Assembly: GCA_037043015.1 (NCBI GenBank)
Contig: CM073321.1
Location: forward strand, 22,751,001-22,815,000
Source of the DNA: Bryum argenteum
Lineage: Eukaryota > Streptophyta > Bryopsida > Bryales > Bryaceae
Length of the DNA: 64,000 bases
Reading direction: 5' to 3'
Program-made: the position numbers and the translations under genes
The notes under the pieces: generated by a model
The model's database searches: none
The model's input: the letters and a program-made list of their open reading frames with translations, nothing else
Told to the model about the DNA's origin: nothing
Part shown: in pieces, positions 1 through 64,000 of the stretch
Position numbering within the stretch: position 1 is the stretch's first letter
How the letters are laid out: every line of letters starts with the position of its first letter

Positions 1-163
1 TCATTTGGAGGTGTGAGCTAAAAGTTATGGGAGTTGGAAGATTGTGGGACTAAAGGGAGTGCTGTCCAGGGACAGTGCTGGACTGGGAAGCTGGCCCGGG
101 ACTCCCGAATCTTCAGAGGGGCATAACTCCCTCAATACTTGTCGGATTGAGGCAAGTAAGGTG

Positions 164-200
164 TCTATCGGCATCTACTTGACGAGTAGATGTCGATAGA
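164..200. other. LTR hairpin conserved in F1 and F2
   Basis: Two 16-nt arms (164-179 and 185-200) pair around the 5-nt loop TGACG with one G:T-type mismatch. The same element recurs in each complete F1 LTR (for example 6920-6956). A shorter form with 13-nt perfect arms and a TTT loop occurs in F2 LTRs (21628-21656). Its role is unknown. Confidence 0.75.
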
Positions 201-458
201 GTGGTCGCTCGTCGCGTTTGGATGCGGGACGAGGTAGATACGAGCCCTGGAAGGTTCGGGAAGTCTCCCGGGGCCTTCCAGCGGCTAAGGCATTGGGAGA
301 TTGGGTGGTCTTCCAAAACTAAGAGGTGTGAGGGTCCAGCCCTTCACCTAGGACCAGGGGGCTGCCGAATCCCACAGAGTATACTATGGGGAGGGCTGGT
401 CTCCTCCCCACTCCCATGGTGCCTTGGTGGTGACCAAGGTGGGAGTCCCAGTGGTGTG

Positions 459-692
459 GCTAGTGTTGGGGCCTCACCATGGGGACTCCCAAGCCAAGGT
501 GAGTCCCAATGGGTGGAGCTAGTGTTGGGGCTCCACCATGGGGACTCAAAGTGCAAAATGAGGCACGGTGGGTGGAGCTAGTGTTGGGGCTTCACCACGG
601 TGGCTCATAAGGACAAGGTGAGTCCCGGTGGGGAGCTAGTGTTGGGGCTTCACCACGGGGACTCATATGGGCAAAATGAGGACCATGAGTGC
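459..692 (+). repeat. About 59-bp imperfect tandem repeat in the F1 LTR
   Basis: Four units begin GCTAGTGTTGGGGC at 459, 518, 577 and 635, spaced 59, 59 and 58 bp. The units contain short inverted halves (CACCATGGGGACTC against GGTGAGTCCC). The array is present in all F1 LTRs in the window. Confidence 0.85.
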
Positions 693-703
693 TACCGATG
701 TGG

Positions 704-789
704 GGTGGTGTCTCACCGCCGGCGTTGTGATTACTTGGTGGCCTTGGGGTCACCATGGTGGTCATGGGCGGTGGTGAGGAGACACCACC
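704..789. repeat. Inverted repeat in the F1 LTR
   Basis: The left arm 704-720 (GGTGGTGTCTCACCGCC) pairs with 767-789, apart from a 6-nt bulge (GGTGAG). The spacer is about 46 nt. The structure is conserved among the F1 LTR copies. Confidence 0.7.
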
Positions 790-1061
790 AAGTGCGGTTA
801 GGCCGCGTGGTATGGGAGTGCCACCAAGTTGGGCCTTGGACATAAGTGGAAGTCCGCACCTAACCATTGGCTACCTACGAAGGTGTTGAGTCCCGGTTGC
901 ATGAGTAGGAGGGATTGATAACCAAGCGGTGAGCTTGGTGGTTGGTATGGAGAGCTAACTTTGTGCATGTGGGGGATGTGCAGAGTTAGCGCTCGTGACA
1001 CTTGCTAGAGTTGGGAAAAAGTTGGTGTAAGCTAAGGTGAGCTAGCAAGGGTTGCGACACT

Positions 1062-1073
1062 TGGTATCAGAGC
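1062..1073 (+). other. Primer binding site, initiator tRNA-Met type
   Basis: TGGTATCAGAGC lies two bases after the LTR end. It complements the 3' end of plant initiator tRNA-Met and primes minus-strand DNA synthesis. Confidence 0.9.
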
Positions 1074-1111
1074 GGGCTTTTAGTACCCAAGTGCAAAGTT
1101 GTGAGGGAGCA

Positions 1112-4100
1112 ATGGGCAAGAAGAAGACCATTGAGGGTGATGAGCCTGGAGCTTCCAAGCGGCCACGCACGAGGGGGAACAAAGACCCCGATCCTACAAG
1201 TGAGGCTCATTCTCATGACTCCAATGAGCAAGTTGCCACTAGTGAGGGCAATGAGCAAATGGAATTGTCACTTCAAGAGGAGCCCTTGGGTGAAGAGGAG
1301 CGCTCTAGGTCGAGACGCCTAGAGTCTTCCCAAGGGGTGGAAAAACAAGATCCTCAATTGGCTTTCCAAATGAGAATGCTTGAGTTCATGGACTCCGTGA
1401 ATCAAGAGCTCAAGCGTGGGAAGGAAGAAAGGGATCGCCAAGAGAGGTTGATTGAACACCTCATGATGCAAGGGTCCCGACCTTCATCTTCCACCAAAAA
1501 GTTGGCTAAGGTAAACATGCCAAGCACCTTCTCGGGACTTGGTAAGGCAAGGAAGGTGAAGGAATTCCTTCTTGAGATGGATAACTACTATGATGTCCAA
1601 AAGCCGGATGAGGAGGACAAGGTTTCCATTGCGGTGACATTTCTCAAGGATCATGCTCTTCAATGGTGGACAAGCAAAAAGGAGCAAGAGCCGGAGTTGG
1701 TGGCAAACTTGACTTGGGGTGGCTTCAAAGACTTGTTGAGTGAACGCTTCACACCAGAGTATCGGGAGTTGAGGAAGGCATGAACTTGGTGCAAATGAGG
1801 CACACCGAGTCTCTCAAGGCCTATGTGCGTGACTTCAATGCCCAAATGAATGCCACACCCAAGATGGATGAGTTCTCTAAGAAGTGCATCTTTTTGGGTG
1901 GGCTTCAAAAGTGGGTGGTGGATGCCTTGTTCAAGTTCCCAAAACTTCCTGAGGATGTGGCGGGCATCATCAAGATTGTTGAAAGGATTGAGGTGATGGA
2001 CCCGAGAGGAAGTCAAGTGGCCCCTCTCAACAAAGCGGATCAAATAGGAATGCGGCTCGAGGCAAAGAGCGCAAGAAGTTTGGCTTTGGCAACAAACACA
2101 AGGGACAAGTGGATGGTGGAGCCTCTAACAAAAGGGAACACCAAGGGGGAAAGCCATCTAAAGGGGGAGACAAAGGTGATGACACCAAGGCCAAGAGGTG
2201 CCATGGTTGTGGCAAGATTGGCCACTTCATTGCGGAGTGCCCCGACAAGAAGGTGAGTACCATTGCAAGTCTTGCTTGTGTTGAAGACCGCATACTAGAA
2301 GGAGGTTTTGTGGCCAAGGCAAGTAGCCTCAAGCCAAGGTCGGGCCTCTTGTTTCTTGAGGCCCAAGTGAAGGACAAAGATGTCTCATGTTTGGTTGATA
2401 CGGGGCAACGCACTCCTTCATGAGTCCCAAACTAGCAAGGGAGTTGGGCTTGCCACCGCAAAAGGCAAGCAAGCCCATCAATGTGCGTTTTGCAAAGGGC
2501 GAACCGCACAAGACGGAGGAAGTGGCGTTGCAAGTGACCTTGAAGTGTGGGACATTGGAGTTTGTTGAGAATTTCACATTATGTGAGATGGATGAGGTAG
2601 ACCTCATCTTAGGGGATACCTTCTTTGAGGCGCGCACAGTGGATGTGAGGCGCAAGCCAAAGACGGTTAGTGGTGCGCCGTGATGGCAAGGAGTTAGTGT
2701 TGAAGTTAACTCGTGGCCCTTCAATAGCGGGGGGCAAATTAAACTTGGTCTCTTTAGACCAAATGTTGGAACATCAATTTGTGGTGATGGCTCGTGAAGA
2801 GCAACTTGGGCATGAGGGGAAGGGGGTGCAACAACCACTTCCCAAAGAAATTCAAGAGGTGTTGGCCAAGTACAAGGATGTGCTTACCAATGAGTTACCC
2901 AAAGAGCTACCCCAAGAAGAGAAGTGGATCACAAGATCGAGGTGCTACCTGGAGCTGAGCCACCTTCTAAGGCACCTTATCGGTTAAACCAAAAAGAGTT
3001 GATGGAGCTAAAGAAGCAACTAAACGACTTGTTGGAAAGGGGTTATGTGAGACCAAGCAAGTCACCATATGGTGCACGGTCCTCTTTGTGGACAAGAAGG
3101 ATGGCAAGCTTAGGATGTGCATTGATTATAGGGCCTTGAATAAGGTGACCATCAAGAACAACTACCCTTTGCCTCGAATTGATGATCTCTTTGATAGATT
3201 GGCGGGAGCTAAGTACTTTAGTCGCATAGACTTGAAGTCGGGTTACTACCAAATCCGCATTGCGGATGCGGATGTGGAAAAGACCGCGTGCCGCACAAGG
3301 TATGGGTCTTATGAGTTCCTTGTGATGCCCTTTGGGTTGTGCAATGCACCCTCAACATTCACAACCCTTATGAACACCATCTTTCGAGAGGAAATGGATG
3401 ACTTTGTGATTGTCTACATCGATGACATCTTGGTGTTTTCCAAGACGGCCGAGGAACATGCAAGGCACCTTGAGGCAGTACTCATGAAGCTTAGAGACAA
3501 CAAGCTTTATGCTAACGGGGAAAAGAGTGAGTTTGCACAACTTGAGATGGAGTTCTTGGGCCATGTGGTTACCGGAGATGGAATCAAGCCGGACATGAAG
3601 AAGGTGAAGGCAATTCAAGAGTGGAAGCGGCCTTCTACACAAAAGGGACTTAGGTCATTCCTTGGCCTAGCAAACTACTATCGCCGCTTCATACGCAACT
3701 TCTCTAAGATTGCCAAGCCTTTGTCCGACTTGTTGAAAAAGGGGTGAACCAAGTATGGGATGAATTTTGCTACCAAGCCTTTGAGGAACTCAAGAACAAG
3801 TTGTCATCTCCACCAGTGTTGAAGTTCCCGAGTTTGATAAGCCCTTTGAGGTCCACACGGATGCAAGTGACTTTGCCATTGGAGGCGTCTTGATGCAAGA
3901 TGGTAGGCCAATTGCCTATGAGAGCAAGTTGGATGGGTGTCAAAGGAGATGGCCAACTCACGAGAAGGAGCTCTTTGCGGTGGTGCATTGTTTGAAGACA
4001 TGGCAACATTACTTGGGGTTGCACAAGACTAAGGTCTACACCGATAATGTGTCTTTGAAGTATTTTGAGACACAAGCACAAATGAGTGCCAAACAATTGA

Positions 4101-5724
4101 GGTGGCATGATACTTTGGCGCTCATGAATGTGGACTTGATCCACAAACCGGGCCGTGACAATGTGGTGCCGGATGCGCTAAGTAGAAAGGAAGAGTTTCA
4201 TGCCATGAGCACCACCCAAGTCTTGCGGCTCATGTATAAGGGTGAAGGCAATTGGGAACGGCGGATAAGAGAGGGGTACATGAAGGACCCCGAGGCACAA
4301 CAAATGCTTGGTGATCTTAGGAAGGGCAAGAAGCTCAAGGAGATCAAGTTGGTGAATGGATTGCTCAAGTATAAGCAAAGTAGGGTGTATGTTCCTCAAG
4401 GCAAGCTTAGATTGTTGGTTTTGAAGGAGGAACATGATAGTCCCATAGCCGGCCATAGGGGAGAAAAGGCTACCATTGCAACGGTGTCAAGGAGGTACTA
4501 TTGGCCGGGGATGAAAGATGACATAACCCACTTTGTGAAGACTTGTGTGAAGTGCCAACTTAACCGGGCTTCATATCAAAAGCAAGCGGGCTTGTTGCAA
4601 CCATTGCCAATTCCGCCGGGTCCTTGGCATAGTGTGTCTATGGACTTCATCACAAGCCTTCCCGAGTCGCAAGGGTATGATGCCATCTTAGTGATGGTGG
4701 ATCGGTTTAGCAAGTTGGCTCATATGGTGCCAACTAGAGGAACTGCAACTGCGCTTGAGACCGCCAAGATCTTTCTCGATGCATGGTGGAAGCATCACGG
4801 GTTGCCAAGAGTGATTGTGTCAGATCGAGACCCAAAGTTCACAAGTGCATTTTGGAGACACTTCTTTAGGAAGGTGGGAACCAAGTTGACATTTAGCACT
4901 GCCTTTCATCCCCAAACAGATGGGCAAACTGAAAGGGTGAATGGGGTCTTGAACCAATACTTGAGGAACTTTGTGAGTGCGGACCAACGTGATTGGGTAG
5001 ACTATGTGGGGTTGGCGGAGTTCATTTACAATGCGGCCACACACTCGGCGACTAAGGAGTCACCTTTCAAAGTGGCCTATGGAGTGGAGCCACTCCAACC
5101 TGCTGACTTAGCTCTCGAGGGGGCACATTCAACACCAGAGTTCAACCAAGATGGTGAAGACTTGGCCAAGAAGCGGGAACATATGTTGGAAAAAACCAAG
5201 TTGTTGTTGGAGAAGGCAAGAAGGCGCTATGAGAAGCAAGTCAATGCCGGAAGACGTGAAGTGGAGTATGAGGTGGGACAAAAGGTGTTGTTGAATGTGA
5301 AGAACTTCACCATGCCCGAAGGCCTCACTCCAAAGTTCATGTCCAAGTTTGCGGGTCCGTTTCCCATTGTGGAACGGGTGTTCAAAGATGTGTATAAGTT
5401 GGAGCTACCACCCGAGATCAAAGTGCATCCAACATTCCATGTTTCATTGTTAAAGCCATTCAAGGAGGATACCTTGTGGCGGATCGCAAGCAAGTGATTC
5501 GGCCACCACCAGAGTTGGTTGGACAACATTTGGAATATGAGGTAGAGGCCATCCTCAAGAGTAGGAACCTCAAAAACAAGAGCAAGGAATACCTTGTGAA
5601 GTGGCGAGGATACCACGAGAAAGAAGCAACGTGGGTGGCGGCAAAGGACATGGTGAATGCTAAGGAGGTGGTGGAGAACTTTGAGAAGAATAGGAGCTCC
5701 AACAAGAAGCAACGTAGGCATTGA
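1112..5724 (+). pseudogene. gag-pol: F1-1 gag-pol polyprotein, frameshifted
   Basis: The order is Gag, CCHC knuckle, protease, reverse transcriptase, RNase H, integrase, GPY/F module, chromodomain. The start is ATG 1112, 38 bp after the primer site. [14 protein letters not shown] is at 2199-2240. Protease DTG is near 2395-2403, but one G is missing from the following G run, so the frame is lost. RT has YIDD at 3415-3426. One open frame, 3890-5497, covers RNase H and the whole integrase, including the HHCC finger and D,D,E residues ([23 protein letters not shown]). The chromodomain ends at 5724. Other breaks are a lost G at about 1777, a shift near 1990, two shifts at about 2660 and 2918, one near 3760 and one at about 5480. 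This is the only F1 copy here with an unbroken integrase. Confidence 0.9.
2253..2402 (+). other. Putative gag/protease intron, retained in F1-1
   Basis: It begins AAG|GTGAGT right after the zinc knuckle and ends just before GGGCAAC of the protease. It is 150 nt here because one G is lost; in F1-4 it is 151 nt. The equivalent stretch is cleanly absent from F1-2. The last two bases are not AG in this copy, so the acceptor is either non-canonical or mutated. Confidence 0.55.
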
Positions 5725-6510
5725 TGAGGACATCAATCTCCGTAGTGGGGGAGGATGACTTGTAGCTTGGGCGTAGATCCACAACACTTGTACTTGTTCT
5801 TTGGATTTGGCAATAAAGTTTGGCTTTGGTGTGTGCAAAGAGAAGAGTATGAGATGGAGTCCTAGTCTTGTACTTGTGCTAAGTTGGTGGAAGAGGGGGA
5901 ATAGAGATGTGAAACCGAGTTGGGAAGGCCGAGTAATGGGGACCAAGGCTAGGAGAAAGAGTGGATAAAACCATGAAGTCCCTTGGCCTTGGGCTTGTCC
6001 GGGCGGGGACAAGGTAATGGCGTGTGCTCATAAAAGCGTCACTCCCACAAACTAGTGCAAGCTAGTGCATGGGAGTCATGAACCCATGCCTCCAAAGAGA
6101 TAGTGGGATCCGAGTTGGGCGGAACTTGGCATTACCCCCGTGCGATCGAGTCGTGGTGTAAAAGCCATCTTGGGTTTGCAACCAAGACAACTTGGTGGAA
6201 GCATTGAGGTCCAGCCTAGTAGTCAAGGAAGAAGTGTTAGGCTAGTGGAGCCGAACTTGGAGAGCCAAGGTAAGGGCAATCCAAGAGGGTCTCAAAGTAG
6301 GTGGGTCTAGAGTAATTTAGTTGCCTTGGAAGAGGTCCAGGGTACTAAACGGACCACCTAGTGACGACACCTTTGAGACTTTGCCAAAGTTTGAGAGTGC
6401 ATTGTGTGGGTCGCGCCTTGGTGAAACACAATGCTGCACCAATGGGGATGGCAACCCAAGAGTTGGTGTGACCGACTACAAGTATAGTCGATGAGGGCAT
6501 CGACTCCATT
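5725..6510 (+). other. F1-1 3' non-coding region
   Basis: About 790 bp between the Pol stop and the polypurine tract. I see no gene. It is conserved at 15637-16422 (F1-2) and, reversed, at 35065-35848 (F1-3). A G-rich run (AGTGGGGGAGGATGA) just after the stop resembles a second polypurine tract. Confidence 0.8.
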
Positions 6511-6523
6511 AGGTGGGGGTGAG
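6511..6523 (+). other. Polypurine tract of F1-1
   Basis: AGGTGGGGGTGAG abuts the 3' LTR start and is the expected plus-strand primer. The same tract is used by F2. Confidence 0.85.
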
Positions 6524-7815
6524 TGTCGCGCACCTCTCCTTGAGGAGTGCCCGCAACACCAAGGGCCCAAGGGGGACACCGGAGTGACGCCCGGGCCTTG
6601 GGGTGCCAAGGTGAAGGGAACCTAAGTGGGCCTAGTGTGGGAGAGGACCCCGGGCGTTGGAGACGCCTCTCACCCACGGAGACTAGGAGCCACGAGGGAA
6701 TGGACATGAGATTATGGAAGCTCATGTTGCCACGATTCCGGGATGCTAAGGAGCACCTCATTTGGAGGTGTGAGCTAAAAGTTATGGGAGTTGGAAGATT
6801 GTGGGACTAAAGGGAGTGCTGTCCAGGGACAGTGCTGGACTGGGAAGCTGGCCCGGGACTCCCGAATCTTCAGAGGGCATAACTCCCTCAATACTTGTCG
6901 GATTGAGGCAAGTAAGGTGTCTATCGGCATCTACTTGACGAGTAGATGTCGATAGAGTGGTCGCTCGTCGCGTTTGGATGCGGGACGAGGTAGATACGAG
7001 CCCTGGAAGGTTCGGGAAGTCTCCGGGGCCTTCCAGCGGCTAAGGCATTGGGAGATTGGGTGGTCTTCCAAAACTAAGAGGTGTGAGGGTCCAGCCCTTC
7101 ACCTAGGACCAGGGGCTGCCGAATCCCACAGAGTATACTATGGGGAGGGCTGGTCTCCCTCCCCACTCCCATGGTGCCTTGGTGGTGACCAAGGTGGGAG
7201 TCCCAGTGGTGTGGCTAGTGTTGGGGCCTCACCATGGGGACTCCCAAGCCAAGGTGAGTCCCAATGGGTGGAGCTAGTGTTGGGGCTCCACCATGGGGAC
7301 TCAAAGTGCAAAATGAGGCACGGTGGGTGGAGCTAGTGTTGGGGCTTCACCACGGTGGCTCATAAGGACAAGGTGAGTCCCGGTGGGGGAGCTAGTGTTG
7401 GGGCTTCACCACGGGGACTCATATGGGCAAAATGAGGACCATGAGTGCTACCGATGTGGGGTGGTGTCTCACCGCCGGCGTTGTGATTACTTGGTGGCCT
7501 TGGGGTCACCATGGTGGTCATGGGCGGTGGTGAGGAGACACCACCAAGTGCGGTTAGGCCGCGTGGTATGGGAGTGCCACCAAGTTGGGCCTTGGACATA
7601 AGTGGAAGTCCGCACCTAACCATTGGCTACCTACGAAGGGGTTGAGTCCCGGTTGCATGAGTAGGAGGGATTGATAACCAAGCGGTGAGCTTGGTGGTTG
7701 GTATGGAGAGCTAACTTTGTGCATGTGGGGGATGTGCAGAGTTAGCGCTCGTGACACTTGCTAGAGTTGGGAAAAAGTTGGTGTAAGCTAAGGTGAGCTA
7801 GCAAGGGTTGCGACA
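6524..7815 (+). repeat. F1-1 3' LTR, complete (1292 bp)
   Basis: It runs from TGTCGC to GCGACA. It contains the conserved hairpin at 6920-6956, the tandem 59-bp repeats and the inverted repeat described for the 5' copy. It shares a core with F2 LTRs, including CCCGGGACTCCCGAAT and GGGTGGTCTTCCAAAA. Confidence 0.95.
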
Positions 7816-8624
7816 CCTTGGAGCCACCCCGGCTCCTCAAGGTACCATGTCCAAGTGAGGAGGGAGACCACCCCTCCTCATAGTACTCTCTGGAGTCTTC
7901 GGTAGGCCCCCCCCTCTTGTGTTCAGGGGCCTTCCGTGACACACTTTTGTTTTGGAAGACCACCCGTTTTTGCCTTAGCCTCAAAAACGGGCCGTATCTT
8001 CTTCTCGGGCTAACTTGTAGCTCAGTTATCCAAATGGGACGTGCAAGCCCATTTTCGACATCTAATCTTTGAGTAGATGTCGATAGACTCCTCACTTGTC
8101 CCAATCGGAGCTTCTATACGGGAGCTATGCTCCTCTGAACATTCGGGAGTCCCGGGAGGCAGCAGTCCCGGAGTCCCGAAGTCCCGATGCTTTGGAGAGC
8201 CATATCTCCCAAAGCATTGTATTGCTCTTCACGAGCCTTAGCATTTTGGAAAGCTCTTGTCCAGAGCTTTCCAAAGACATGCAACATGCCGCCATCCATG
8301 AGGGAGGACATTTTGAGTCCCGAAAGGCAACACTCCCGAGTCCCGGAGTGTCCCGGAACGCGCTCCAACTTTGGAGAGTCATATCTCATGACTCACAACT
8401 TCAAATCGCGCGTTCTTTGGACCCATGGATGCGTGCTCAAACAAGGTTTCCATGCATGTAAAACACGCCACCAAGTTCGTCCCGAGCACGACGCCATTGC
8501 GTGCTGTTTGCTCGGGACTCTCCTTGGTCACCTCACCTTGTCTCTTGCCAAGCCCGGGACGTCACTCCCGGGGTCCTCTCGGCTCACCACGGTGTTCGGG
8601 CATCCTTTGGAAAGGGATGTGACA
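7816..8624 (-). repeat. F2a LTR fragment (reverse)
   Basis: It matches the right-hand 810 bp of the reversed F2a LTRs at 20887-22197 and 30154-31464 and ends GGATGTGACA. It is cut at 7816 by F1-1. The next bases, CGTAC, then F3-A sequence, show no polypurine tract. It is therefore either a solo LTR or the 5' LTR of a reversed F2 element, inserted into the F3-A LTR. Confidence 0.85.
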
Positions 8625-8776
8625 CGTACGGTGATCCTGTGCGGCTTCTCTCCGTGAATAATCGGCGCCAAGAACTTGATGACGGCGCGCTCCCTCGGAT
8701 TCCTGCAATCCTCGATCGAGTAGCCATTGTTCTTGTGCGGATCCCCGTGGAACGCCTTCTTCGCCCACTTGTGTTT
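8625..8776 (-). pseudogene. F3-A LTR ORF, C-terminal part
   Basis: Open on the minus strand through all 152 bp. It continues in frame from the ORF at 19322-19636 once F3-B and one TGTTT copy are removed. Visible residues include FHGDP, GYSIEDCRNPRERA and HGEKPHRITV. It runs into the F2 LTR at 8624. I do not recognise the family. Confidence 0.6.
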
Positions 8777-9818
8777 TGTCGAACCCTGTTCTCCAATATT
8801 TTTGTTTTTAGCAATTAATTAGGAGTAAAAGGGTAATTTTAGCAAGTGGAAATAAAAATCGGTCTGCTTAAACCGGTTTGTAGGTAGTAATTTTGTGTTA
8901 GGATTCCTCCGGCTAACCTTAGGGGATTTTAGAGCCTACCGGATACCCGTATTGATATCCGGTTGATACCCTGAGATGCCCGGATGGGCCGGTTCTCCTA
9001 CCGGATTGATGACCGGGGCCGCCGGTCGACCCGGAGAAAGGGCCGGAAAACTCGCGGGCGCCCGACAGAACCACCGGCGGCTCAATGATGACCGGGGTAA
9101 TTCCCGGTGTACGCGTCTCGAAAAGGGGTGATGATGTCTCGGAAGGAGAACTCCGGTTTGTTGTTATTAGGAGCCGCGCCTCCATTCTCGCCCATTCCGA
9201 TCCGCGCGTTTTGAGAGATCGAGCAATCTTGAGCGCTCGGCAAATCCGCGAGAGTTGGAAAAGCGAAGTTCGTGAGGTTAGGGTTTCGGAAGTAGGGTTT
9301 CTACCGGAGTCGATCCGGGAAGGCGGGGAGAGAGTATTTCCGGGCACCGCGGGAGAGTAGAACCGAGCAATGCCGAAGAGGAGGGAAGTCGTCCCATAGC
9401 GACCCGGGATGCCGATCCCCCAAGTCGGTGAAGCCGCAGTGCCCGAACTTCCGCCGCACCAGCGGAGCCGAGGAGGACCTCCTCCGGATGGGGTGCGCCG
9501 GGGTCATGATGCCCCGTGGGATTTGGCGGATCGAGGCCATCATCGAGAGACCGTCACCCACCGCTTCCCGAGATGTACGTGTCGCACCCCGCAGGTGCCC
9601 ACGGAGGGGCCGTGCCCATGAAGGTCGAGGAAGTGTCCCCGCCCGTTTCGGAAGAGCAGGGATCCCGCTTGATGGTGGCGTTCGGAGGAGACAGAGAGAA
9701 GACCGAGATGTAACTCCCCCTCGGGGAGGTGACATCCCGAGTGAAGTAGGGCTACCTGGTCCCTCCGAGGTGGAAGAGGCGGTAGAAGGAGAGGTTAACC
9801 CCTCTCAACAACCGGATG

Positions 9819-11111
9819 TGTCGCGCACCTCTCCTTGAGGAGTGCCCGCAACACCAAGGGCCCAAGGGGGACACCGGAGTGACGCCCGGGCCTTGGGGTG
9901 CCAAGGTGAAGGGAACCTAAGTGGGCCTAGTGTGGGAGAGGACCCCGGGCGTTGGAGACGCCTCTCACCCACGGAGACTAGGAGCCACGAGGGAATGGAC
10001 ATGAGATTATGGAAGCTCATGTTGCCACGATTCCGGGATGCTAAGGAGCACCTCAGTTGGAGGTGTGAGCTAAAAGTTATGGGAGTTGGAAGATTGTGGG
10101 ACTAAAGGGAGTGCTGTCCAGGGACAGTGCTGGACTGGGAAGCTGGCCCGGGACTCCCGAATCTTCAGAGGGGCATAACTCCCTCAATACTTGTCGGATT
10201 GAGGCAAGTAAGGTGTCTATCGGCATCTACTTGACGAGTAGATGTCGATAGAGTGGTCGCTCGTCGCGTTTGGATGCGGGACGAGGTAGATACGAGCCCT
10301 GGAAGGTTCAGGAAGTCTCCCGGCCTTCCAGCGGCTAAGGCATTGGGAGATTGGGTGGTCTTCCAAAACTAAGAGGTGTGAGGGTCCAGCCCTTCACCTA
10401 GGACCAGGGGGCTGCCGAATCCCACAGAGTATACTATGGGGAGGGCTGGTCTCCTCCCCACTCCCATGGTGCCTTGGTGGTGACCAAGGTGGGAGTCCCG
10501 AGTGGTGTGGCTAGTGTTGGGGCCTCACCATGGGGACTCCCAAGCCAAGGTGAGTCCCAATGGGTGGAGCTAGTGTTGGGGCTCCACCATGGGGACTCAA
10601 AGTGCAAAATGAGGCACGGTGGGTGGAGCTAGTGTTGGGGCTTCACCACGGCGGCTCATAAGGACAAGGTGAGTCCCGGTGGGGGAGCTAGTGTTGGGGC
10701 TTCACCACGGGGACTCATATAGGCAAAATGAGGACCATGAGTGCTACCGATGTGGGGTGGTGTCTCACCGCCGGCGTTGTGATTACTTGGTGGCCTTGGG
10801 GTCACCATGGTGGTCATGGGCGGTGGTGAGGAGACACCACCAAGTGCGGTTAGGCCGCGTGGTATGGGAGTGCCACCAAGTTGGGCCTTGGACATAAGTG
10901 GAAGTCCGCACCTAACCATTGGCTACCTACGAAGGTGTTGAGTCCCGGTTGCATGAGTAGGAGGGATTGATAACCAAGCGGTGAGCTTGGTGGTTGGTAT
11001 GGAGAGCTAACTTTGTGCATGTGGGGGATGTGCAGAGTTAGCGCTCGTGACACTTGCTAGATTTGGGAAAAAGTTGGTGTAAGCTAAGGTGAGCTAGCAA
11101 GGGTTGCGACA
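9819..11111 (+). repeat. F1-2 5' LTR (1293 bp)
   Basis: It runs from TGTCGC to GCGACA and is nearly identical to its partner at 16436-17726, with a few substitutions and small indels. Confidence 0.95.
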
Positions 11112-11113
11112 CT

Positions 11114-11124
11114 TGGTATCGAGC
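11114..11124 (+). other. Primer binding site with a 1-base deletion
   Basis: It reads TGGTATC-GAGC; the A of the tRNA-Met-type site is missing. This may reduce priming and is unique to this copy here. Confidence 0.8.
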
Positions 11125-11163
11125 GGGGCTTTTAGTACCCAAGTGCAAAGTTGTGAGGGAGCA

Positions 11164-12327
11164 ATGGGCAAGAAGAAGACCATTGAGGGTGATGAGCCCG
11201 GAGCTTCCAAGCGGCCACGCACGAGGGGGAACAAAGACCCCGATCCTACAAGTGAGGCTCATTCTCATGACTCCAATGAGCAAGTTGCCACTAGTGAGGG
11301 CAATGAGCAAATGGAATTGTCACTTCAAGAGGAGCCCTTGGGTGAAGAGGAGCGCTCTAGGTCGAGACGCCTAGAGTCTTCCCAAGGGGTGGAAAGACAA
11401 GATCCTCAATTGGCTTTCCAAATGAGAATGCTTGAGTTCATGGACTCCGTGAATCAAGAGCTCAAGCGTGGGAAGGAAGAAAGGGATCGCCAAGAGAGGT
11501 TGATTGAACACCTCATGATGCAAGGGTCCCGACCTTCATCTTCCACCAAAAAGTTGGCTAAGGTAAACATGCCAAGCACCTTCTCGGGACTTGGTAAGGC
11601 AAGGAAGGTGAAGGAATTCCTTCTTGAGATGGATAACTACTATGATGTCCAAAAGCCGGATGAGGAGGACAAGGTTTCCATTGCGGTGACATTTCTCAAG
11701 GATCATGCTCTTCAATGGTGGACAAGCAAAAAGGAGCAAGAGCCGGAGTTGGTGGCAAACTTGACTTGGGGTGGCTTCAAAGACTTGTTGAGTGAACGCT
11801 TCACACCAGAGTATCAGGAGTTGAGGGAAGGCATGAACTTGGTGCAAATGAGGCACACTGGGTCTCTCAAGGCCTATGTACGTGACTTCAATGCCCAAAT
11901 GAATGCCACACCCAAGATGGATGAGTTCTCTAAGAAGTGCATCTTCTTGGGTGGGCTTCAAAAGTGGGTGGTGGATGCCTTGTTCAAGTTCCCAAAACTT
12001 CTCGAGGATGTGGCGGGCATCATCAAGATTGTTGAAAGGATTGAGGCTGATGGACCCGAGAGGAAGTCAAGTGGCCCCTCTCAACAAAGTGGATCAAATA
12101 GGAATGCGGCTCGAGGCAAAGAGCGCAAGAAGTTTGGCTTTGGCAACAAACACAAGGGACAAGTGGATGGTGGAGCCTCTAACAAAAAGGAACACCAAGG
12201 GGGAAAGCCATCGAAAGGGGGAGACAAAGGTGATGACACCAAGGCCAAGAGGTGCCATGGTTGTGGCAAGATTGGCCACTTCGTTGCGGAGTGCCCCGAC
12301 AAGAAGGGGCAACGCACTCCTTCATGA
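11164..12327 (+). CDS. gag: F1-2 Gag, intact 387 aa, ends just after the splice-like junction
   Basis: Start ATG 11164. The N-terminal 100 residues are acidic and low-complexity. They are followed by a Glu/Arg-rich helix (near residues 110-140) and the conserved gag core ([22 protein letters not shown]). The CCHC knuckle [14 protein letters not shown] is at residues 364-377 (12253-12294). After PDKK the protein ends GQRTPS-stop. This tail exists only because the 151-nt interval is missing: in copies that keep it, the frame runs on towards the protease. Gag would form the particle and bind RNA through the knuckle. It is the only complete F1 Gag in the window. Confidence 0.85.
12306..12307 (+). 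other. Exon-exon-like junction replacing 151 nt
   Basis: GACAAGAAG is joined directly to GGGCAACG. F1-4 has 151 nt here (41367-41517), starting GTGAGT. The same 151-nt interval is missing from F2-2 and F2-3 relative to F2-1. The protease DT of DTG is lost with it. Confidence 0.75.
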
Positions 12328-15300
12328 GTCCCAAACTAGCAAGGGAGTTGGGCTTGCCACTGCAAAAGGCAAGCAAGCCCATCAATGTGCGTTTTGCAAA
12401 GGGCGAACCGCACAAGACGGAGGAAGTGGCGTTGCAAGTGACCTTGAAGTGTGGGACATTGGAGTTTGTTGAGAATTTCACATTATGTGAGATGGATGAG
12501 GTAGACCTCATCTTAGGGGATACCTTCTTTGAGGCGCACACAGTGGATGTGAGGCGCAAGCCAGCACGGTTAGTGGTGCGTCGTGATGGCAAGGAGTTAG
12601 TGTTGAAGTTAACTCGTGGCCCTTCAATAGCGGGGGGCAAATTAAACTTGGTCTCTTTAGACCAAATGTTGGAACATCAATTTGTGGTGATGGCTCGTGA
12701 AGAGCAACCTGGGCATGAGGGGAAGGGGGTGCAACAACCACTTCCCAAAGAAATTCAAGAGGTGTTGGCCAAGTACAAGGATGTGCTTACCAATGAGTTA
12801 CCCAAAGAGCTAACCCCAAGAAGAGAAGTGGATCACAAGATCGAGGTGCTACCTGGAACTGAGCCACCTTCTAAGGCACCTTATCGGTTAAACCAAAAAG
12901 AGTTGATGGAGCTAAAGAAGCAACTAAACGACTTGTTGGAAAGAGGTTATGTGAGACCAAGCAAGTCACCATATGGTGCACCGGTCCTCTTTGTGGACAA
13001 GAAGGATGGCAAGCTTAGGATGTGCATTGATTATAGGGCCTTGAATAAGGTGACCATCAAGAACAACTACCCTTTGCCTCGAATTGATGATCTCTTTGAT
13101 AGATTGGCGGGAGCTAAGTACTTTAGTCGCATAGACTTGAAGTCGGGTTACTACCAAATCCGCATTGCGGATGCGGATGTAGAAAAGACCGCGTGCCGCA
13201 CAAGGTATGGGTCTTATGAGTTCCTTGTGATGCCCTTTGGGTTGTGCAATGCACCCTCAACATTCACAACCCTTATGAACACCATCTTTCGAGAGGAAAT
13301 GGATGACTTTGTGATTGTCTACATCGATGACATCTTGGTGTTTTCCAAGACGGCCGAGGAACATGCAAGGCACCTTGAGGCGATACTCATGAAGCTTAGA
13401 GACAACAAGCTTTATGCTAATGGGGAAAAGAGTGAGTTTGCACAACTTGAGATGGAGTTCTTGGGCCATGTGGTTACCGGAGATGGAATCAAGCCGGACA
13501 TGAAGAAGGTGAAGGCAATTCAAGAGTGGAAGCGGCCTTCTACACAAAAGGGACTTAGGTCATTCCTTGGCCTAGCAAACTACTATCGCCGCTTCATACG
13601 CAACTTCTCTAAGATTGCCAAGCCTTTGTCCGACTTGTTGAAAAAAGGGGTGAACCAAGTATGGGATGAATTTTGCTACCAAGCCTTTGAGGAACTCAAG
13701 AACAAGTTGTCATCTCCACCAGTGTTGAAGTTCCCTGAGTTTGATAAGCCCTTTGAGGTCCACACGGATGCAAGTGACTTTGCCATTGGAGGCGTCTTGA
13801 TGCAAGATGGTAGGCCAATTGCCTATGAGAGCAAGAAGTTGGATGGGTGTCAAATGAGATGGCCAACTCACGAGAAGGAGCTCTTTGCGGTGGTGCATTG
13901 TTTGAAGACATGGCAACATTACTTGGGGTTGCACAAGACTAAGGTCTACACCGATAATGTGTCTTTGAAGTATTTTGAGACACAAGCACAAATGAGTGCC
14001 AAACAATTGAGGTGGCATGATACCTTGGCGCTCATGAATGTGGACTTGATCCACAAACCGGGCCGTGACAATGTGGTGCCGGATGCGCTAAGTAGAAAGG
14101 AAGAGTTTCATGCCATGAGCACCACCCAAGTCTTGCGGCTCATGTATAAGGGTGAAGGCAATTGGGAACGGCGGATAAGAGAGGGGTACATGAAGGACCC
14201 CGAGGCACAACAAATGCTTGGTGATCTTAGGAAGGGCAAGAAGCTCAAGGAGATCAAGTTGGTGAATGGATTGCTCAAGTATAAGCAAAGTAGGGTGTAT
14301 GTTCCTCAAGGCAAGCTTAGATTGTTGGTTTTGAAGGAGGAACATGATAGTCCCATAGCCGGCCATAGGGGAGAAAAGGCTACCATTGCAACGGTGTCAA
14401 GGAGGTACTATTGGCCGGGGATGAAAGATGACATAACCCACTTTGTGAAGACTTGTGTGAAGTGCCAACTTAACCGGCTTCATATCAAAAGCAAGCGGGC
14501 TTGTTGCAACCATTGCCAATTCCGCCGGGTCCTTGGCATAGTGTGTCTATGGACTTCATCACAAGCCTTCCCGAGTCGCAAGGGTATGATGCCATCTTAG
14601 TGATGGTGGATCGGTTTAGCAAGTTGGCTCATATGGTGCCAACTAGAGGAACTACAAATCGCGCTTGAGACCGCCAAGATCTTTCTCGATGCATGGTGGA
14701 AGCATCACGGGTTGCCAAGAGTGATTGTGTCGATCGAGACCCAAAGTTCACAAGTGCATTTTGGAGACACTTCTTTAGGAAGGTGGGAACCAAGTTGACA
14801 TTTAGCACTCGCCTTTCATCCCCAAACAGACGGGCAAACCGAAAGGGTGAATGGGGTCTTGAACCAATACTTGAGGAACTTTGTGAGTGCGGACCAACGT
14901 GATTGGGTAGACTATGTGGGGTTGGCGGAGTTCGATTTACAATGCGGCCACACACTCGGCGACTAAGGAGTCACCTTTCAAAGTGGCCTATGGAGTGGAG
15001 CCACTCCAACCTGCCGACTTAGCTCTCGAGGGGGCACATTCAACACCGAGTTCAACCAAGATGGTGAAGACTTGGCCAAGAAGCGGGAACATATGTTGGA
15101 AAAAACCAAGTTGTTGTTGGAGAAGGCAAGAAGGCGCTATGAGAAGCAAGTCAATGCCGGAAGACGTGAAGTGGAGTATGAGGTGGGACAAAAGGTGTTG
15201 TTGAATGTGAAGAACTTCACCATGCCCGAAGGCCTCACTCCAAAGTTCATGTCCAAGTTTGCGGGTCCGTTTCCCATTGTGGAACGGGTGTTCAAAGATG

Positions 15301-15636
15301 TGTATAAGTTGGAGCTACCACCCGAGATCAAAGTGCATCCAACATTCCATGTTTCATTGTTAAAGTCATTCAAGGAGGATACCTTGTGGCGGATCGCAAG
15401 CAAGTGATTCGGCCACCACCGAGTTGGTTGGACAACATTTTGGAATATGAGGTAGAGGCCATCCTCAAGAGTAGGAATCTCAAAAACAAGAGCAAGGAAT
15501 ACCTTGTGAAGTGGCGAGGATACCACGAGAAAGAAGCAACGTGGGTGGCGGCAAAGGACACATGGTGAATGCTAAGGAGGTGGTGGAGAACTTTGAGAAG
15601 CATAGGAGCTCCAACAAGAAGCAACGTAGGCATTGA
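12307..15636 (+). pseudogene. pol: F1-2 pol (protease remnant to chromodomain), frameshifted
   Basis: One frame stays open from the protease remnant (GATHSFMSP, catalytic Asp missing) to 14600. It covers RT with YIDD, RNase H ([21 protein letters not shown]) and the integrase zinc finger. A lost G near 14478 breaks the frame (an error shared with F1-3 and F1-4). Further indels scatter the integrase core (14600-15060). The GPY/F module is open at 15072-15407. A lost C at about 15388 and a 2-bp insertion at about 15560 break the chromodomain (EYLVKWRGYHEKEATWV). The stop is at 15634-15636. Confidence 0.88.
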
Positions 15637-16422
15637 TGAGGACATCAATCTCCGTAGTGGGGGAGGATGACTTGTAGCTTGGGCGTAGATCCACAACACT
15701 TGTACTTGTTCTTTGGATTTGGCAATAAAGTTTGGCTTTGGTGTGTGCAAAGAGAAGAGTATGAGATGGAGTCCTAGTCTTGTACTTGTGCTAAGTTGGT
15801 GGAAGAGGGGGAATAGAGATGTGAAACCGAGTTGGGAAGGCCGAGTAATGGGGACCAAGGCTAGGAGAAAGAGTGGATAAAACCATGAAGTCCCTTGGCC
15901 TTGGGCTTGTCCGGGCGGGGACAAGGTAATGGCGCGTGCTCATAAAAGCGCCACTCCCACAAACTAGTGCAAGCTAGTGCATGGGAGTCATGAACCCATG
16001 CCTTGAAAGAGATAGTGGGATCCGAGTTGGGCGGAACTTGGCATTACCCCCGTGCGATCGAGTCGTGGTGTAAAAGCCATCTTGGGTTTGCAACCAAGAC
16101 AACTTGGTGGAAGCATTGAGGTCCAGCCTAGTAGTCAAGGAAGAAGTGTTAGGCTAGTGGAGCCTAACTTGGAGAGCCAAGGTAAGGGCAATCCAAGAGG
16201 GTCTCAAAGTAGGTGGGTCTAGAGTAATTTAGTTGCCTTGGAAGAGGTCCAGGGTACTAAACGGACCACCTAGTGACGACACCTTTGAGACTATGCCAAA
16301 GTTTGAGAGTGCATTGTGGGGGTCGCGCCCTGGTGAAACACAATGCTGCACCAATGGGGATGGCAACCCAAGAGTTGGTGTGACCGACTACAAGTATAGT
16401 CGATGAGGGCATCGACTCCATT
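15637..16422 (+). other. F1-2 3' non-coding region
   Basis: It is homologous to 5725-6510 and holds no gene. Confidence 0.8.
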
Positions 16423-16435
16423 AGGTGGGGGTGAG
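16423..16435 (+). other. Polypurine tract of F1-2
   Basis: AGGTGGGGGTGAG directly precedes the 3' LTR. Confidence 0.85.
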
Positions 16436-17726
16436 TGTCGCGCACCTCTCCTTGAGGAGTGCCCGCAACACCAAGGGCCCAAGGGGGACACCGGAGTGAC
16501 GCCCGGGCCTTGGGGTGCCAAGGTGAAGGGAACCTAAGTGGGCCTAGTGTGGGAGAGGACCCCGGGCGTTGGAGACGCCTCTCACCCACGGAGACTAGGA
16601 GCCACGAGGGAATGGACATGAGATTATGGAAGCTCATGTTGCCACGATTCCGGGATGCTAAGGAGCACCTCATTTGGAGGTGTGAGCTAAAAGTTATGGG
16701 AGTTGGAAGATTGTGGGACTAAAGGGAGTGCTGTCCAGGGACAGTGCTGGACTGGGAAGCTGGCCCGGGACTCCCGAATCTTCAGAGGGGCATAACTCCC
16801 TCAATACTTGTCGGAATGAGGCAAGTAAGGTGTCTATCGGCATCTGCTTGACGAGTAGATGTCGATAGAGTGGTCGCTCGTCGCGTTTGGATGCGGGACG
16901 AGGTAGATACGAGCCCTGGAAGGTTCGGGAAGTCTCCGGGGCCTTCCAGCGGCTAAGGCATTGGGAGATTGGGTGGTCTTCCAAAACTAAGAGGTGTGAG
17001 GGTCCAGCCCTTCACCTAGGACCAGGGGCTGCCGAATCCCACAGAGTATACTATGGGGAGGGCTGGTCTCCTCCCCACTCCCATGGTGCCTTGGTGGTGA
17101 CCAAGGTGGGAGTCCCAGTGGTGTGGCTAGTGTTGGGGCCTCACCATGGGGACTCCCAAGCCAAGTGAGTCCCAATGGGTGGAGCTAGTGTTGGGGCTCC
17201 ACCATGGGGACTCAAAGTGCAAAATGAGGCACGGTGGGTGGAGCTAGTGTTGGGGCTTCACCACGGTGGCTCATAAGGACAAGGTGAGTCCCGGTGGGGG
17301 AGCTAGTGTTGGGGCTTCACCACGGGGACTCATATAGGCAAAATGAGGACCATGAGTGCTACCGATGTGGGGTGGTGTCTCACCGCCGGCGTTGTGATTA
17401 CTTGGTGGCCTTGGGGTCACCATGGTGGTCATGGGCGGTGGTGAGGAGACACCACCAAGTGCGGTTAGGCCGCGTGGTATGGGAGTGCCACCAAGTTGGG
17501 CCTTGGACATAAGTGGAAGTCCGCACCTAACCATTGGCTACCTACGAAGGTGTTGAGTCCCGGTTGCATGAGTAGGAGGGATTGATAACCAAGCGGTGAG
17601 CTTGGTGGTTGGTATGGAGAGCTAACTTTGTGCATGTGGGGGATGTGCAGAGTTAGCGCTCGTGACACTTGCTAGATTTGGGAAAAAGTTGGTGTAAGCT
17701 AAGGTGAGCTAGCAAGGGTTGCGACA
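16436..17726 (+). repeat. F1-2 3' LTR (1291 bp)
   Basis: It runs from TGTCGC to GCGACA and is followed by the TSD copy GGATG. Confidence 0.95.
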
Positions 17727-17988
17727 GGATGAGAATCCGGTGGACGGTGTCACGGGAAAAGAGGCAGGACTCCCCGAGCAGGTTGAGGAGGTAGTACCTC
17801 ACCCGGAGGCCCAAGTCAACGAGGTGGGAGATCCGGGCGAACGGGACCAGCAGAATGAACCCGTGGCCCCTCAGGAACAGCAAGAGGAGCCCGTGGTCCC
17901 TCAGGAAGAAGTGGAAGCCCAACCCGTGCCCCCTCCATCGAAGTTGAAGGCACTCCGGGACAGGTGGAAGAGCCGGAGGACACAGTAA

Positions 17989-19316
17989 AACCCGAGGTTT
18001 TACATCGACACTCGGGTCGATCAAAGAGGCAGGTTCCCCTCCCCGCGAGTGGAAAGGCACTCCCAGGAGGAATACCCCCGCCGCCAGACCCCTCGAGCCG
18101 CCCCACGCCGCCGGAAGAAGATATTAATTAGTAAATTAGTTAGGTTAGAGGTAGCTAGAAATAGTAGATGCCCTTTTGGCCACTCACCCGGGAATCTCGG
18201 AGGCCCGGAATTCGGATCGATAGGGTTTCCGGGAAATCCGAACCCTTCAGTACTTACCGAAGACTCTGCGGAGTCCTTCGGGTCATTTCTCGATCCACCT
18301 CTGTGAGTAAAGGTTCAATTTGCATCTGAAACCTTGCGTCCTTGCTGTGCATGTGTGAGTGATTTGCTTGGTATTTTGTGTAAAGTGAGGATTGAAAACC
18401 GGTTGTGGGTACATGAAGTCTCTTGTTGGTCTGGTAGTTACGAGTCTGAGATATCCGAGGAGGGGATAGCCGGAGGAGTAACGCCGTCAGTAAGAGGTCC
18501 CAGTGAGAGGAGTCCGAGCGTCCTGGAGGTGTTTAGCGAGTGCCAAGGGGGGTTGTGATTCCAACCGGACTGGACAGAGGAGTTGGGATTGGCGAGTAAA
18601 GCCACCCTGCATAACCACCCCCCGGATGGGATATTCGGGTGAGGAAAGTCCACGACGGGAGTTGCACGTAACCCCGGGTGCCAGCTAACCCCCAGTATAC
18701 GTTAGTAGAAATCTCGTGGGCAGGGTAGTGGGATGCTACTCACTGCAGACCGGATCACAAGTTGTGTCGCCCAGAGAGAAGGAGAGAACCGGACAGCTGC
18801 CGGTGTGACCTACCGTTTAAACAAATCACCCGACGGTAGCGACAGTTGTAAGGGAGGAACCTCGGGTAGAGAGAGAGAGAGAAGGATACGAGTATAGGTG
18901 AAACTCCAGTCACCCTAATCAACCGGAGGAGAGTGCCCATTCCGTGCTTTGTTAAAAACTTACAGGGAGAACCCCTCCGAGGACTTACGGAGGTTAAATT
19001 AAATCATCACTCACTAACATGCCCTAACCGGTCAAAGTAATAGTTTAGTTGGGAGAGCAACCGGATCAGAATCAACCGGTCACCCTTGGGTTTTGGGTTA
19101 AGGAACCAGTCAGGTCTAAACTCTTGCGTTCCCTGATCCGGTACACTAGAACGTGTTGGTCGTTGTAGCGTCAACCCGGTGATCAATCCGGATTTCGTCT
19201 TGTCTTCACACTTCACAGAATCTCCGTGGAACGTTACCCGGAAGGTGGACCATCTTGCTAGGTTGTAAGGGTAAATTGAGTTAATTTTGGTCTCCTCGGT
19301 TCGGTAACTCACGACA
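17989..19316 (+). other. F3-B LTR 3' portion, non-coding
   Basis: About 1.3 kb with no convincing gene. It holds a (GA)n run at about 18870-18890 and a U5-like motif ACTTCACAGAATCTCC near 19210, about 100 bp before the LTR end. The motif also occurs in F3-C (reverse, near 22425) and at about 52290. Confidence 0.6.
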
Positions 19317-19321
19317 TGTTT

Positions 19322-19636
19322 CCGGCCGCACAACCCTACTCCGTTGTTTACGGTCAGGCCGTAAACAGCTCTCCAGTGCTCGGCCGTCCAGGAAGCCGGC
19401 TTCCCTCTAACCGTCCCCTCGAACGGGTTTGGCGCGCCGACCTTGATCTCGCGCACCATCTCCGCGTCGCGCAAACCCCAGGGCGTATCCAGCAGGCCGG
19501 CTAACCCCATCCTCTCGAGGTCTTCCGTCAAGGACTTCTTCTCATTCTCCTCGATCGGAATACACGGCGACACGAGCTTGATGGAAATCTTCAGCTCGTC
19601 TTGCTCCTGAGCGGAAGTGGACGCCGTTCCTGCCAT
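19322..19636 (-). pseudogene. ORF encoded inside the F3-A LTR, N-terminal part
   Basis: Minus-strand ORF from ATG 19636, downstream of the LTR TATA. Without F3-B it stays open for at least 155 codons, into 8776-8625. It reads as real protein: EDLERMGLAG, DTPWGLRD, WTAEHWRAVYGL, CGRKH, then FHGDP and GYSIEDCRNPRERA. F3-B carries a relic of the same ORF at a similar LTR position, so it is a family feature. Function and family are unknown to me; it could be an accessory protein or a displaced Gag-like ORF. Confidence 0.6.
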
Positions 19637-19798
19637 CGGAAAGAAGTGCGCAAGGAAATAGAGAGTCGTCGGGCTGAGATCGGCCAGTGGTCCGGACCGC
19701 AGCTAAGGACGGAAAGCAGGAAGACGGAGGGCAGGAGCGCAAGATGACAAGGGGCGCAGAAAACGAGGAGGCAGGTGACGACAAGGGCGGACGGGTTG

Positions 19799-19807
19799 CC
19801 TTATATC
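19799..19807 (-). promoter_or_regulatory. TATA-like box in the F3-A LTR
   Basis: GATATAAGG on the minus strand, about 370 bp into the LTR and upstream of the LTR ORF start at 19636. The position fits a U3 promoter. Confidence 0.5.
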
Positions 19808-20174
19808 GAGGGGGCCGGAGTTAAGTCCGACCATCATGACATGGTCCGCCGCCATCATTGTCCTCCCCGTACGGAGTCGCCTTCTAGATTTCTCGCCATT
19901 ATTAAATTCTTCGCCACTCCGTCCTTCATCTACCATGATAACTCCTAATCCGTCCTCTTACAGCACGTCCTAGCCGTACGGGGACAGAGTACGGATTGGC
20001 AAATCCGTCCTACTTAACACAAACTAGAGTTTAACTAATTCCTTTATTTGTAAAAACGTAATTGCCTTATACTATACGGCTTAGCAAATGCATAGGTCGG
20101 ATTCTAGACACTATACTTATTCTTAATGCGCATTAGAACATAATGGCCAAAAATCGAAAAAACGGGGTCCGACA

Positions 20175-20187
20175 TTACCCCCTTTTC
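20175..20187 (-). other. Polypurine tract of F3-A
   Basis: The minus strand reads GAAAAGGGGGTAA immediately before TGTCGGACC, so it marks the 3' LTR boundary. Confidence 0.8.
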
Positions 20188-20212
20188 AATTGTGAAGCGT
20201 CCTCGCGAACAC

Positions 20213-20886
20213 TTAGCCGTATTCCGAACTTTCGTCCGAAAAACTTTCTGGGTTGTATTTCTTGACCCTCGATCCGTTCACCCGTGTATCCAGCTGGTTT
20301 CCGGCCAGGTCGGCTAACTGCAACGAGCCGTTTGCGTAGACGTCCTGCACTCGATAAGGACCCATCTACCTTGTGTGAAGTTTGCCCGGAAATTGTTTAT
20401 GGCGGTTGTCATACAACAGTACGAGTCCTCCCGGTCGGATATTGTGGTCGTTTGGAATCCGGCCGTCATGATCCGACTTGCGCTTCGTTTGTACTGCGTA
20501 CGTTTGCTCTAATGCTTCTCTTCAGGCCTCTTCCAGATCCTCAATTGCCAGGAGTCTTGTTTCCGGATTCTCAACTTGGAGGCCGGATCGGGTTGCGAGC
20601 ACCCTGTACGTCTCCACCTCCATTTCTATGCCATGCAACACTTCTTGTCCAAACACGAGAAAATAGGGCGACTTACCAGTCGTCTTTTTCTCGACCGTGT
20701 TGTATGCGTGGACGGCCGAAGGGAGCTTCTGGTCCCAATCCGTCTTGTGAGCGGAAACCATCTTGTTCAACATCTTGCCGACAATGCCGTTTGCACGCTC
20801 CGTAAGGCCGATTGCTCGTGGGTTGTACGGAGTTGTTTTGCGATGCTAGATGTAGTACTTCTCCGTTATGTTTTTGATGACATCGT
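20213..20886 (-). pseudogene. pol: F3-A integrase C-terminal half
   Basis: It continues from 31465 after removal of F2-1. It holds the catalytic-Glu region (IGLTERANG), the Gly-Lys-Ser-Pro-Tyr block (TTGKSPYFLVFGQE) and the C-terminal SH3-like stretch (MGPYRVQDVYANGSLQL). Pol ends at 20213-20215, 25 bp before the polypurine tract. In-frame stops occur near 20845, 20508 and 20370. No chromodomain follows. Confidence 0.82.
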
Positions 20887-22197
20887 TGTCGCGGCCCTAA
20901 TTACTCCCACTCTTTTTCTTCAAGTAAGCCTTACTTGGTAGCGGAATCACGGCTTACTTTATTGGTAGCAACCGGCCACAACTTAGCTAACACTGCACAT
21001 GCCAAGCACACACAATGTTAGCACCATTTCTAGTCAAGGTGTCCAACCCACCTTGACTCCCCCAACTCATTACCCGGAACCCGTAAACCGGAACTCCCAC
21101 AAAACACATGGGCATGCCACTTGGTGGCACGGGGCGGCCTTCCACACATGTCCAAGCTCCCAAGGGTGGCACTACTCACCCCCGGAGCTAACCGCCCTTG
21201 CATATTGTCCAACTCACCACTAGTCCCCTTCCATTCATGTCTTCGGGACATTACCGGAAACCGGCACTACTTTTCACGGGGACTAGTTTGGAGCGGGACA
21301 CTTTTCCAACCCAATGTTTCGGGATGCACACCACAAGCATCCCATAGTGCCCAAGGTGCGGGAGTGAGGCTCCATCCCAAGCCTCACCCCTTAAAGCCAC
21401 CCCGGCTCTCCTCGGCACCATGTGGAAGTGAGGAGGGAGACCACCCCTCCTCATAGTACTCTCTAGAGTCTTCGGTAGGCCCCCCCCTCTTGTGTTGAGG
21501 GGCCTTCCGTGACACACTTTTGTTTTGGAAGACCACCCGTTTTTGCCTTAGCCTCAAAAACGGGCCGTATCTTCTTCTCGGGCTAACTTGTAGCATAGTT
21601 ATCCAAATGGGACGTGCGAGCCCATTTTCGACATCTACTCTTTGAGTAGATGTCGATAGACTCCTCACTTGTCCCAATCGGAGCTTCTATGTGGGAGCTA
21701 TGCTCCTCTGAACATTTGGGAGTCCCGGGAGGCAGCAGTCCCGGAGTCCCGAAGTCCCGATGCTTTGGAGAGCCATATCTCCCAAAGCATTGCTTTGCTC
21801 CTCACGAGCCTTAGCATTTTGGAAAGCTCTTGTCTAGAGCTTTCCAAAGACATGCAACATGCCGCCATCCAAGAAGGACGACATTTTGAGTCCCGAAAGG
21901 TAACACTCCCAAGTCCCGGAGTGTCCCGGAACGCGCTCCAACTTTGGAGAGCCATATCTCATGACTCACAACTCCAAATCGCGCGTTCTTTGGACCTATG
22001 GGTGCGTGCTTAAACAAGGTTTCCAACCATGTAAAGCACACCACCAAGTTCGTCCCGAGCACGACGCCATTGCGTGCTGTTTGCTCGGGACTCCCCTTAG
22101 TCACTTCACCTTGTCTCTTGCCAAGCCCGGGACGTCACTCCCGGGGTCCTCTTGGCTCACCACGGTGTTCGGGCATCCTTTTGAAAGGGATGTGACA
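20887..22197 (-). repeat. F2-1 3' LTR (1311 bp)
   Basis: On the minus strand it runs TGTCACATCCC to GGCCGCGACA. It contains the perfect 13-bp-arm hairpin at 21628-21656. Confidence 0.95.
21628..21656. other. Perfect hairpin in the F2 LTR
   Basis: TCGACATCTACTC, loop TTT, then the exact complement. It is related to the F1 LTR hairpin; the other F2 LTRs keep it with 0-3 changes. Confidence 0.75.
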
Positions 22198-22210
22198 CTC
22201 ACCCCCACCA
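22198..22210 (-). other. Polypurine tract of F2-1
   Basis: The minus strand reads GGTGGGGGTGAG before TGTCACATCC, almost the same as in F1. Confidence 0.85.
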
Positions 22211-22333
22211 AACAGCGTCGATGCCCTCATCGACAATCTCTCTTGTCGGCAGTACCAAGTTCTTGAGGTAGCCTCCTCCTTGGCACTTGCATTGCGTTCC
22301 AGGGTAGCTAGCCCCGCAATGCTCTAAGCATCG

Positions 22334-24814
22334 TGTCGTAACGTGCTTTCCCGATTCGTGCCCGGATAACCCTTTTTCGTGGTAAAAGAGGTTTCCCAAA
22401 CAAGAACCCGAGTATTCGTCCACGGAGATCCTGTGAAGTGCAAGGTCAACAATTTTCACCAGTTAGCAAACCCGGGTTTGTGCTATCCGGGTACTGTCCT
22501 ATCACCCCTATACCCTCTATCCTGTCCTGGAAAAAGCTGCCCGGACAGGAGAAGAGAGGGGGGTTTAGTCTTTGTGGTTTTGTTTAGCCTCTGTATTCAC
22601 CTCAGAGGGGTTTTCCCGCGTTTAGATAAGTGGGGGGATTAGACCACTTTTCCCGTTGATTAACGTGACCGGAAAGGTCACCGAGACTCTCTCTCTCTCC
22701 TTACCCTGTTAGGAACTTCCCTTATACCTCCCTCTACGCCCGGACTCTACACCCACGCGCATGTCACAAAGGTTGGTATCCGGTTCTCCTATGGTCCGGT
22801 TATCACAACTCACTACCCGGGTTAGTAGATCCCGGGTTACTGGACTGGGGGTGGTGCGACTGGCCCGGAGTTCACCGCTATCACCTACGGCCAATTCTGC
22901 CTATCTGGACTTCAGCAGATCCAGGGGGACTCAACCGATGGTGTTCTCGGGAGTCGGTTAAGCGACCGGAATCCCTTCCGAGCCGCTGTAATCCCAGACG
23001 CTACACGGACAGACCGGACTGCACCATAAGTGGCAAGTGCCGTTCGCTAGCCGCACTCCTCCCCTGTCAGCTTCTCTACCTCCCGTACTACTCTCCGTTC
23101 AAGGACGGAACCGCTCTCTCTCTTGCCCGGATAGCAAGGGTCCTCTGAACTCTGCAAACACCCCGACCCAGCAGACAAGACAGGAAAAGGAGAAGGACAC
23201 ACAATCAGACACACACGCACACACACGAGGGAGATGAGAAAGAGGCGTGCTTGCACTGGATTAGGGTATTGCAGAATCACAAAAAGACCCCGAGGAGGTA
23301 TCCTCCCCTCGGCTAAGTAGCAGATCCTCCCTGGCATCCCAGAAGAGGACAAAAATTCCTTGCCAGGGAATCTTTCTAAATCTATCCCTCTGTCAGCCTA
23401 GCGCCGTCATTCTCCTATCTGCAAATAAAAGTACTACTTCTAACCTAATCTCGATCCGGGATATCCGCCCACCGTTATCTCAGCCCTGATCGTCCTCCTC
23501 CATCCTGACGGTCACAGCGCCTCGGCAGTCTCGGAAGCGCCGTCTTCCTGCGCCCTCGGCCCGGGTTGGGAGGTGACCTCCTCCTCTTCGTTCCCTGTCT
23601 CTTGGAGCACTGGAGCGGTCCCTCCGCTCCCTAGAATCTCAGTATCCCCGGAAGGCATCGGGGCTGAGGTGTCCGGAAGTGCCTCTCCGATCTCCGGGAC
23701 ATCGATCAAGTCCTCGGGGATGAGGGGGGCGACCTCCGCGGTCAGCACCTTCTCTGGGAGGGCCTCGCCGTCAGAGGGCTCCGACGGATTGGTTAAACCC
23801 GGACAGCGAGGCATCTGTGGCTCCTCGGTTACCAGTCCGGGTGGCCGGGTATCGGCCTCCCCCTCCTATCCTGGTTGGATCGTGGCCTCTAGGGCAGGAA
23901 TAGGACTCCTATCCGCGGGGTCCACAGTCCGGTCCGGTGGAATGGGGGAGGGATTCCTTACCCGGGTATCCTCCTCCGCTACCCGGGAAACCTCCTCTTC
24001 GACTATCCGGGGAACCTCCTCCTCGATGGGGGTATGCCCTTGAGCTTGCCTCAAGACTCTCCGGTATGTCCTTGCTGAGGGGTGCAAAGTCCCTGTCTCC
24101 CTCGAGGTCTTCTCCGGGCTCAGGTTCGTGGGCAGGACCGGCTCCTCCATTGCCGCGGGGTCGGTGGGCTCTTCCTCCTCGGCCCTGGCATCCTCGGTCG
24201 CTTCGGGGTTGCCCTGGGTGCGGGTATCCTCTACAACTGCAAGGGGAGGTGCCTCCCCGGGAAAAGTCCGGGCCATCTCCCCGATGAGGCCTCTCATCTC
24301 CTGGAGAGCTCCTTCCATCCTTTCTGCAGCCTTCTTCATTCATGTACGCGCGCCCGGGTTGTCCCCGTCCGACCCGTTCGTGGCTACCGACCCGGCCGCT
24401 GCCTTCCCCGGTCTTCGACAACCGGCCGGGCCTCAACCGGTCGAGCCATACCCGGCTAGCCGTACCCGGTTGAGGTATACCCGGTTGAGGCAGCCCTTTC
24501 CCGGGTAGGAGTCAACCCGCGAAGAGCCGCTACGCGTTATCCGGGTCCGCAGCGGGCCGACTGGATACGACTAGGCAGGATCCTGGCTCGAGAACAGGAG
24601 ATACAAAGCAAAAGAAAATTCAAAAAGGTAGTGCTACCCTACCCTGTCCACTAAGCCTAAGGATGCTCCTGGGTGGGCAGGTTCCTGGCCGAGCTAACCT
24701 TACCCGGTCATTACCCGGGTAGGCCAGGATATGGGCGTTTATTTCTCCTAATTAGCTATTACTAACCGCTATCCGGACTCACTTGGGCAAAAAACGAGAA
24801 AATGAGGTTTGACA
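22334..24814 (-). mobile_element. F3-C solo LTR, 2481 bp, inside F2-1
   Basis: On the minus strand it starts TGTCAAACCTCA and ends GTTACGACA. The flanks are CATCG (22329-22333) and CATCC (24815-24819), a duplication with one mismatch. F2 3' non-coding sequence resumes on both sides. There is no internal domain, so it is a solo LTR. It contains an ORF and the U5-like motif. Confidence 0.87.
23512..24339 (-). pseudogene. F3-C LTR ORF, Glu/Pro-rich, one in-frame stop
   Basis: Open from ATG 24339 to 23512 in a single frame, with one TAG at 23866-23868 (about 275 codons). It starts with a short amphipathic, coiled-coil-like stretch (MKKAAERMEGALQEMRGLIG). The rest is low-complexity Glu/Pro/Thr-rich, like the C-terminal half of the F3-B ORF. 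No recognised domain. Confidence 0.55.
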
Positions 24815-25543
24815 CATCCTTCCACTTAGATAATGGCTAAGTCCTCAAAGGTGGCATTAGATAGGTCTAAGGTCCTTGGCACCCTAGAGTTTGCCTTCAA
24901 AGGACCTACAAAATCTAGACCTATCTACTTTGAGACTTACTTGGAATGCCCCCAATGGCCCCAAGTTGGCTCAACTAGCCTCTCATACTCACATGACTTA
25001 GGAATGAATTCAAGGCTAACCAATACTTTCTTGGTCGCAACACCAAGCCCTCTTTTAAGCACTTAGGCTCTCAAGTGGTGAACTTTGCTCGCCTAGGGAT
25101 AATGCTAAGTCCCGCCCGACCTAGCCTTTGCTTCACCCTACCGAGACATGGATGGCCAACCCATGCGTTGACAATGGTCAACCCGCAAAGGGCACTTTTA
25201 TGAGCCCGTGCCACTATCTTGCTCCCGCCCGAGCAAGTCCTAAGCTTGAGAGTCATGGGGATTCACCCACTCACAACTCCCAAGCCAAGGTCTCTGTTTT
25301 GCAGCATTCCAAGTATTGGCTTCGCGTATCCTTCAACCTCTTCTAACCAACCTAGCAATCCAACATGAGACTAGGACACATCTCACATTCAACATGCAAT
25401 CACGGAAACTTGCCATTCAATTTGCAACTTTATTATCAACCAAGTATTACAACATGTGCAATTTGCACCAAATACTAGACAAAACTTAGGCCAAGTGTAC
25501 ACAAGTGTGGTGATTCACCCCACTTCAAAGGTTGATGTCCTCA
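24815..25543 (-). other. F2-1 3' non-coding region
   Basis: Between the Pol stop and the F3-C insertion; 22211-22333 is its other end. It is homologous to 58960-59799 in F2-3. No gene seen. Confidence 0.8.
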
Positions 25544-28500
25544 TCAATATTTTCTCGGTGTCTTGGATCTCCGTTGGCTTTCATAGCTTTCCACCATCTC
25601 CTTTGCATTTGCCATGTACTTGGCCTCAACCCATGTTGCTTCCTTCTCATGGTACCCCCGCCACTTCACCAAGTATTCTTTGCCCTTCTTCTTGGTGTTC
25701 CGGCATTTCAAAATGCCTTCTACCTCAAACTCTAGGTGATCACCAACTAGTTCGGGTGGAGGCCGCAACACTTGCTTGCGTTCCGGCCTCACCTTATCTT
25801 CGTGATATGGCTTGAGCAATGACACATGGAAGGTGGGGTGAACCTTGATCTCCGGTGGTAAGTCCAACTTATAAACATCCTCAAACAACCGTTTTGCAAT
25901 GACAAATGGACCCGCATACTTTGCCATGAATTTGGGAGTCAAGTCATCCGGTAAGGTGAAGTTCTTCACATTCAACCACACCTTTTGGCCCTCCTCATAC
26001 TCCTCATGGCACCGCTCTTTGTTAACTTGTTTCACATACCTCTTTTGTGCCTTGTCTAAGTACCACTTGGTCTTCTCAAGTAGTTGCTCTCTCTTGGCCA
26101 CAAAGTCTTCAGCAACTTGGCTTCTTTCCAACTCCGATTGCAGTCCTTCCAAAGCTAGGTCGGCAGGCATAAGTGGCTCAACTCCATAAGCCACCTTGAA
26201 CAGCGATTGCCCCGTAGCTGAATGCCTTGATGCATTGTAGCTAACCTCCGCCAAACCCAAGTACTCACTCCAATCACTTTGGTCTGCACTCACATAGTTG
26301 CGAAGGTATTGATTCAAGACCCCATTCACCCGTTCCGTTTGCCCATCGGTTTGGGGGTGAAAAGCCGTACTAAATGTCAACTTTGTCTTCATCCTCCTAA
26401 ACAAGTGCCTCCAAAATGCACTTGTAAACTTGGGGTCTCTATCGGATACAATCACCTTTGGCAATCCATGGTGCCGCCACCAAACGTTGAAAAAGAGCAC
26501 CGCGATTTCAAAGGCGGTCGCCGTCCCTTTTGTTGGCTCCATCCTTGCCAACTTACTAAACCTATCAACCACCACAAAGATGGCGTCACTCCCTCGTGAC
26601 TCCGGAAGGTTTGTAATGAAATCCATAGAGACACACTCCCATGGACCATCCGGGATAGGCAAAGGCCTTAACAAACCCACTTGCTTTCGGTATGACGCCC
26701 GGTTGGCTTGACAAGTGATACAAGTTTTCACATAATGGGCAATATCTTCCTTCATCCCGGGCCAATAGAACCTCTTTGAAACCGAGCATATGGTGGATTT
26801 CTCCCCCCTATGCCCGGCCAAGGGGTTGTCATGCTCCTCCTTGAGCACACTTAACCTCAACTTGCCCTTTGGAACATACACCCTATTTTGCTTGAACTTG
26901 ATCATACCTTGGTGAAGCCGGATACCTTTGGGCTTCTTGCCACACCTAAGTTCATCTAAGAACTTTTGAGCCTCGGGGTCTTTCATATATGCCTCCCTTA
27001 TCCGCTTTGCCAAATCACCTTCTCCCGCATACATCACTCTCAAGACTTGCGTGGTGCTTGGCCTATGTTCATCCTTCCGGCTTAGTGCGTCCGGCACCAC
27101 GTTCTCCCGGCCCGGCTTGTGGATCAACTCCACATTCATAAGCACTAAGGTATCATACCACCTGAATTGCTTTGGTGTGACTTTGGCTTGTGTCTCAAAG
27201 TACTTCAATGAAACATTATCGGTGAATACCTTGGTCTTGTGGAGACCAAGGTAATGTTGCTATGTCTCCAAACAATGCACCACGGCAAACATCTCCTTTT
27301 CATGCGTTGGCCAATTGATTTGAGTGCCATCCAATTTCTTGCTCTCAAATGCAATTGGCCTTCCTTCTTGCATGAGCACTCCCCCGATGGCAAAGTCACT
27401 TGCATCGGTATGCACCTCAAAAGGCTTCTCAAACTCGGGGAACTTCAATACCGGCGGGGAGGAGAGTTTCTCCTTGAGTTCTTGAAAGGCTTGCTCACAT
27501 GACTCGGTCCACTCCAAGGTCAAGTTCTTCTTAAGCAAATCGGACATGGGCTTAGCAATCTTGGAGAAGTTCTTTATGAACCTCCTATAATAATTAGCCA
27601 ACCCAAGAAATGACCTCGGTCCTTTTTGTGAAGTAGGTCGGCTCCACTTCTTGATTGCTTCTACCTTCTTGTGGTCCGGTTTGACACCTTGCCCCGTCAT
27701 AATGTGTCCCAAGAACTCAATCTCTTGCAAGCCAAACTCACTTTTCTCCCCATTTGCATACAATTTATTGTCCCTAAGTTTTTGAAGAACAATTGCAAGG
27801 TGTTGTGCATGCTCTTCCTCGGTTTCGGAGAACACCAATATGTCATCAATGTAGACAATGACAAACACATCCATCTCTTAATGGAACACCGTATTCATAA
27901 GGGTTGTGAACGTTGATGGGCGTTGCACAACCCAAAAGGCATCACCAAAAACTCATAAGACCCATATCTAGTCCTACAAGCGGTTTTCTCTACATCCTCG
28001 GCCGCAATCAAGATTTGGTAATATCCCGACTTCAAGTCGATCTGGCTAAAATACTTGGCCCCCGCCAACCGGTCAAAGAGATCATCAATTCGAGGCAAAG
28101 GGTAGTTGTTTTTGATAGTGATCTTATTGAGCGCCCGGTAATCCACGCACATGCGTAGTTTCCCTCCTTTCTTGTCCACAAACAAGACCGGTGCTCCATA
28201 AGGTGACTTGCTTTGGCGGATATATCCCTTTGCCAAAAGCTCATTGAGTTGTTTCTTCAACTCTACCAACTCCCTTTGGTTCATCCGGTAAGGTGCCTTG
28301 GATGGCGGTGCCGCTCCCGGCACCAACTCGATCTTGTGATCAACCTCTCTTCGTGGCGGTAACTCATCCGGCAACTCCTCCGTGAGAACATCACCAAAGC
28401 CTTGGATGACCTCCCGAATACACTTGGGAGGTGTTGAGTTAGAAGTACGCTTATTCCCTTCAACTCCCAAATCGGTCCTTAGCATTATCAAGAACCGGGT

Positions 28501-30107
28501 TTCCTCTAACTCCTCTAAGTTCACCAAGTTGATCCTACTTCCCAACATGTTGGGTGCCTTGGTGAACTCCAACTCAATCTCCTTGCTTTCGGGGTTGGCA
28601 ACCACACTCAATGGCCGCCTCCTTATATCCACCCCATAGGTGTCAAAGAAAGTATTACCCAAGATGATATCAATCCCATCCATCTCACAAACCGTGAAGT
28701 TTTCCACAAAGGTGAAGTTTTGACACTTCACTTCTACTCCCGTAGCTACAAGGCATGTTTGGTGAGGCTTGCCTTTTGCAAACCTCACTTGGATGGGCTT
28801 GCTTGCCTTGCTCAAATGCAAGCCCATCCTCTTCGCAGCTTCCGGACTTATGAACGAGTGGGTTGCCCCTGTATCCAACAGAAAGCAATTGTCACTTTTA
28901 CCAACAACTCCTTTTAGGAACAACAAGCCACCACCTAACTTGGAGCAACTTGCTCTTGCAATGAAACCCCCTTCCATTAGGTGACTTGTAACAAGGATTT
29001 TCCTATTTTCCAAACTCACCTTTGGTTTGGAGCAATCCTTTGCCATGTGACCCTTTTCTCCACAATTGTAACAAGTTATGTGACTTGTCTCCTTCTTGGA
29101 CTTGTCCCCACTTTTGGTTTTGTCCTTGGCAAACTTGTCCTTCCCATCCTTGGAAGGCCCACCCTCACCGCCTTTATGCTTTTGCCAACCATGTTTCTTG
29201 TGTTGGCGCTTTGACTGCGACTTGCCTTGCTCCCCGGTGGAAGTCCCTTCTTTAGAAGTCTTCCGGTGACCTTCATCATCACCAATTCTTTCTGCCAACT
29301 TGAGTAACTCGGCACAAGTTTAAGCGACTTTGGCATCCTAAATAATGCCCGCTCCGCCCAACCTTGGAGTCCATTGAAGAAAATGACCTTTTTGGCCAAT
29401 TCATCTAACTTCGGGAGCACATTTGAATGTGCATTGAAATCCCTCACATAGGCATGAAGGGTGCCCGTTTGCTTCAATCGCACAAGGGCCATGCCATCCC
29501 GAATGTCTTGGTACTCCGGGGTGAAGCGCTCACTTAGGATCTCCTTGAAACCGGTCCAAGTTAAGTTGCTCACTACTCCCGCATTTTCATCCCGGAAACG
29601 AGTCCACCACAAAAGAGCATGCTCTTTCAAGAAGGTCACGGCAATGGTGATCTTGTCCTCTTCACGAGCTCTTTGGGCCTCAAAGTAGAGCTCAAGTTCC
29701 ACAATGAAGTCCTTGACCTTGTTTGCCTTGCCCAATCCCGTGAAGGAAGAGGGCAAGTTAGTCTTGCACAACTTGCGGGAAGAAGGGCTTGATGCCCTCC
29801 CCTTGAGCTCCTTGATCTCTTTTTGCATGACTTGAAGAGTTTTGACAAGCTCATTGAACATTTCATCTCGTGCCTTCCGCTTGTAGCCTCGTTTCCCGGG
29901 AACGGGACTTGAGGGAACTTCTTCCTCATCATGGTGAGTGTCCTCCTCACCACTAGCAACTTCCCTTGGGTCCCCTTGCTCCTCTTGAATTTCCTCCCGC
30001 TCTTCCGAGACATCTTGAGAAAACTCCTCATTAGGGGCATCCCCGGCCTCAAGGGCTTGACTACGTGTGTTCGGGCCACGTCGCGAGCTTCCGGCCCCTC
30101 GTGCCAT
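25544..30107 (-). pseudogene. gag-pol: F2-1 gag-pol, nearly complete, four lesions
   Basis: Start ATG at 30105-30107, 32 bp after the primer site. Gag is open to about 29320, then a frame change. One frame then runs 29298-27895: CCHC knuckle [14 protein letters not shown], protease [10 protein letters not shown], and RT up to MPFGLCN. A shift at about 27910 breaks RT; 27874-27260 has [11 protein letters not shown] and the RNase H start ([11 protein letters not shown]). A Trp-to-stop change (CLET-stop) at 27260 precedes an open frame 27208-25544. That frame has RNase H end, integrase (HRGEKST, CITCQANR, DFITNLPES, VSDRDPKF, TERVNG), GPY/F and chromodomain (EYLVKWRGYHEKEATWV). Repair of few sites would be needed for coding capacity, so this lineage was recently active. 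Confidence 0.9.
28869..29019 (-). other. Putative 151-nt intron between zinc knuckle and protease (retained)
   Basis: Minus strand: CCAAAG|GTGAGT ... GGATACAG|GGGCAACC. It has a consensus donor and an AG acceptor preceded by a T-rich stretch. F2-2 and F2-3 lack exactly this interval. Splicing shifts the frame (151 = 3n+1) and gives Gag a tail KGQPTRS then stop. Unspliced RNA reads through the DTG protease site into pol. Confidence 0.65.
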
Positions 30108-30139
30108 CCTACTCTTGATTGGATCCCGTAACGTAGCCT

Positions 30140-30151
30140 GCTCTGATACCA
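30140..30151 (-). other. Primer binding site of F2-1
   Basis: The minus strand reads TGGTATCAGAGC two bases after the 5' LTR end. Confidence 0.9.
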
Positions 30152-30153
30152 AG

Positions 30154-31464
30154 TGTCGCGGCCCTAATTATTCCCACTCTTTTTCTTCAAGTAAGCCTTA
30201 CTTGGTAGCGGAATCACGACTTACTTTATTGGTAGCAACCGGCCACAACTTAGCTAACACTGCACATGCCAAGCACACACAATGTTAGCACCATTTCTAG
30301 TCAAGGTGTCCAACCCACCTTGACTCCCCCAACTCATTACCCGGAACCCGTAAACCGGAACTCCCACAAAACACATGGGCATGCCACTTGGTGGCACGGG
30401 GCGGCCTTCCACACATGTCCAAGCTCCCAAGGGTGGCACTACTCACCCCCGGAGCTAACCGCCCTTGCATATTGTCCAACTCACCACTAGTCCCCTTCCA
30501 TTCATGTCTTCGGGACATTACCGGAAACCGGTACTACTTTTCACCGGGACTAGTTTGGAGCGGGACACTTTTCCAACCCAATGTTTCGGGATGCACACCA
30601 CAAGCATCCCATAGTGCCCAAGGTGCGGGAGTGAGGCTCCATCCCAAGCCTCACCCCTTAGAGCCACCCCGGCTCTCCTCGGCACCATGTGGAAGTGAGG
30701 AGGGAGACCACCCCTCCTCATAGTACTCTCTAGAGTCTTCGGTAGGCCCCCCCCTCTTGTGTTGAGGGGCCTTCCGTGACACACTTTTGTTTTGGAAGAC
30801 CACCCGTTTTTGCCTTAGCCTCAAAAACGGGCCGTATCTTCTTCTCGGGCTAACTTGTAGCATAGTTATCCAAATGGGACGTGCGAGCCCATTTTCGACA
30901 TCTACTCTTTGAGTAGATGTCGATAGACTCCTCACTTGTCCCAATCGGAGCTTCTATGTGGGAGCTATGCTCCTCTGAACATTTGGGAGTCCCGGGAGGC
31001 AGCAGTCCCGGAGTCCCGAAGTCCCGATGCTTTGGAGAGCCATATCTCCCAAAGCATTGCTTTGCTCCTCACGAGCCTTAGCATTTTGGAAAGCTCTTGT
31101 CTAGAGCTTTCCAAAGACATGCAACATGCCGCCATCCAAGAAGGACGACATTTTGAGTCCCGAAAGGTAACACTCCCAAGTCCCGGAGTGTCCCGGAACG
31201 CGCTCCAACTTTGGAGAGTCATATCTCATGACTCACAACTCCAAATCGCGCGTTCTTTGGACCTATGGGTGCGTGCTTAAACAAGGTTTCCAACCATGTA
31301 AAGCACACCACCAAGTTCGTCCCGAGCACGACGCCATTGCGTGCTGTTTGCTCGGGACTCCCCTTGGTCACTTCACCTTGTCTCTTGCCAAGCCCGGGAC
31401 GTCACTCCCGGGGTCCTCTTGGCTCACCACGGTGTTCGGGCATCCTTTTGAAAGGGATGTGACA
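30154..31464 (-). repeat. F2-1 5' LTR (1311 bp)
   Basis: Partner of 20887-22197, with the same length and the same hairpin. It is followed by the TSD copy ATCGT. Confidence 0.95.
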
Positions 31465-33762
31465 ATCGTTGAGGAAGTGAAGTCCACGATCACTCACCAG
31501 CTCCAGCGGTGCTCCAAAACGCATCATGATGTTTTCAAAGAGAAACTGTGCGGCCGTCCTGGCGTCATTCCGTCCTGTTGCTTTTGCCTCCACCCATTTG
31601 GTTGCGTAGTCCGTGGCCAGAATGATATACCTCCGTTGCCGAACGGTGACCGGACTAATGGGGCCGATGAAGTCAATGCCCCACTTCTCAAATGGCGCCA
31701 GCGGTATGATTGTTGTTAGCGGCCAGTGATTTTTGAATGAGGGTGCACCCGTACGCTGGCACTGGTCGCAGCAGGATACATACTTCTTTACATCCCGTAC
31801 TAATCTTGGCCACCAGTATCCGGCCTGGCTGATCCGGCCTATGGTTGATACTGCTGCTAAGTGTCCCTCGGACGGTCCTCAATGCAGCTCTCGAATCACC
31901 TTCTTTCTGTCGTTGCTCTCGACGCAGCGCCTCAGCACTTCATCTGCACCCATTTTGAACAACACTCCATCTATCATGGTGAAAGGTGCCATTTGATGCA
32001 CAAACACGCTTTTCTCCTCTCTTGTCATTCCGTCCGGGTACTTCTGTTGCGTTAGGAATTCAATTGTTTGCTGGAAGTCGGACGGGTGCTCGTCCCGTAC
32101 GCTGTGTACGTTTACCGATCCGTCCTCCAAGAACTCGTCTGGGAACTCTGCTCGGAGGTCGGAAACTGCTTCCTTGCCTCGCTGTCTGGAGAGGAAGTCG
32201 GCATTAACGTTGGCCTTGCCGGCTTTCACCTTGACCTCGTAGTCGAATTCCTGGAGGAAGAGAATCCACCTTGCAATCCGTCCTGACAAATCCGGCTTGT
32301 TGACCAAGTATTTCAACGAGTCATGGTCAGTATGGAAGATCACATGGTACCCAAGCAGGTAATGCCTGAATTTCTTGCAAGCATACACTACGGCCAAAGC
32401 TTCACGCTCTGTAGTAGTATACTTACGCTCGGCCGGACTCATCTGCCGGCTTGCATAGTAGATCGGATACTCCTTCTTATCTTCTCCGGCCTGCCATAGA
32501 ATCGCCCCAACACACCAGCGGGATGCATCAAGCGTGACATGGAATGGTTTGTTCCAGTCCGGAGTTGAGAGGACGGGTGCTGAAGTGAGCTTGAGCTTAA
32601 GTTTTTCGAAGGCGTCCTGCCGGACGTCCGTCCAGATGAACTCCGTCTCCTTCTTCAGCAGCTCTGTGAGAGGTGTTGCCGATTCTTGCGTAGCTATGTA
32701 TGAAGCGCCTGTAGTACCCCACACATCCCAAGAATCCACGTACTTCCTTTACGGTCGTAGGTGCCACTAGCGCGAGTATTGCTCTGACCTTGTCAATGTC
32801 CACTTGGATTCCGTCCTGGCTGACCACATGTCCAAGTAACAGGCCGGATAGCATTCCGAAGAAACACTTACCCGGATGTAGCTTCAGCCCTGTTTCTCTG
32901 CATCTCTGGAACGCCCTCCGTAGGTAGCTGAGGTGATCCGTCCTTGAGCTGAAGACGGCAAAGTCGTCTATGAACACCTCTAGAAAGTGTCGAAGAAAGT
33001 CTCTGAAGATGTCCATCATGAGGCGCTGAAACGTCCCTGGTGCATTGCATAACCCAAATGGCATGCGATTGAATGCAAACGTCCCCCACTCCGTCGTGAA
33101 CGTTGTTTTCAGCTGATCCTCCTTCCTGATTACGACCTGGTTGTACCCTGAAAATCCGTCTAGGAAGTTGTAGTATTCCCGTCCTGCTACATGATCCAAG
33201 ACGCTGTCCGTGAACGGGATCGGGAAGTGGTCCTTCTTTGTTGCTGCGTTTAACTTCCGGAAGTCCTGGCACACCCGGATTTTAACCTTTCCGTCCGCCC
33301 CGACCTTCTTCGGCACCACTACAATTGGTGACACCCACTCCGAGTTGTCAACCGGATAAATGAATCCGGCCTCGAGGAGTTTGTCAATCTCGTCCTTCAC
33401 CATGAGTGAGTATTTCGGATTTAGCCGGTACTGCCTCTGCCTCACCGGAGTTGCTCCGTCCTCGAGATCTATTCGAAGCTCTCCCAACCAGGCCGGAATT
33501 CCCCTGAGGTCGGATGGCGCCCAAGCGAACACGTCCTGGTACTCCCTCAATGTTTCTATGTACGCAGTCCTTTCCTCTTCCGTCATTGACTTGCCCAAAA
33601 AGAAGAATTTCCCCTCCGTCACCTCCGTCATCTCGTAATCATTCGGGTTTACAATGGATTTTACCTTATCCACTGCTGCCTCTTCTGGATCTGGAAGCAG
33701 GTCGGACCATTTCCGTCCTACTTTGCCAATGCTCAACCCAACTGGTGGTAGAAGGCCGTCCG
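31465..33762 (-). pseudogene. pol: F3-A RT, RNase H and integrase N-terminal half
   Basis: The minus-strand frame 33736-32597 covers [47 protein letters not shown] and YYRRFIHSYA. After a shift near 32700, 32739-31879 carries RNase H (VTLDASRWCVGAILW; TTTEREALAVVY; HTDHDSLKYL; NADFLSR). A nonsense codon at 31879 precedes the integrase finger (GYWWPRL, CDQCQRTG), GIDFIGP and VSDRGLHFLN. F2-1 is inserted immediately after. The upstream protease and gag are absent, cut at 33762 by F1-3. Confidence 0.87.
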
Positions 33763-35051
33763 TGTCGCAACCCTTGCTAGCTCACCTTGGCTTACACCAA
33801 CTTTTTCCCAACTCTAGCAAGTGTCACGAGCGCTAACTCTGCACATCCCCCACATGCACAAAGTTAGCTCTCCATACCAACCACCAAGCTCACCGCTTGG
33901 TTATGAATCCCTCCTACTCATGCAACCGGGACTCAACCCCTTCGTAGGTAGCCAATGGTTAGGTGCGGACTTCCACTTATGTCCAAGGCCCAACTTGGTG
34001 GCACTCCCATACCACGCGGCCTAACCGCACTTGGTGGTGTCTCCTCACCACCGCCCATGACCACCATGGTGACCCCAAGGCCACCAAGTAATCACAACGC
34101 CGGCGGTGAGACACCACCCCACATCGGTAGCACTCATGGTCCTCATTTTGCCTATATGAGTCCCCGTGGTGAAGCCCCAACACTAGCTCCCCACCGGGAC
34201 TCACCTTGTCCTTATGAGCCACCGTGGTGAAGCCCCAACACTAGCTCCACCCACCGTGCCTCATTTTGCACTTTGAGTCCCCATGGTGGAGCCCCAACAC
34301 TAGCTCCACCCATTGGGACTCACCTTGGCTTGGGAGTCCCCATGGTGAGGCCCCAACACTAGCCACACCACTGGGACTCCCACCTTGGTCACCACCAAGG
34401 CACCATGGGAGTGGGGAGGAGACCAGCCCTCCCCATAGTATACTCTGTGGGATTCGGCAGCCCCTGGTCCTAGGTGAAGGGCTGGACCCTCACACCTCTT
34501 AGTTTTGGAAGACCACCCAATCTCCCAATGCCTTAGCCGCTGGAAGGCCCGGAGACTTCCCGAACCTTCCAGGGCTCGTATCTACCTCGTCCCGCATCCA
34601 AACGCGACGAGCGACCACTCTATCGACATCTACTCGTCAAGCAGATGCCGATAGACACCTTACTTGCCTCATTTCGACAAGTATTGAGGGAGTTATGCCC
34701 CTCTGAAGATTCGGGAGTCCCGGGCCAGCTTCCCAGTCCAGCACTGTCCCTGGACAGCACTCCCTTTAGTCCCACAATCTTCCAACTCCCATAACTTTTA
34801 GCTCACACCTCCAAATGAGGTGCTCCTTAGCATCCCGGAATCGTGGCAACATGAGCTTCCATAATCTCATGTCCATTCCGTCGTGGCTCCTAGTCTCCGT
34901 GGGTGAGAGGCGTCTCCAACGCCCGGGGTCCTCTCCACACTAGGCCCACTTAGGTTCCCTTCACCTTGGCACCCCAAGGCCCGGGCGTCACTCCGGTGTC
35001 CCCCTTGGGCCCTTGGTGTTGCGGGCACTCCTCAAGGAGAGGTGCGCGACA
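33763..35051 (-). repeat. F1-3 3' LTR (1289 bp)
   Basis: Complete reversed F1 LTR, TGTCGC to GCGACA, with tandem repeats and hairpin. Confidence 0.95.
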
Positions 35052-35064
35052 CTCACCCCCACCT
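35052..35064 (-). other. Polypurine tract of F1-3
   Basis: The reverse complement reads AGGTGGGGGTGAG. Confidence 0.85.
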
Positions 35065-35848
35065 AATGGAGTCGATGCCCTCATCGACTATACTTGTAGT
35101 CGGTCACACCAACTCTTGGGTTGCCATCCCCATTGGTGCGGCATTGTGTTTCTCCGGTATGCGACCCCCACAATGCACTCTCAAACTTTGGCAAAGTCTC
35201 AAAGGTGTCGTCACTAGGTGGTCCGTTTAGAACCCCGGACTTCTTCCAAGGCAACTAAACTACTCTAGACCCACCTACTTTGAGACCCTCTTGGATTGCC
35301 CTTACCTTGGCTCTCCAAGTTAGGCTCCACTAGCCTAACACTTTTTCCTTGACTACTAGGCTGGACCTCAATGCTTCCACCAAGTTGTCTTGGTTGCAAA
35401 CCCAAGATGGCTTTTACACCACGACTCGATCGCACGGGGTAATGCCAAGTTCCGCCCAACTCGGATCCCACTATCTCTTTCAAGGCATGGGTTCATGACT
35501 CCCATGCACTAGCTTGCACTAGTTTGTGGGAGTGGCGCTTTTATGAGCACGCGCCATTACCTTGTCCCCGCCCGACAAGCCCAAGGCCAAGGGACTTCAT
35601 GGTTTTATCCACTCTTTCTCCTAGCCTTGGTCCCCATTACTCGGCCTTCCCAACTCGGTTTCACATCTCTTTTCCCCCTCTTCCACCAACTTAGCACAAG
35701 TACAAGACTAGGACTCCATCTCATACTCTTCTCTTTGCACACACCAAAGCCAAACTTTATTGCCAAATCCAAAGAACAAGTACAAGTGTTGTGGATCTAC
35801 GCCCAAGCTACAAGCCATCCTCCCCCACTACGGAGGTTGATGTCCTCA
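35065..35848 (-). other. F1-3 3' non-coding region
   Basis: Reversed homologue of 5725-6510. No gene. Confidence 0.8.
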
Positions 35849-38800
35849 TCAATGCCTACGTTGCTTCTTGTTGGAGCTCCTATTCTTCTCAAAGTTCTCC
35901 ACCACCTCCTTAGCATTCACCATGTCCTTTGCCGCCACCCACGTTGCTTCTTTCTCGTGGTATCCTCGCCACTTCACAAGGTATTCCTTGCTCTTGTTTT
36001 TGAGGTTCCTACTCTTGAGGATGGCCTCTACTCATATTCCAAATGTTGTCCAACCAACTCTGGTGGTGGCCGAATCACTTGCTTGCGATCCGGCCACAAG
36101 GTATCCTCCTTGAATGGCTTTAACAATGAAACATGGAATGTTGGATGCACTTTGATCTCGGGTGGTAGCTCCAACTTATACACATCTTTGAACACCCGTT
36201 CCACAATGGGAAACGGACCCGCAAACTTGGACATGAACTTTGGAGTGAGGCCTTCGGGCATGGTGAAGTTCTTCACATTCAACAACACCTTTTGTCCCAC
36301 CTCATACTCCACTTCACGTCTTCCGGCATTGACTTACTTCTCATAGCGCCTTCTTGCCTTCTCCAACAACAACTTGGTTTTTTCCAACATATGTTCCCGC
36401 TTCTTGGCCAAGTCTTCACCATCTTGGTTGAACTCGGTGTTGAATGTGCCCCCTCGAGAGCTAAGTCGGCGGGTTGGAGTGGCTCCACTCCATAGGCCAC
36501 TTTGAAAGGTGACTCCTTAGTCGCCGAGTGTGTGGCCGCATTGTAATCGAACTCGCCAACCCCACATAGTCTACCCAATCACGTGGGTCCGCACTCACAA
36601 AGTTCCTCAAGTATTGGTTCAAGACCCCATTCACCCTTTCGGTTTGCCCATCTGTTTGGGGATGAAAGGCGTGCTAAATGTCAACTTGGTTCCCACCTTC
36701 CTAAAGAAGTGTCTCCAAAATGCACTTGTGAACTTTGGGTCTCGATCCGACACAATCACTCTTGGCAACCCGTGATGCTTCCACCATGCATCGAGAAAGA
36801 TTTTGGCGGTCTCAAGCGCGATTCTGATTCCTCTAGTTGGCACCATATGAGCCAACTTGCTAAACCGATCCACCATCACTAAGATGGCATCATACCCTTG
36901 CGACTCGGGAAGGCTTGTGATGAAGTCCATAGACACACTATGCCAAGGACCCGGCGGAATTGGCAATGGTTGCAACAAGCCCGCTTGCTTTTGATATGAA
37001 GCCGGTTAAGTTGGCACTTCACACAAGTCTTCACAAAGTGGGTTATGTCATCTTTCATCCCCGCCAATAGTACCTCCTTGACACCGTTGCAATGGTAGCC
37101 TTTTCTCCCCTATGGCGGCTATGGGACTATCATGTTCCTCCTTCAAAACCAACAATCTAAGCTTGCCTTGAGGAACATACACCCTACTTTGCTTATACTT
37201 GAGCAATCCATTCACCAACTTGATCTCCTTGAGCTTCTTGCCCTTCCTAAGATCACCAAGCATTTGTTGTGCCTCGGGGTCCTTCATGTACCCCTCTCTT
37301 ATCCGCCGTTCCCAATTGCCTTCACCCTTATACATGAGCCGCAAGACTTGGGTGGTGCTCATGGCATGAAACTCTTCCTTTCTACTTAGCGCATCCGGCA
37401 CCACATTGTCACGGCCCGGTTTGTGGATCAAGTCCACATTCATGAGCGCCAAAGTATCATGCCACCTCAATTGTTTGGCACTCATTTGTGCTTGTGTCTC
37501 AAAATACTTCAAAGACACATTATCGGTGTAGACCTTAGTCTTGTGCAACCCCAAGTAATGTTGCCATGTCTTCAAACAATGCACCACCGCAAAGAGCTCC
37601 TTCTCGTGAGTTGGCCATCTCATTTGACACCCATCCAACTTCTTGCTCTCATAGGCAATTGGCCTACCATCTTGCATCAAGACGCCTCCAATGGCAAAGT
37701 CACTTGCATCTGTGTGGACCTCAAAGAGCTTATCAAACTCGGGGAACTTCAACACCGGTGGAGATGACAACTTGTTCTTGAGTTCCTCAAAGGCTTGGTA
37801 GCAAAATTCATCCCATACTTGGTTCACCCCTTTTTCAACAAGTCGGACAAAGGCTTGGCAATCTTAGAGAAGTTGCGTATGAAGCGGCGATAGTAGTTTG
37901 CTAGGCCAAGGAATGACCTAAGTCCCTTTTGTGTAGAAGGCCGCTTCCACTCTTGAATTGCCTTCACCTTCTTCATGTCCGGCTTGATTCCATCTCCGGT
38001 AACCACATGGCCCAAGAACTCCATCTCAAGTTGTGCAAACTCACTCTTTTCCCCGTTAGCATAAAGCTTGTTGTCTCTAAGCTTCATGAGTCACGCCTCA
38101 AGGTGCCTTGCATGTTCCTCGGCCGTCTTGGAAAACACCAAGATGTCATCGATGTAGACAATCACAAAGTCATCCATTTCCTCTCGAAAGATGGTGTTCA
38201 TAAGGGTTGTGAATGTTGAGGGTGCATTGCACAACCCAAAGGGCATCACAAGGAACTCATAAGACCCATACCTTGTGCGGCACGCGGTCTTTTCCACATC
38301 GGCATCCGCAATGCGGATTTGGTAGTAACCCGACTTCAAGTCTATGCGACTAAAGTACTTAGCTCCCGCCAATCTATCAAAGAGATCATCAATTCGAGGC
38401 AAAGGGTAGTTGTTCTTGATGGTCACCTTATTCAAGGCCCTATAATCAATGCACATCCTAAGCTTGCCATCCTTCTTGTCCACAAAGAGGACCGGTGCAC
38501 CATATGGTGACTTGCTTGGTCTCACATACCCCTTTCCAACAAGTCGTTTAGTTGCTTCTTTAGCTCCATCAACTCTTTTTGGTTTAACCGATAAGGTGCC
38601 TTAGAAGGTGGCTCGGCTCCGTGGTAGCACCTCGATCTTGTGATCCACTTCTCTTCTTGGGGTAGCTCTTTGGGTAACTCATTGGTAAGCACATCCTTGT
38701 ACTTGGCCAACACCTCTTGAATTTCTTTGGGAAGTGGTTGTTGCACCCCCTTCCCCTCATGCCCAAGTTGCTCTTCACGAGCCATCACCACAAATTGATG

Positions 38801-39570
38801 TTCCAACATTTGGTCTAAAGAGACCAAGTTTAATTTGCCCCCGCTATTGAAGGGCCACGAGTTAACTTCAACACTAACTCCTTGCCATCACGGCGCACCA
38901 CTAACCGTCTTTGGCTTGCGCCTCACATCCACCGTGCGCCTCAAAGAAGGTATCCCCTAAGATGAGGTCTACCTCATCCATCTCACATAATGTGAAATTC
39001 TCAACAAACTCCAATGTCCCACACTTCAAGGTCACTTGCAACGCCACTTCCTCCGTCTTGTGCGGTTCGCCCTTTGCAAAACGCACATTGATGGGCTTGC
39101 TTGCCTTTTGCGGTGGCAAGCCCAACTCCCTTGCTAGTTTGGGACTCATGAAGGAGTGCGTTGCCCCGTATCAACCAAGCATGAGACATCTTTGTCCTTC
39201 ACTTGGGCCTCAAGAAACAAGAGGCCCGGCCTTGGCTTGAGGCTACTTGCCTTGGCCACAAAACCTCCTTCTAGTATGCGGTCTTCAACACAAGCAAGAC
39301 TTGCAATGGTACTCACCTTCTTGTCGGGGCACTCCGCAATGAAGTGGCCAATCTTGCCACAACCATGGCACCTCTTGGCCTTGGTGTCATCACCTTTGTC
39401 TCCCCCTTTAGATGGCTTTCCCCCTTGGTGTTCCCTTTTGTTAGAGGCTCCACCATCCACTTGTCCCTTGTGTTTGTTGCCAAAGCCAAACTTCTTGCGC
39501 TCTTTGCCTCGAGCCGCATTCCTATTTGATCCGCTTTGTTGAGAGGGGCCACTTGACTTCCTCTCGGGTC
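35849..39570 (-). pseudogene. gag-pol: F1-3 gag-pol remnant (late gag to chromodomain)
   Basis: Minus-strand pieces: zinc knuckle and protease at 39460-39146 (a lost G after DTG), linker 39149-38901, RT 38525-38091 with YIDD, RT end 38087-37824, RNase H and integrase finger 37827-37048, integrase core 36978-36631, GPY/F 36312-36028, broken chromodomain to the stop at 35849-35851. There are at least eight frameshifts, several shared with F1-1 and F1-4. It keeps the GTGAGT interval between knuckle and protease. Confidence 0.88.
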
Positions 39571-39588
39571 TCTTCCACTTGACTTACT
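39571..39588. other. Filler DNA at the F1-3/F1-4 head-to-head junction
   Basis: The 18 bp match neither element. CCACTTGACTT at 39575-39585 repeats 39549-39559 next door, which is typical of templated filler in end-joining repair. Confidence 0.65.
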
Positions 39589-40172
39589 ACCATGGGGACT
39601 CCCAGCCAAGGTGAGTCCCAGTGGGTGGAGCTAGTGTTGGAGCTCCACCATGGGGACTCAAAGTGCAAAATGAGGCACGGTGGGTGGAGCTAGTGTTGGG
39701 GCTTCACCACGGTGGCTCATAAGGACAAGGTGAGTCCCGGTGGGGGAGCTAGTGTTGGGGCTTCACCACGGGGACTCATATAGGCAAAATGAGGACCATG
39801 AGTGCTACCGATGTGGGGTGGTGTCTCACCGCCGGCGTTGTGATTACTTGGTGGCCTTGGGGTCACCATGGTGGTCATGGGCGGTGGTGAGGAGACACCA
39901 CCAAGTGCGGTTAGGCCGCGTGGTATGGGAGTGCCACCAAGTTGGGCCTTGGACATAAGTGGAAGTCCGCACCTAACCATTGGCTACCTACGAAGGGGTT
40001 GAGTCCCGGTTGCATGAGTAAGAGGGATTGATAACCAAGCGGTGAGCTTGGTGGTTGGTATGGGGAGCTAACTTTGTGCATGTGAGGGATGTGCAGAGTT
40101 AGCGCTCGTGACACTTACTAGAGTTGGGAAAGAGTTGGTGTAAGCTAAGGTGAGCTAGCAAGGGTTGCGACA
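39589..40172 (+). repeat. F1-4 partial 5' LTR
   Basis: The last 584 bp of an F1 LTR, ending GCGACA. Confidence 0.92.
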
Positions 40173-40174
40173 CT

Positions 40175-40186
40175 TGGTATCAGAGC
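40175..40186 (+). other. Primer binding site of F1-4
   Basis: TGGTATCAGAGC, unmutated. Confidence 0.88.
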
Positions 40187-40224
40187 AGGCTTTTAGTACC
40201 CAAGTGCAAAGTTGTGAGGGAGCA

Positions 40225-43200
40225 ATGGGCAAGAAGAAGACCATTGAGGGTGATGAGCCTGGAGCTTCCAAGCGGCCACGCACGAGGGGGAACAAAGACC
40301 CCGATCCTACAAGTGAGGCTCATTCTCATGACTCCAATGAGCAAGCTGCCACTAGTGAGGGCAATGAGCAAATGGAATTGTCACTTCAAGAGGAGCCCTT
40401 GGGTGAAGAGGAGCGCTCTAGGTCGAAACGCCTAGAGTCTTCCCAAGGGGTGGAAAAACAAGATCCTCAATTGGCTTTCCAAATGAGAATGCTTGAGTTC
40501 ATGGACTCCGTGAATCAAGAGCTCAAGCGTGGGAAGGAAGAAAGGGATCGCCAAGAGAGGTTGATTGAACACCTCATGATGCAAGGGTCCCGACCTTCAT
40601 CTTCCACCAAAAAGTTGGCTAAGGTAAACATGCCAAGCACCTTCTCGGGACTTGGTAAGGCAAGGAAGGTGAAGGAATTCCTTCTTGAGATGGATAACTA
40701 CTATGATGTCCAAAAGCCGGATGAGGAGGACAAGGTTTCCATTGCGGTGACATTTCTCAAGGATCATGCTCTTCAATGGTGGACAAGCAAAAAGGAGCAA
40801 GAGCCGGAGTTGGTGGCAAACTTGACTTGGGGTGGCTTCAAAGACTTGTTGAGTGAACACTTCACACCGTAGTATCGGGAGTTGAGGGAAGGCATGAACT
40901 TGGTGCAAATGAGGCACACCGGGTCTCTCAAGGCCTATGTGCGTGACTTCAATGCCCAAATGAATGCCACACCCAAGATGGATGAGTTCTCTAAGAAGTG
41001 CATCTTTTTGGGTGGGCTTCAAAAGTGGGTGGTGGATGCCTTGTTCAAGTTCCCAAAACTTCCTGAGGATGTGGCGGGCATCATCAAGATTGTTGAAAGG
41101 ATTGAGGTGATGGACCCGAGAGGAAGTCAAGTGGCCCCTCTCAACAAAGTGGATCAAATAGGAATGCGGCTCGAGGCAAAGAGCGCAAGAAGTTTGGCTT
41201 TGGCAACAAACACAAGGGACAAGTGGATGGTGGAGCCTCTAACAAAAGGGAACACCAAGGGGGAAAGCCATCTAAAGGGGGAGACAAAGGTGATGACACC
41301 AAGGCCAAGAGGTGCCATGGTTGTGGCAAGATTGGCCACTTCATTGCGGAGTGCCCCGACAAGAAGGTGAGTACCATTGCAAGTCTTGCTTGTGTTGAAG
41401 ACCGCATACTAGAAGGAGGTTTTGTGGCCAAGGCAAGTAGCCTCAAGCCAAGGCCGGGCCTCTTGTTTCTTGAGGCCCAAGTGAAGGACAAAGATGTCTC
41501 ATGCTTGGTTGATACGGGGGCAACGCACTCCTTCATGAGTCCCAAACTAGCAAGGGAGTTGGGCTTGCCACCGCAAAAGGCAAGCAAGCCCATCAATGTG
41601 CGTTTTGCAAAGGGCGAACCGCACAAGACGGAGGAAGTGGCGTTGCAAGTGACCTTGAAGTGTGGGACATTGGAGTTTGTTGAGAATTTCACATTATGTG
41701 AGATGGATGAGGTAGACCTCATCTTAGGGGATACCTTCTTTGAGGCGCACACGGTGGATGTGAGGCGCAAGCCAAAGACGGTTAGTGGTGCGCCGTGATG
41801 GCAAGGAGTTAGTGTTGAAGTTAACTCGTGGCCCTTCAATAGCGGGGGCAAATTAAACTTGGTCTCTTTAGACCAAATGTTGGAACATCAATTTGTGGTG
41901 ATGGCTCGTGAAGAGCAACTTGGGCATGAGGGGAAGGGGGTGCAACAACCACTTCCCAAAGAAATTCAAGAGGTGTTGGCCAAGTACAAGGATGTGCTTA
42001 CCAATGAGTTACCCAAAGAGCTACCCCAAGAAGAGAAGTGGATCACAAGATCGAGGTGCTACCGGAGCCGAGCCACCTTCTAAGGCACCTTATCGGTTAA
42101 ACCAAAAAGAGTTGATGGAGCTAAAGAAGCAACTAAACGACTTGTTGGAAAGGGGTTATGTGAGACCAAGCAAGTCACCATATGGTGCACCGGTCCTCTT
42201 TGTGGACAAGAAGGATGGCAAGCTTAGGATGTGCATTGATTATAGGGCCTTGAATAAGGTGACCATCAAGAACAACTACCCTTTGCCTCGAATTGATGAT
42301 CTCTTTGATAGATTGGCGGGAGCTAAGTACTTTAGTCGCATAGACTTGAAGTCGGGTTACTACCAAATCCGCATTGCGGATGCCGATGTGGAAAAGACCG
42401 CGTGCCGCACAAGGTATGGGTCTTATGAGTTCCTTGTGATGCCCTTTGGGTTGTGCAATGCACCCTCAACATTCACAACCCTTATGAACACCATCTTTCG
42501 AGAGGAAATGGATGACTTTGTGATTGTCTACATCGATGACATCTTGGTGTTTTCCAAGACGGCCGAGGAACATGCAAGGCACCTTGAGGCAGTACTCATG
42601 AAGCTTAGAGACAACAAGCTTTATGCTAACGGGGAAAAGAGTGAGTTTGCACAACTTGAGATGGAGTTCTTGGGCCATGTGGTTACCGGAGATGGAATCA
42701 AGCCGGACATGAAGAAGGTGAAGGCAATTCAAGAGTGGAAGCGGCCTTCTACACAAAAGGGACTTAGGTCATTCCTTGGCCTAGCAAACTACTATCGCCG
42801 CTTCATACGCAACTTCTCTAAGATTGCCAAGCCTTTGTCCGACTTGTTGAAAAAAGGGGTGAACCAAGTATGGGATGAATTTTGCTACCAAGCCTTTGAG
42901 GAACTCAAGAACAAGTTGTCATCTCCACCAGTGTTGAAGTTCCCTGAGTTTGATAAGCTCTTTGAGGTCCACACAGATGCAAGTGACTTTGCCATTGGAG
43001 GCGTCTTGATGCAAGATGGTAGGCCAATTGCCTATGAGAGCAAGAAGTTGGATGGGTGTCAAATGAGATGGCCAACTCACGAGAAGGAGCTCTTTGCGGT
43101 GGTGCATTGTTTGAAGACATGGCAACATTACTTGGGGTTGCACAAGACTAAGGTCTACACCGATAATGTGTCTTTGAAGTATTTTGAGACACAAGCACAA

Positions 43201-44634
43201 ATGAGTGCCAAACAATTGAGGTGGCATGATACTTTGGCGCTCATGAATGTGGACTTGATCCACAAACCGGGCCGTGACAATGTGGTGCCGGATGCGCTAA
43301 GTAGAAAGGAAGAGTTTCATGCCATGAGCACCACCCAAGTCTTGCGGCTCATGTATAAGGGTGAAGGCAATTGGGAACGGCGGATAAGAGAGGGGTACAT
43401 GAAGGACCCCGAGGCACAACAAATGCTTGGTGATCTTAGGAAGGGCAAGAAGCTCAAGGAGATCAAGTTGGTGAATGGATTGCTCAAGTATAAGCAAAGT
43501 AGGGTGTATGTTCCTCAAGGCAAGCTTAGATTGTTGGTTTTGAAGGAGGAACATGATAGTCCCATAGCCGCCATAGGGAGAAAAGGCTACCATTGCAACG
43601 GTGTCAAGGAGGTACTATTGGCCGGGGATGAAAGATGACATAACCCACTTTGTGAAGACTTGTGTGAAGTGCCAACTTAACCGGCTTCATATCAAAAGCA
43701 AGCGGGCTTGTTGCAACCATTGCCAATTCCGCCGGGTCCTTGGCATAGTGTGTCTATGGACTTCATCACAAGCCTTCCCGAGTCGCAAGGGTATGATGCC
43801 ATCTTAGTGATGGTGGATCGGTTTAGCAAGTTGGCTCATATGGTGCCAACTAGAGGAACTCAAAATCGCGCTTGAGACCGCCAAGATCTTTCTCGATGCA
43901 TGGTGGAAGCATCACGGGTTGCCAAGAGTGATTGTGTCGGATCGAGACCCAAAGTTCACAAGTGCATTTTGGAGACACTTCTTTAGGAAGGTGGGAACCA
44001 AGTTGACATTTAGCACGCCTTCATCCCCAAACAGATGGGCAAACCGAAAGGGTGAATGGGGTCTTGAACCAATACTTGAGGAACTTTGTGAGTGCGGACC
44101 CACGTGATTGGGTAGACTATGTGGGGTTGGCGGAGTTCGATTACAATGCGGCCACACACTCGGCGACTAAGGAGTCACCTTTCAAAGTGGCCTATGGAGT
44201 GGAGCCACTCCAACCTCGCGACTTAGCTCTCGAGGGGGCACATTCAACACCGAGTTCAACCAAGATGGTGAAGACTTGGCCAAGAAGCGGGAACATATGT
44301 TGGAAAAAACCAAGTTGTTGTTGGAGAAGGCAAGAAGGCGCTATGAGAAGCAAGTCAATGCCGGAAGACGTGAAGTGGAGTATGAGGTGGGACAAAAGGT
44401 GTTGTTGAATGTGAAGAACTTCACCATGCCCGAAGGCCTCACTCCAAAGTTCATGTCCAAGTTTGCGGGTCCGTTTCCCATTGTGGAACGGGTGTTCAAA
44501 GATGTGTATAAGTTGGAGCTACCACCCGAGATCAAAGTGCATCCAACATTCCATGTTTCATTGTTAAAGCCATTCAAGGAGGATACCTTGTGGCCGGATC
44601 GCAAGCAAGTGATTCGGCCACCACCAGAGTTGGT
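40225..44634 (+). pseudogene. gag-pol: F1-4 gag-pol, frameshifted and 3'-truncated
   Basis: Gag from ATG 40225 meets a TAG at 40870 where other copies have a Glu codon. Gag resumes at 40882. The frame 41223-41798 reads knuckle, protease (intact [11 protein letters not shown]) and linker. A frame within 41908-43638 gives RT with YIDD, RNase H and integrase start. After shifts at about 43570 and 43690 the integrase core is broken. GPY/F is open at 44276-44638. The chromodomain is cut at PPELV. It is the only F1 copy here with both an intact DTG and the retained 151-nt interval. Confidence 0.88.
41367..41517 (+). other. Putative gag/protease intron, retained (151 nt)
   Basis: AAG|GTGAGT...GATACGG|GGGCAAC. 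It has the same length and boundaries as the F2 interval at 28869-29019. In this copy the last two bases are GG, not AG; F2 has ACAG at the same codon. Confidence 0.55.
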
Positions 44635-44693
44635 TTAGGCTAGATTGGGGTTTCCCAATCGCTTCTGAGCGCCTTCTCTTTTCGGGCCAAGGA
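44635..44693. other. 59-bp unassigned stretch
   Basis: Between truncated F1-4 and the F2-2 LTR. It matches nothing else in the window. It may be remnant host DNA or repair filler. Confidence 0.4.
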
Positions 44694-46180
44694 TGTCACA
44701 TCCCTTTCCAAAGGATGCCCGAACACCGTGGTGAGCCGAGAGGACCCCGGGAGTGACGCCCCGGGCTTGGCAAGAGACAAGGTGAAGTGACCAAGGGGAG
44801 TGCCGAGCAAACAGCACGCAATGGCGTCGTGCTCGGGACGAACTAGGTGGCGTGCCTTACATGGTTGGAAACCTTGTTTGAACACGCACCCATGGGTCCA
44901 AAGTACGCGCGATTTGGAGCTGTGAGTCATGAGATATGACTCTCCAAAGTTGGAGCGCGTTCCGGGACACTCCGGGACTCGGGAATGTTGACTTTCGGGA
45001 CTCAAAATGTCGTCCCTCATGGATGGCGGCATGTTGCATGTCTTTGGAAAGCTCTAGACAAGATCTTTCCAAAATGCTAAGGCTCGTGAGGAGCAAAGCA
45101 ATGCTTTCGGAGATATGGCTCTCCAAAGCATCGGGACTTCGGGACTCCGGGACTGCTGCCTCCCGGGACTCCCGAATGTTCAGAGGAGCATAGCTCCCAC
45201 ATGGAAGCTTTGATTGGGACAAGTGAGGACTCCATCGACATCTACTCGAAGAGTAGATGTCGAAAATGGGCTCGCACGTATCATTTGGATAACTATGCTA
45301 CAAGTTAGCCCGAGAAGAAGATACGGCCCGTTTTTGAGGCTAAGGCAAAAACGGGTGGTCTTCCAAAACAAAAGTGTGTCACGGAAGGCCCCTCAACACA
45401 AGAGGGGGGGGCCTACCGAAGACTCCAGAGAGTACTATGAGGAGGGGTAGTCTCCCTCCTCACTTGCACATGGTGCCTTGAGGAGCCGGGGTGGCTCCAA
45501 GGGGTGAGGCTTGGGATGGGGCCTCACTCCCGCACCTTGTGAAAAGTAGAGAGTGCTTTGGAGCACCTCTAAACATGGGGTTGGGAAGTGTCCCTCTCCA
45601 AGTTAGTCCCCGTGATAAGTAGTGCCGGTTCCCGGGAGTGACCGGGAATGGCTCAAGAAGATGAGGCATGGAAAGGAAGCCTCACTCCTACATCTTGGAC
45701 ATTGTGGGATGCTCTTGAGCATCCCGCAACATTGGGTTGGAAAGAGTCCCGCTCCAAACTAGTCCCCGGGAAAACTAGTGTCGGATTCTGGGAGGATTTC
45801 CGGCAAAGTCCCGAATGGGGTGAGAAACAAGAGTGGAAGGGGACTAGTGGGGAGTTGGACAATATGCAAGGGCGGTTAGCTCCGGGGGTGATTAGTAGCA
45901 CGCTTGGGAGCTTGGACATGTGTGGAAGGCCGCCCCGTGCCACCAAGTGGCATGCCCATGTGTTTTGTGGGAGTTCCGGTTTACGGGTTCCGGGTAATGA
46001 GTTGGGGGAGTCAAGGTGGGTTGGACACCTTGACTAGAAATGGTGCTAACATTGTGTGTGGGGCACATGCAAGTGTTAGCAAAGTCGTGGCCGGTTGCTA
46101 CCAACTAAGTGAGCCGGGATTCCGGTACCTAGTAAGGCTTACTTGAAGAAAAAGAGTTGGGAGTAATTAGGGCCGCGACA
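44694..46180 (+). repeat. F2-2 5' LTR (1487 bp)
   Basis: TGTCACATCC to GGCCGCGACA, with a hairpin around 45235-45270. Confidence 0.94.
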
Positions 46181-46182
46181 CT

Positions 46183-46194
46183 TGGTATCAGAGC
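46183..46194 (+). other. Primer binding site of F2-2
   Basis: TGGTATCAGAGC. Confidence 0.9.
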
Positions 46195-47313
46195 AGGCTA
46201 CGCAACGGGATCCAATCAAGAGTAGGAGGGCACCAGAGTCCGGAAGCTCGGGATGTGGCCCGAAGACACGTAGTCAAGCCTTTGAGGCCGGGGTTGCCCT
46301 CATGAGGAGTCTTCTTTAGGTCCATCGAATGTGCGGATGGAAATAAAAGAGGAGCAAGGGGAACCAAGAGAAGTTGCTAGTGGTGAGGAGGTCACTCTCC
46401 ATGAGGAGGAAGAAAATCCTCTAAGTCCCGTTCCCGGGAAACACGGCCACAAGCGGAAGGCACGAGAGCAATGGTTCAATGAGCTTGTCAAAACTCTTCA
46501 AGTCTTGGAAGAAGAGATTAAGGAGCTCAAAGGAAGGGCATCATGCCCTTCTTCCCGCAAGTTGTGCAAGACCAACTTGCCCTCTTCCTTCACGGGATTG
46601 GGCAAGGTAAACAAGGTCAAGGACTTCATTGTGGAACTTGAGCTCAACTTTGAGGCCCAAAGAACTCGTGAAGAGGACAAGATCAACATTACCGTGACCT
46701 TCTTGAAAGAGCAGGCTCTTTTTTGCTTTGTACCAGGATGAGAACGCGGCAGTGGTGAGCAACTTGACTTGGACCGGTTTCAAGGAGATCCTAAGTGATC
46801 TCTTCACCCCGGAGTACCAAGAGATTCGGGATGGCATGGCCCTTGTGCAATTGAAGCAAACGGGCACTCTTCATGCCTATGTGAAGGATTTCAATGCACA
46901 TTTGAATGTGCTCCCGAAGTTAGATGAATTGGCCAAATAGGTCATTTTCTTCAATGGACTCTAAGGTTGGGTGGAGCGGGCATTATTCAAGATGCCGAGA
47001 TTGCCGGAGACTTGTGCCAAATTGCTCAAGTTGGCAAAAGGGATTGGTGATGATGAAGGTCACCAAAAGGCCTCTAAAGAGGAGGCCTCAACCGGAAAGC
47101 AAGGCAAATTACTATCCAAGAGCCAACATAAGAAAAATGGTTGGCAAAAGCTTTAGGGTGGTGAGAGTAGGCCTTCCAAGGATGGGAAGGACAAGTTTGC
47201 CAATGACAAGCCCAAAAGTGGGGACAAGTCCATAATAAAAAGAGACAAGTTACATTACTTGTTTGAATTGTGGTGAAGAGGGCCACATGGCAATGCATTG
47301 CTCCTAACCAAAG
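46195..47313 (+). pseudogene. gag: F2-2 gag remnant, start codon lost
   Basis: Homologous to F2-1 Gag. The ATG of MARGAG has become AGG. Open pieces are 46331-46741 (KRKAREQWFNELVKTL; NLPSSFTGLG), 46728-46940 and 46971-47156. Frameshifts and stops separate them. The CCHC knuckle follows, with its last Cys codon intact but a stop next to it. Confidence 0.85.
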
Positions 47314-47314
47314 G
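47313..47314 (+). other. Splice-like junction in F2-2
   Basis: AACCAAAG joins GGGCAACC. F2-1 has 151 nt here, beginning GTGAGT and ending ACAG. The same junction is in F2-3. Confidence 0.75.
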
Positions 47315-47857
47315 GGCAACCGACTCCTTCATAAGTCCCGAAGCATCGAAGAGGATGGGCTTGCATTTGAGTAAGCAAGCTCATCCAAGTGAGGTTTGCA
47401 AAGAGGCAAGCCTCACCAAACGTTCCTTGTAGCAACGGAAGTAGAAGTGAAGTGCCAAAACTTCACCTTTGTGAAAAACTTCAAGGTTTACTAATTGGAT
47501 GGGATTGGTCTCATCTTATATAAGACTTCCTTTGATACCTTTGGGGTAAAGATAATGAGGTGGCCATTGAGAGTGGTTGCCAACCCCGAAGGCAAGGAGA
47601 TTGAGTTGGAGTTCACCAAGGCTCCCAACATGTTAGGGAGTAGAATCAACTTGGTGAACTTGGAGGAGTTAGAGGAAAACCGGTTCTTGATAATGCTAAG
47701 AACCGATTTGGGAGTTGAAGGGAACAAGCCCACTTCTAAACTCCACACCTCCTAAGTGGATTTGGGAGGTCATCTAAGGCTTTGGTGATGCCTTTTGGGT
47801 TGTGCAACGTCTCATCAATGTTCACAACCCTCATGAATACGGTGTTCCATCAAGTGG
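47314..47857 (+). pseudogene. pol: F2-2 pol remnant (protease tail, linker, RT scrap)
   Basis: Protease tail (AAC CGA CTC), then a linker homologous to F2-1 (47495-47755, [20 protein letters not shown]). At 47781-47790 a 449-bp deletion, shared with F2-3, joins the linker to RT at MPFGLCN. A private deletion at 47857 removes the rest of pol. Confidence 0.82.
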
Positions 47858-48084
47858 ATAGGTCTAGTTTATGTGGGTCCTTCCAAGGAAAGTCCTTGGG
47901 TGGAAAGGACCTTAGACCTATCGGGTGCCACCTTTGAGACTTAGCCATTTTCCAAGTAAAAGGATGCTTGGAGCATTGCGGGGCTAGCTACCCTGGAACG
48001 CAATGCAAGTGCCAAGGAGGCGGCTACCTCAAGAACTTGGTACTGCCGACAAGAGAGATTGTCGATGAGGGCATCGACGCTGTT
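47858..48084 (+). other. F2-2 3' non-coding remnant
   Basis: Homologous to 58960-59180 reversed. No gene. Confidence 0.8.
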
Positions 48085-48097
48085 TGGTGAGGGTGAG
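48085..48097 (+). other. Polypurine tract of F2-2
   Basis: TGGTGAGGGTGAG before the 3' LTR, with one substitution relative to F2-1. Confidence 0.8.
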
Positions 48098-49584
48098 TGT
48101 CACATCCCTTTCCAAAGGATGCCCGAACACCGTGGTGAGCCGAGAGGACCCCGAGAGTGACGCCCCGGGCTTGGCAAGAGACAAAGTGAAGTGACCAAGG
48201 GGAGTGCCGAGCAAACAGCACGCAATGGCGTCGTGCTCGGGACGAACTTGGTAAAGTGCCTTAGATGGTTGCAAACCTTGTTCAAGCACGCACCCATAGG
48301 TCCATAAAACGCTCGATTTGGAGTTGTGAGTCATGAGATATGACTCTCCAAAGTTGGAGCGCGTTCCGGGACACTCCGGGACTCGGGAGTGTTGGCTTTC
48401 GGGACTCAAAATGTCATCCTTCTTGGATGGCGGCATGTTGCATGTCTTTGGAAAGCTCTAGACAAGAGCTTTCCAAAATTCTAAGGCTCGTGAGGAGCAA
48501 AGCAATGCTTTGGGAGATATGGCTCTCCAAAGCATCGGGACTTCGGGACTCCGGGACTGCTGCCTCCCGGGACTCCCGAATGTTCAGAGGAGCATAGCTC
48601 CCACATAGAAGCTCCGATTGGGACAAGTGAGGAGTCCATCGACATCTACTCAAAGAGTAAATGTTGAAAATGTGCTCGAACGTCCCATTTGGATAACTGA
48701 GCTACAAGTTAGCCCGAGAAGAAGATACGGCCCGTTTTTGAGACAAAGGCAAAAACGGGTGGTCTTCCAAAACAAAAGTGTGTCACGGAAGGCCCCTCAA
48801 CACAAGAGGGGGGGGCCTACCGAAGACTCCAGAGAGTACTATGAGGAGGGGTAGTCTCCCTCCTCACTTGCACATGGTGCCTTGAGGAGCCGGGGTGGCT
48901 CCAAGGGGTGAGGCTTGGGATGGGGCCTCACTCCCGCACCTTGTGAAAAGTAGAGAGTGCTTTGGAGCCTCTCTAAACATGGGGTTGGGAAGTGTCCCTC
49001 TCCAAGTTAGTCCCCGTGATAAGTAGTGCCGGTTCCCGGGAGTGACCGGGAATGGCTCAAAAGGGTGAGGCATGGAAATGAAGCCTCACTTCCACACATT
49101 GGGCATTGTGGGATGCTCTTGAGCATCCCGCAACATTGGGTTGGAAAGAGTCCCGCTCCAAATTAGTCCCCGGGAAAACTAGTGCCGCATTCCGGGAGGA
49201 TTTCCGGCAAAGTCCCGAATGGGGTGAGAAACAAGAGTGGAAGGGGACTAGTGGGAAGTTGGACAATGGATAAGGGCGGTTAGCTCCGGGGGTGATTAGT
49301 AGCACGCTTGGGAGCTTGGACATGTGTGGAAGGCCACCCCGTGCCACCAAGTGGCATGCCCATGTGTTTTGTGGGAGTTCCGGTTTACGGGTTCCGGGTA
49401 ATGAGTTGGGGGAGTCAAGGCGGGTTGGACACCTTGACTAGACATGGTGCTAACATTGTGTGTGGGGCACATGCAAGTGTTAGCAAAGTCGTGGCCGGTT
49501 GCTACCAACTAAGTGAGCCGGGATTCCGCTACCAAGTAAGGCTTACTTGAAGAAAAAGAGTTGGGAGTAATTAGGGCCGCGACA
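48098..49584 (+). repeat. F2-2 3' LTR (1487 bp)
   Basis: Its hairpin region reads CTCAAAGAGTAAATGTTG, identical to F2-3 and unlike the 5' LTR (CTCGAAGAGTAGATGTCG). Confidence 0.94.
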
Positions 49585-49602
49585 GAGCCATCCGAATGGC
49601 TC
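49585..49602. other. Palindrome beside the F2-2 LTR
   Basis: GAGCCAT-CCGA-ATGGCTC, a perfect 7-bp-arm hairpin starting at the first base after the LTR. Confidence 0.6.
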
Positions 49603-50912
49603 ACGTATTAGTTATTGTATATCTAGATACAAAATACATTTGATTCTAATAGTTTCTGTGGTTCTTATAGACTAAATGCATTAAAGTGGTATATATAGAA
49701 ATAGGCTCCAAAATTATTAGAACGATTATGAAAAGTATTGAGTATGGCAATGTAGTGACAATTTCATGATTGTATATTAGGATGGATAACTAAATTATTG
49801 GAATTGAATAATATTAGATTTTAGGTAGTATTAAAGTTAGAGGTAGATAGGTAATTGAGAAAGCAACAAGGTAAGAAGGAATATGAGAGAGGACAATTCC
49901 TCTCTCATGTTTCCCCCTCTTCCCTCATCTTTTCTTTGGTGTCAAATTTCTTTTTCTGCCTCTCATTTTCTTTCCACTTCGTCCCTCACTTCTTGGCTAG
50001 GGTTTGCTAGTTTTTTGTCTCTTTTGTTTTTGGATGTGTGTGTGTGAGTAGAGATGCTTCTAGGGTTGTAGCTACGGAAATTTGAAATGTGTGACCTAAT
50101 ATGAGAAGAAAATATGCAAGTAGGAGGTGTGGAGTTGTTGAATGTGGGTGTGAGTGTGGGTAGGTTAGGGTACAAGATAGGAGAATGGATTTCCCGACCA
50201 AGATCTGAATCCGCCAACTTTGGGAAGGTGTAGCATTTGCTGGAGACGAGTTTGGGCAAGCTCTTTAGAGGAGAGGAGCGTCAATGAAGTCAGCTTTCCA
50301 ACGAGCCCAAGCGCGCGGTCATAGGAGCAGCAACGGAGGAGTTATGGCGGATCTCCCAAGAAGACTTCACCGGCTTGCGGCGGATGGCGAGAAGAGGCGG
50401 GGCTGATTTGAAGAACGGTTTCTATCAGTAGGAGACAAATTTGAGCAAGTCCTTTGGAGGAGAGGAGCTGCTTAAAGCGAGATTTCCAAAATGCTTAGGC
50501 TTTCTCTTCTTGGATCATGGACCGAGGTATGGTGATCGATTAAGTGAAAGCATGTCCATTGTAGAGGGCAAATGGAGGGTCTGACTTTGAGGCCGCATAA
50601 CTCAAGTTGTAGGTAGAACTACCGGAAGTGCTTCCGGATTCAAGTACACCATTAAGCTAGCTCTATGTAGACTCCTATCTTGCCTCAAGAGGAGCAAGAA
50701 CAAGGGAGATACGGCCATTTTAGTGGCCAAGGGTCCAGCTGAGGTTGGACCCCAATTGTACTTCTTCTTCCCCCATTGATTTTTTTTTGAGGTTTATTGC
50801 AGTTCGTGTCTTGATGATTGTGTGATGGTGGATGCGTGGTGTTTGTGAATGCTTGTTAGGATTTCACTCTAGTAGAGTTTGGTGGTCCATTGCTTGGAAG
50901 GATTAGGTTAGG

Positions 50913-51359
50913 GTGTCTCCACTCTCAACCGGCCCAACTCTAGGGCTTTTCTTTCTATGGGTTGGATCGCTCATACCATCACAGACTCCGGTCGAGCATC
51001 CCACTTTGGTCAAAGTTCAGAGGTCGGATGCAAGGCCCTCGAATCCAACCACTTCCAAGGGCAAGGCAAAGGTGGAAGAAGGTGCACCCGTCTTAGCTGC
51101 TTCTCCAGCCAACAACACCCGTTCGGTAGCTGGGCAACTTACGGACGAGGAATGGGAGAAATCTCCAACCGCTCAGTAGCTCCACAATATTGCCATCAAC
51201 ATCGCGGATGAGGAAGAATTAAAGAGCGAGGCCAACACGGAGTACAACAGTGACGAGGAGTTCGTAACCGAGCAAGGGAAGAGAGTCAAGACAGGACGGA
51301 TTGCAGCAACACCCTTGAAACAGCCTAAGAATGGAGTGAGTGGAAGAAGAAGAAGATAG
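50913..51359 (+). pseudogene. Acidic ORF with basic tail, one in-frame TAG
   Basis: One frame from 50913 to 51359 is interrupted only by TAG at 51177-51179 (about 148 codons). The second half is acidic (ADEEELKSEANTEYNSDEEF) and ends in a basic tail (NGVSGRRRR). This acidic-then-basic layout resembles the F3-B LTR ORF. No domain recognised. Confidence 0.45.
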
Positions 51360-52068
51360 AACGGATTCAGAATCCGTAAGTTAGATTCTGGCTAAGGGTT
51401 AGGAAGTCGGATTAGGACAGTAGGTAGGATATTTTTGGAAGTCAGTCGCTTTTCTTAGAGTAGGCCGTGTAGGTTGGCCGCCGCAAAGTAGTTAGGTTTC
51501 AAAGTCGTTAACTTTGAGTACTTATAAGTGAAGGGTTTGTCACCTAAAACATTCTTTACTTGTTAATCAACAACCTCTTATGCGCATATTCAGTGTAATC
51601 CTTGCTCTGTCTCCGTTTTGAGGTGGAGTGCTTAGAAGTCGTATCTACTGTTTCCGAGTTGTAAGTTGGGGGTTAGGAATCCGGATTCCTTGCTAGATCG
51701 TACCTGTGGAGTTGGGGTTGTGTTGGACGTATTAGCGAGTGCCTTGTATCTTAAGCTGGTCTAGATTGTCTGAGAGAGGGAAACTATTGTAGTAAACACC
51801 TTACGGTTTGGGGGTCTAGGAGTACAGTGTGCGAGGCCGGACTCCAATCCGACCTCCAACTGCTACAGACTTGGGTTCCTCTGTAGTCTCAGGGGACCGA
51901 TCAGGAGCAGTACGTGACCGGAATATGTGTAGCCGTATTCTAGCCGGATTCGGATCTCTTGGAGTTTGTCATTGTAGTAAGTGCGATAGGCCAATCTGGA
52001 GGGCTTGCGTGACCTGCTAGTCCGGCCAAGTCGGATTAGTTGTGAGGACGTAATGTATGCCTAAGTCT

Positions 52069-52124
52069 CGGTGTGTGTATGTATGTGTGTGTGTGTGTGT
52101 GTGCGTCTGTCTGTGTCTGTGTGA
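52069..52124. repeat. (TG)n microsatellite
   Basis: GTGTGTATGTATGTGTGTGT and following imperfect TG/TC repeats. Confidence 0.9.
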
Positions 52125-52485
52125 CTAGAGTTTATAAGTAGACGTTTCCGCCACTCAAAACATAAGGGAAAGAGTCTTTGTGCATCCTCTCTTACAAAGG
52201 GAAACCCTTGTCAAGCAAGACTAAAAGATAAGTTGGAAGATAGAAAGAATTGGAGTTAGTTGTCTTAGCACTACTTTGTCTTGATTACTTCACAGAATCC
52301 CTGGAACGATACACGAGTCACCTAAACACAGGTTTGACACTAATAAACGTGTAAGGAAAGGTAACGTGGATACATGGCATCCGACATGCCTCAATGGAAG
52401 CCATACCGGATTGAGCTGTTTTTGACCCGGTATCCTCATCAAAAGCAGTCACAAGTGCCTTCCGTGCAGGAGCTTTACATTTGGC

Positions 52486-52740
52486 CTAGCTTAATTTGAG
52501 ATCATTCAAGGCACTCCAGATATTCATGGTATACTGCTGGTAGGTTTGAACGAATTTGCTCGAAGAGTTTAGATTTAGTATGCCCGTGACAATGTGGTCT
52601 ACGAGCCCCTCCCCCGTCTTCCCGACCAAGTAAGCCCTAATAGTGTCGTGCGAGTATCGCACTTTGTTCGAAGGAAAGACGATAGTGAACACGAACCTAG
52701 GGACGTAGGTCGCCTGAAGCGTGATCAAGAGGTGCGACTT
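52486..52740 (-). pseudogene. Possible Ty1/copia-type gag fragment
   Basis: Minus-strand ORF of about 80 aa. The pattern near HDTIRAYLVGKTGEGLVDHI and later IWSALNDL resembles the N-terminal gag region of plant copia elements (short tryptophan-spaced helices). No LTR or pol nearby. Weak similarity from memory only. Confidence 0.35.
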
Positions 52741-52860
52741 CTCATAGTTGACAAAGTTTATGAATGTGTCGTTGAAGATGGAGATATGCGCGGGATTAGT
52801 TCCAGACTATTGGAAAAGATGGAAAATTGTCTTCTCCCTGGGGGGGGAATGCACAGGCGT

Positions 52861-52883
52861 GAGCGGTGAGCGGTGAGCGGTGA
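52861..52883. repeat. 7-bp tandem repeat
   Basis: GAGCGGT three times, just after a run of eight G. Simple repeat. Confidence 0.85.
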
Positions 52884-53491
52884 GAGTTTACGAATATTAA
52901 GTATCCTATTACCAAGGTTTAGGGTAAATAAAACTGAAATATTGGTATAGGGTTTAGAAGTAAATGCTCCCAAACCCGTGGACTTAAGTCACATTTGTTT
53001 AGGTTTTTGGGTACACTATACAATAGGTTAGGGCTGACATCATCACAGACGTCATCACTTTAGGGGTTTAGGTGGTTTAGGGTTTCTCTCGCTCAAGTAA
53101 AAGTCGTGAAGGGCGAGAGAAGGTGACATAATTGTCAGAAGTAGGGGGCTTCCTCGTACACGAGGGAACCCCTAAAAATAGATTTTCTTTTTTTTTAAGA
53201 AAAAAATTGTTCGATTTACATATTATGGTTTCAAAATCCCAATTACCTCATAAACTTACTTAATACAAACTGAGTTTTATATACAACGACTCACTCAAAC
53301 AACAAATTTGATTTGGCGTGATCAAAAAAATATTAGAGCGGTTTAGACATGGTAATTAGAATTAAAACGGTTTAATATATAACCAATACGCCAAGATGTA
53401 TAAATAAGTAATAGTAACTCATAAATGAGTTGAAAACATACGAATTCAAAAATATCGAATATTGTTGCCAAAAGCTATAGGGAGGCTAAGT
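52884..53491. other. Intergenic stretch downstream of the gene relic
   Basis: AT-rich, with T/A runs at about 53185-53210. No gene or repeat recognised. Confidence 0.6.
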
Positions 53492-56400
53492 TCAATAGTA
53501 ATCAAGAGAATGGTCGCTATCGTGGGGCGAGTCAAATTCTTCATCACATTGGTCAGCTTCAAAATCTATGAAGCGCAATACACTCTGAGGAAACTTTGGT
53601 CTCTGGGCTTGAGCACGAATAGGAGATGGAGCTGCCACCCACTGCTCGGCAAGTCGCTCAGCATACGAGGGAAGCGCAAATGAGAAAACGATTCGTTCGT
53701 TTGCATGCGATAACAGAAGCTCCTGTACAAAAACAATTCGAGCAAGTGTTAGTATAAATCACTTGATCACATTTATCCTCAATCTTGACATAAACTACAT
53801 ACCTGTAGAAACACTCCAATCAAACACGATGTCCTTCTCGTCGGTCAAGCACTCGATAAAACACTGGATGAAATCTGGATGCTTCTCCCGAGCGCCCCGC
53901 CACGGTTTCCCATCAGGGCGTAACATCTGGTCTTCGGCGTGGGTGAAGTTGGTTAAGTTGTCATTGTCGTCTAGGAGAATGTCGACCTGCCCCCATAGAC
54001 CATTCGATCTCTTTATTTCAAACTTTGCATCCTTTCTTGCAAAGACCTTGATGTGGAAGTTCTGAGTCTACACAATCCAATCGGGCGATTAGAAAACCAC
54101 ATTACAATCTATCAAATTGAACGGAGAAAACAATATAGAAATATAAACGCTTTGAGATTTACCGTTCACAAAGTAAACAAACACGTCAAACGAAGTGGGT
54201 TATAACCCCACCATCACGAACAATCTTGAATCGGTAACTATACGTGCACTCGTCCAACTCTCGTTCAATGGCCCTATCCCTTGGGTGCATGAGAAGTATA
54301 ACCCCATCATCCGTTAGATTCGCATCAAAGAAATGCGAACACGTTATCGAAATAATCGTCATCTCGCATGTTCCACATGGGTACAACGTGTGGTTCGATG
54401 AGAGGCACCGTAAGGTTTTCAGGTGCATCAGCGATGATTAGGTCAATGCCGGGATGTTTGGGCTTCATAGTCATGTTTTGAATGGGCTTATCACGACCTT
54501 TCCCAACCTGGACGATAAAGTATAACAATTATTAGTGTCATAAAATCACCACGATTAAAGAGGGACATTGAAAACAATATGAAATTATGAGAATATGGGT
54601 TTACCTTACGAATATGCTGCATAATGCGTACAGCCTGAGGTTCCATGCGGGAATTAGTGTCGCTCAAGTTCAAAACCTCACCCATGTCTCCGTGCTCGAG
54701 GAATATGGGCAAGGGTGATACGTTAGCAGATACTTTCTCAGACAAGTCAGGACGGACCACATCGCGACCGCGAACAAGCCGATTGAATTTTGTGGCGTGG
54801 GATGGCAAGCCATCAACGTCACCAAGACGTTCACTTGCCTGAGTAAGGGAAGGACCAGATTCAGCTTGTGACGAAGGACCACCTTGAGACATTGATGCGT
54901 TCATGGCTGCAGGTCGTGATCTTGCTGGCACTTGAGCACGTTTCTTCCCAACTTTAGGAGCTCGGTTAGGCATATCGTCGACGAAGTCTCCTGCATCATT
55001 GTCGTCTTCAATGTCGATACGAGCTTGAGGTGCAGAGACGACGCCCATTGACACTGCAAGATCTTGCTCCTCCGTAGGAACGAACGGGGCCGAGCAGTCC
55101 AAAAACCAAGCTCCAGTCTTGAGGGCTACTGTTGAGAACCTCTCGTACTGGCGAGGAGTGAATGCGTTATGCTTGGAGTCTTTATCACGAGCATCCTTCA
55201 GAAACTCGGGAAGAGAAGACAAACGAAGAGCACCTTTGGTCATCAACTCGCGGGTAAAGTATCTGAAAAAAAAATGGTTTAGAAAACCAATTATTACCAA
55301 GTAGAAAGCAAATAAATAAGTAAGCGGGGAGCATAAAATACCTATAGACCAAGAGTTTGATGATCAACGTGCCATTCTCGAACTTCTTCAAATCGGTTCC
55401 TTTGACAAACTTTGGGCCTGCTGTTGGTGCGAGATATGCAAGGTACGCGTGATCCCAAAGGCGCACCCTCCAATGCTCTACGTAAGCGGATGGAGGGAGA
55501 ACGTCCTCTTTCCATACAATAGGCATAGCGTGATTTTCAAGGATCTTATTGAGCTCTTGTACGAGCTCGAACTCCAACTGCAAAAACGATTGTGAATCAC
55601 GTAAATGAGAATTAAAGCATGATATAGTTTCAGAGATTCGAACAACCCAAAATACAAGTTTGATCAGAGAGCATGCATACTTGTGCCCAAAAAGAAACCT
55701 TCTGAATCCAGGCGTCAAAGGTTTTCTCTTTCATTGGACGATCCAAGGGAAAACACACAAGCTGTCTTTCATTATCCGTGCTATTCCACCAAGACAGCCA
55801 CTTTGCCTTAAATTCCGGCTCAACATGAGATGTAGCAATCTTTTGAAGTCGCTCAATTGACAACTCGGGTACTGGAAAAGTCGAGTAGTGTGTAGTAATC
55901 TGATTAAGACATAACTCACGTCAATTATCATCTTACGGGTAATCAAATAGAAAGCAATAATATATTATACGTACCTCGTCGAAGAACTTCGTGCCATTAT
56001 GTGGATTAGCCACCGCGATAAATTTCTCAAAATTTCGACCCTTTAAGATCTTGATGGTCTTTTGTTGCGCATGATGCATAGCCAACCACACCCCGTGTCC
56101 GGTTTGCTTCTCTTTAGCAGTGGTCTCCTTGTAAATCTTTGCAGCAAGGTCTTGAGCCCGAGAAACCTCTCTCTGTGAATTACGAAAATCACACAGTACA
56201 AATTACATAACATTTGACGATAGTCATAAGCAGTATTTGGAAGATCAATACTTAAAATTATTACCTTGAACAAGAATGCTACGAATACGTCAACTGTCAG
56301 AGAATACCAAGTGGTACGCCTTGATTTCTCTTTTTGGCAAAAAACATATGCCTCTTCTGAAATCAAGTCCCTGAAAGCCTCAAGTTTCATAGATCCGAAC

Positions 56401-57453
56401 GTCCGAATTCGTTGTAACTTCATTTGAAGACTACTCTTCACGAAGTCGTTTCTCGGTCGACCTACAATTCAAACCATATGCATGAGGATGTAAGAAGTTA
56501 AGGTTAATGAAAAAAATGTAAATCGAACTTCATGGAAGACAACCAACTTACCAATTGACGTCGGCCATGGCATTGACGAACGCCATTCCTTCCCGTGCAT
56601 CAAGCACGTCATGATCAACCCGAATGTGCCAAGAAGGATCATCTTGGTGAAACTCGCAATCTCTCGCATCCATGCAACCAAACGATGATTCCCTTCATAG
56701 ACAAAAACATTTTGCCTTGAAATTGATGGAGGTGGACGTCACGAGACAGTCGTCCTCGAATCGTCTATTTTCATTCACCCAATGTTCATCCCAAGTCTTT
56801 GACAATCTCCGGGAAACAAGAAGATCCCGACTATCCTCGTCATATAACGAGACGTACATGACGCGATCACCCTCCCTATAACCTCGGGCAAACTCGTTTT
56901 GAAGCCTCTGCACGTCGGCTTCAAGAACAGGTCTAACCTTCGGGTAAGATTGAAGGCGACATAAAGGATTTCGAAACCGGGACTTATCTTCCGGTTTGTT
57001 GAGAATCCCTTTGATGGCCTTAACGGAGTCCGTCCTGGTGCAAACTCGAATCTCGTGCTCGCTAAACTTCATATCCTTCTCCTTGAGATGTGAAGGATGT
57101 TTAGCGGTCTCATCATCGTCGGAATCCTCGGAAAGAGATGACGGGCCCTCCATTTGTTGCTCTCTCTCCGGTGAAGCAAGCCCAAGGGCGTGCGTTGCGT
57201 GCACAATAGCAAGATGCTCACTAGGAAGCACTGCTTGGGCCCCTTCATCCGGAGTAAGCGCTGGCCCGTCCCCATTCTCAATGTCACTTACGTGATGGCG
57301 CGGGGGGATGTCTTGTCCAGTGGATGGTGTCGGGACGTTCGGCAGACTGCGATCCTCTTCCATGGGTTGGGTCTCCGGAATACTCAAGGGAGTATGCTCG
57401 CCATTCTCATTATCGTCATCGCCATCTCTTGGCTGGATAATTGAAAGGGTAAA
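53492..57453 (-). pseudogene. ParB-like / DNA methyltransferase-like gene relic, nine visible exons
   Basis: Minus-strand exons: 57453-56552, 56461-56265, 56172-55975, 55899-55681, 55577-55342, 55262-54605, 54507-54163, 54067-53803 and 53722-53492, mostly with clean GT/AG borders and matching phases. Exon 1 is acidic, then has FVYEGNHRLVAWM, like the ParB/sulfiredoxin GNHR motif. Exon 7 has DLIIADAPEN, where N6/N4 methyltransferases have DPP(Y/W). Exon 8 has GKPWRG and DIVFDWSVST, running into GASVIACKRTNRF of exon 9, like the SAM-binding motif (VLDPF-GSGTT-ALR-GR). The motif order fits a beta-class enzyme. An exon 1 stop and frame change, an extra T at about 54340, a TGA near 54180 and a shift near 53655 show decay. 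F2-3 cuts exon 1 at 57453. I cannot name a family; DAPE instead of DPPY argues against catalysis. Confidence 0.6.
54421..54444 (-). other. Methyltransferase motif IV-like site DLIIADAP
   Basis: Encodes DLIIADAP in exon 7. It sits where beta-class amino-methyltransferases carry the catalytic DPPY/W, but the key residues are changed. Confidence 0.5.
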
Positions 57454-58946
57454 TGTCGCAACCCTAATTACTCCAACACACTTTTTTTGCTTAGTGAGCC
57501 TTACTTGGTAGCGGAATCCCGGCTCACTTAGTTGGTAGCAACCGGCCACGACTTTGCTAACACTTGCATGTGCCCCACACACAATGTTAGCACCATTTCT
57601 AGTCAAGGTGTCCAACCCACCTTGACTCCCCCAACTCATTACCCGGAACCCGTAAACCGGAACTCCCACAAAACACATGGGCATGCCACTTGGTGGCACG
57701 GGGCGGCCTTCCACACATGTCCAAGCTCCCAAGCGTGCTACTAATCACCCCCGGAGCTAACCGCCCTTATCCATTGTCCAACTTCCTACTAGTCCCCTTC
57801 CACTCTTGTTTCTCACCCCATTCGGGACTTTGCCGGAAATCCTCCCGGAATGCGGCACTAGTTTTCCCGGGGACTAGTTTGGAGCGGGACTCTTTCCAAC
57901 CCAATGTTGCGGGATGCTCAAGAGCATCCCACAATGCCCAATGTGTGGAAGTGAGGCTTCATTTCCATGCCTCACCCTTTTGAGCCATTCCCGGTCACTC
58001 CCGGGGGAACCGGCACTACTTATCACGGGGACTAACTTGGAGAGGGACACTTCCCAACCCCATGTTTAGAGAGGCTCCAAAGCACTCTCTACTTTTCACA
58101 AGGTGCGGGAGTGAGGCCCCATCCCAAGCCTCACCCCTTGGAGCCACCCCGGCTCCTCAAGGCACCATGTGCAAGTGAGGAGGGAGACTACCCCTCCTCA
58201 TAGTACTCTCTGGAGTCTTCGGTAGGCCCCCCCCCCCTCTTGTGTTGAGGGGCCTTCCGTGACACACTTTTGTTTTGGAAGACCACCCGTTTTTGCCTTT
58301 GTCTCAAAAACGGGCCGTATCTTCTTCTCGGGCTAACTTGTAGCTCAGTTATCCAAATGGGACGTTCGAGCACATTTTCAACATTTACTCTTTGAGTAGA
58401 TGTCGATGGACTCCTCACTTGTCCCAATCGGAGCTTCTATGTGGGAGCTATGCTCCTCTGAACATTCGGGAGTCCCGGGAGGCAGCGATCCCGAGTCCCG
58501 AAGTCCCGATGCTTTGGAGAGCCATATCTCCCAAAGCATTGCTTTGCTCCTCACGAGCCTTAGAATTTTGGAAAGCTCTTGTCTAGAGCTTTCCAAAGAC
58601 ATGCAACATGCCGCCATCCAAGAAGGATGACATTTTGAGTCCCGAAAGCCAACACTCCCGAGTCCCGGAGTGTCCCGGAACGCGCTCCAACTTTGGAGAG
58701 TCATATCTCATGACTCACAACTCCAAATCGAGCGTTTTATGGACCTATGGGTGCGTGCTTGAACAAGGTTTGCAACCATCTAAGGCACTTTACCAAGTTC
58801 GTCCCGAGCACGACGCCATTGCGTGCTGTTTGCTCGGCACTCCCCTTGGTCACTTCACCTTGTCTCTTGCCAAGCCCGGGGCGTCACTCTCGGGGTCCTC
58901 TCGGCTCACCACGGTGTTCGGGCATCCTTTGGAAAGGGATGTGACA
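57454..58946 (-). repeat. F2-3 3' LTR (1493 bp)
   Basis: Minus strand TGTCACATCC to GGTTGCGACA. It has a longer C run (58219-58231) than the other F2 LTRs. A minus-strand frame reads from the LTR straight into exon 1 of the downstream gene relic. Confidence 0.94.
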
Positions 58947-58959
58947 CTCACCCTCACCA
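58947..58959 (-). other. Polypurine tract of F2-3
   Basis: The reverse complement reads TGGTGAGGGTGAG, as in F2-2. Confidence 0.8.
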
Positions 58960-59799
58960 AACAGCGTCGATGCCCTCATCGACAATCTCTCTTGTCGGCA
59001 GTACCAAGTTCTTGAGGTAGCCGCCTCCTTGGCACTTGCATTGCGTTCCAGGGTAGCTAGCCCCGCAATGCTCCAAGCATCCTTTTACTTGGAAAATGGC
59101 TAAGTCTCAAAGGTGGCACCCGATAGGTCTAAGGTCCTTTCCACCCAAGGACTTTCCTTGGAAGGACCCACATAAACTAGACCTATCCACTTTGGGACTC
59201 ACTTGGAATGCCCCCAATGGCCCCAAGTTAGGCTCAACTAGCCCATCATACTCACATGACTTAGGATTGAATTCAAGGCTAACCAACACTTTCTTGGTTG
59301 CAACACCAAGCCCTCTTTTCAAACACTTAGGCTCTCAAGTGGTGAACTTTGCTCGCCTAGGGGTAATGCTAAGTCCCGCCCGACCTAGCCTTTGCTTCAC
59401 TCTACCGAGACATGGGTGATCAAGCCATGCGTTGACGATGGTCAACCCGCAAAGGGCACTTTTATGAGACCGTGCCACTACCTTGCTCCCGCTTGAGCAA
59501 GTCCTAAGCTTAAGAGTCGTGGGGGTTCACCCACTCACAACTCCCAAGCCAAGGTCCCTGTTTTGCAGCATTCCAAGTATTGGCTTCGTGTATCCCTCAA
59601 CCTCTTCTAACCAACCTAGCAATCCAAAATGAGATTAAGACTCATCTCACTTCCAACATGCAATCAAGGAACTTGCCAGCAACTTTATTGTCAACCAAGT
59701 ATTACCACATGTGTCATTTGCACCAAATGCTAGACAAAACTTAGGCCAAGTCTACACAAGTGTAATAATTCACCCCCACTTCAAAGGTTGATGTCCTCA
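58960..59799 (-). other. F2-3 3' non-coding region
   Basis: Homologous to 24815-25543. No gene. Confidence 0.8.
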
Positions 59800-61866
59800 T
59801 CAATGCTTTCTCGGTGTCTTGGATCTCCGTTGGCTTTCATACCTTTCCACCATCTCCTTTGCATTGGCCATGTACTTGGCCTCAACCCATGTTGTTTCCT
59901 TCTCATGGTACCCCCGCCTCTTCACCAAGTATTATTTGCCCTTTTTCTTGGTGATCCGGCAATTCATAATGCCTTTTACTCCAAACTCCAAGTGATCACC
60001 AAGTAGTTCAGGTGAAGGCCGTTACACTTGCTTGCGTTCCGGCCTCACTTTATCTTTGCGATATGGCTTGAGTAATGACACATGGAAGGTGGGATGAATC
60101 ATGGTCTCCGGTGGTAAGTCCAACTTATACACATCCTCAAACAACCGTTTTGCAATGACAAATGGACTCACATACTTTGTCATGGATATGGGAGTCAAGC
60201 CATCCGGTAAGGTGAAGTTCTTCACATTCTACCACACCTTTTAGCCTTCCTCATACTCCTCATGGCGCCGCCCTTTGTTAACTTGTTTCACATACCTCTT
60301 CGGGCCTTGTCTAGGTTTTCTTGGTCCTTTTCAATAAGTTGCTATCTCTTGGCTACCAAGTCTTTTGCACCTTGGCTTTGTCCCATCTTCTAATTGCAAT
60401 CCATTCAAAAGCTAGGTTGTTAGGCATAAGTGGCTTCACACATAAGCCACCTTGGGCGGCGATTGACTCATAGCACCATGCCTCAATGCATTATGGCTAC
60501 CAACCGCCAAACCCAAGTAATCACTTCGATCACTTTGGTCTTCGGCAACCCATGGTGCCGGCACCAAACACTGAAAAAGGAGCACCACCTTGTCAAAGGC
60601 GGTCGCCATCCCTTTTGTTGGCTCCATCCTTGCCAACTTACAAAACCTATTCACCACTACAAAGATGGCGTCACTTCCTCGTAACTCCGGAAGGCTTGTA
60701 ATAAAATCCATGGAGACACACTCCCATGGACCATCCCGGATAGGCAAAGGCCGTAACAAACCTACTTGCTTTTGATATGACGCCCGGCTGGCTTCACATT
60801 CAAGTGATACAAGTCTTCACATAATGGGCAATGTCTTCCTTGATTTCGGGCCAATAGACCCTCTTTGAAACCAAACATATTGTGGACTTCTCCCCCTTAT
60901 GCCCAGCCAAGCGGTTGTCATGCTCCTCCTTGAGCACACTCAACCTCCACATGCCCTTTTAAACACACACCCTATTTTGCTTTAACTTGATCATAGATTG
61001 ATGAAGCCGGATACCTTTGGGCTTCTTGCCACACCTAAGTTCACTTAAGAACTTTTGAGCCTCGGGGTCTTTCATATAGGCCTCCCTTATCCGTTTTGTC
61101 AAATCACCTTCTCCCGCATACATCACTCTCAAGACTTGCGTGGTATTTGACTTATGTTCACCTTCCAACCTAGTGCATCCGGCGCCCATTCACTCGGCCC
61201 GGCTTGTGAATCAACTCCACATTTATGAGCACTAAGGTAACATGTCACCCAATTGCTTGGGTGTAACTTTGGCTTATGTTTCAAAGTACTTCAATGAAAC
61301 ATTATTGGTGAATACCTTGGTCTTGTGGAGACCAAAGTAATGTTGCCATGTCTTCAAACAATACACCACGGCAAACATCTCTTTTTCATGCTTTGGCCAA
61401 TTGATTTGAGTACCATCAAATTTCTTGCTCTCAAATGCAATTGGCCTTCCTTCTTGCATAAGCACTTCCCCGATGGCAAAGTCACTTCCATCGGTGTGCA
61501 CCTCAAAAGGCTTATCAAACTCCGGGAACTTCAATACCGGCGGAGAGGAGAGCTTCTCCTTGAGTTTTTTCAAATGCTTGCACGCATGAATCGGTCCCAT
61601 CGAAGGCCAAGTTTTTTCTTAAGCAAACCGGATATGGGCTTAACAATCTTGGAGAAGTTCTTTATGAACCTCCCATAATAATAGGCCAACCCAAGCAATG
61701 ACCTCAATTCCCTTTGTGAAGTGGGTTGGCTCCCCTTCTTGATTGCTTTCACCTTCTTGTGGTCCGGTTTGTCACTTTGCCCCGTCATAATGTGTCCCAA
61801 GATCTCCATCTCTAGCAAGCCAAACTCACTCTTCTCCCCATTTGCATGTAACTTATTGTCCCTAAG

Positions 61867-61889
61867 TTTTTTTTTTTTTTTTTTTTTTT
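61867..61889. repeat. T23 homopolymer within F2-3 pol
   Basis: F2-1 has only five T at the homologous spot (27777-27781). The run destroys the RT frame. Confidence 0.9.
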
Positions 61890-62520
61890 GAGCACAATTG
61901 CAAGGTGCTATGCATGCACTTCCGCCGTTTTGGAGATCACCAATATGTCATGAATGTAAAAATGACAAGCCCATCCATCTCTTGATGGAATACCGTATTC
62001 ATGAGGGTTGTGAACATTGATGAGACGTTGCACAACCCAAAAGGCATCACCAAAGCCTTAGATGACCTCCCAAATCCACTTAGGAGGTGTGGAGTTAGAA
62101 GTGGGCTTGTTCCCTTCAACTCCCAAATCGGTTCTTAGCATTATCAAGAACCGGTTTTCCTCTAACTCCTCCAAGTTCACCAAGTTGATCCTACTCCCTA
62201 ACACGTTGAGAGCCTTGGTGAACTCTAACTCAATCTCCCTGCCTTCGGGGTTGGCAATCACTCTCAATGGCCACTTCATTATCTTTACCTCATCGGTATC
62301 AAAGGAAGTCTTACATAAGATGAGATCAATCCCATCCATCTCACTTATAATGAAGTTTTCCACAAAGGTGAAGTTTTGACACTCCAACTCCACTTCCATA
62401 GCTACAAGGCATGTTTCGTGGAGCTTGCCTTTTTTGCAAACCTCACTTGAATGAGCTTGCTTACTCAAATGCAAGTCCATCCTCTTCGATGCTTTGGGAC
62501 TTATGAAGGAGTCGGTTGCC

Positions 62521-62522
62521 CC
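62521..62522 (-). other. Splice-like junction in F2-3
   Basis: Minus strand AACCAAAG joined to GGGCAACC, the same as F2-2. Confidence 0.75.
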
Positions 62523-63638
62523 TTTGGTTAGGAGCAATGCATTGCCATGTGGCCCTCTTCACCACAATTCAAACAAGTAATGTAACTTGTCTCTTTTTAT
62601 TATGGACTTGTCCCCACTTTTGGGCTTGTCCTTGGCAAACTTGTCCTTCCCATCCTTGGAAGGCCTACTCTCACCACCCTTAAGCTTTTGCCAACCATTT
62701 TTCTTATGTTGGCTCTTGGATAGTAATTTGCCTTGCTTTCCGGTTGAGGCCCTCTCTTTAGAGGCCTTTTGGTGACCTTCATCATCACCAATCGATTTTG
62801 CCAACTTGAGCAACTCGGCACAAGTCTCCGGCAATCTCGGCATCTTGAATAATGCCCGCTCCACCCAACCTTAGAGTCCATTGAAGAAAATGACCTAATT
62901 GGCCAATTCGTCTAACTTCGGGAGCACATTCAAATGTGCATTGAAATCCTTAATATAGGCATGAAGAGTGCCCGTTTGCTTCAATTGCACAAGGGCCATG
63001 CCATCCCGAATCTCTTGGTACTCCGGGGTGAATCGATCACTTGGGATCCCCTTGAAACCGGTCCAAGTCAAGTTGCTCACCACTCCCGCGTTCTCATCCC
63101 GGAAACGAGTCCACCACATATGCACATATTCTTTCAAGAAGGTCACAAGAATAGTGATCTTGTCCTCTTCACAAGCCCTTTGAGCCTCAAAGTAGAGCTC
63201 AAGTTCCACAATGAAGTCCTTGACCTTTTTGACTTGCCCAATTCCGTGAAGGAAGAGGGCAAGTTGGTCTTGCGCAACATGCGGGAAAAAAGACTTGATG
63301 CCTTCCCCTTGAGCTCCTTGATCTCTTGTTGCAAGACATGAAGAGTTTTGACAAGCTCATGGAACATTTCCTCTCGTGCCTAAACCGCTTGTGGCCGTGT
63401 TTCCCGGGAACGGGACTTAGAGGATTTTCTTCCTCCTCATGGTGAGTGTCCTCCTCACAAGTAGCAACTTCTCTTTGGTCCCCTTTTATTTCCACCGGCT
63501 CCTCCGATGGACTTTAAGAAGACTCCTCATGAGGGCCATCCCCGGCCTCAAAGGCTTGACTACGTGTCTTCGGGCCACATCGCGAGCTTCCGGCCTCCGG
63601 TGCCATCCTACTCTTGATTGGATCCCGTTGCATAGCCT

Positions 63639-63650
63639 GCTCTGATACCA
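63639..63650 (-). other. Primer binding site of F2-3
   Basis: The minus strand reads TGGTATCAGAGC. Confidence 0.9.
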
Positions 63651-63652
63651 AG

Positions 63653-64000
63653 TGTCGCAACCCTAATTACTCCAACACACTTTTTTTGCTTAGTGAGCCT
63701 TACTTGGTAGCGGAATCCCGGCTCACTTAGTTGGTAGCAACCGGCCACGACTTTGCTAACACTTGCATGTGCCCCACACACAATGTTAGCACCATTTCTA
63801 GTCAAGGTGTCCAACCCACCTTGACTCCCCCAACTCATTACCCGGAACCCGTAAACCGGAACTCCCACAAAACACATGGGCATGCCACTTGGTGGCACGG
63901 GGCGGCCTTCCACACATGTCCAAGCTCCCAAGCGTGCTACTAATCACCCCCGGAGCTAACCGCCCTTATCCATTGTCCAACTTCCTACTAGTCCCCTTCC
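63653..64000 (-). repeat. F2-3 5' LTR, first 348 bp visible
   Basis: It begins TGTCGCAACC on the plus strand and is identical to the corresponding part of 57454-58946. It is cut by the window end. Confidence 0.94.

Follow-up and report, generated by a model that had tools for sequence, protein, structure and literature searches.

To our knowledge, the means by which plant Ty3/gypsy elements with a single frame produce Gag in excess of Pol are not settled. The centromeric Ty3/gypsy elements of rice, CRR, are chromoviruses. In the sections of the cited papers on which we draw, splicing is the answer to Gag excess in Copia elements and in Ogre (PMC3735527, PMC8892269, PMC12786077, PMC6317226). 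BARE1 of barley (Ty1/Copia) forms a Gag-only RNA by means of a 104-nt alternative intron, and according to the same paper retrotransposons have to keep their spliced RNA from being packaged and copied (PMC3735527). EVD/ATCOPIA93 of Arabidopsis, also Ty1/Copia, produces an unspliced RNA for Gag-Pol and a spliced shGAG RNA with a premature stop (PMC8892269, PMC12786077). In Ogre, a Ty3/gypsy element of the Tat lineage and not a chromovirus, a partly spliced intron sets which polyprotein is made (PMC6317226, which also describes the chromovirus clades), and CRR yields spliced transcripts in which removal of rt gives two frames (PMC3735527). A chromovirus of non-seed plants has been described with two frames, and the portion of that account considered here makes no mention of a gag-protease intron (PMC2864245). 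Among the titles and abstract openings listed by searches of open-licence PMC papers, none described a gag-protease intron in a chromovirus.

The window (the whole 64,000-nt stretch of Bryum argenteum DNA analysed here) contains two families of elements, F1 and F2, in which a short interval between gag and protease is present in some copies and exactly absent from others. As far as the cited sections describe BARE1, the likeness lies in one long frame, in a small intron that is spliced alternatively where gag ends, and in a stop a few residues after Gag; BARE1 differs in belonging to another superfamily, and the intron-less genomic copies of F1 and F2, unlike what is described for BARE1, suggest that spliced RNA was reverse transcribed. 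The EVD intron, by the same partial account, is a long one whose removal takes out all of the protease and goes together with early polyadenylation, whereas the interval here measures 151 nt. The examples of Gag-only splicing in the cited sections are all Ty1/Copia; here the frame shift to a stop that marks the BARE1/EVD kind was found in a chromodomain Ty3/gypsy element. Ogre, in the section available, likewise has a partly spliced intron (here a putative one) in a plant Ty3/gypsy element, but its intron lies between the gag-pro and RT frames and its splicing allows the whole polyprotein; in F1 and F2 the interval lies between the zinc knuckle and the protease DTG, and the frame is broken when it is lost, which rules out an intron of the Ogre type. 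CRR is similar in being a spliced Ty3/gypsy element and dissimilar in that rt is removed, according to the part of the source used. Set against the known cases, the present one stands apart by its superfamily and by the apparent reverse transcription of spliced RNA. The genome itself seems to record splicing, with exact intron-less insertions serving as a natural splicing assay, and these insertions suggest how an element could give rise to Pol-deficient companions of itself.

Carrier elements and the interval between gag and protease

F2-1 is a Ty3/gypsy chromovirus by its domain order, C-terminal chromodomain, LTRs, target site duplication and primer site. Searches with separate pieces of its open reading frames found Ty3_capsid, zf-CCHC, RVP_2, RVT_1, RT_RNaseH, Integrase_H2C2, SH3_Tf2-1 and, at the integrase end, Chromo (E 6.7e-13), with rve below the cut-off. 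Its LTRs of ~1.31 kb show 8 differences over a 1314-nt aligned pair that runs 3 bases beyond the LTR end; the target site duplication is ATCGT and the primer site is TGGTATCAGAGC, which we take to be that of initiator tRNA-Met. The F1 pieces searched, which excluded the F1 chromodomain region, contained gag, PR, RT, RH and H2C2. Both families are Ty3/gypsy and related to each other, the chromodomain being known for F2-1, and the four F1 copies in the window have ~69% identity with F2-1 in the matched downstream flank (BLAST). The LTR pair of F1-2 differs by 6 substitutions and 4 gap columns, and its target site duplication is GGATG; these two features speak for reverse transcription as the source of this intron-less copy.

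Table 1. Positions of elements, intervals and predicted splice features (slashes mark borders or junctions; positions refer to the window unless a contig is named)
Feature	Position	Strand	Details
F2-1 element	20887..31464	-	LTRs ~20887-22197 and 30154-31464
F2-1 interval, candidate facultative intron	28869..29019	-	151 nt, GT-AG ends
Gag CCHC zinc knuckle, F2-1	29026..29079	-	just upstream of donor
Putative 5' splice site, F2-1	29014..29022	-	AAG/GTGAGT, codons K-V-S
Protease DTG codons, F2-1	28867..28875	-	GAT ACA GGG; putative 3' splice site CAG/GG inside
Out-of-frame tail and stop, F2-1	28848..28868	-	GQPTRS and stop, used if spliced
F2-2 gag-protease region without interval	47060..47559	+	junction 47313/47314
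F2-3 gag-protease region without interval	62276..62775	-	junction 62522/62521
F1-2 element without interval	9819..17726	+	LTRs 9819-11111 and 16436-17726
F1-1 homologous interval	2253..2402	+	150 nt, acceptor ACG
F1-3 homologous interval	41367..41517	+	151 nt, donor AAG/GTGAGT intact, acceptor ACGG
F1-4 homologous interval	39167..39316	-	150 nt, acceptor ACG
Evenly spaced empty-junction copies	C2:10264183-10289113		five, ~6.2 kb apart
Evenly spaced empty-junction copies	C2:7984252-8012091		three, ~13.9 kb apart
Evenly spaced empty-junction copies	C1:41981500-41993883		three, ~6.2 kb apart

The F2-1 interval begins with GTGAGT and ends with ACAG, its borders reading AAACCAAAG/GTGAGTTT...GGATACAG/GGGCAACCCACT, and it is also coding, for the stretch that runs from just past the zinc knuckle of Gag through D-T in the protease DTG. 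An earlier note on this DNA had reported this GT-AG interval as missing from F2-2 and F2-3, and the absence proved exact: BLAST of the F2-1 flanks against the window recovered both copies at 82-85% identity with precisely the interval lacking, and both read AACCAAAG/GGGCAACC at the empty junction. Its statement of identical length and homologous borders in two diverged families was confirmed in that F1-2 (plus strand) lacks the homologous interval exactly, with the junction GACAAGAAG/GGGCAACG at 12306/12307, and F1-3 retains all 151 nt. F1-1 and F1-4 have 150 nt, and the account needs correction in that none of the three interval-bearing F1 copies in the window has an intact AG acceptor, although ACAG stands in 18 of 25 other F1 copies examined. 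The junction position is ambiguous by the AGG (3 bases) common to both borders.

Genome-wide counts were made over the assembly (258.8 Mb in 25 contigs, the window lying on contig C1 of 44.1 Mb) as exact matches, so that copies with one altered letter were missed. A LepA-like protein of this genome has 94% identity to a JGI protein; of its named matches Sphagnum fallax comes first (79% across 92% of the query), liverworts reach 82-85% across 78-81%, and many seed plants are similarly identical across ~78%, in keeping with a land plant and probably a moss as host. The exact empty junction was found 93 times, in F1 letters at 7 places and in those of the intron-less F2 lineage, F2b, at 86, which is more than chance would give, as a reversed control pattern of the junction had no match genome-wide. 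The acceptor together with its interval had 128 exact matches. The F1 exon end was found 175 times, followed by GTGAGT in 165 cases and spliced in 7, with 3 others by subtraction; the intron-less share of F1 was ~4% (7/172). Intact acceptors of the F2a type numbered 26 genome-wide, and none of the 93 empty junctions was of F2a type.

Copies with the interval have gag and protease in one frame, and some are open across it. In its absence, 53 of 54 empty-junction loci (the exception being L029) close the gag frame with GQ[PR]T[PL]S followed by a stop, the 54 comprising the seven of F1 and 47 of the 86 F2b junctions, which were examined as loci. The immediate stop after the frame shift that had been noted for F2-1 (GQPTRS) is therefore a property of nearly all of these loci. 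One protein relative, P0121, has GQRTPS at its end, yet KVS and other residues of the interval are still present in it; it was rejected as a spliced copy and is a frameshifted one.

A candidate splicing switch

Judging from their sequences, the intron-less copies very probably arose by splicing followed by reverse transcription. We propose a gag-pro-pol frame with an optional 151-nt spliceosomal intron, its donor after the zinc knuckle and its acceptor within the DTG codons. The unspliced RNA would give Gag-Pro-Pol; the spliced RNA, which we expect to be present in cells, would lose the active-site D-T of the protease, shift frame and meet a stop after six codons, leaving Gag alone. A portion of the spliced RNA would then be packaged, reverse transcribed and integrated as intron-less copies, the outcome being the seven copies with F1 letters and, in F2, a single lineage (F2b) that went on to multiply. 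The earlier suggestion that the intron is ancestral and that its acceptor overlaps the DTG codons is strongly supported by exact losses in two families ~69% alike in the matched downstream flank, by the scatter of the F1 losses over more than one clade and by the lack of any inexact large deletion among the places scored. Splicing is probably also the source of excess Gag, and in that capacity it may set the Gag:Pol ratio. More tentatively, and with slightly less than even confidence in the two parts taken together, we suggest that a conserved gag-protease splicing switch determines the Gag:Pol ratio in a lineage of bryophyte chromoviruses predating the F1/F2 split, and that the Gag-only RNA enters particles and is copied into DNA, yielding intron-less copies without in-frame Pol, one of which would have founded F2b (86 exact junctions).

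It is quite possible, if short of probable, that the intron is a cryptic one, in which splice-like coding sequences are used accidentally at a low rate, the spliced RNA has no role and the intron-less copies are by-products. The low spliced share of F1 (7/172), the lack of an F2a-type spliced copy and the frequency of acceptors without AG in F1 fit such accidents. GTGAGT...ACAG, with the GT-AG ends of a U2-type spliceosomal intron at exactly the borders of the loss, was present in 13/13 F2 and 18/25 F1 copies and ACGG in 7/25 F1 copies, the donor agreement in these sets being biased because donors were located by the pattern G[TC]GAG. Among the first 100 listed of the 128 acceptor matches, ACG, a synonymous change that removes the AG, occurred in 22/80 of F1 type, and ACT in 1/20 of F2a type. 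Free evolution of synonymous sites at donor and acceptor, which the earlier note had named as refuting its reading, was thus partly seen at the F1 acceptor (ACG for ACA), while the donor was mostly GTGAGT. The T content of the interval exceeded that of the exons in F2 (31% vs 18%) and mildly in F1 (26% vs 20%). As the ACG variant is common in F1, a copy without the AG can spread, so that either splicing is not strictly required for spread or Gag is provided in trans; its frequency and the mild U-richness of F1 limit the claim of regulation, which the earlier note had also made, more than that of splicing.

Accidental use is harder to reconcile with donor and acceptor at the same positions in two ~69%-alike families, with a frame shift and prompt stop in both, and with the retention of K-V-S in most near relatives. 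Conservation across species was compared at the protein level. F1 Gag had 24 protein relatives; the zinc knuckle was present in 14, and 12 of these kept K-V-S, the exceptions being P0134 and P0008. Both motifs were present in 11 of the 120 listed relatives of the F2 piece; K-V-S was kept in 4/11, which are the four nearest in type to F2 (P0001, P0002, P0018 and P0047), and the 7/11 without it are mostly distant. In a combined set of 24 relatives, which gives no frequency because it was selected partly by KVS or KVN, the residues after K-V-S differed between groups.

A third gag-pol group was found by protein similarity at six loci of the same genome (L096-L101), and GTRAG was absent just after the zinc knuckle at 6/6 of them; L099 has GTAAG within the knuckle. 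In this group the distance from zinc knuckle to DTG is longer, and AAG/GTAAGC stands ~30 nt before the DTG codons at 6/6 loci.

Splicing followed by reverse transcription, as graded above, is common ground for the cryptic-intron reading and for the shared-descent reading considered next, and the weights given to these accounts therefore overlap.

Descent of the intron-less copies

In a tree of 96 rows, from which two short and three duplicate rows were dropped, the F2b copies form one clade beside F2a, and the F2b loss therefore looks like one event that was then amplified. With F1, a minimum of two losses, one per family, is firm. For the seven F1 losses, a single clade was rejected (AU test, p 0.0039); on the F1 tree they need 6 changes, of which the well-supported branches force at least 2, most branches being weak. 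This F1 tree, the AU test and the comparison of variants used 34 rows, F1-4 having been dropped for its divergent flank. Several separate losses within F1 are likely.

A real possibility, though we would not call it probable, is that splicing in F1 took place once or a few times and that the losses then spread by descent and by recombination of co-packaged RNAs, with F2b likewise arising once; this account accepts splicing. Polymorphisms are mixed among the F1 copies, and the F1 tree shows the ACG/ACA difference to be no less scattered than the losses (6 changes for 8 rows), a distribution of acceptors that suggests recombination between element RNAs. Two variants shared by L037 and L091, and one shared by L089 and L090, were absent from the interval-bearing copies compared, so some spliced F1 copies may share descent. 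Against a common origin, in addition to the rejection of a single clade, the spliced copy L019 has only 3 differences from the interval-bearing L067 over ~1.18 kb of both flanks, for which two exchanges near the junction would be needed. On whether the spliced F1 copies descend solely from ACA copies, their nearest neighbours gave a mixed answer, and descent is blurred by recombination.

F2b has decayed beyond the loss of the interval. A stop lies two codons upstream of it in 19/47 copies examined, and the protease frame closes within 129 nt in 46/47, in which F2b is unusual solely in number, as several interval-bearing copies also close within that distance. An LTR part of ~0.8-1.1 kb on the F2b side is 92-96% like the F2-1 LTR, and another part of 300 nt only ~72%. 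These sequences would fit a passenger role for F2b, its LTR being in part common to F2a, on which it would depend. BARE2 lost the start of gag by deletion, as the cited section describes it (PMC3735527); BARE2 and, by our reading, F2b both look like families carried by a relative, F2b differing in that it lacks the intron instead. At 44694-49584 of the window, a pair of F2-type LTRs on the same strand, with 95.6% identity over 1487 nt, flanks only ~1.9 kb that contains the F2-2 gag-protease region; no matching target site duplication is formed by the bases outside this pair.

Unlikely alternatives to splicing

An empty junction could also arise if the interval was lost between short repeats (AGG/AGG), either by a deletion of DNA or by a jump of the reverse transcriptase; the three bases common to both borders speak for this. 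A search pattern for the exact junction presupposes that junction and cannot by itself demonstrate precision; a spliced 1001-nt probe from F1-2 is less biased, and with it 40 places were scored of 269 candidates. It matched at full length in seven, which are the same seven exact losses, and at the other 33 scored places the match is interrupted where the interval begins and ends, by 148 nt in 25 places, 149 in 3, 150 in 2, 152 in 1 and 128 in 2. No inexact large deletion occurred among the 40 places scored out of the 269. When 31 F1 copies were compared with one copy over up to 3 kb, the sole deletion of at least 20 nt was the interval, in the seven. The 31 had been chosen by an intact acceptor-side motif, and the control thus speaks for the remainder of the 3 kb; four of the seven spliced copies were covered over only ~1.2 kb, L053 was poorly aligned (0.87) and L019 had an apparent 106-nt insertion near its end. 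One 3-kb F1 copy offers 18,923 repeat pairs of at least 3 nt spaced 30-500 nt apart, and with so many comparable pairs unused, repeated chance jumping at one AGG pair is not credible. The GT-AG ends (13/13 F2, 18/25 F1 copies) also count against deletion between short repeats, which we rejected on precision and recurrence and regard as very unlikely. The reverse order, an intron-less ancestor that later gained the 151 nt by insertion, has nothing in its favour among our findings and was dismissed as practically negligible, since the interval encodes conserved protease, including the D-T of DTG, common to relatives from other sources, and is present in F1, the more distant family.

The copies are unevenly distributed in the assembly. 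Contig C1 makes up 17% of it, yet holds 55/93 of the empty junctions and 95/165 of the F1 donor sites, and it is possible that C1 is a heterochromatin-rich or a sex chromosome. The even spacing of some empty-junction copies (Table 1) perhaps reflects tandem amplification of F2b elements.
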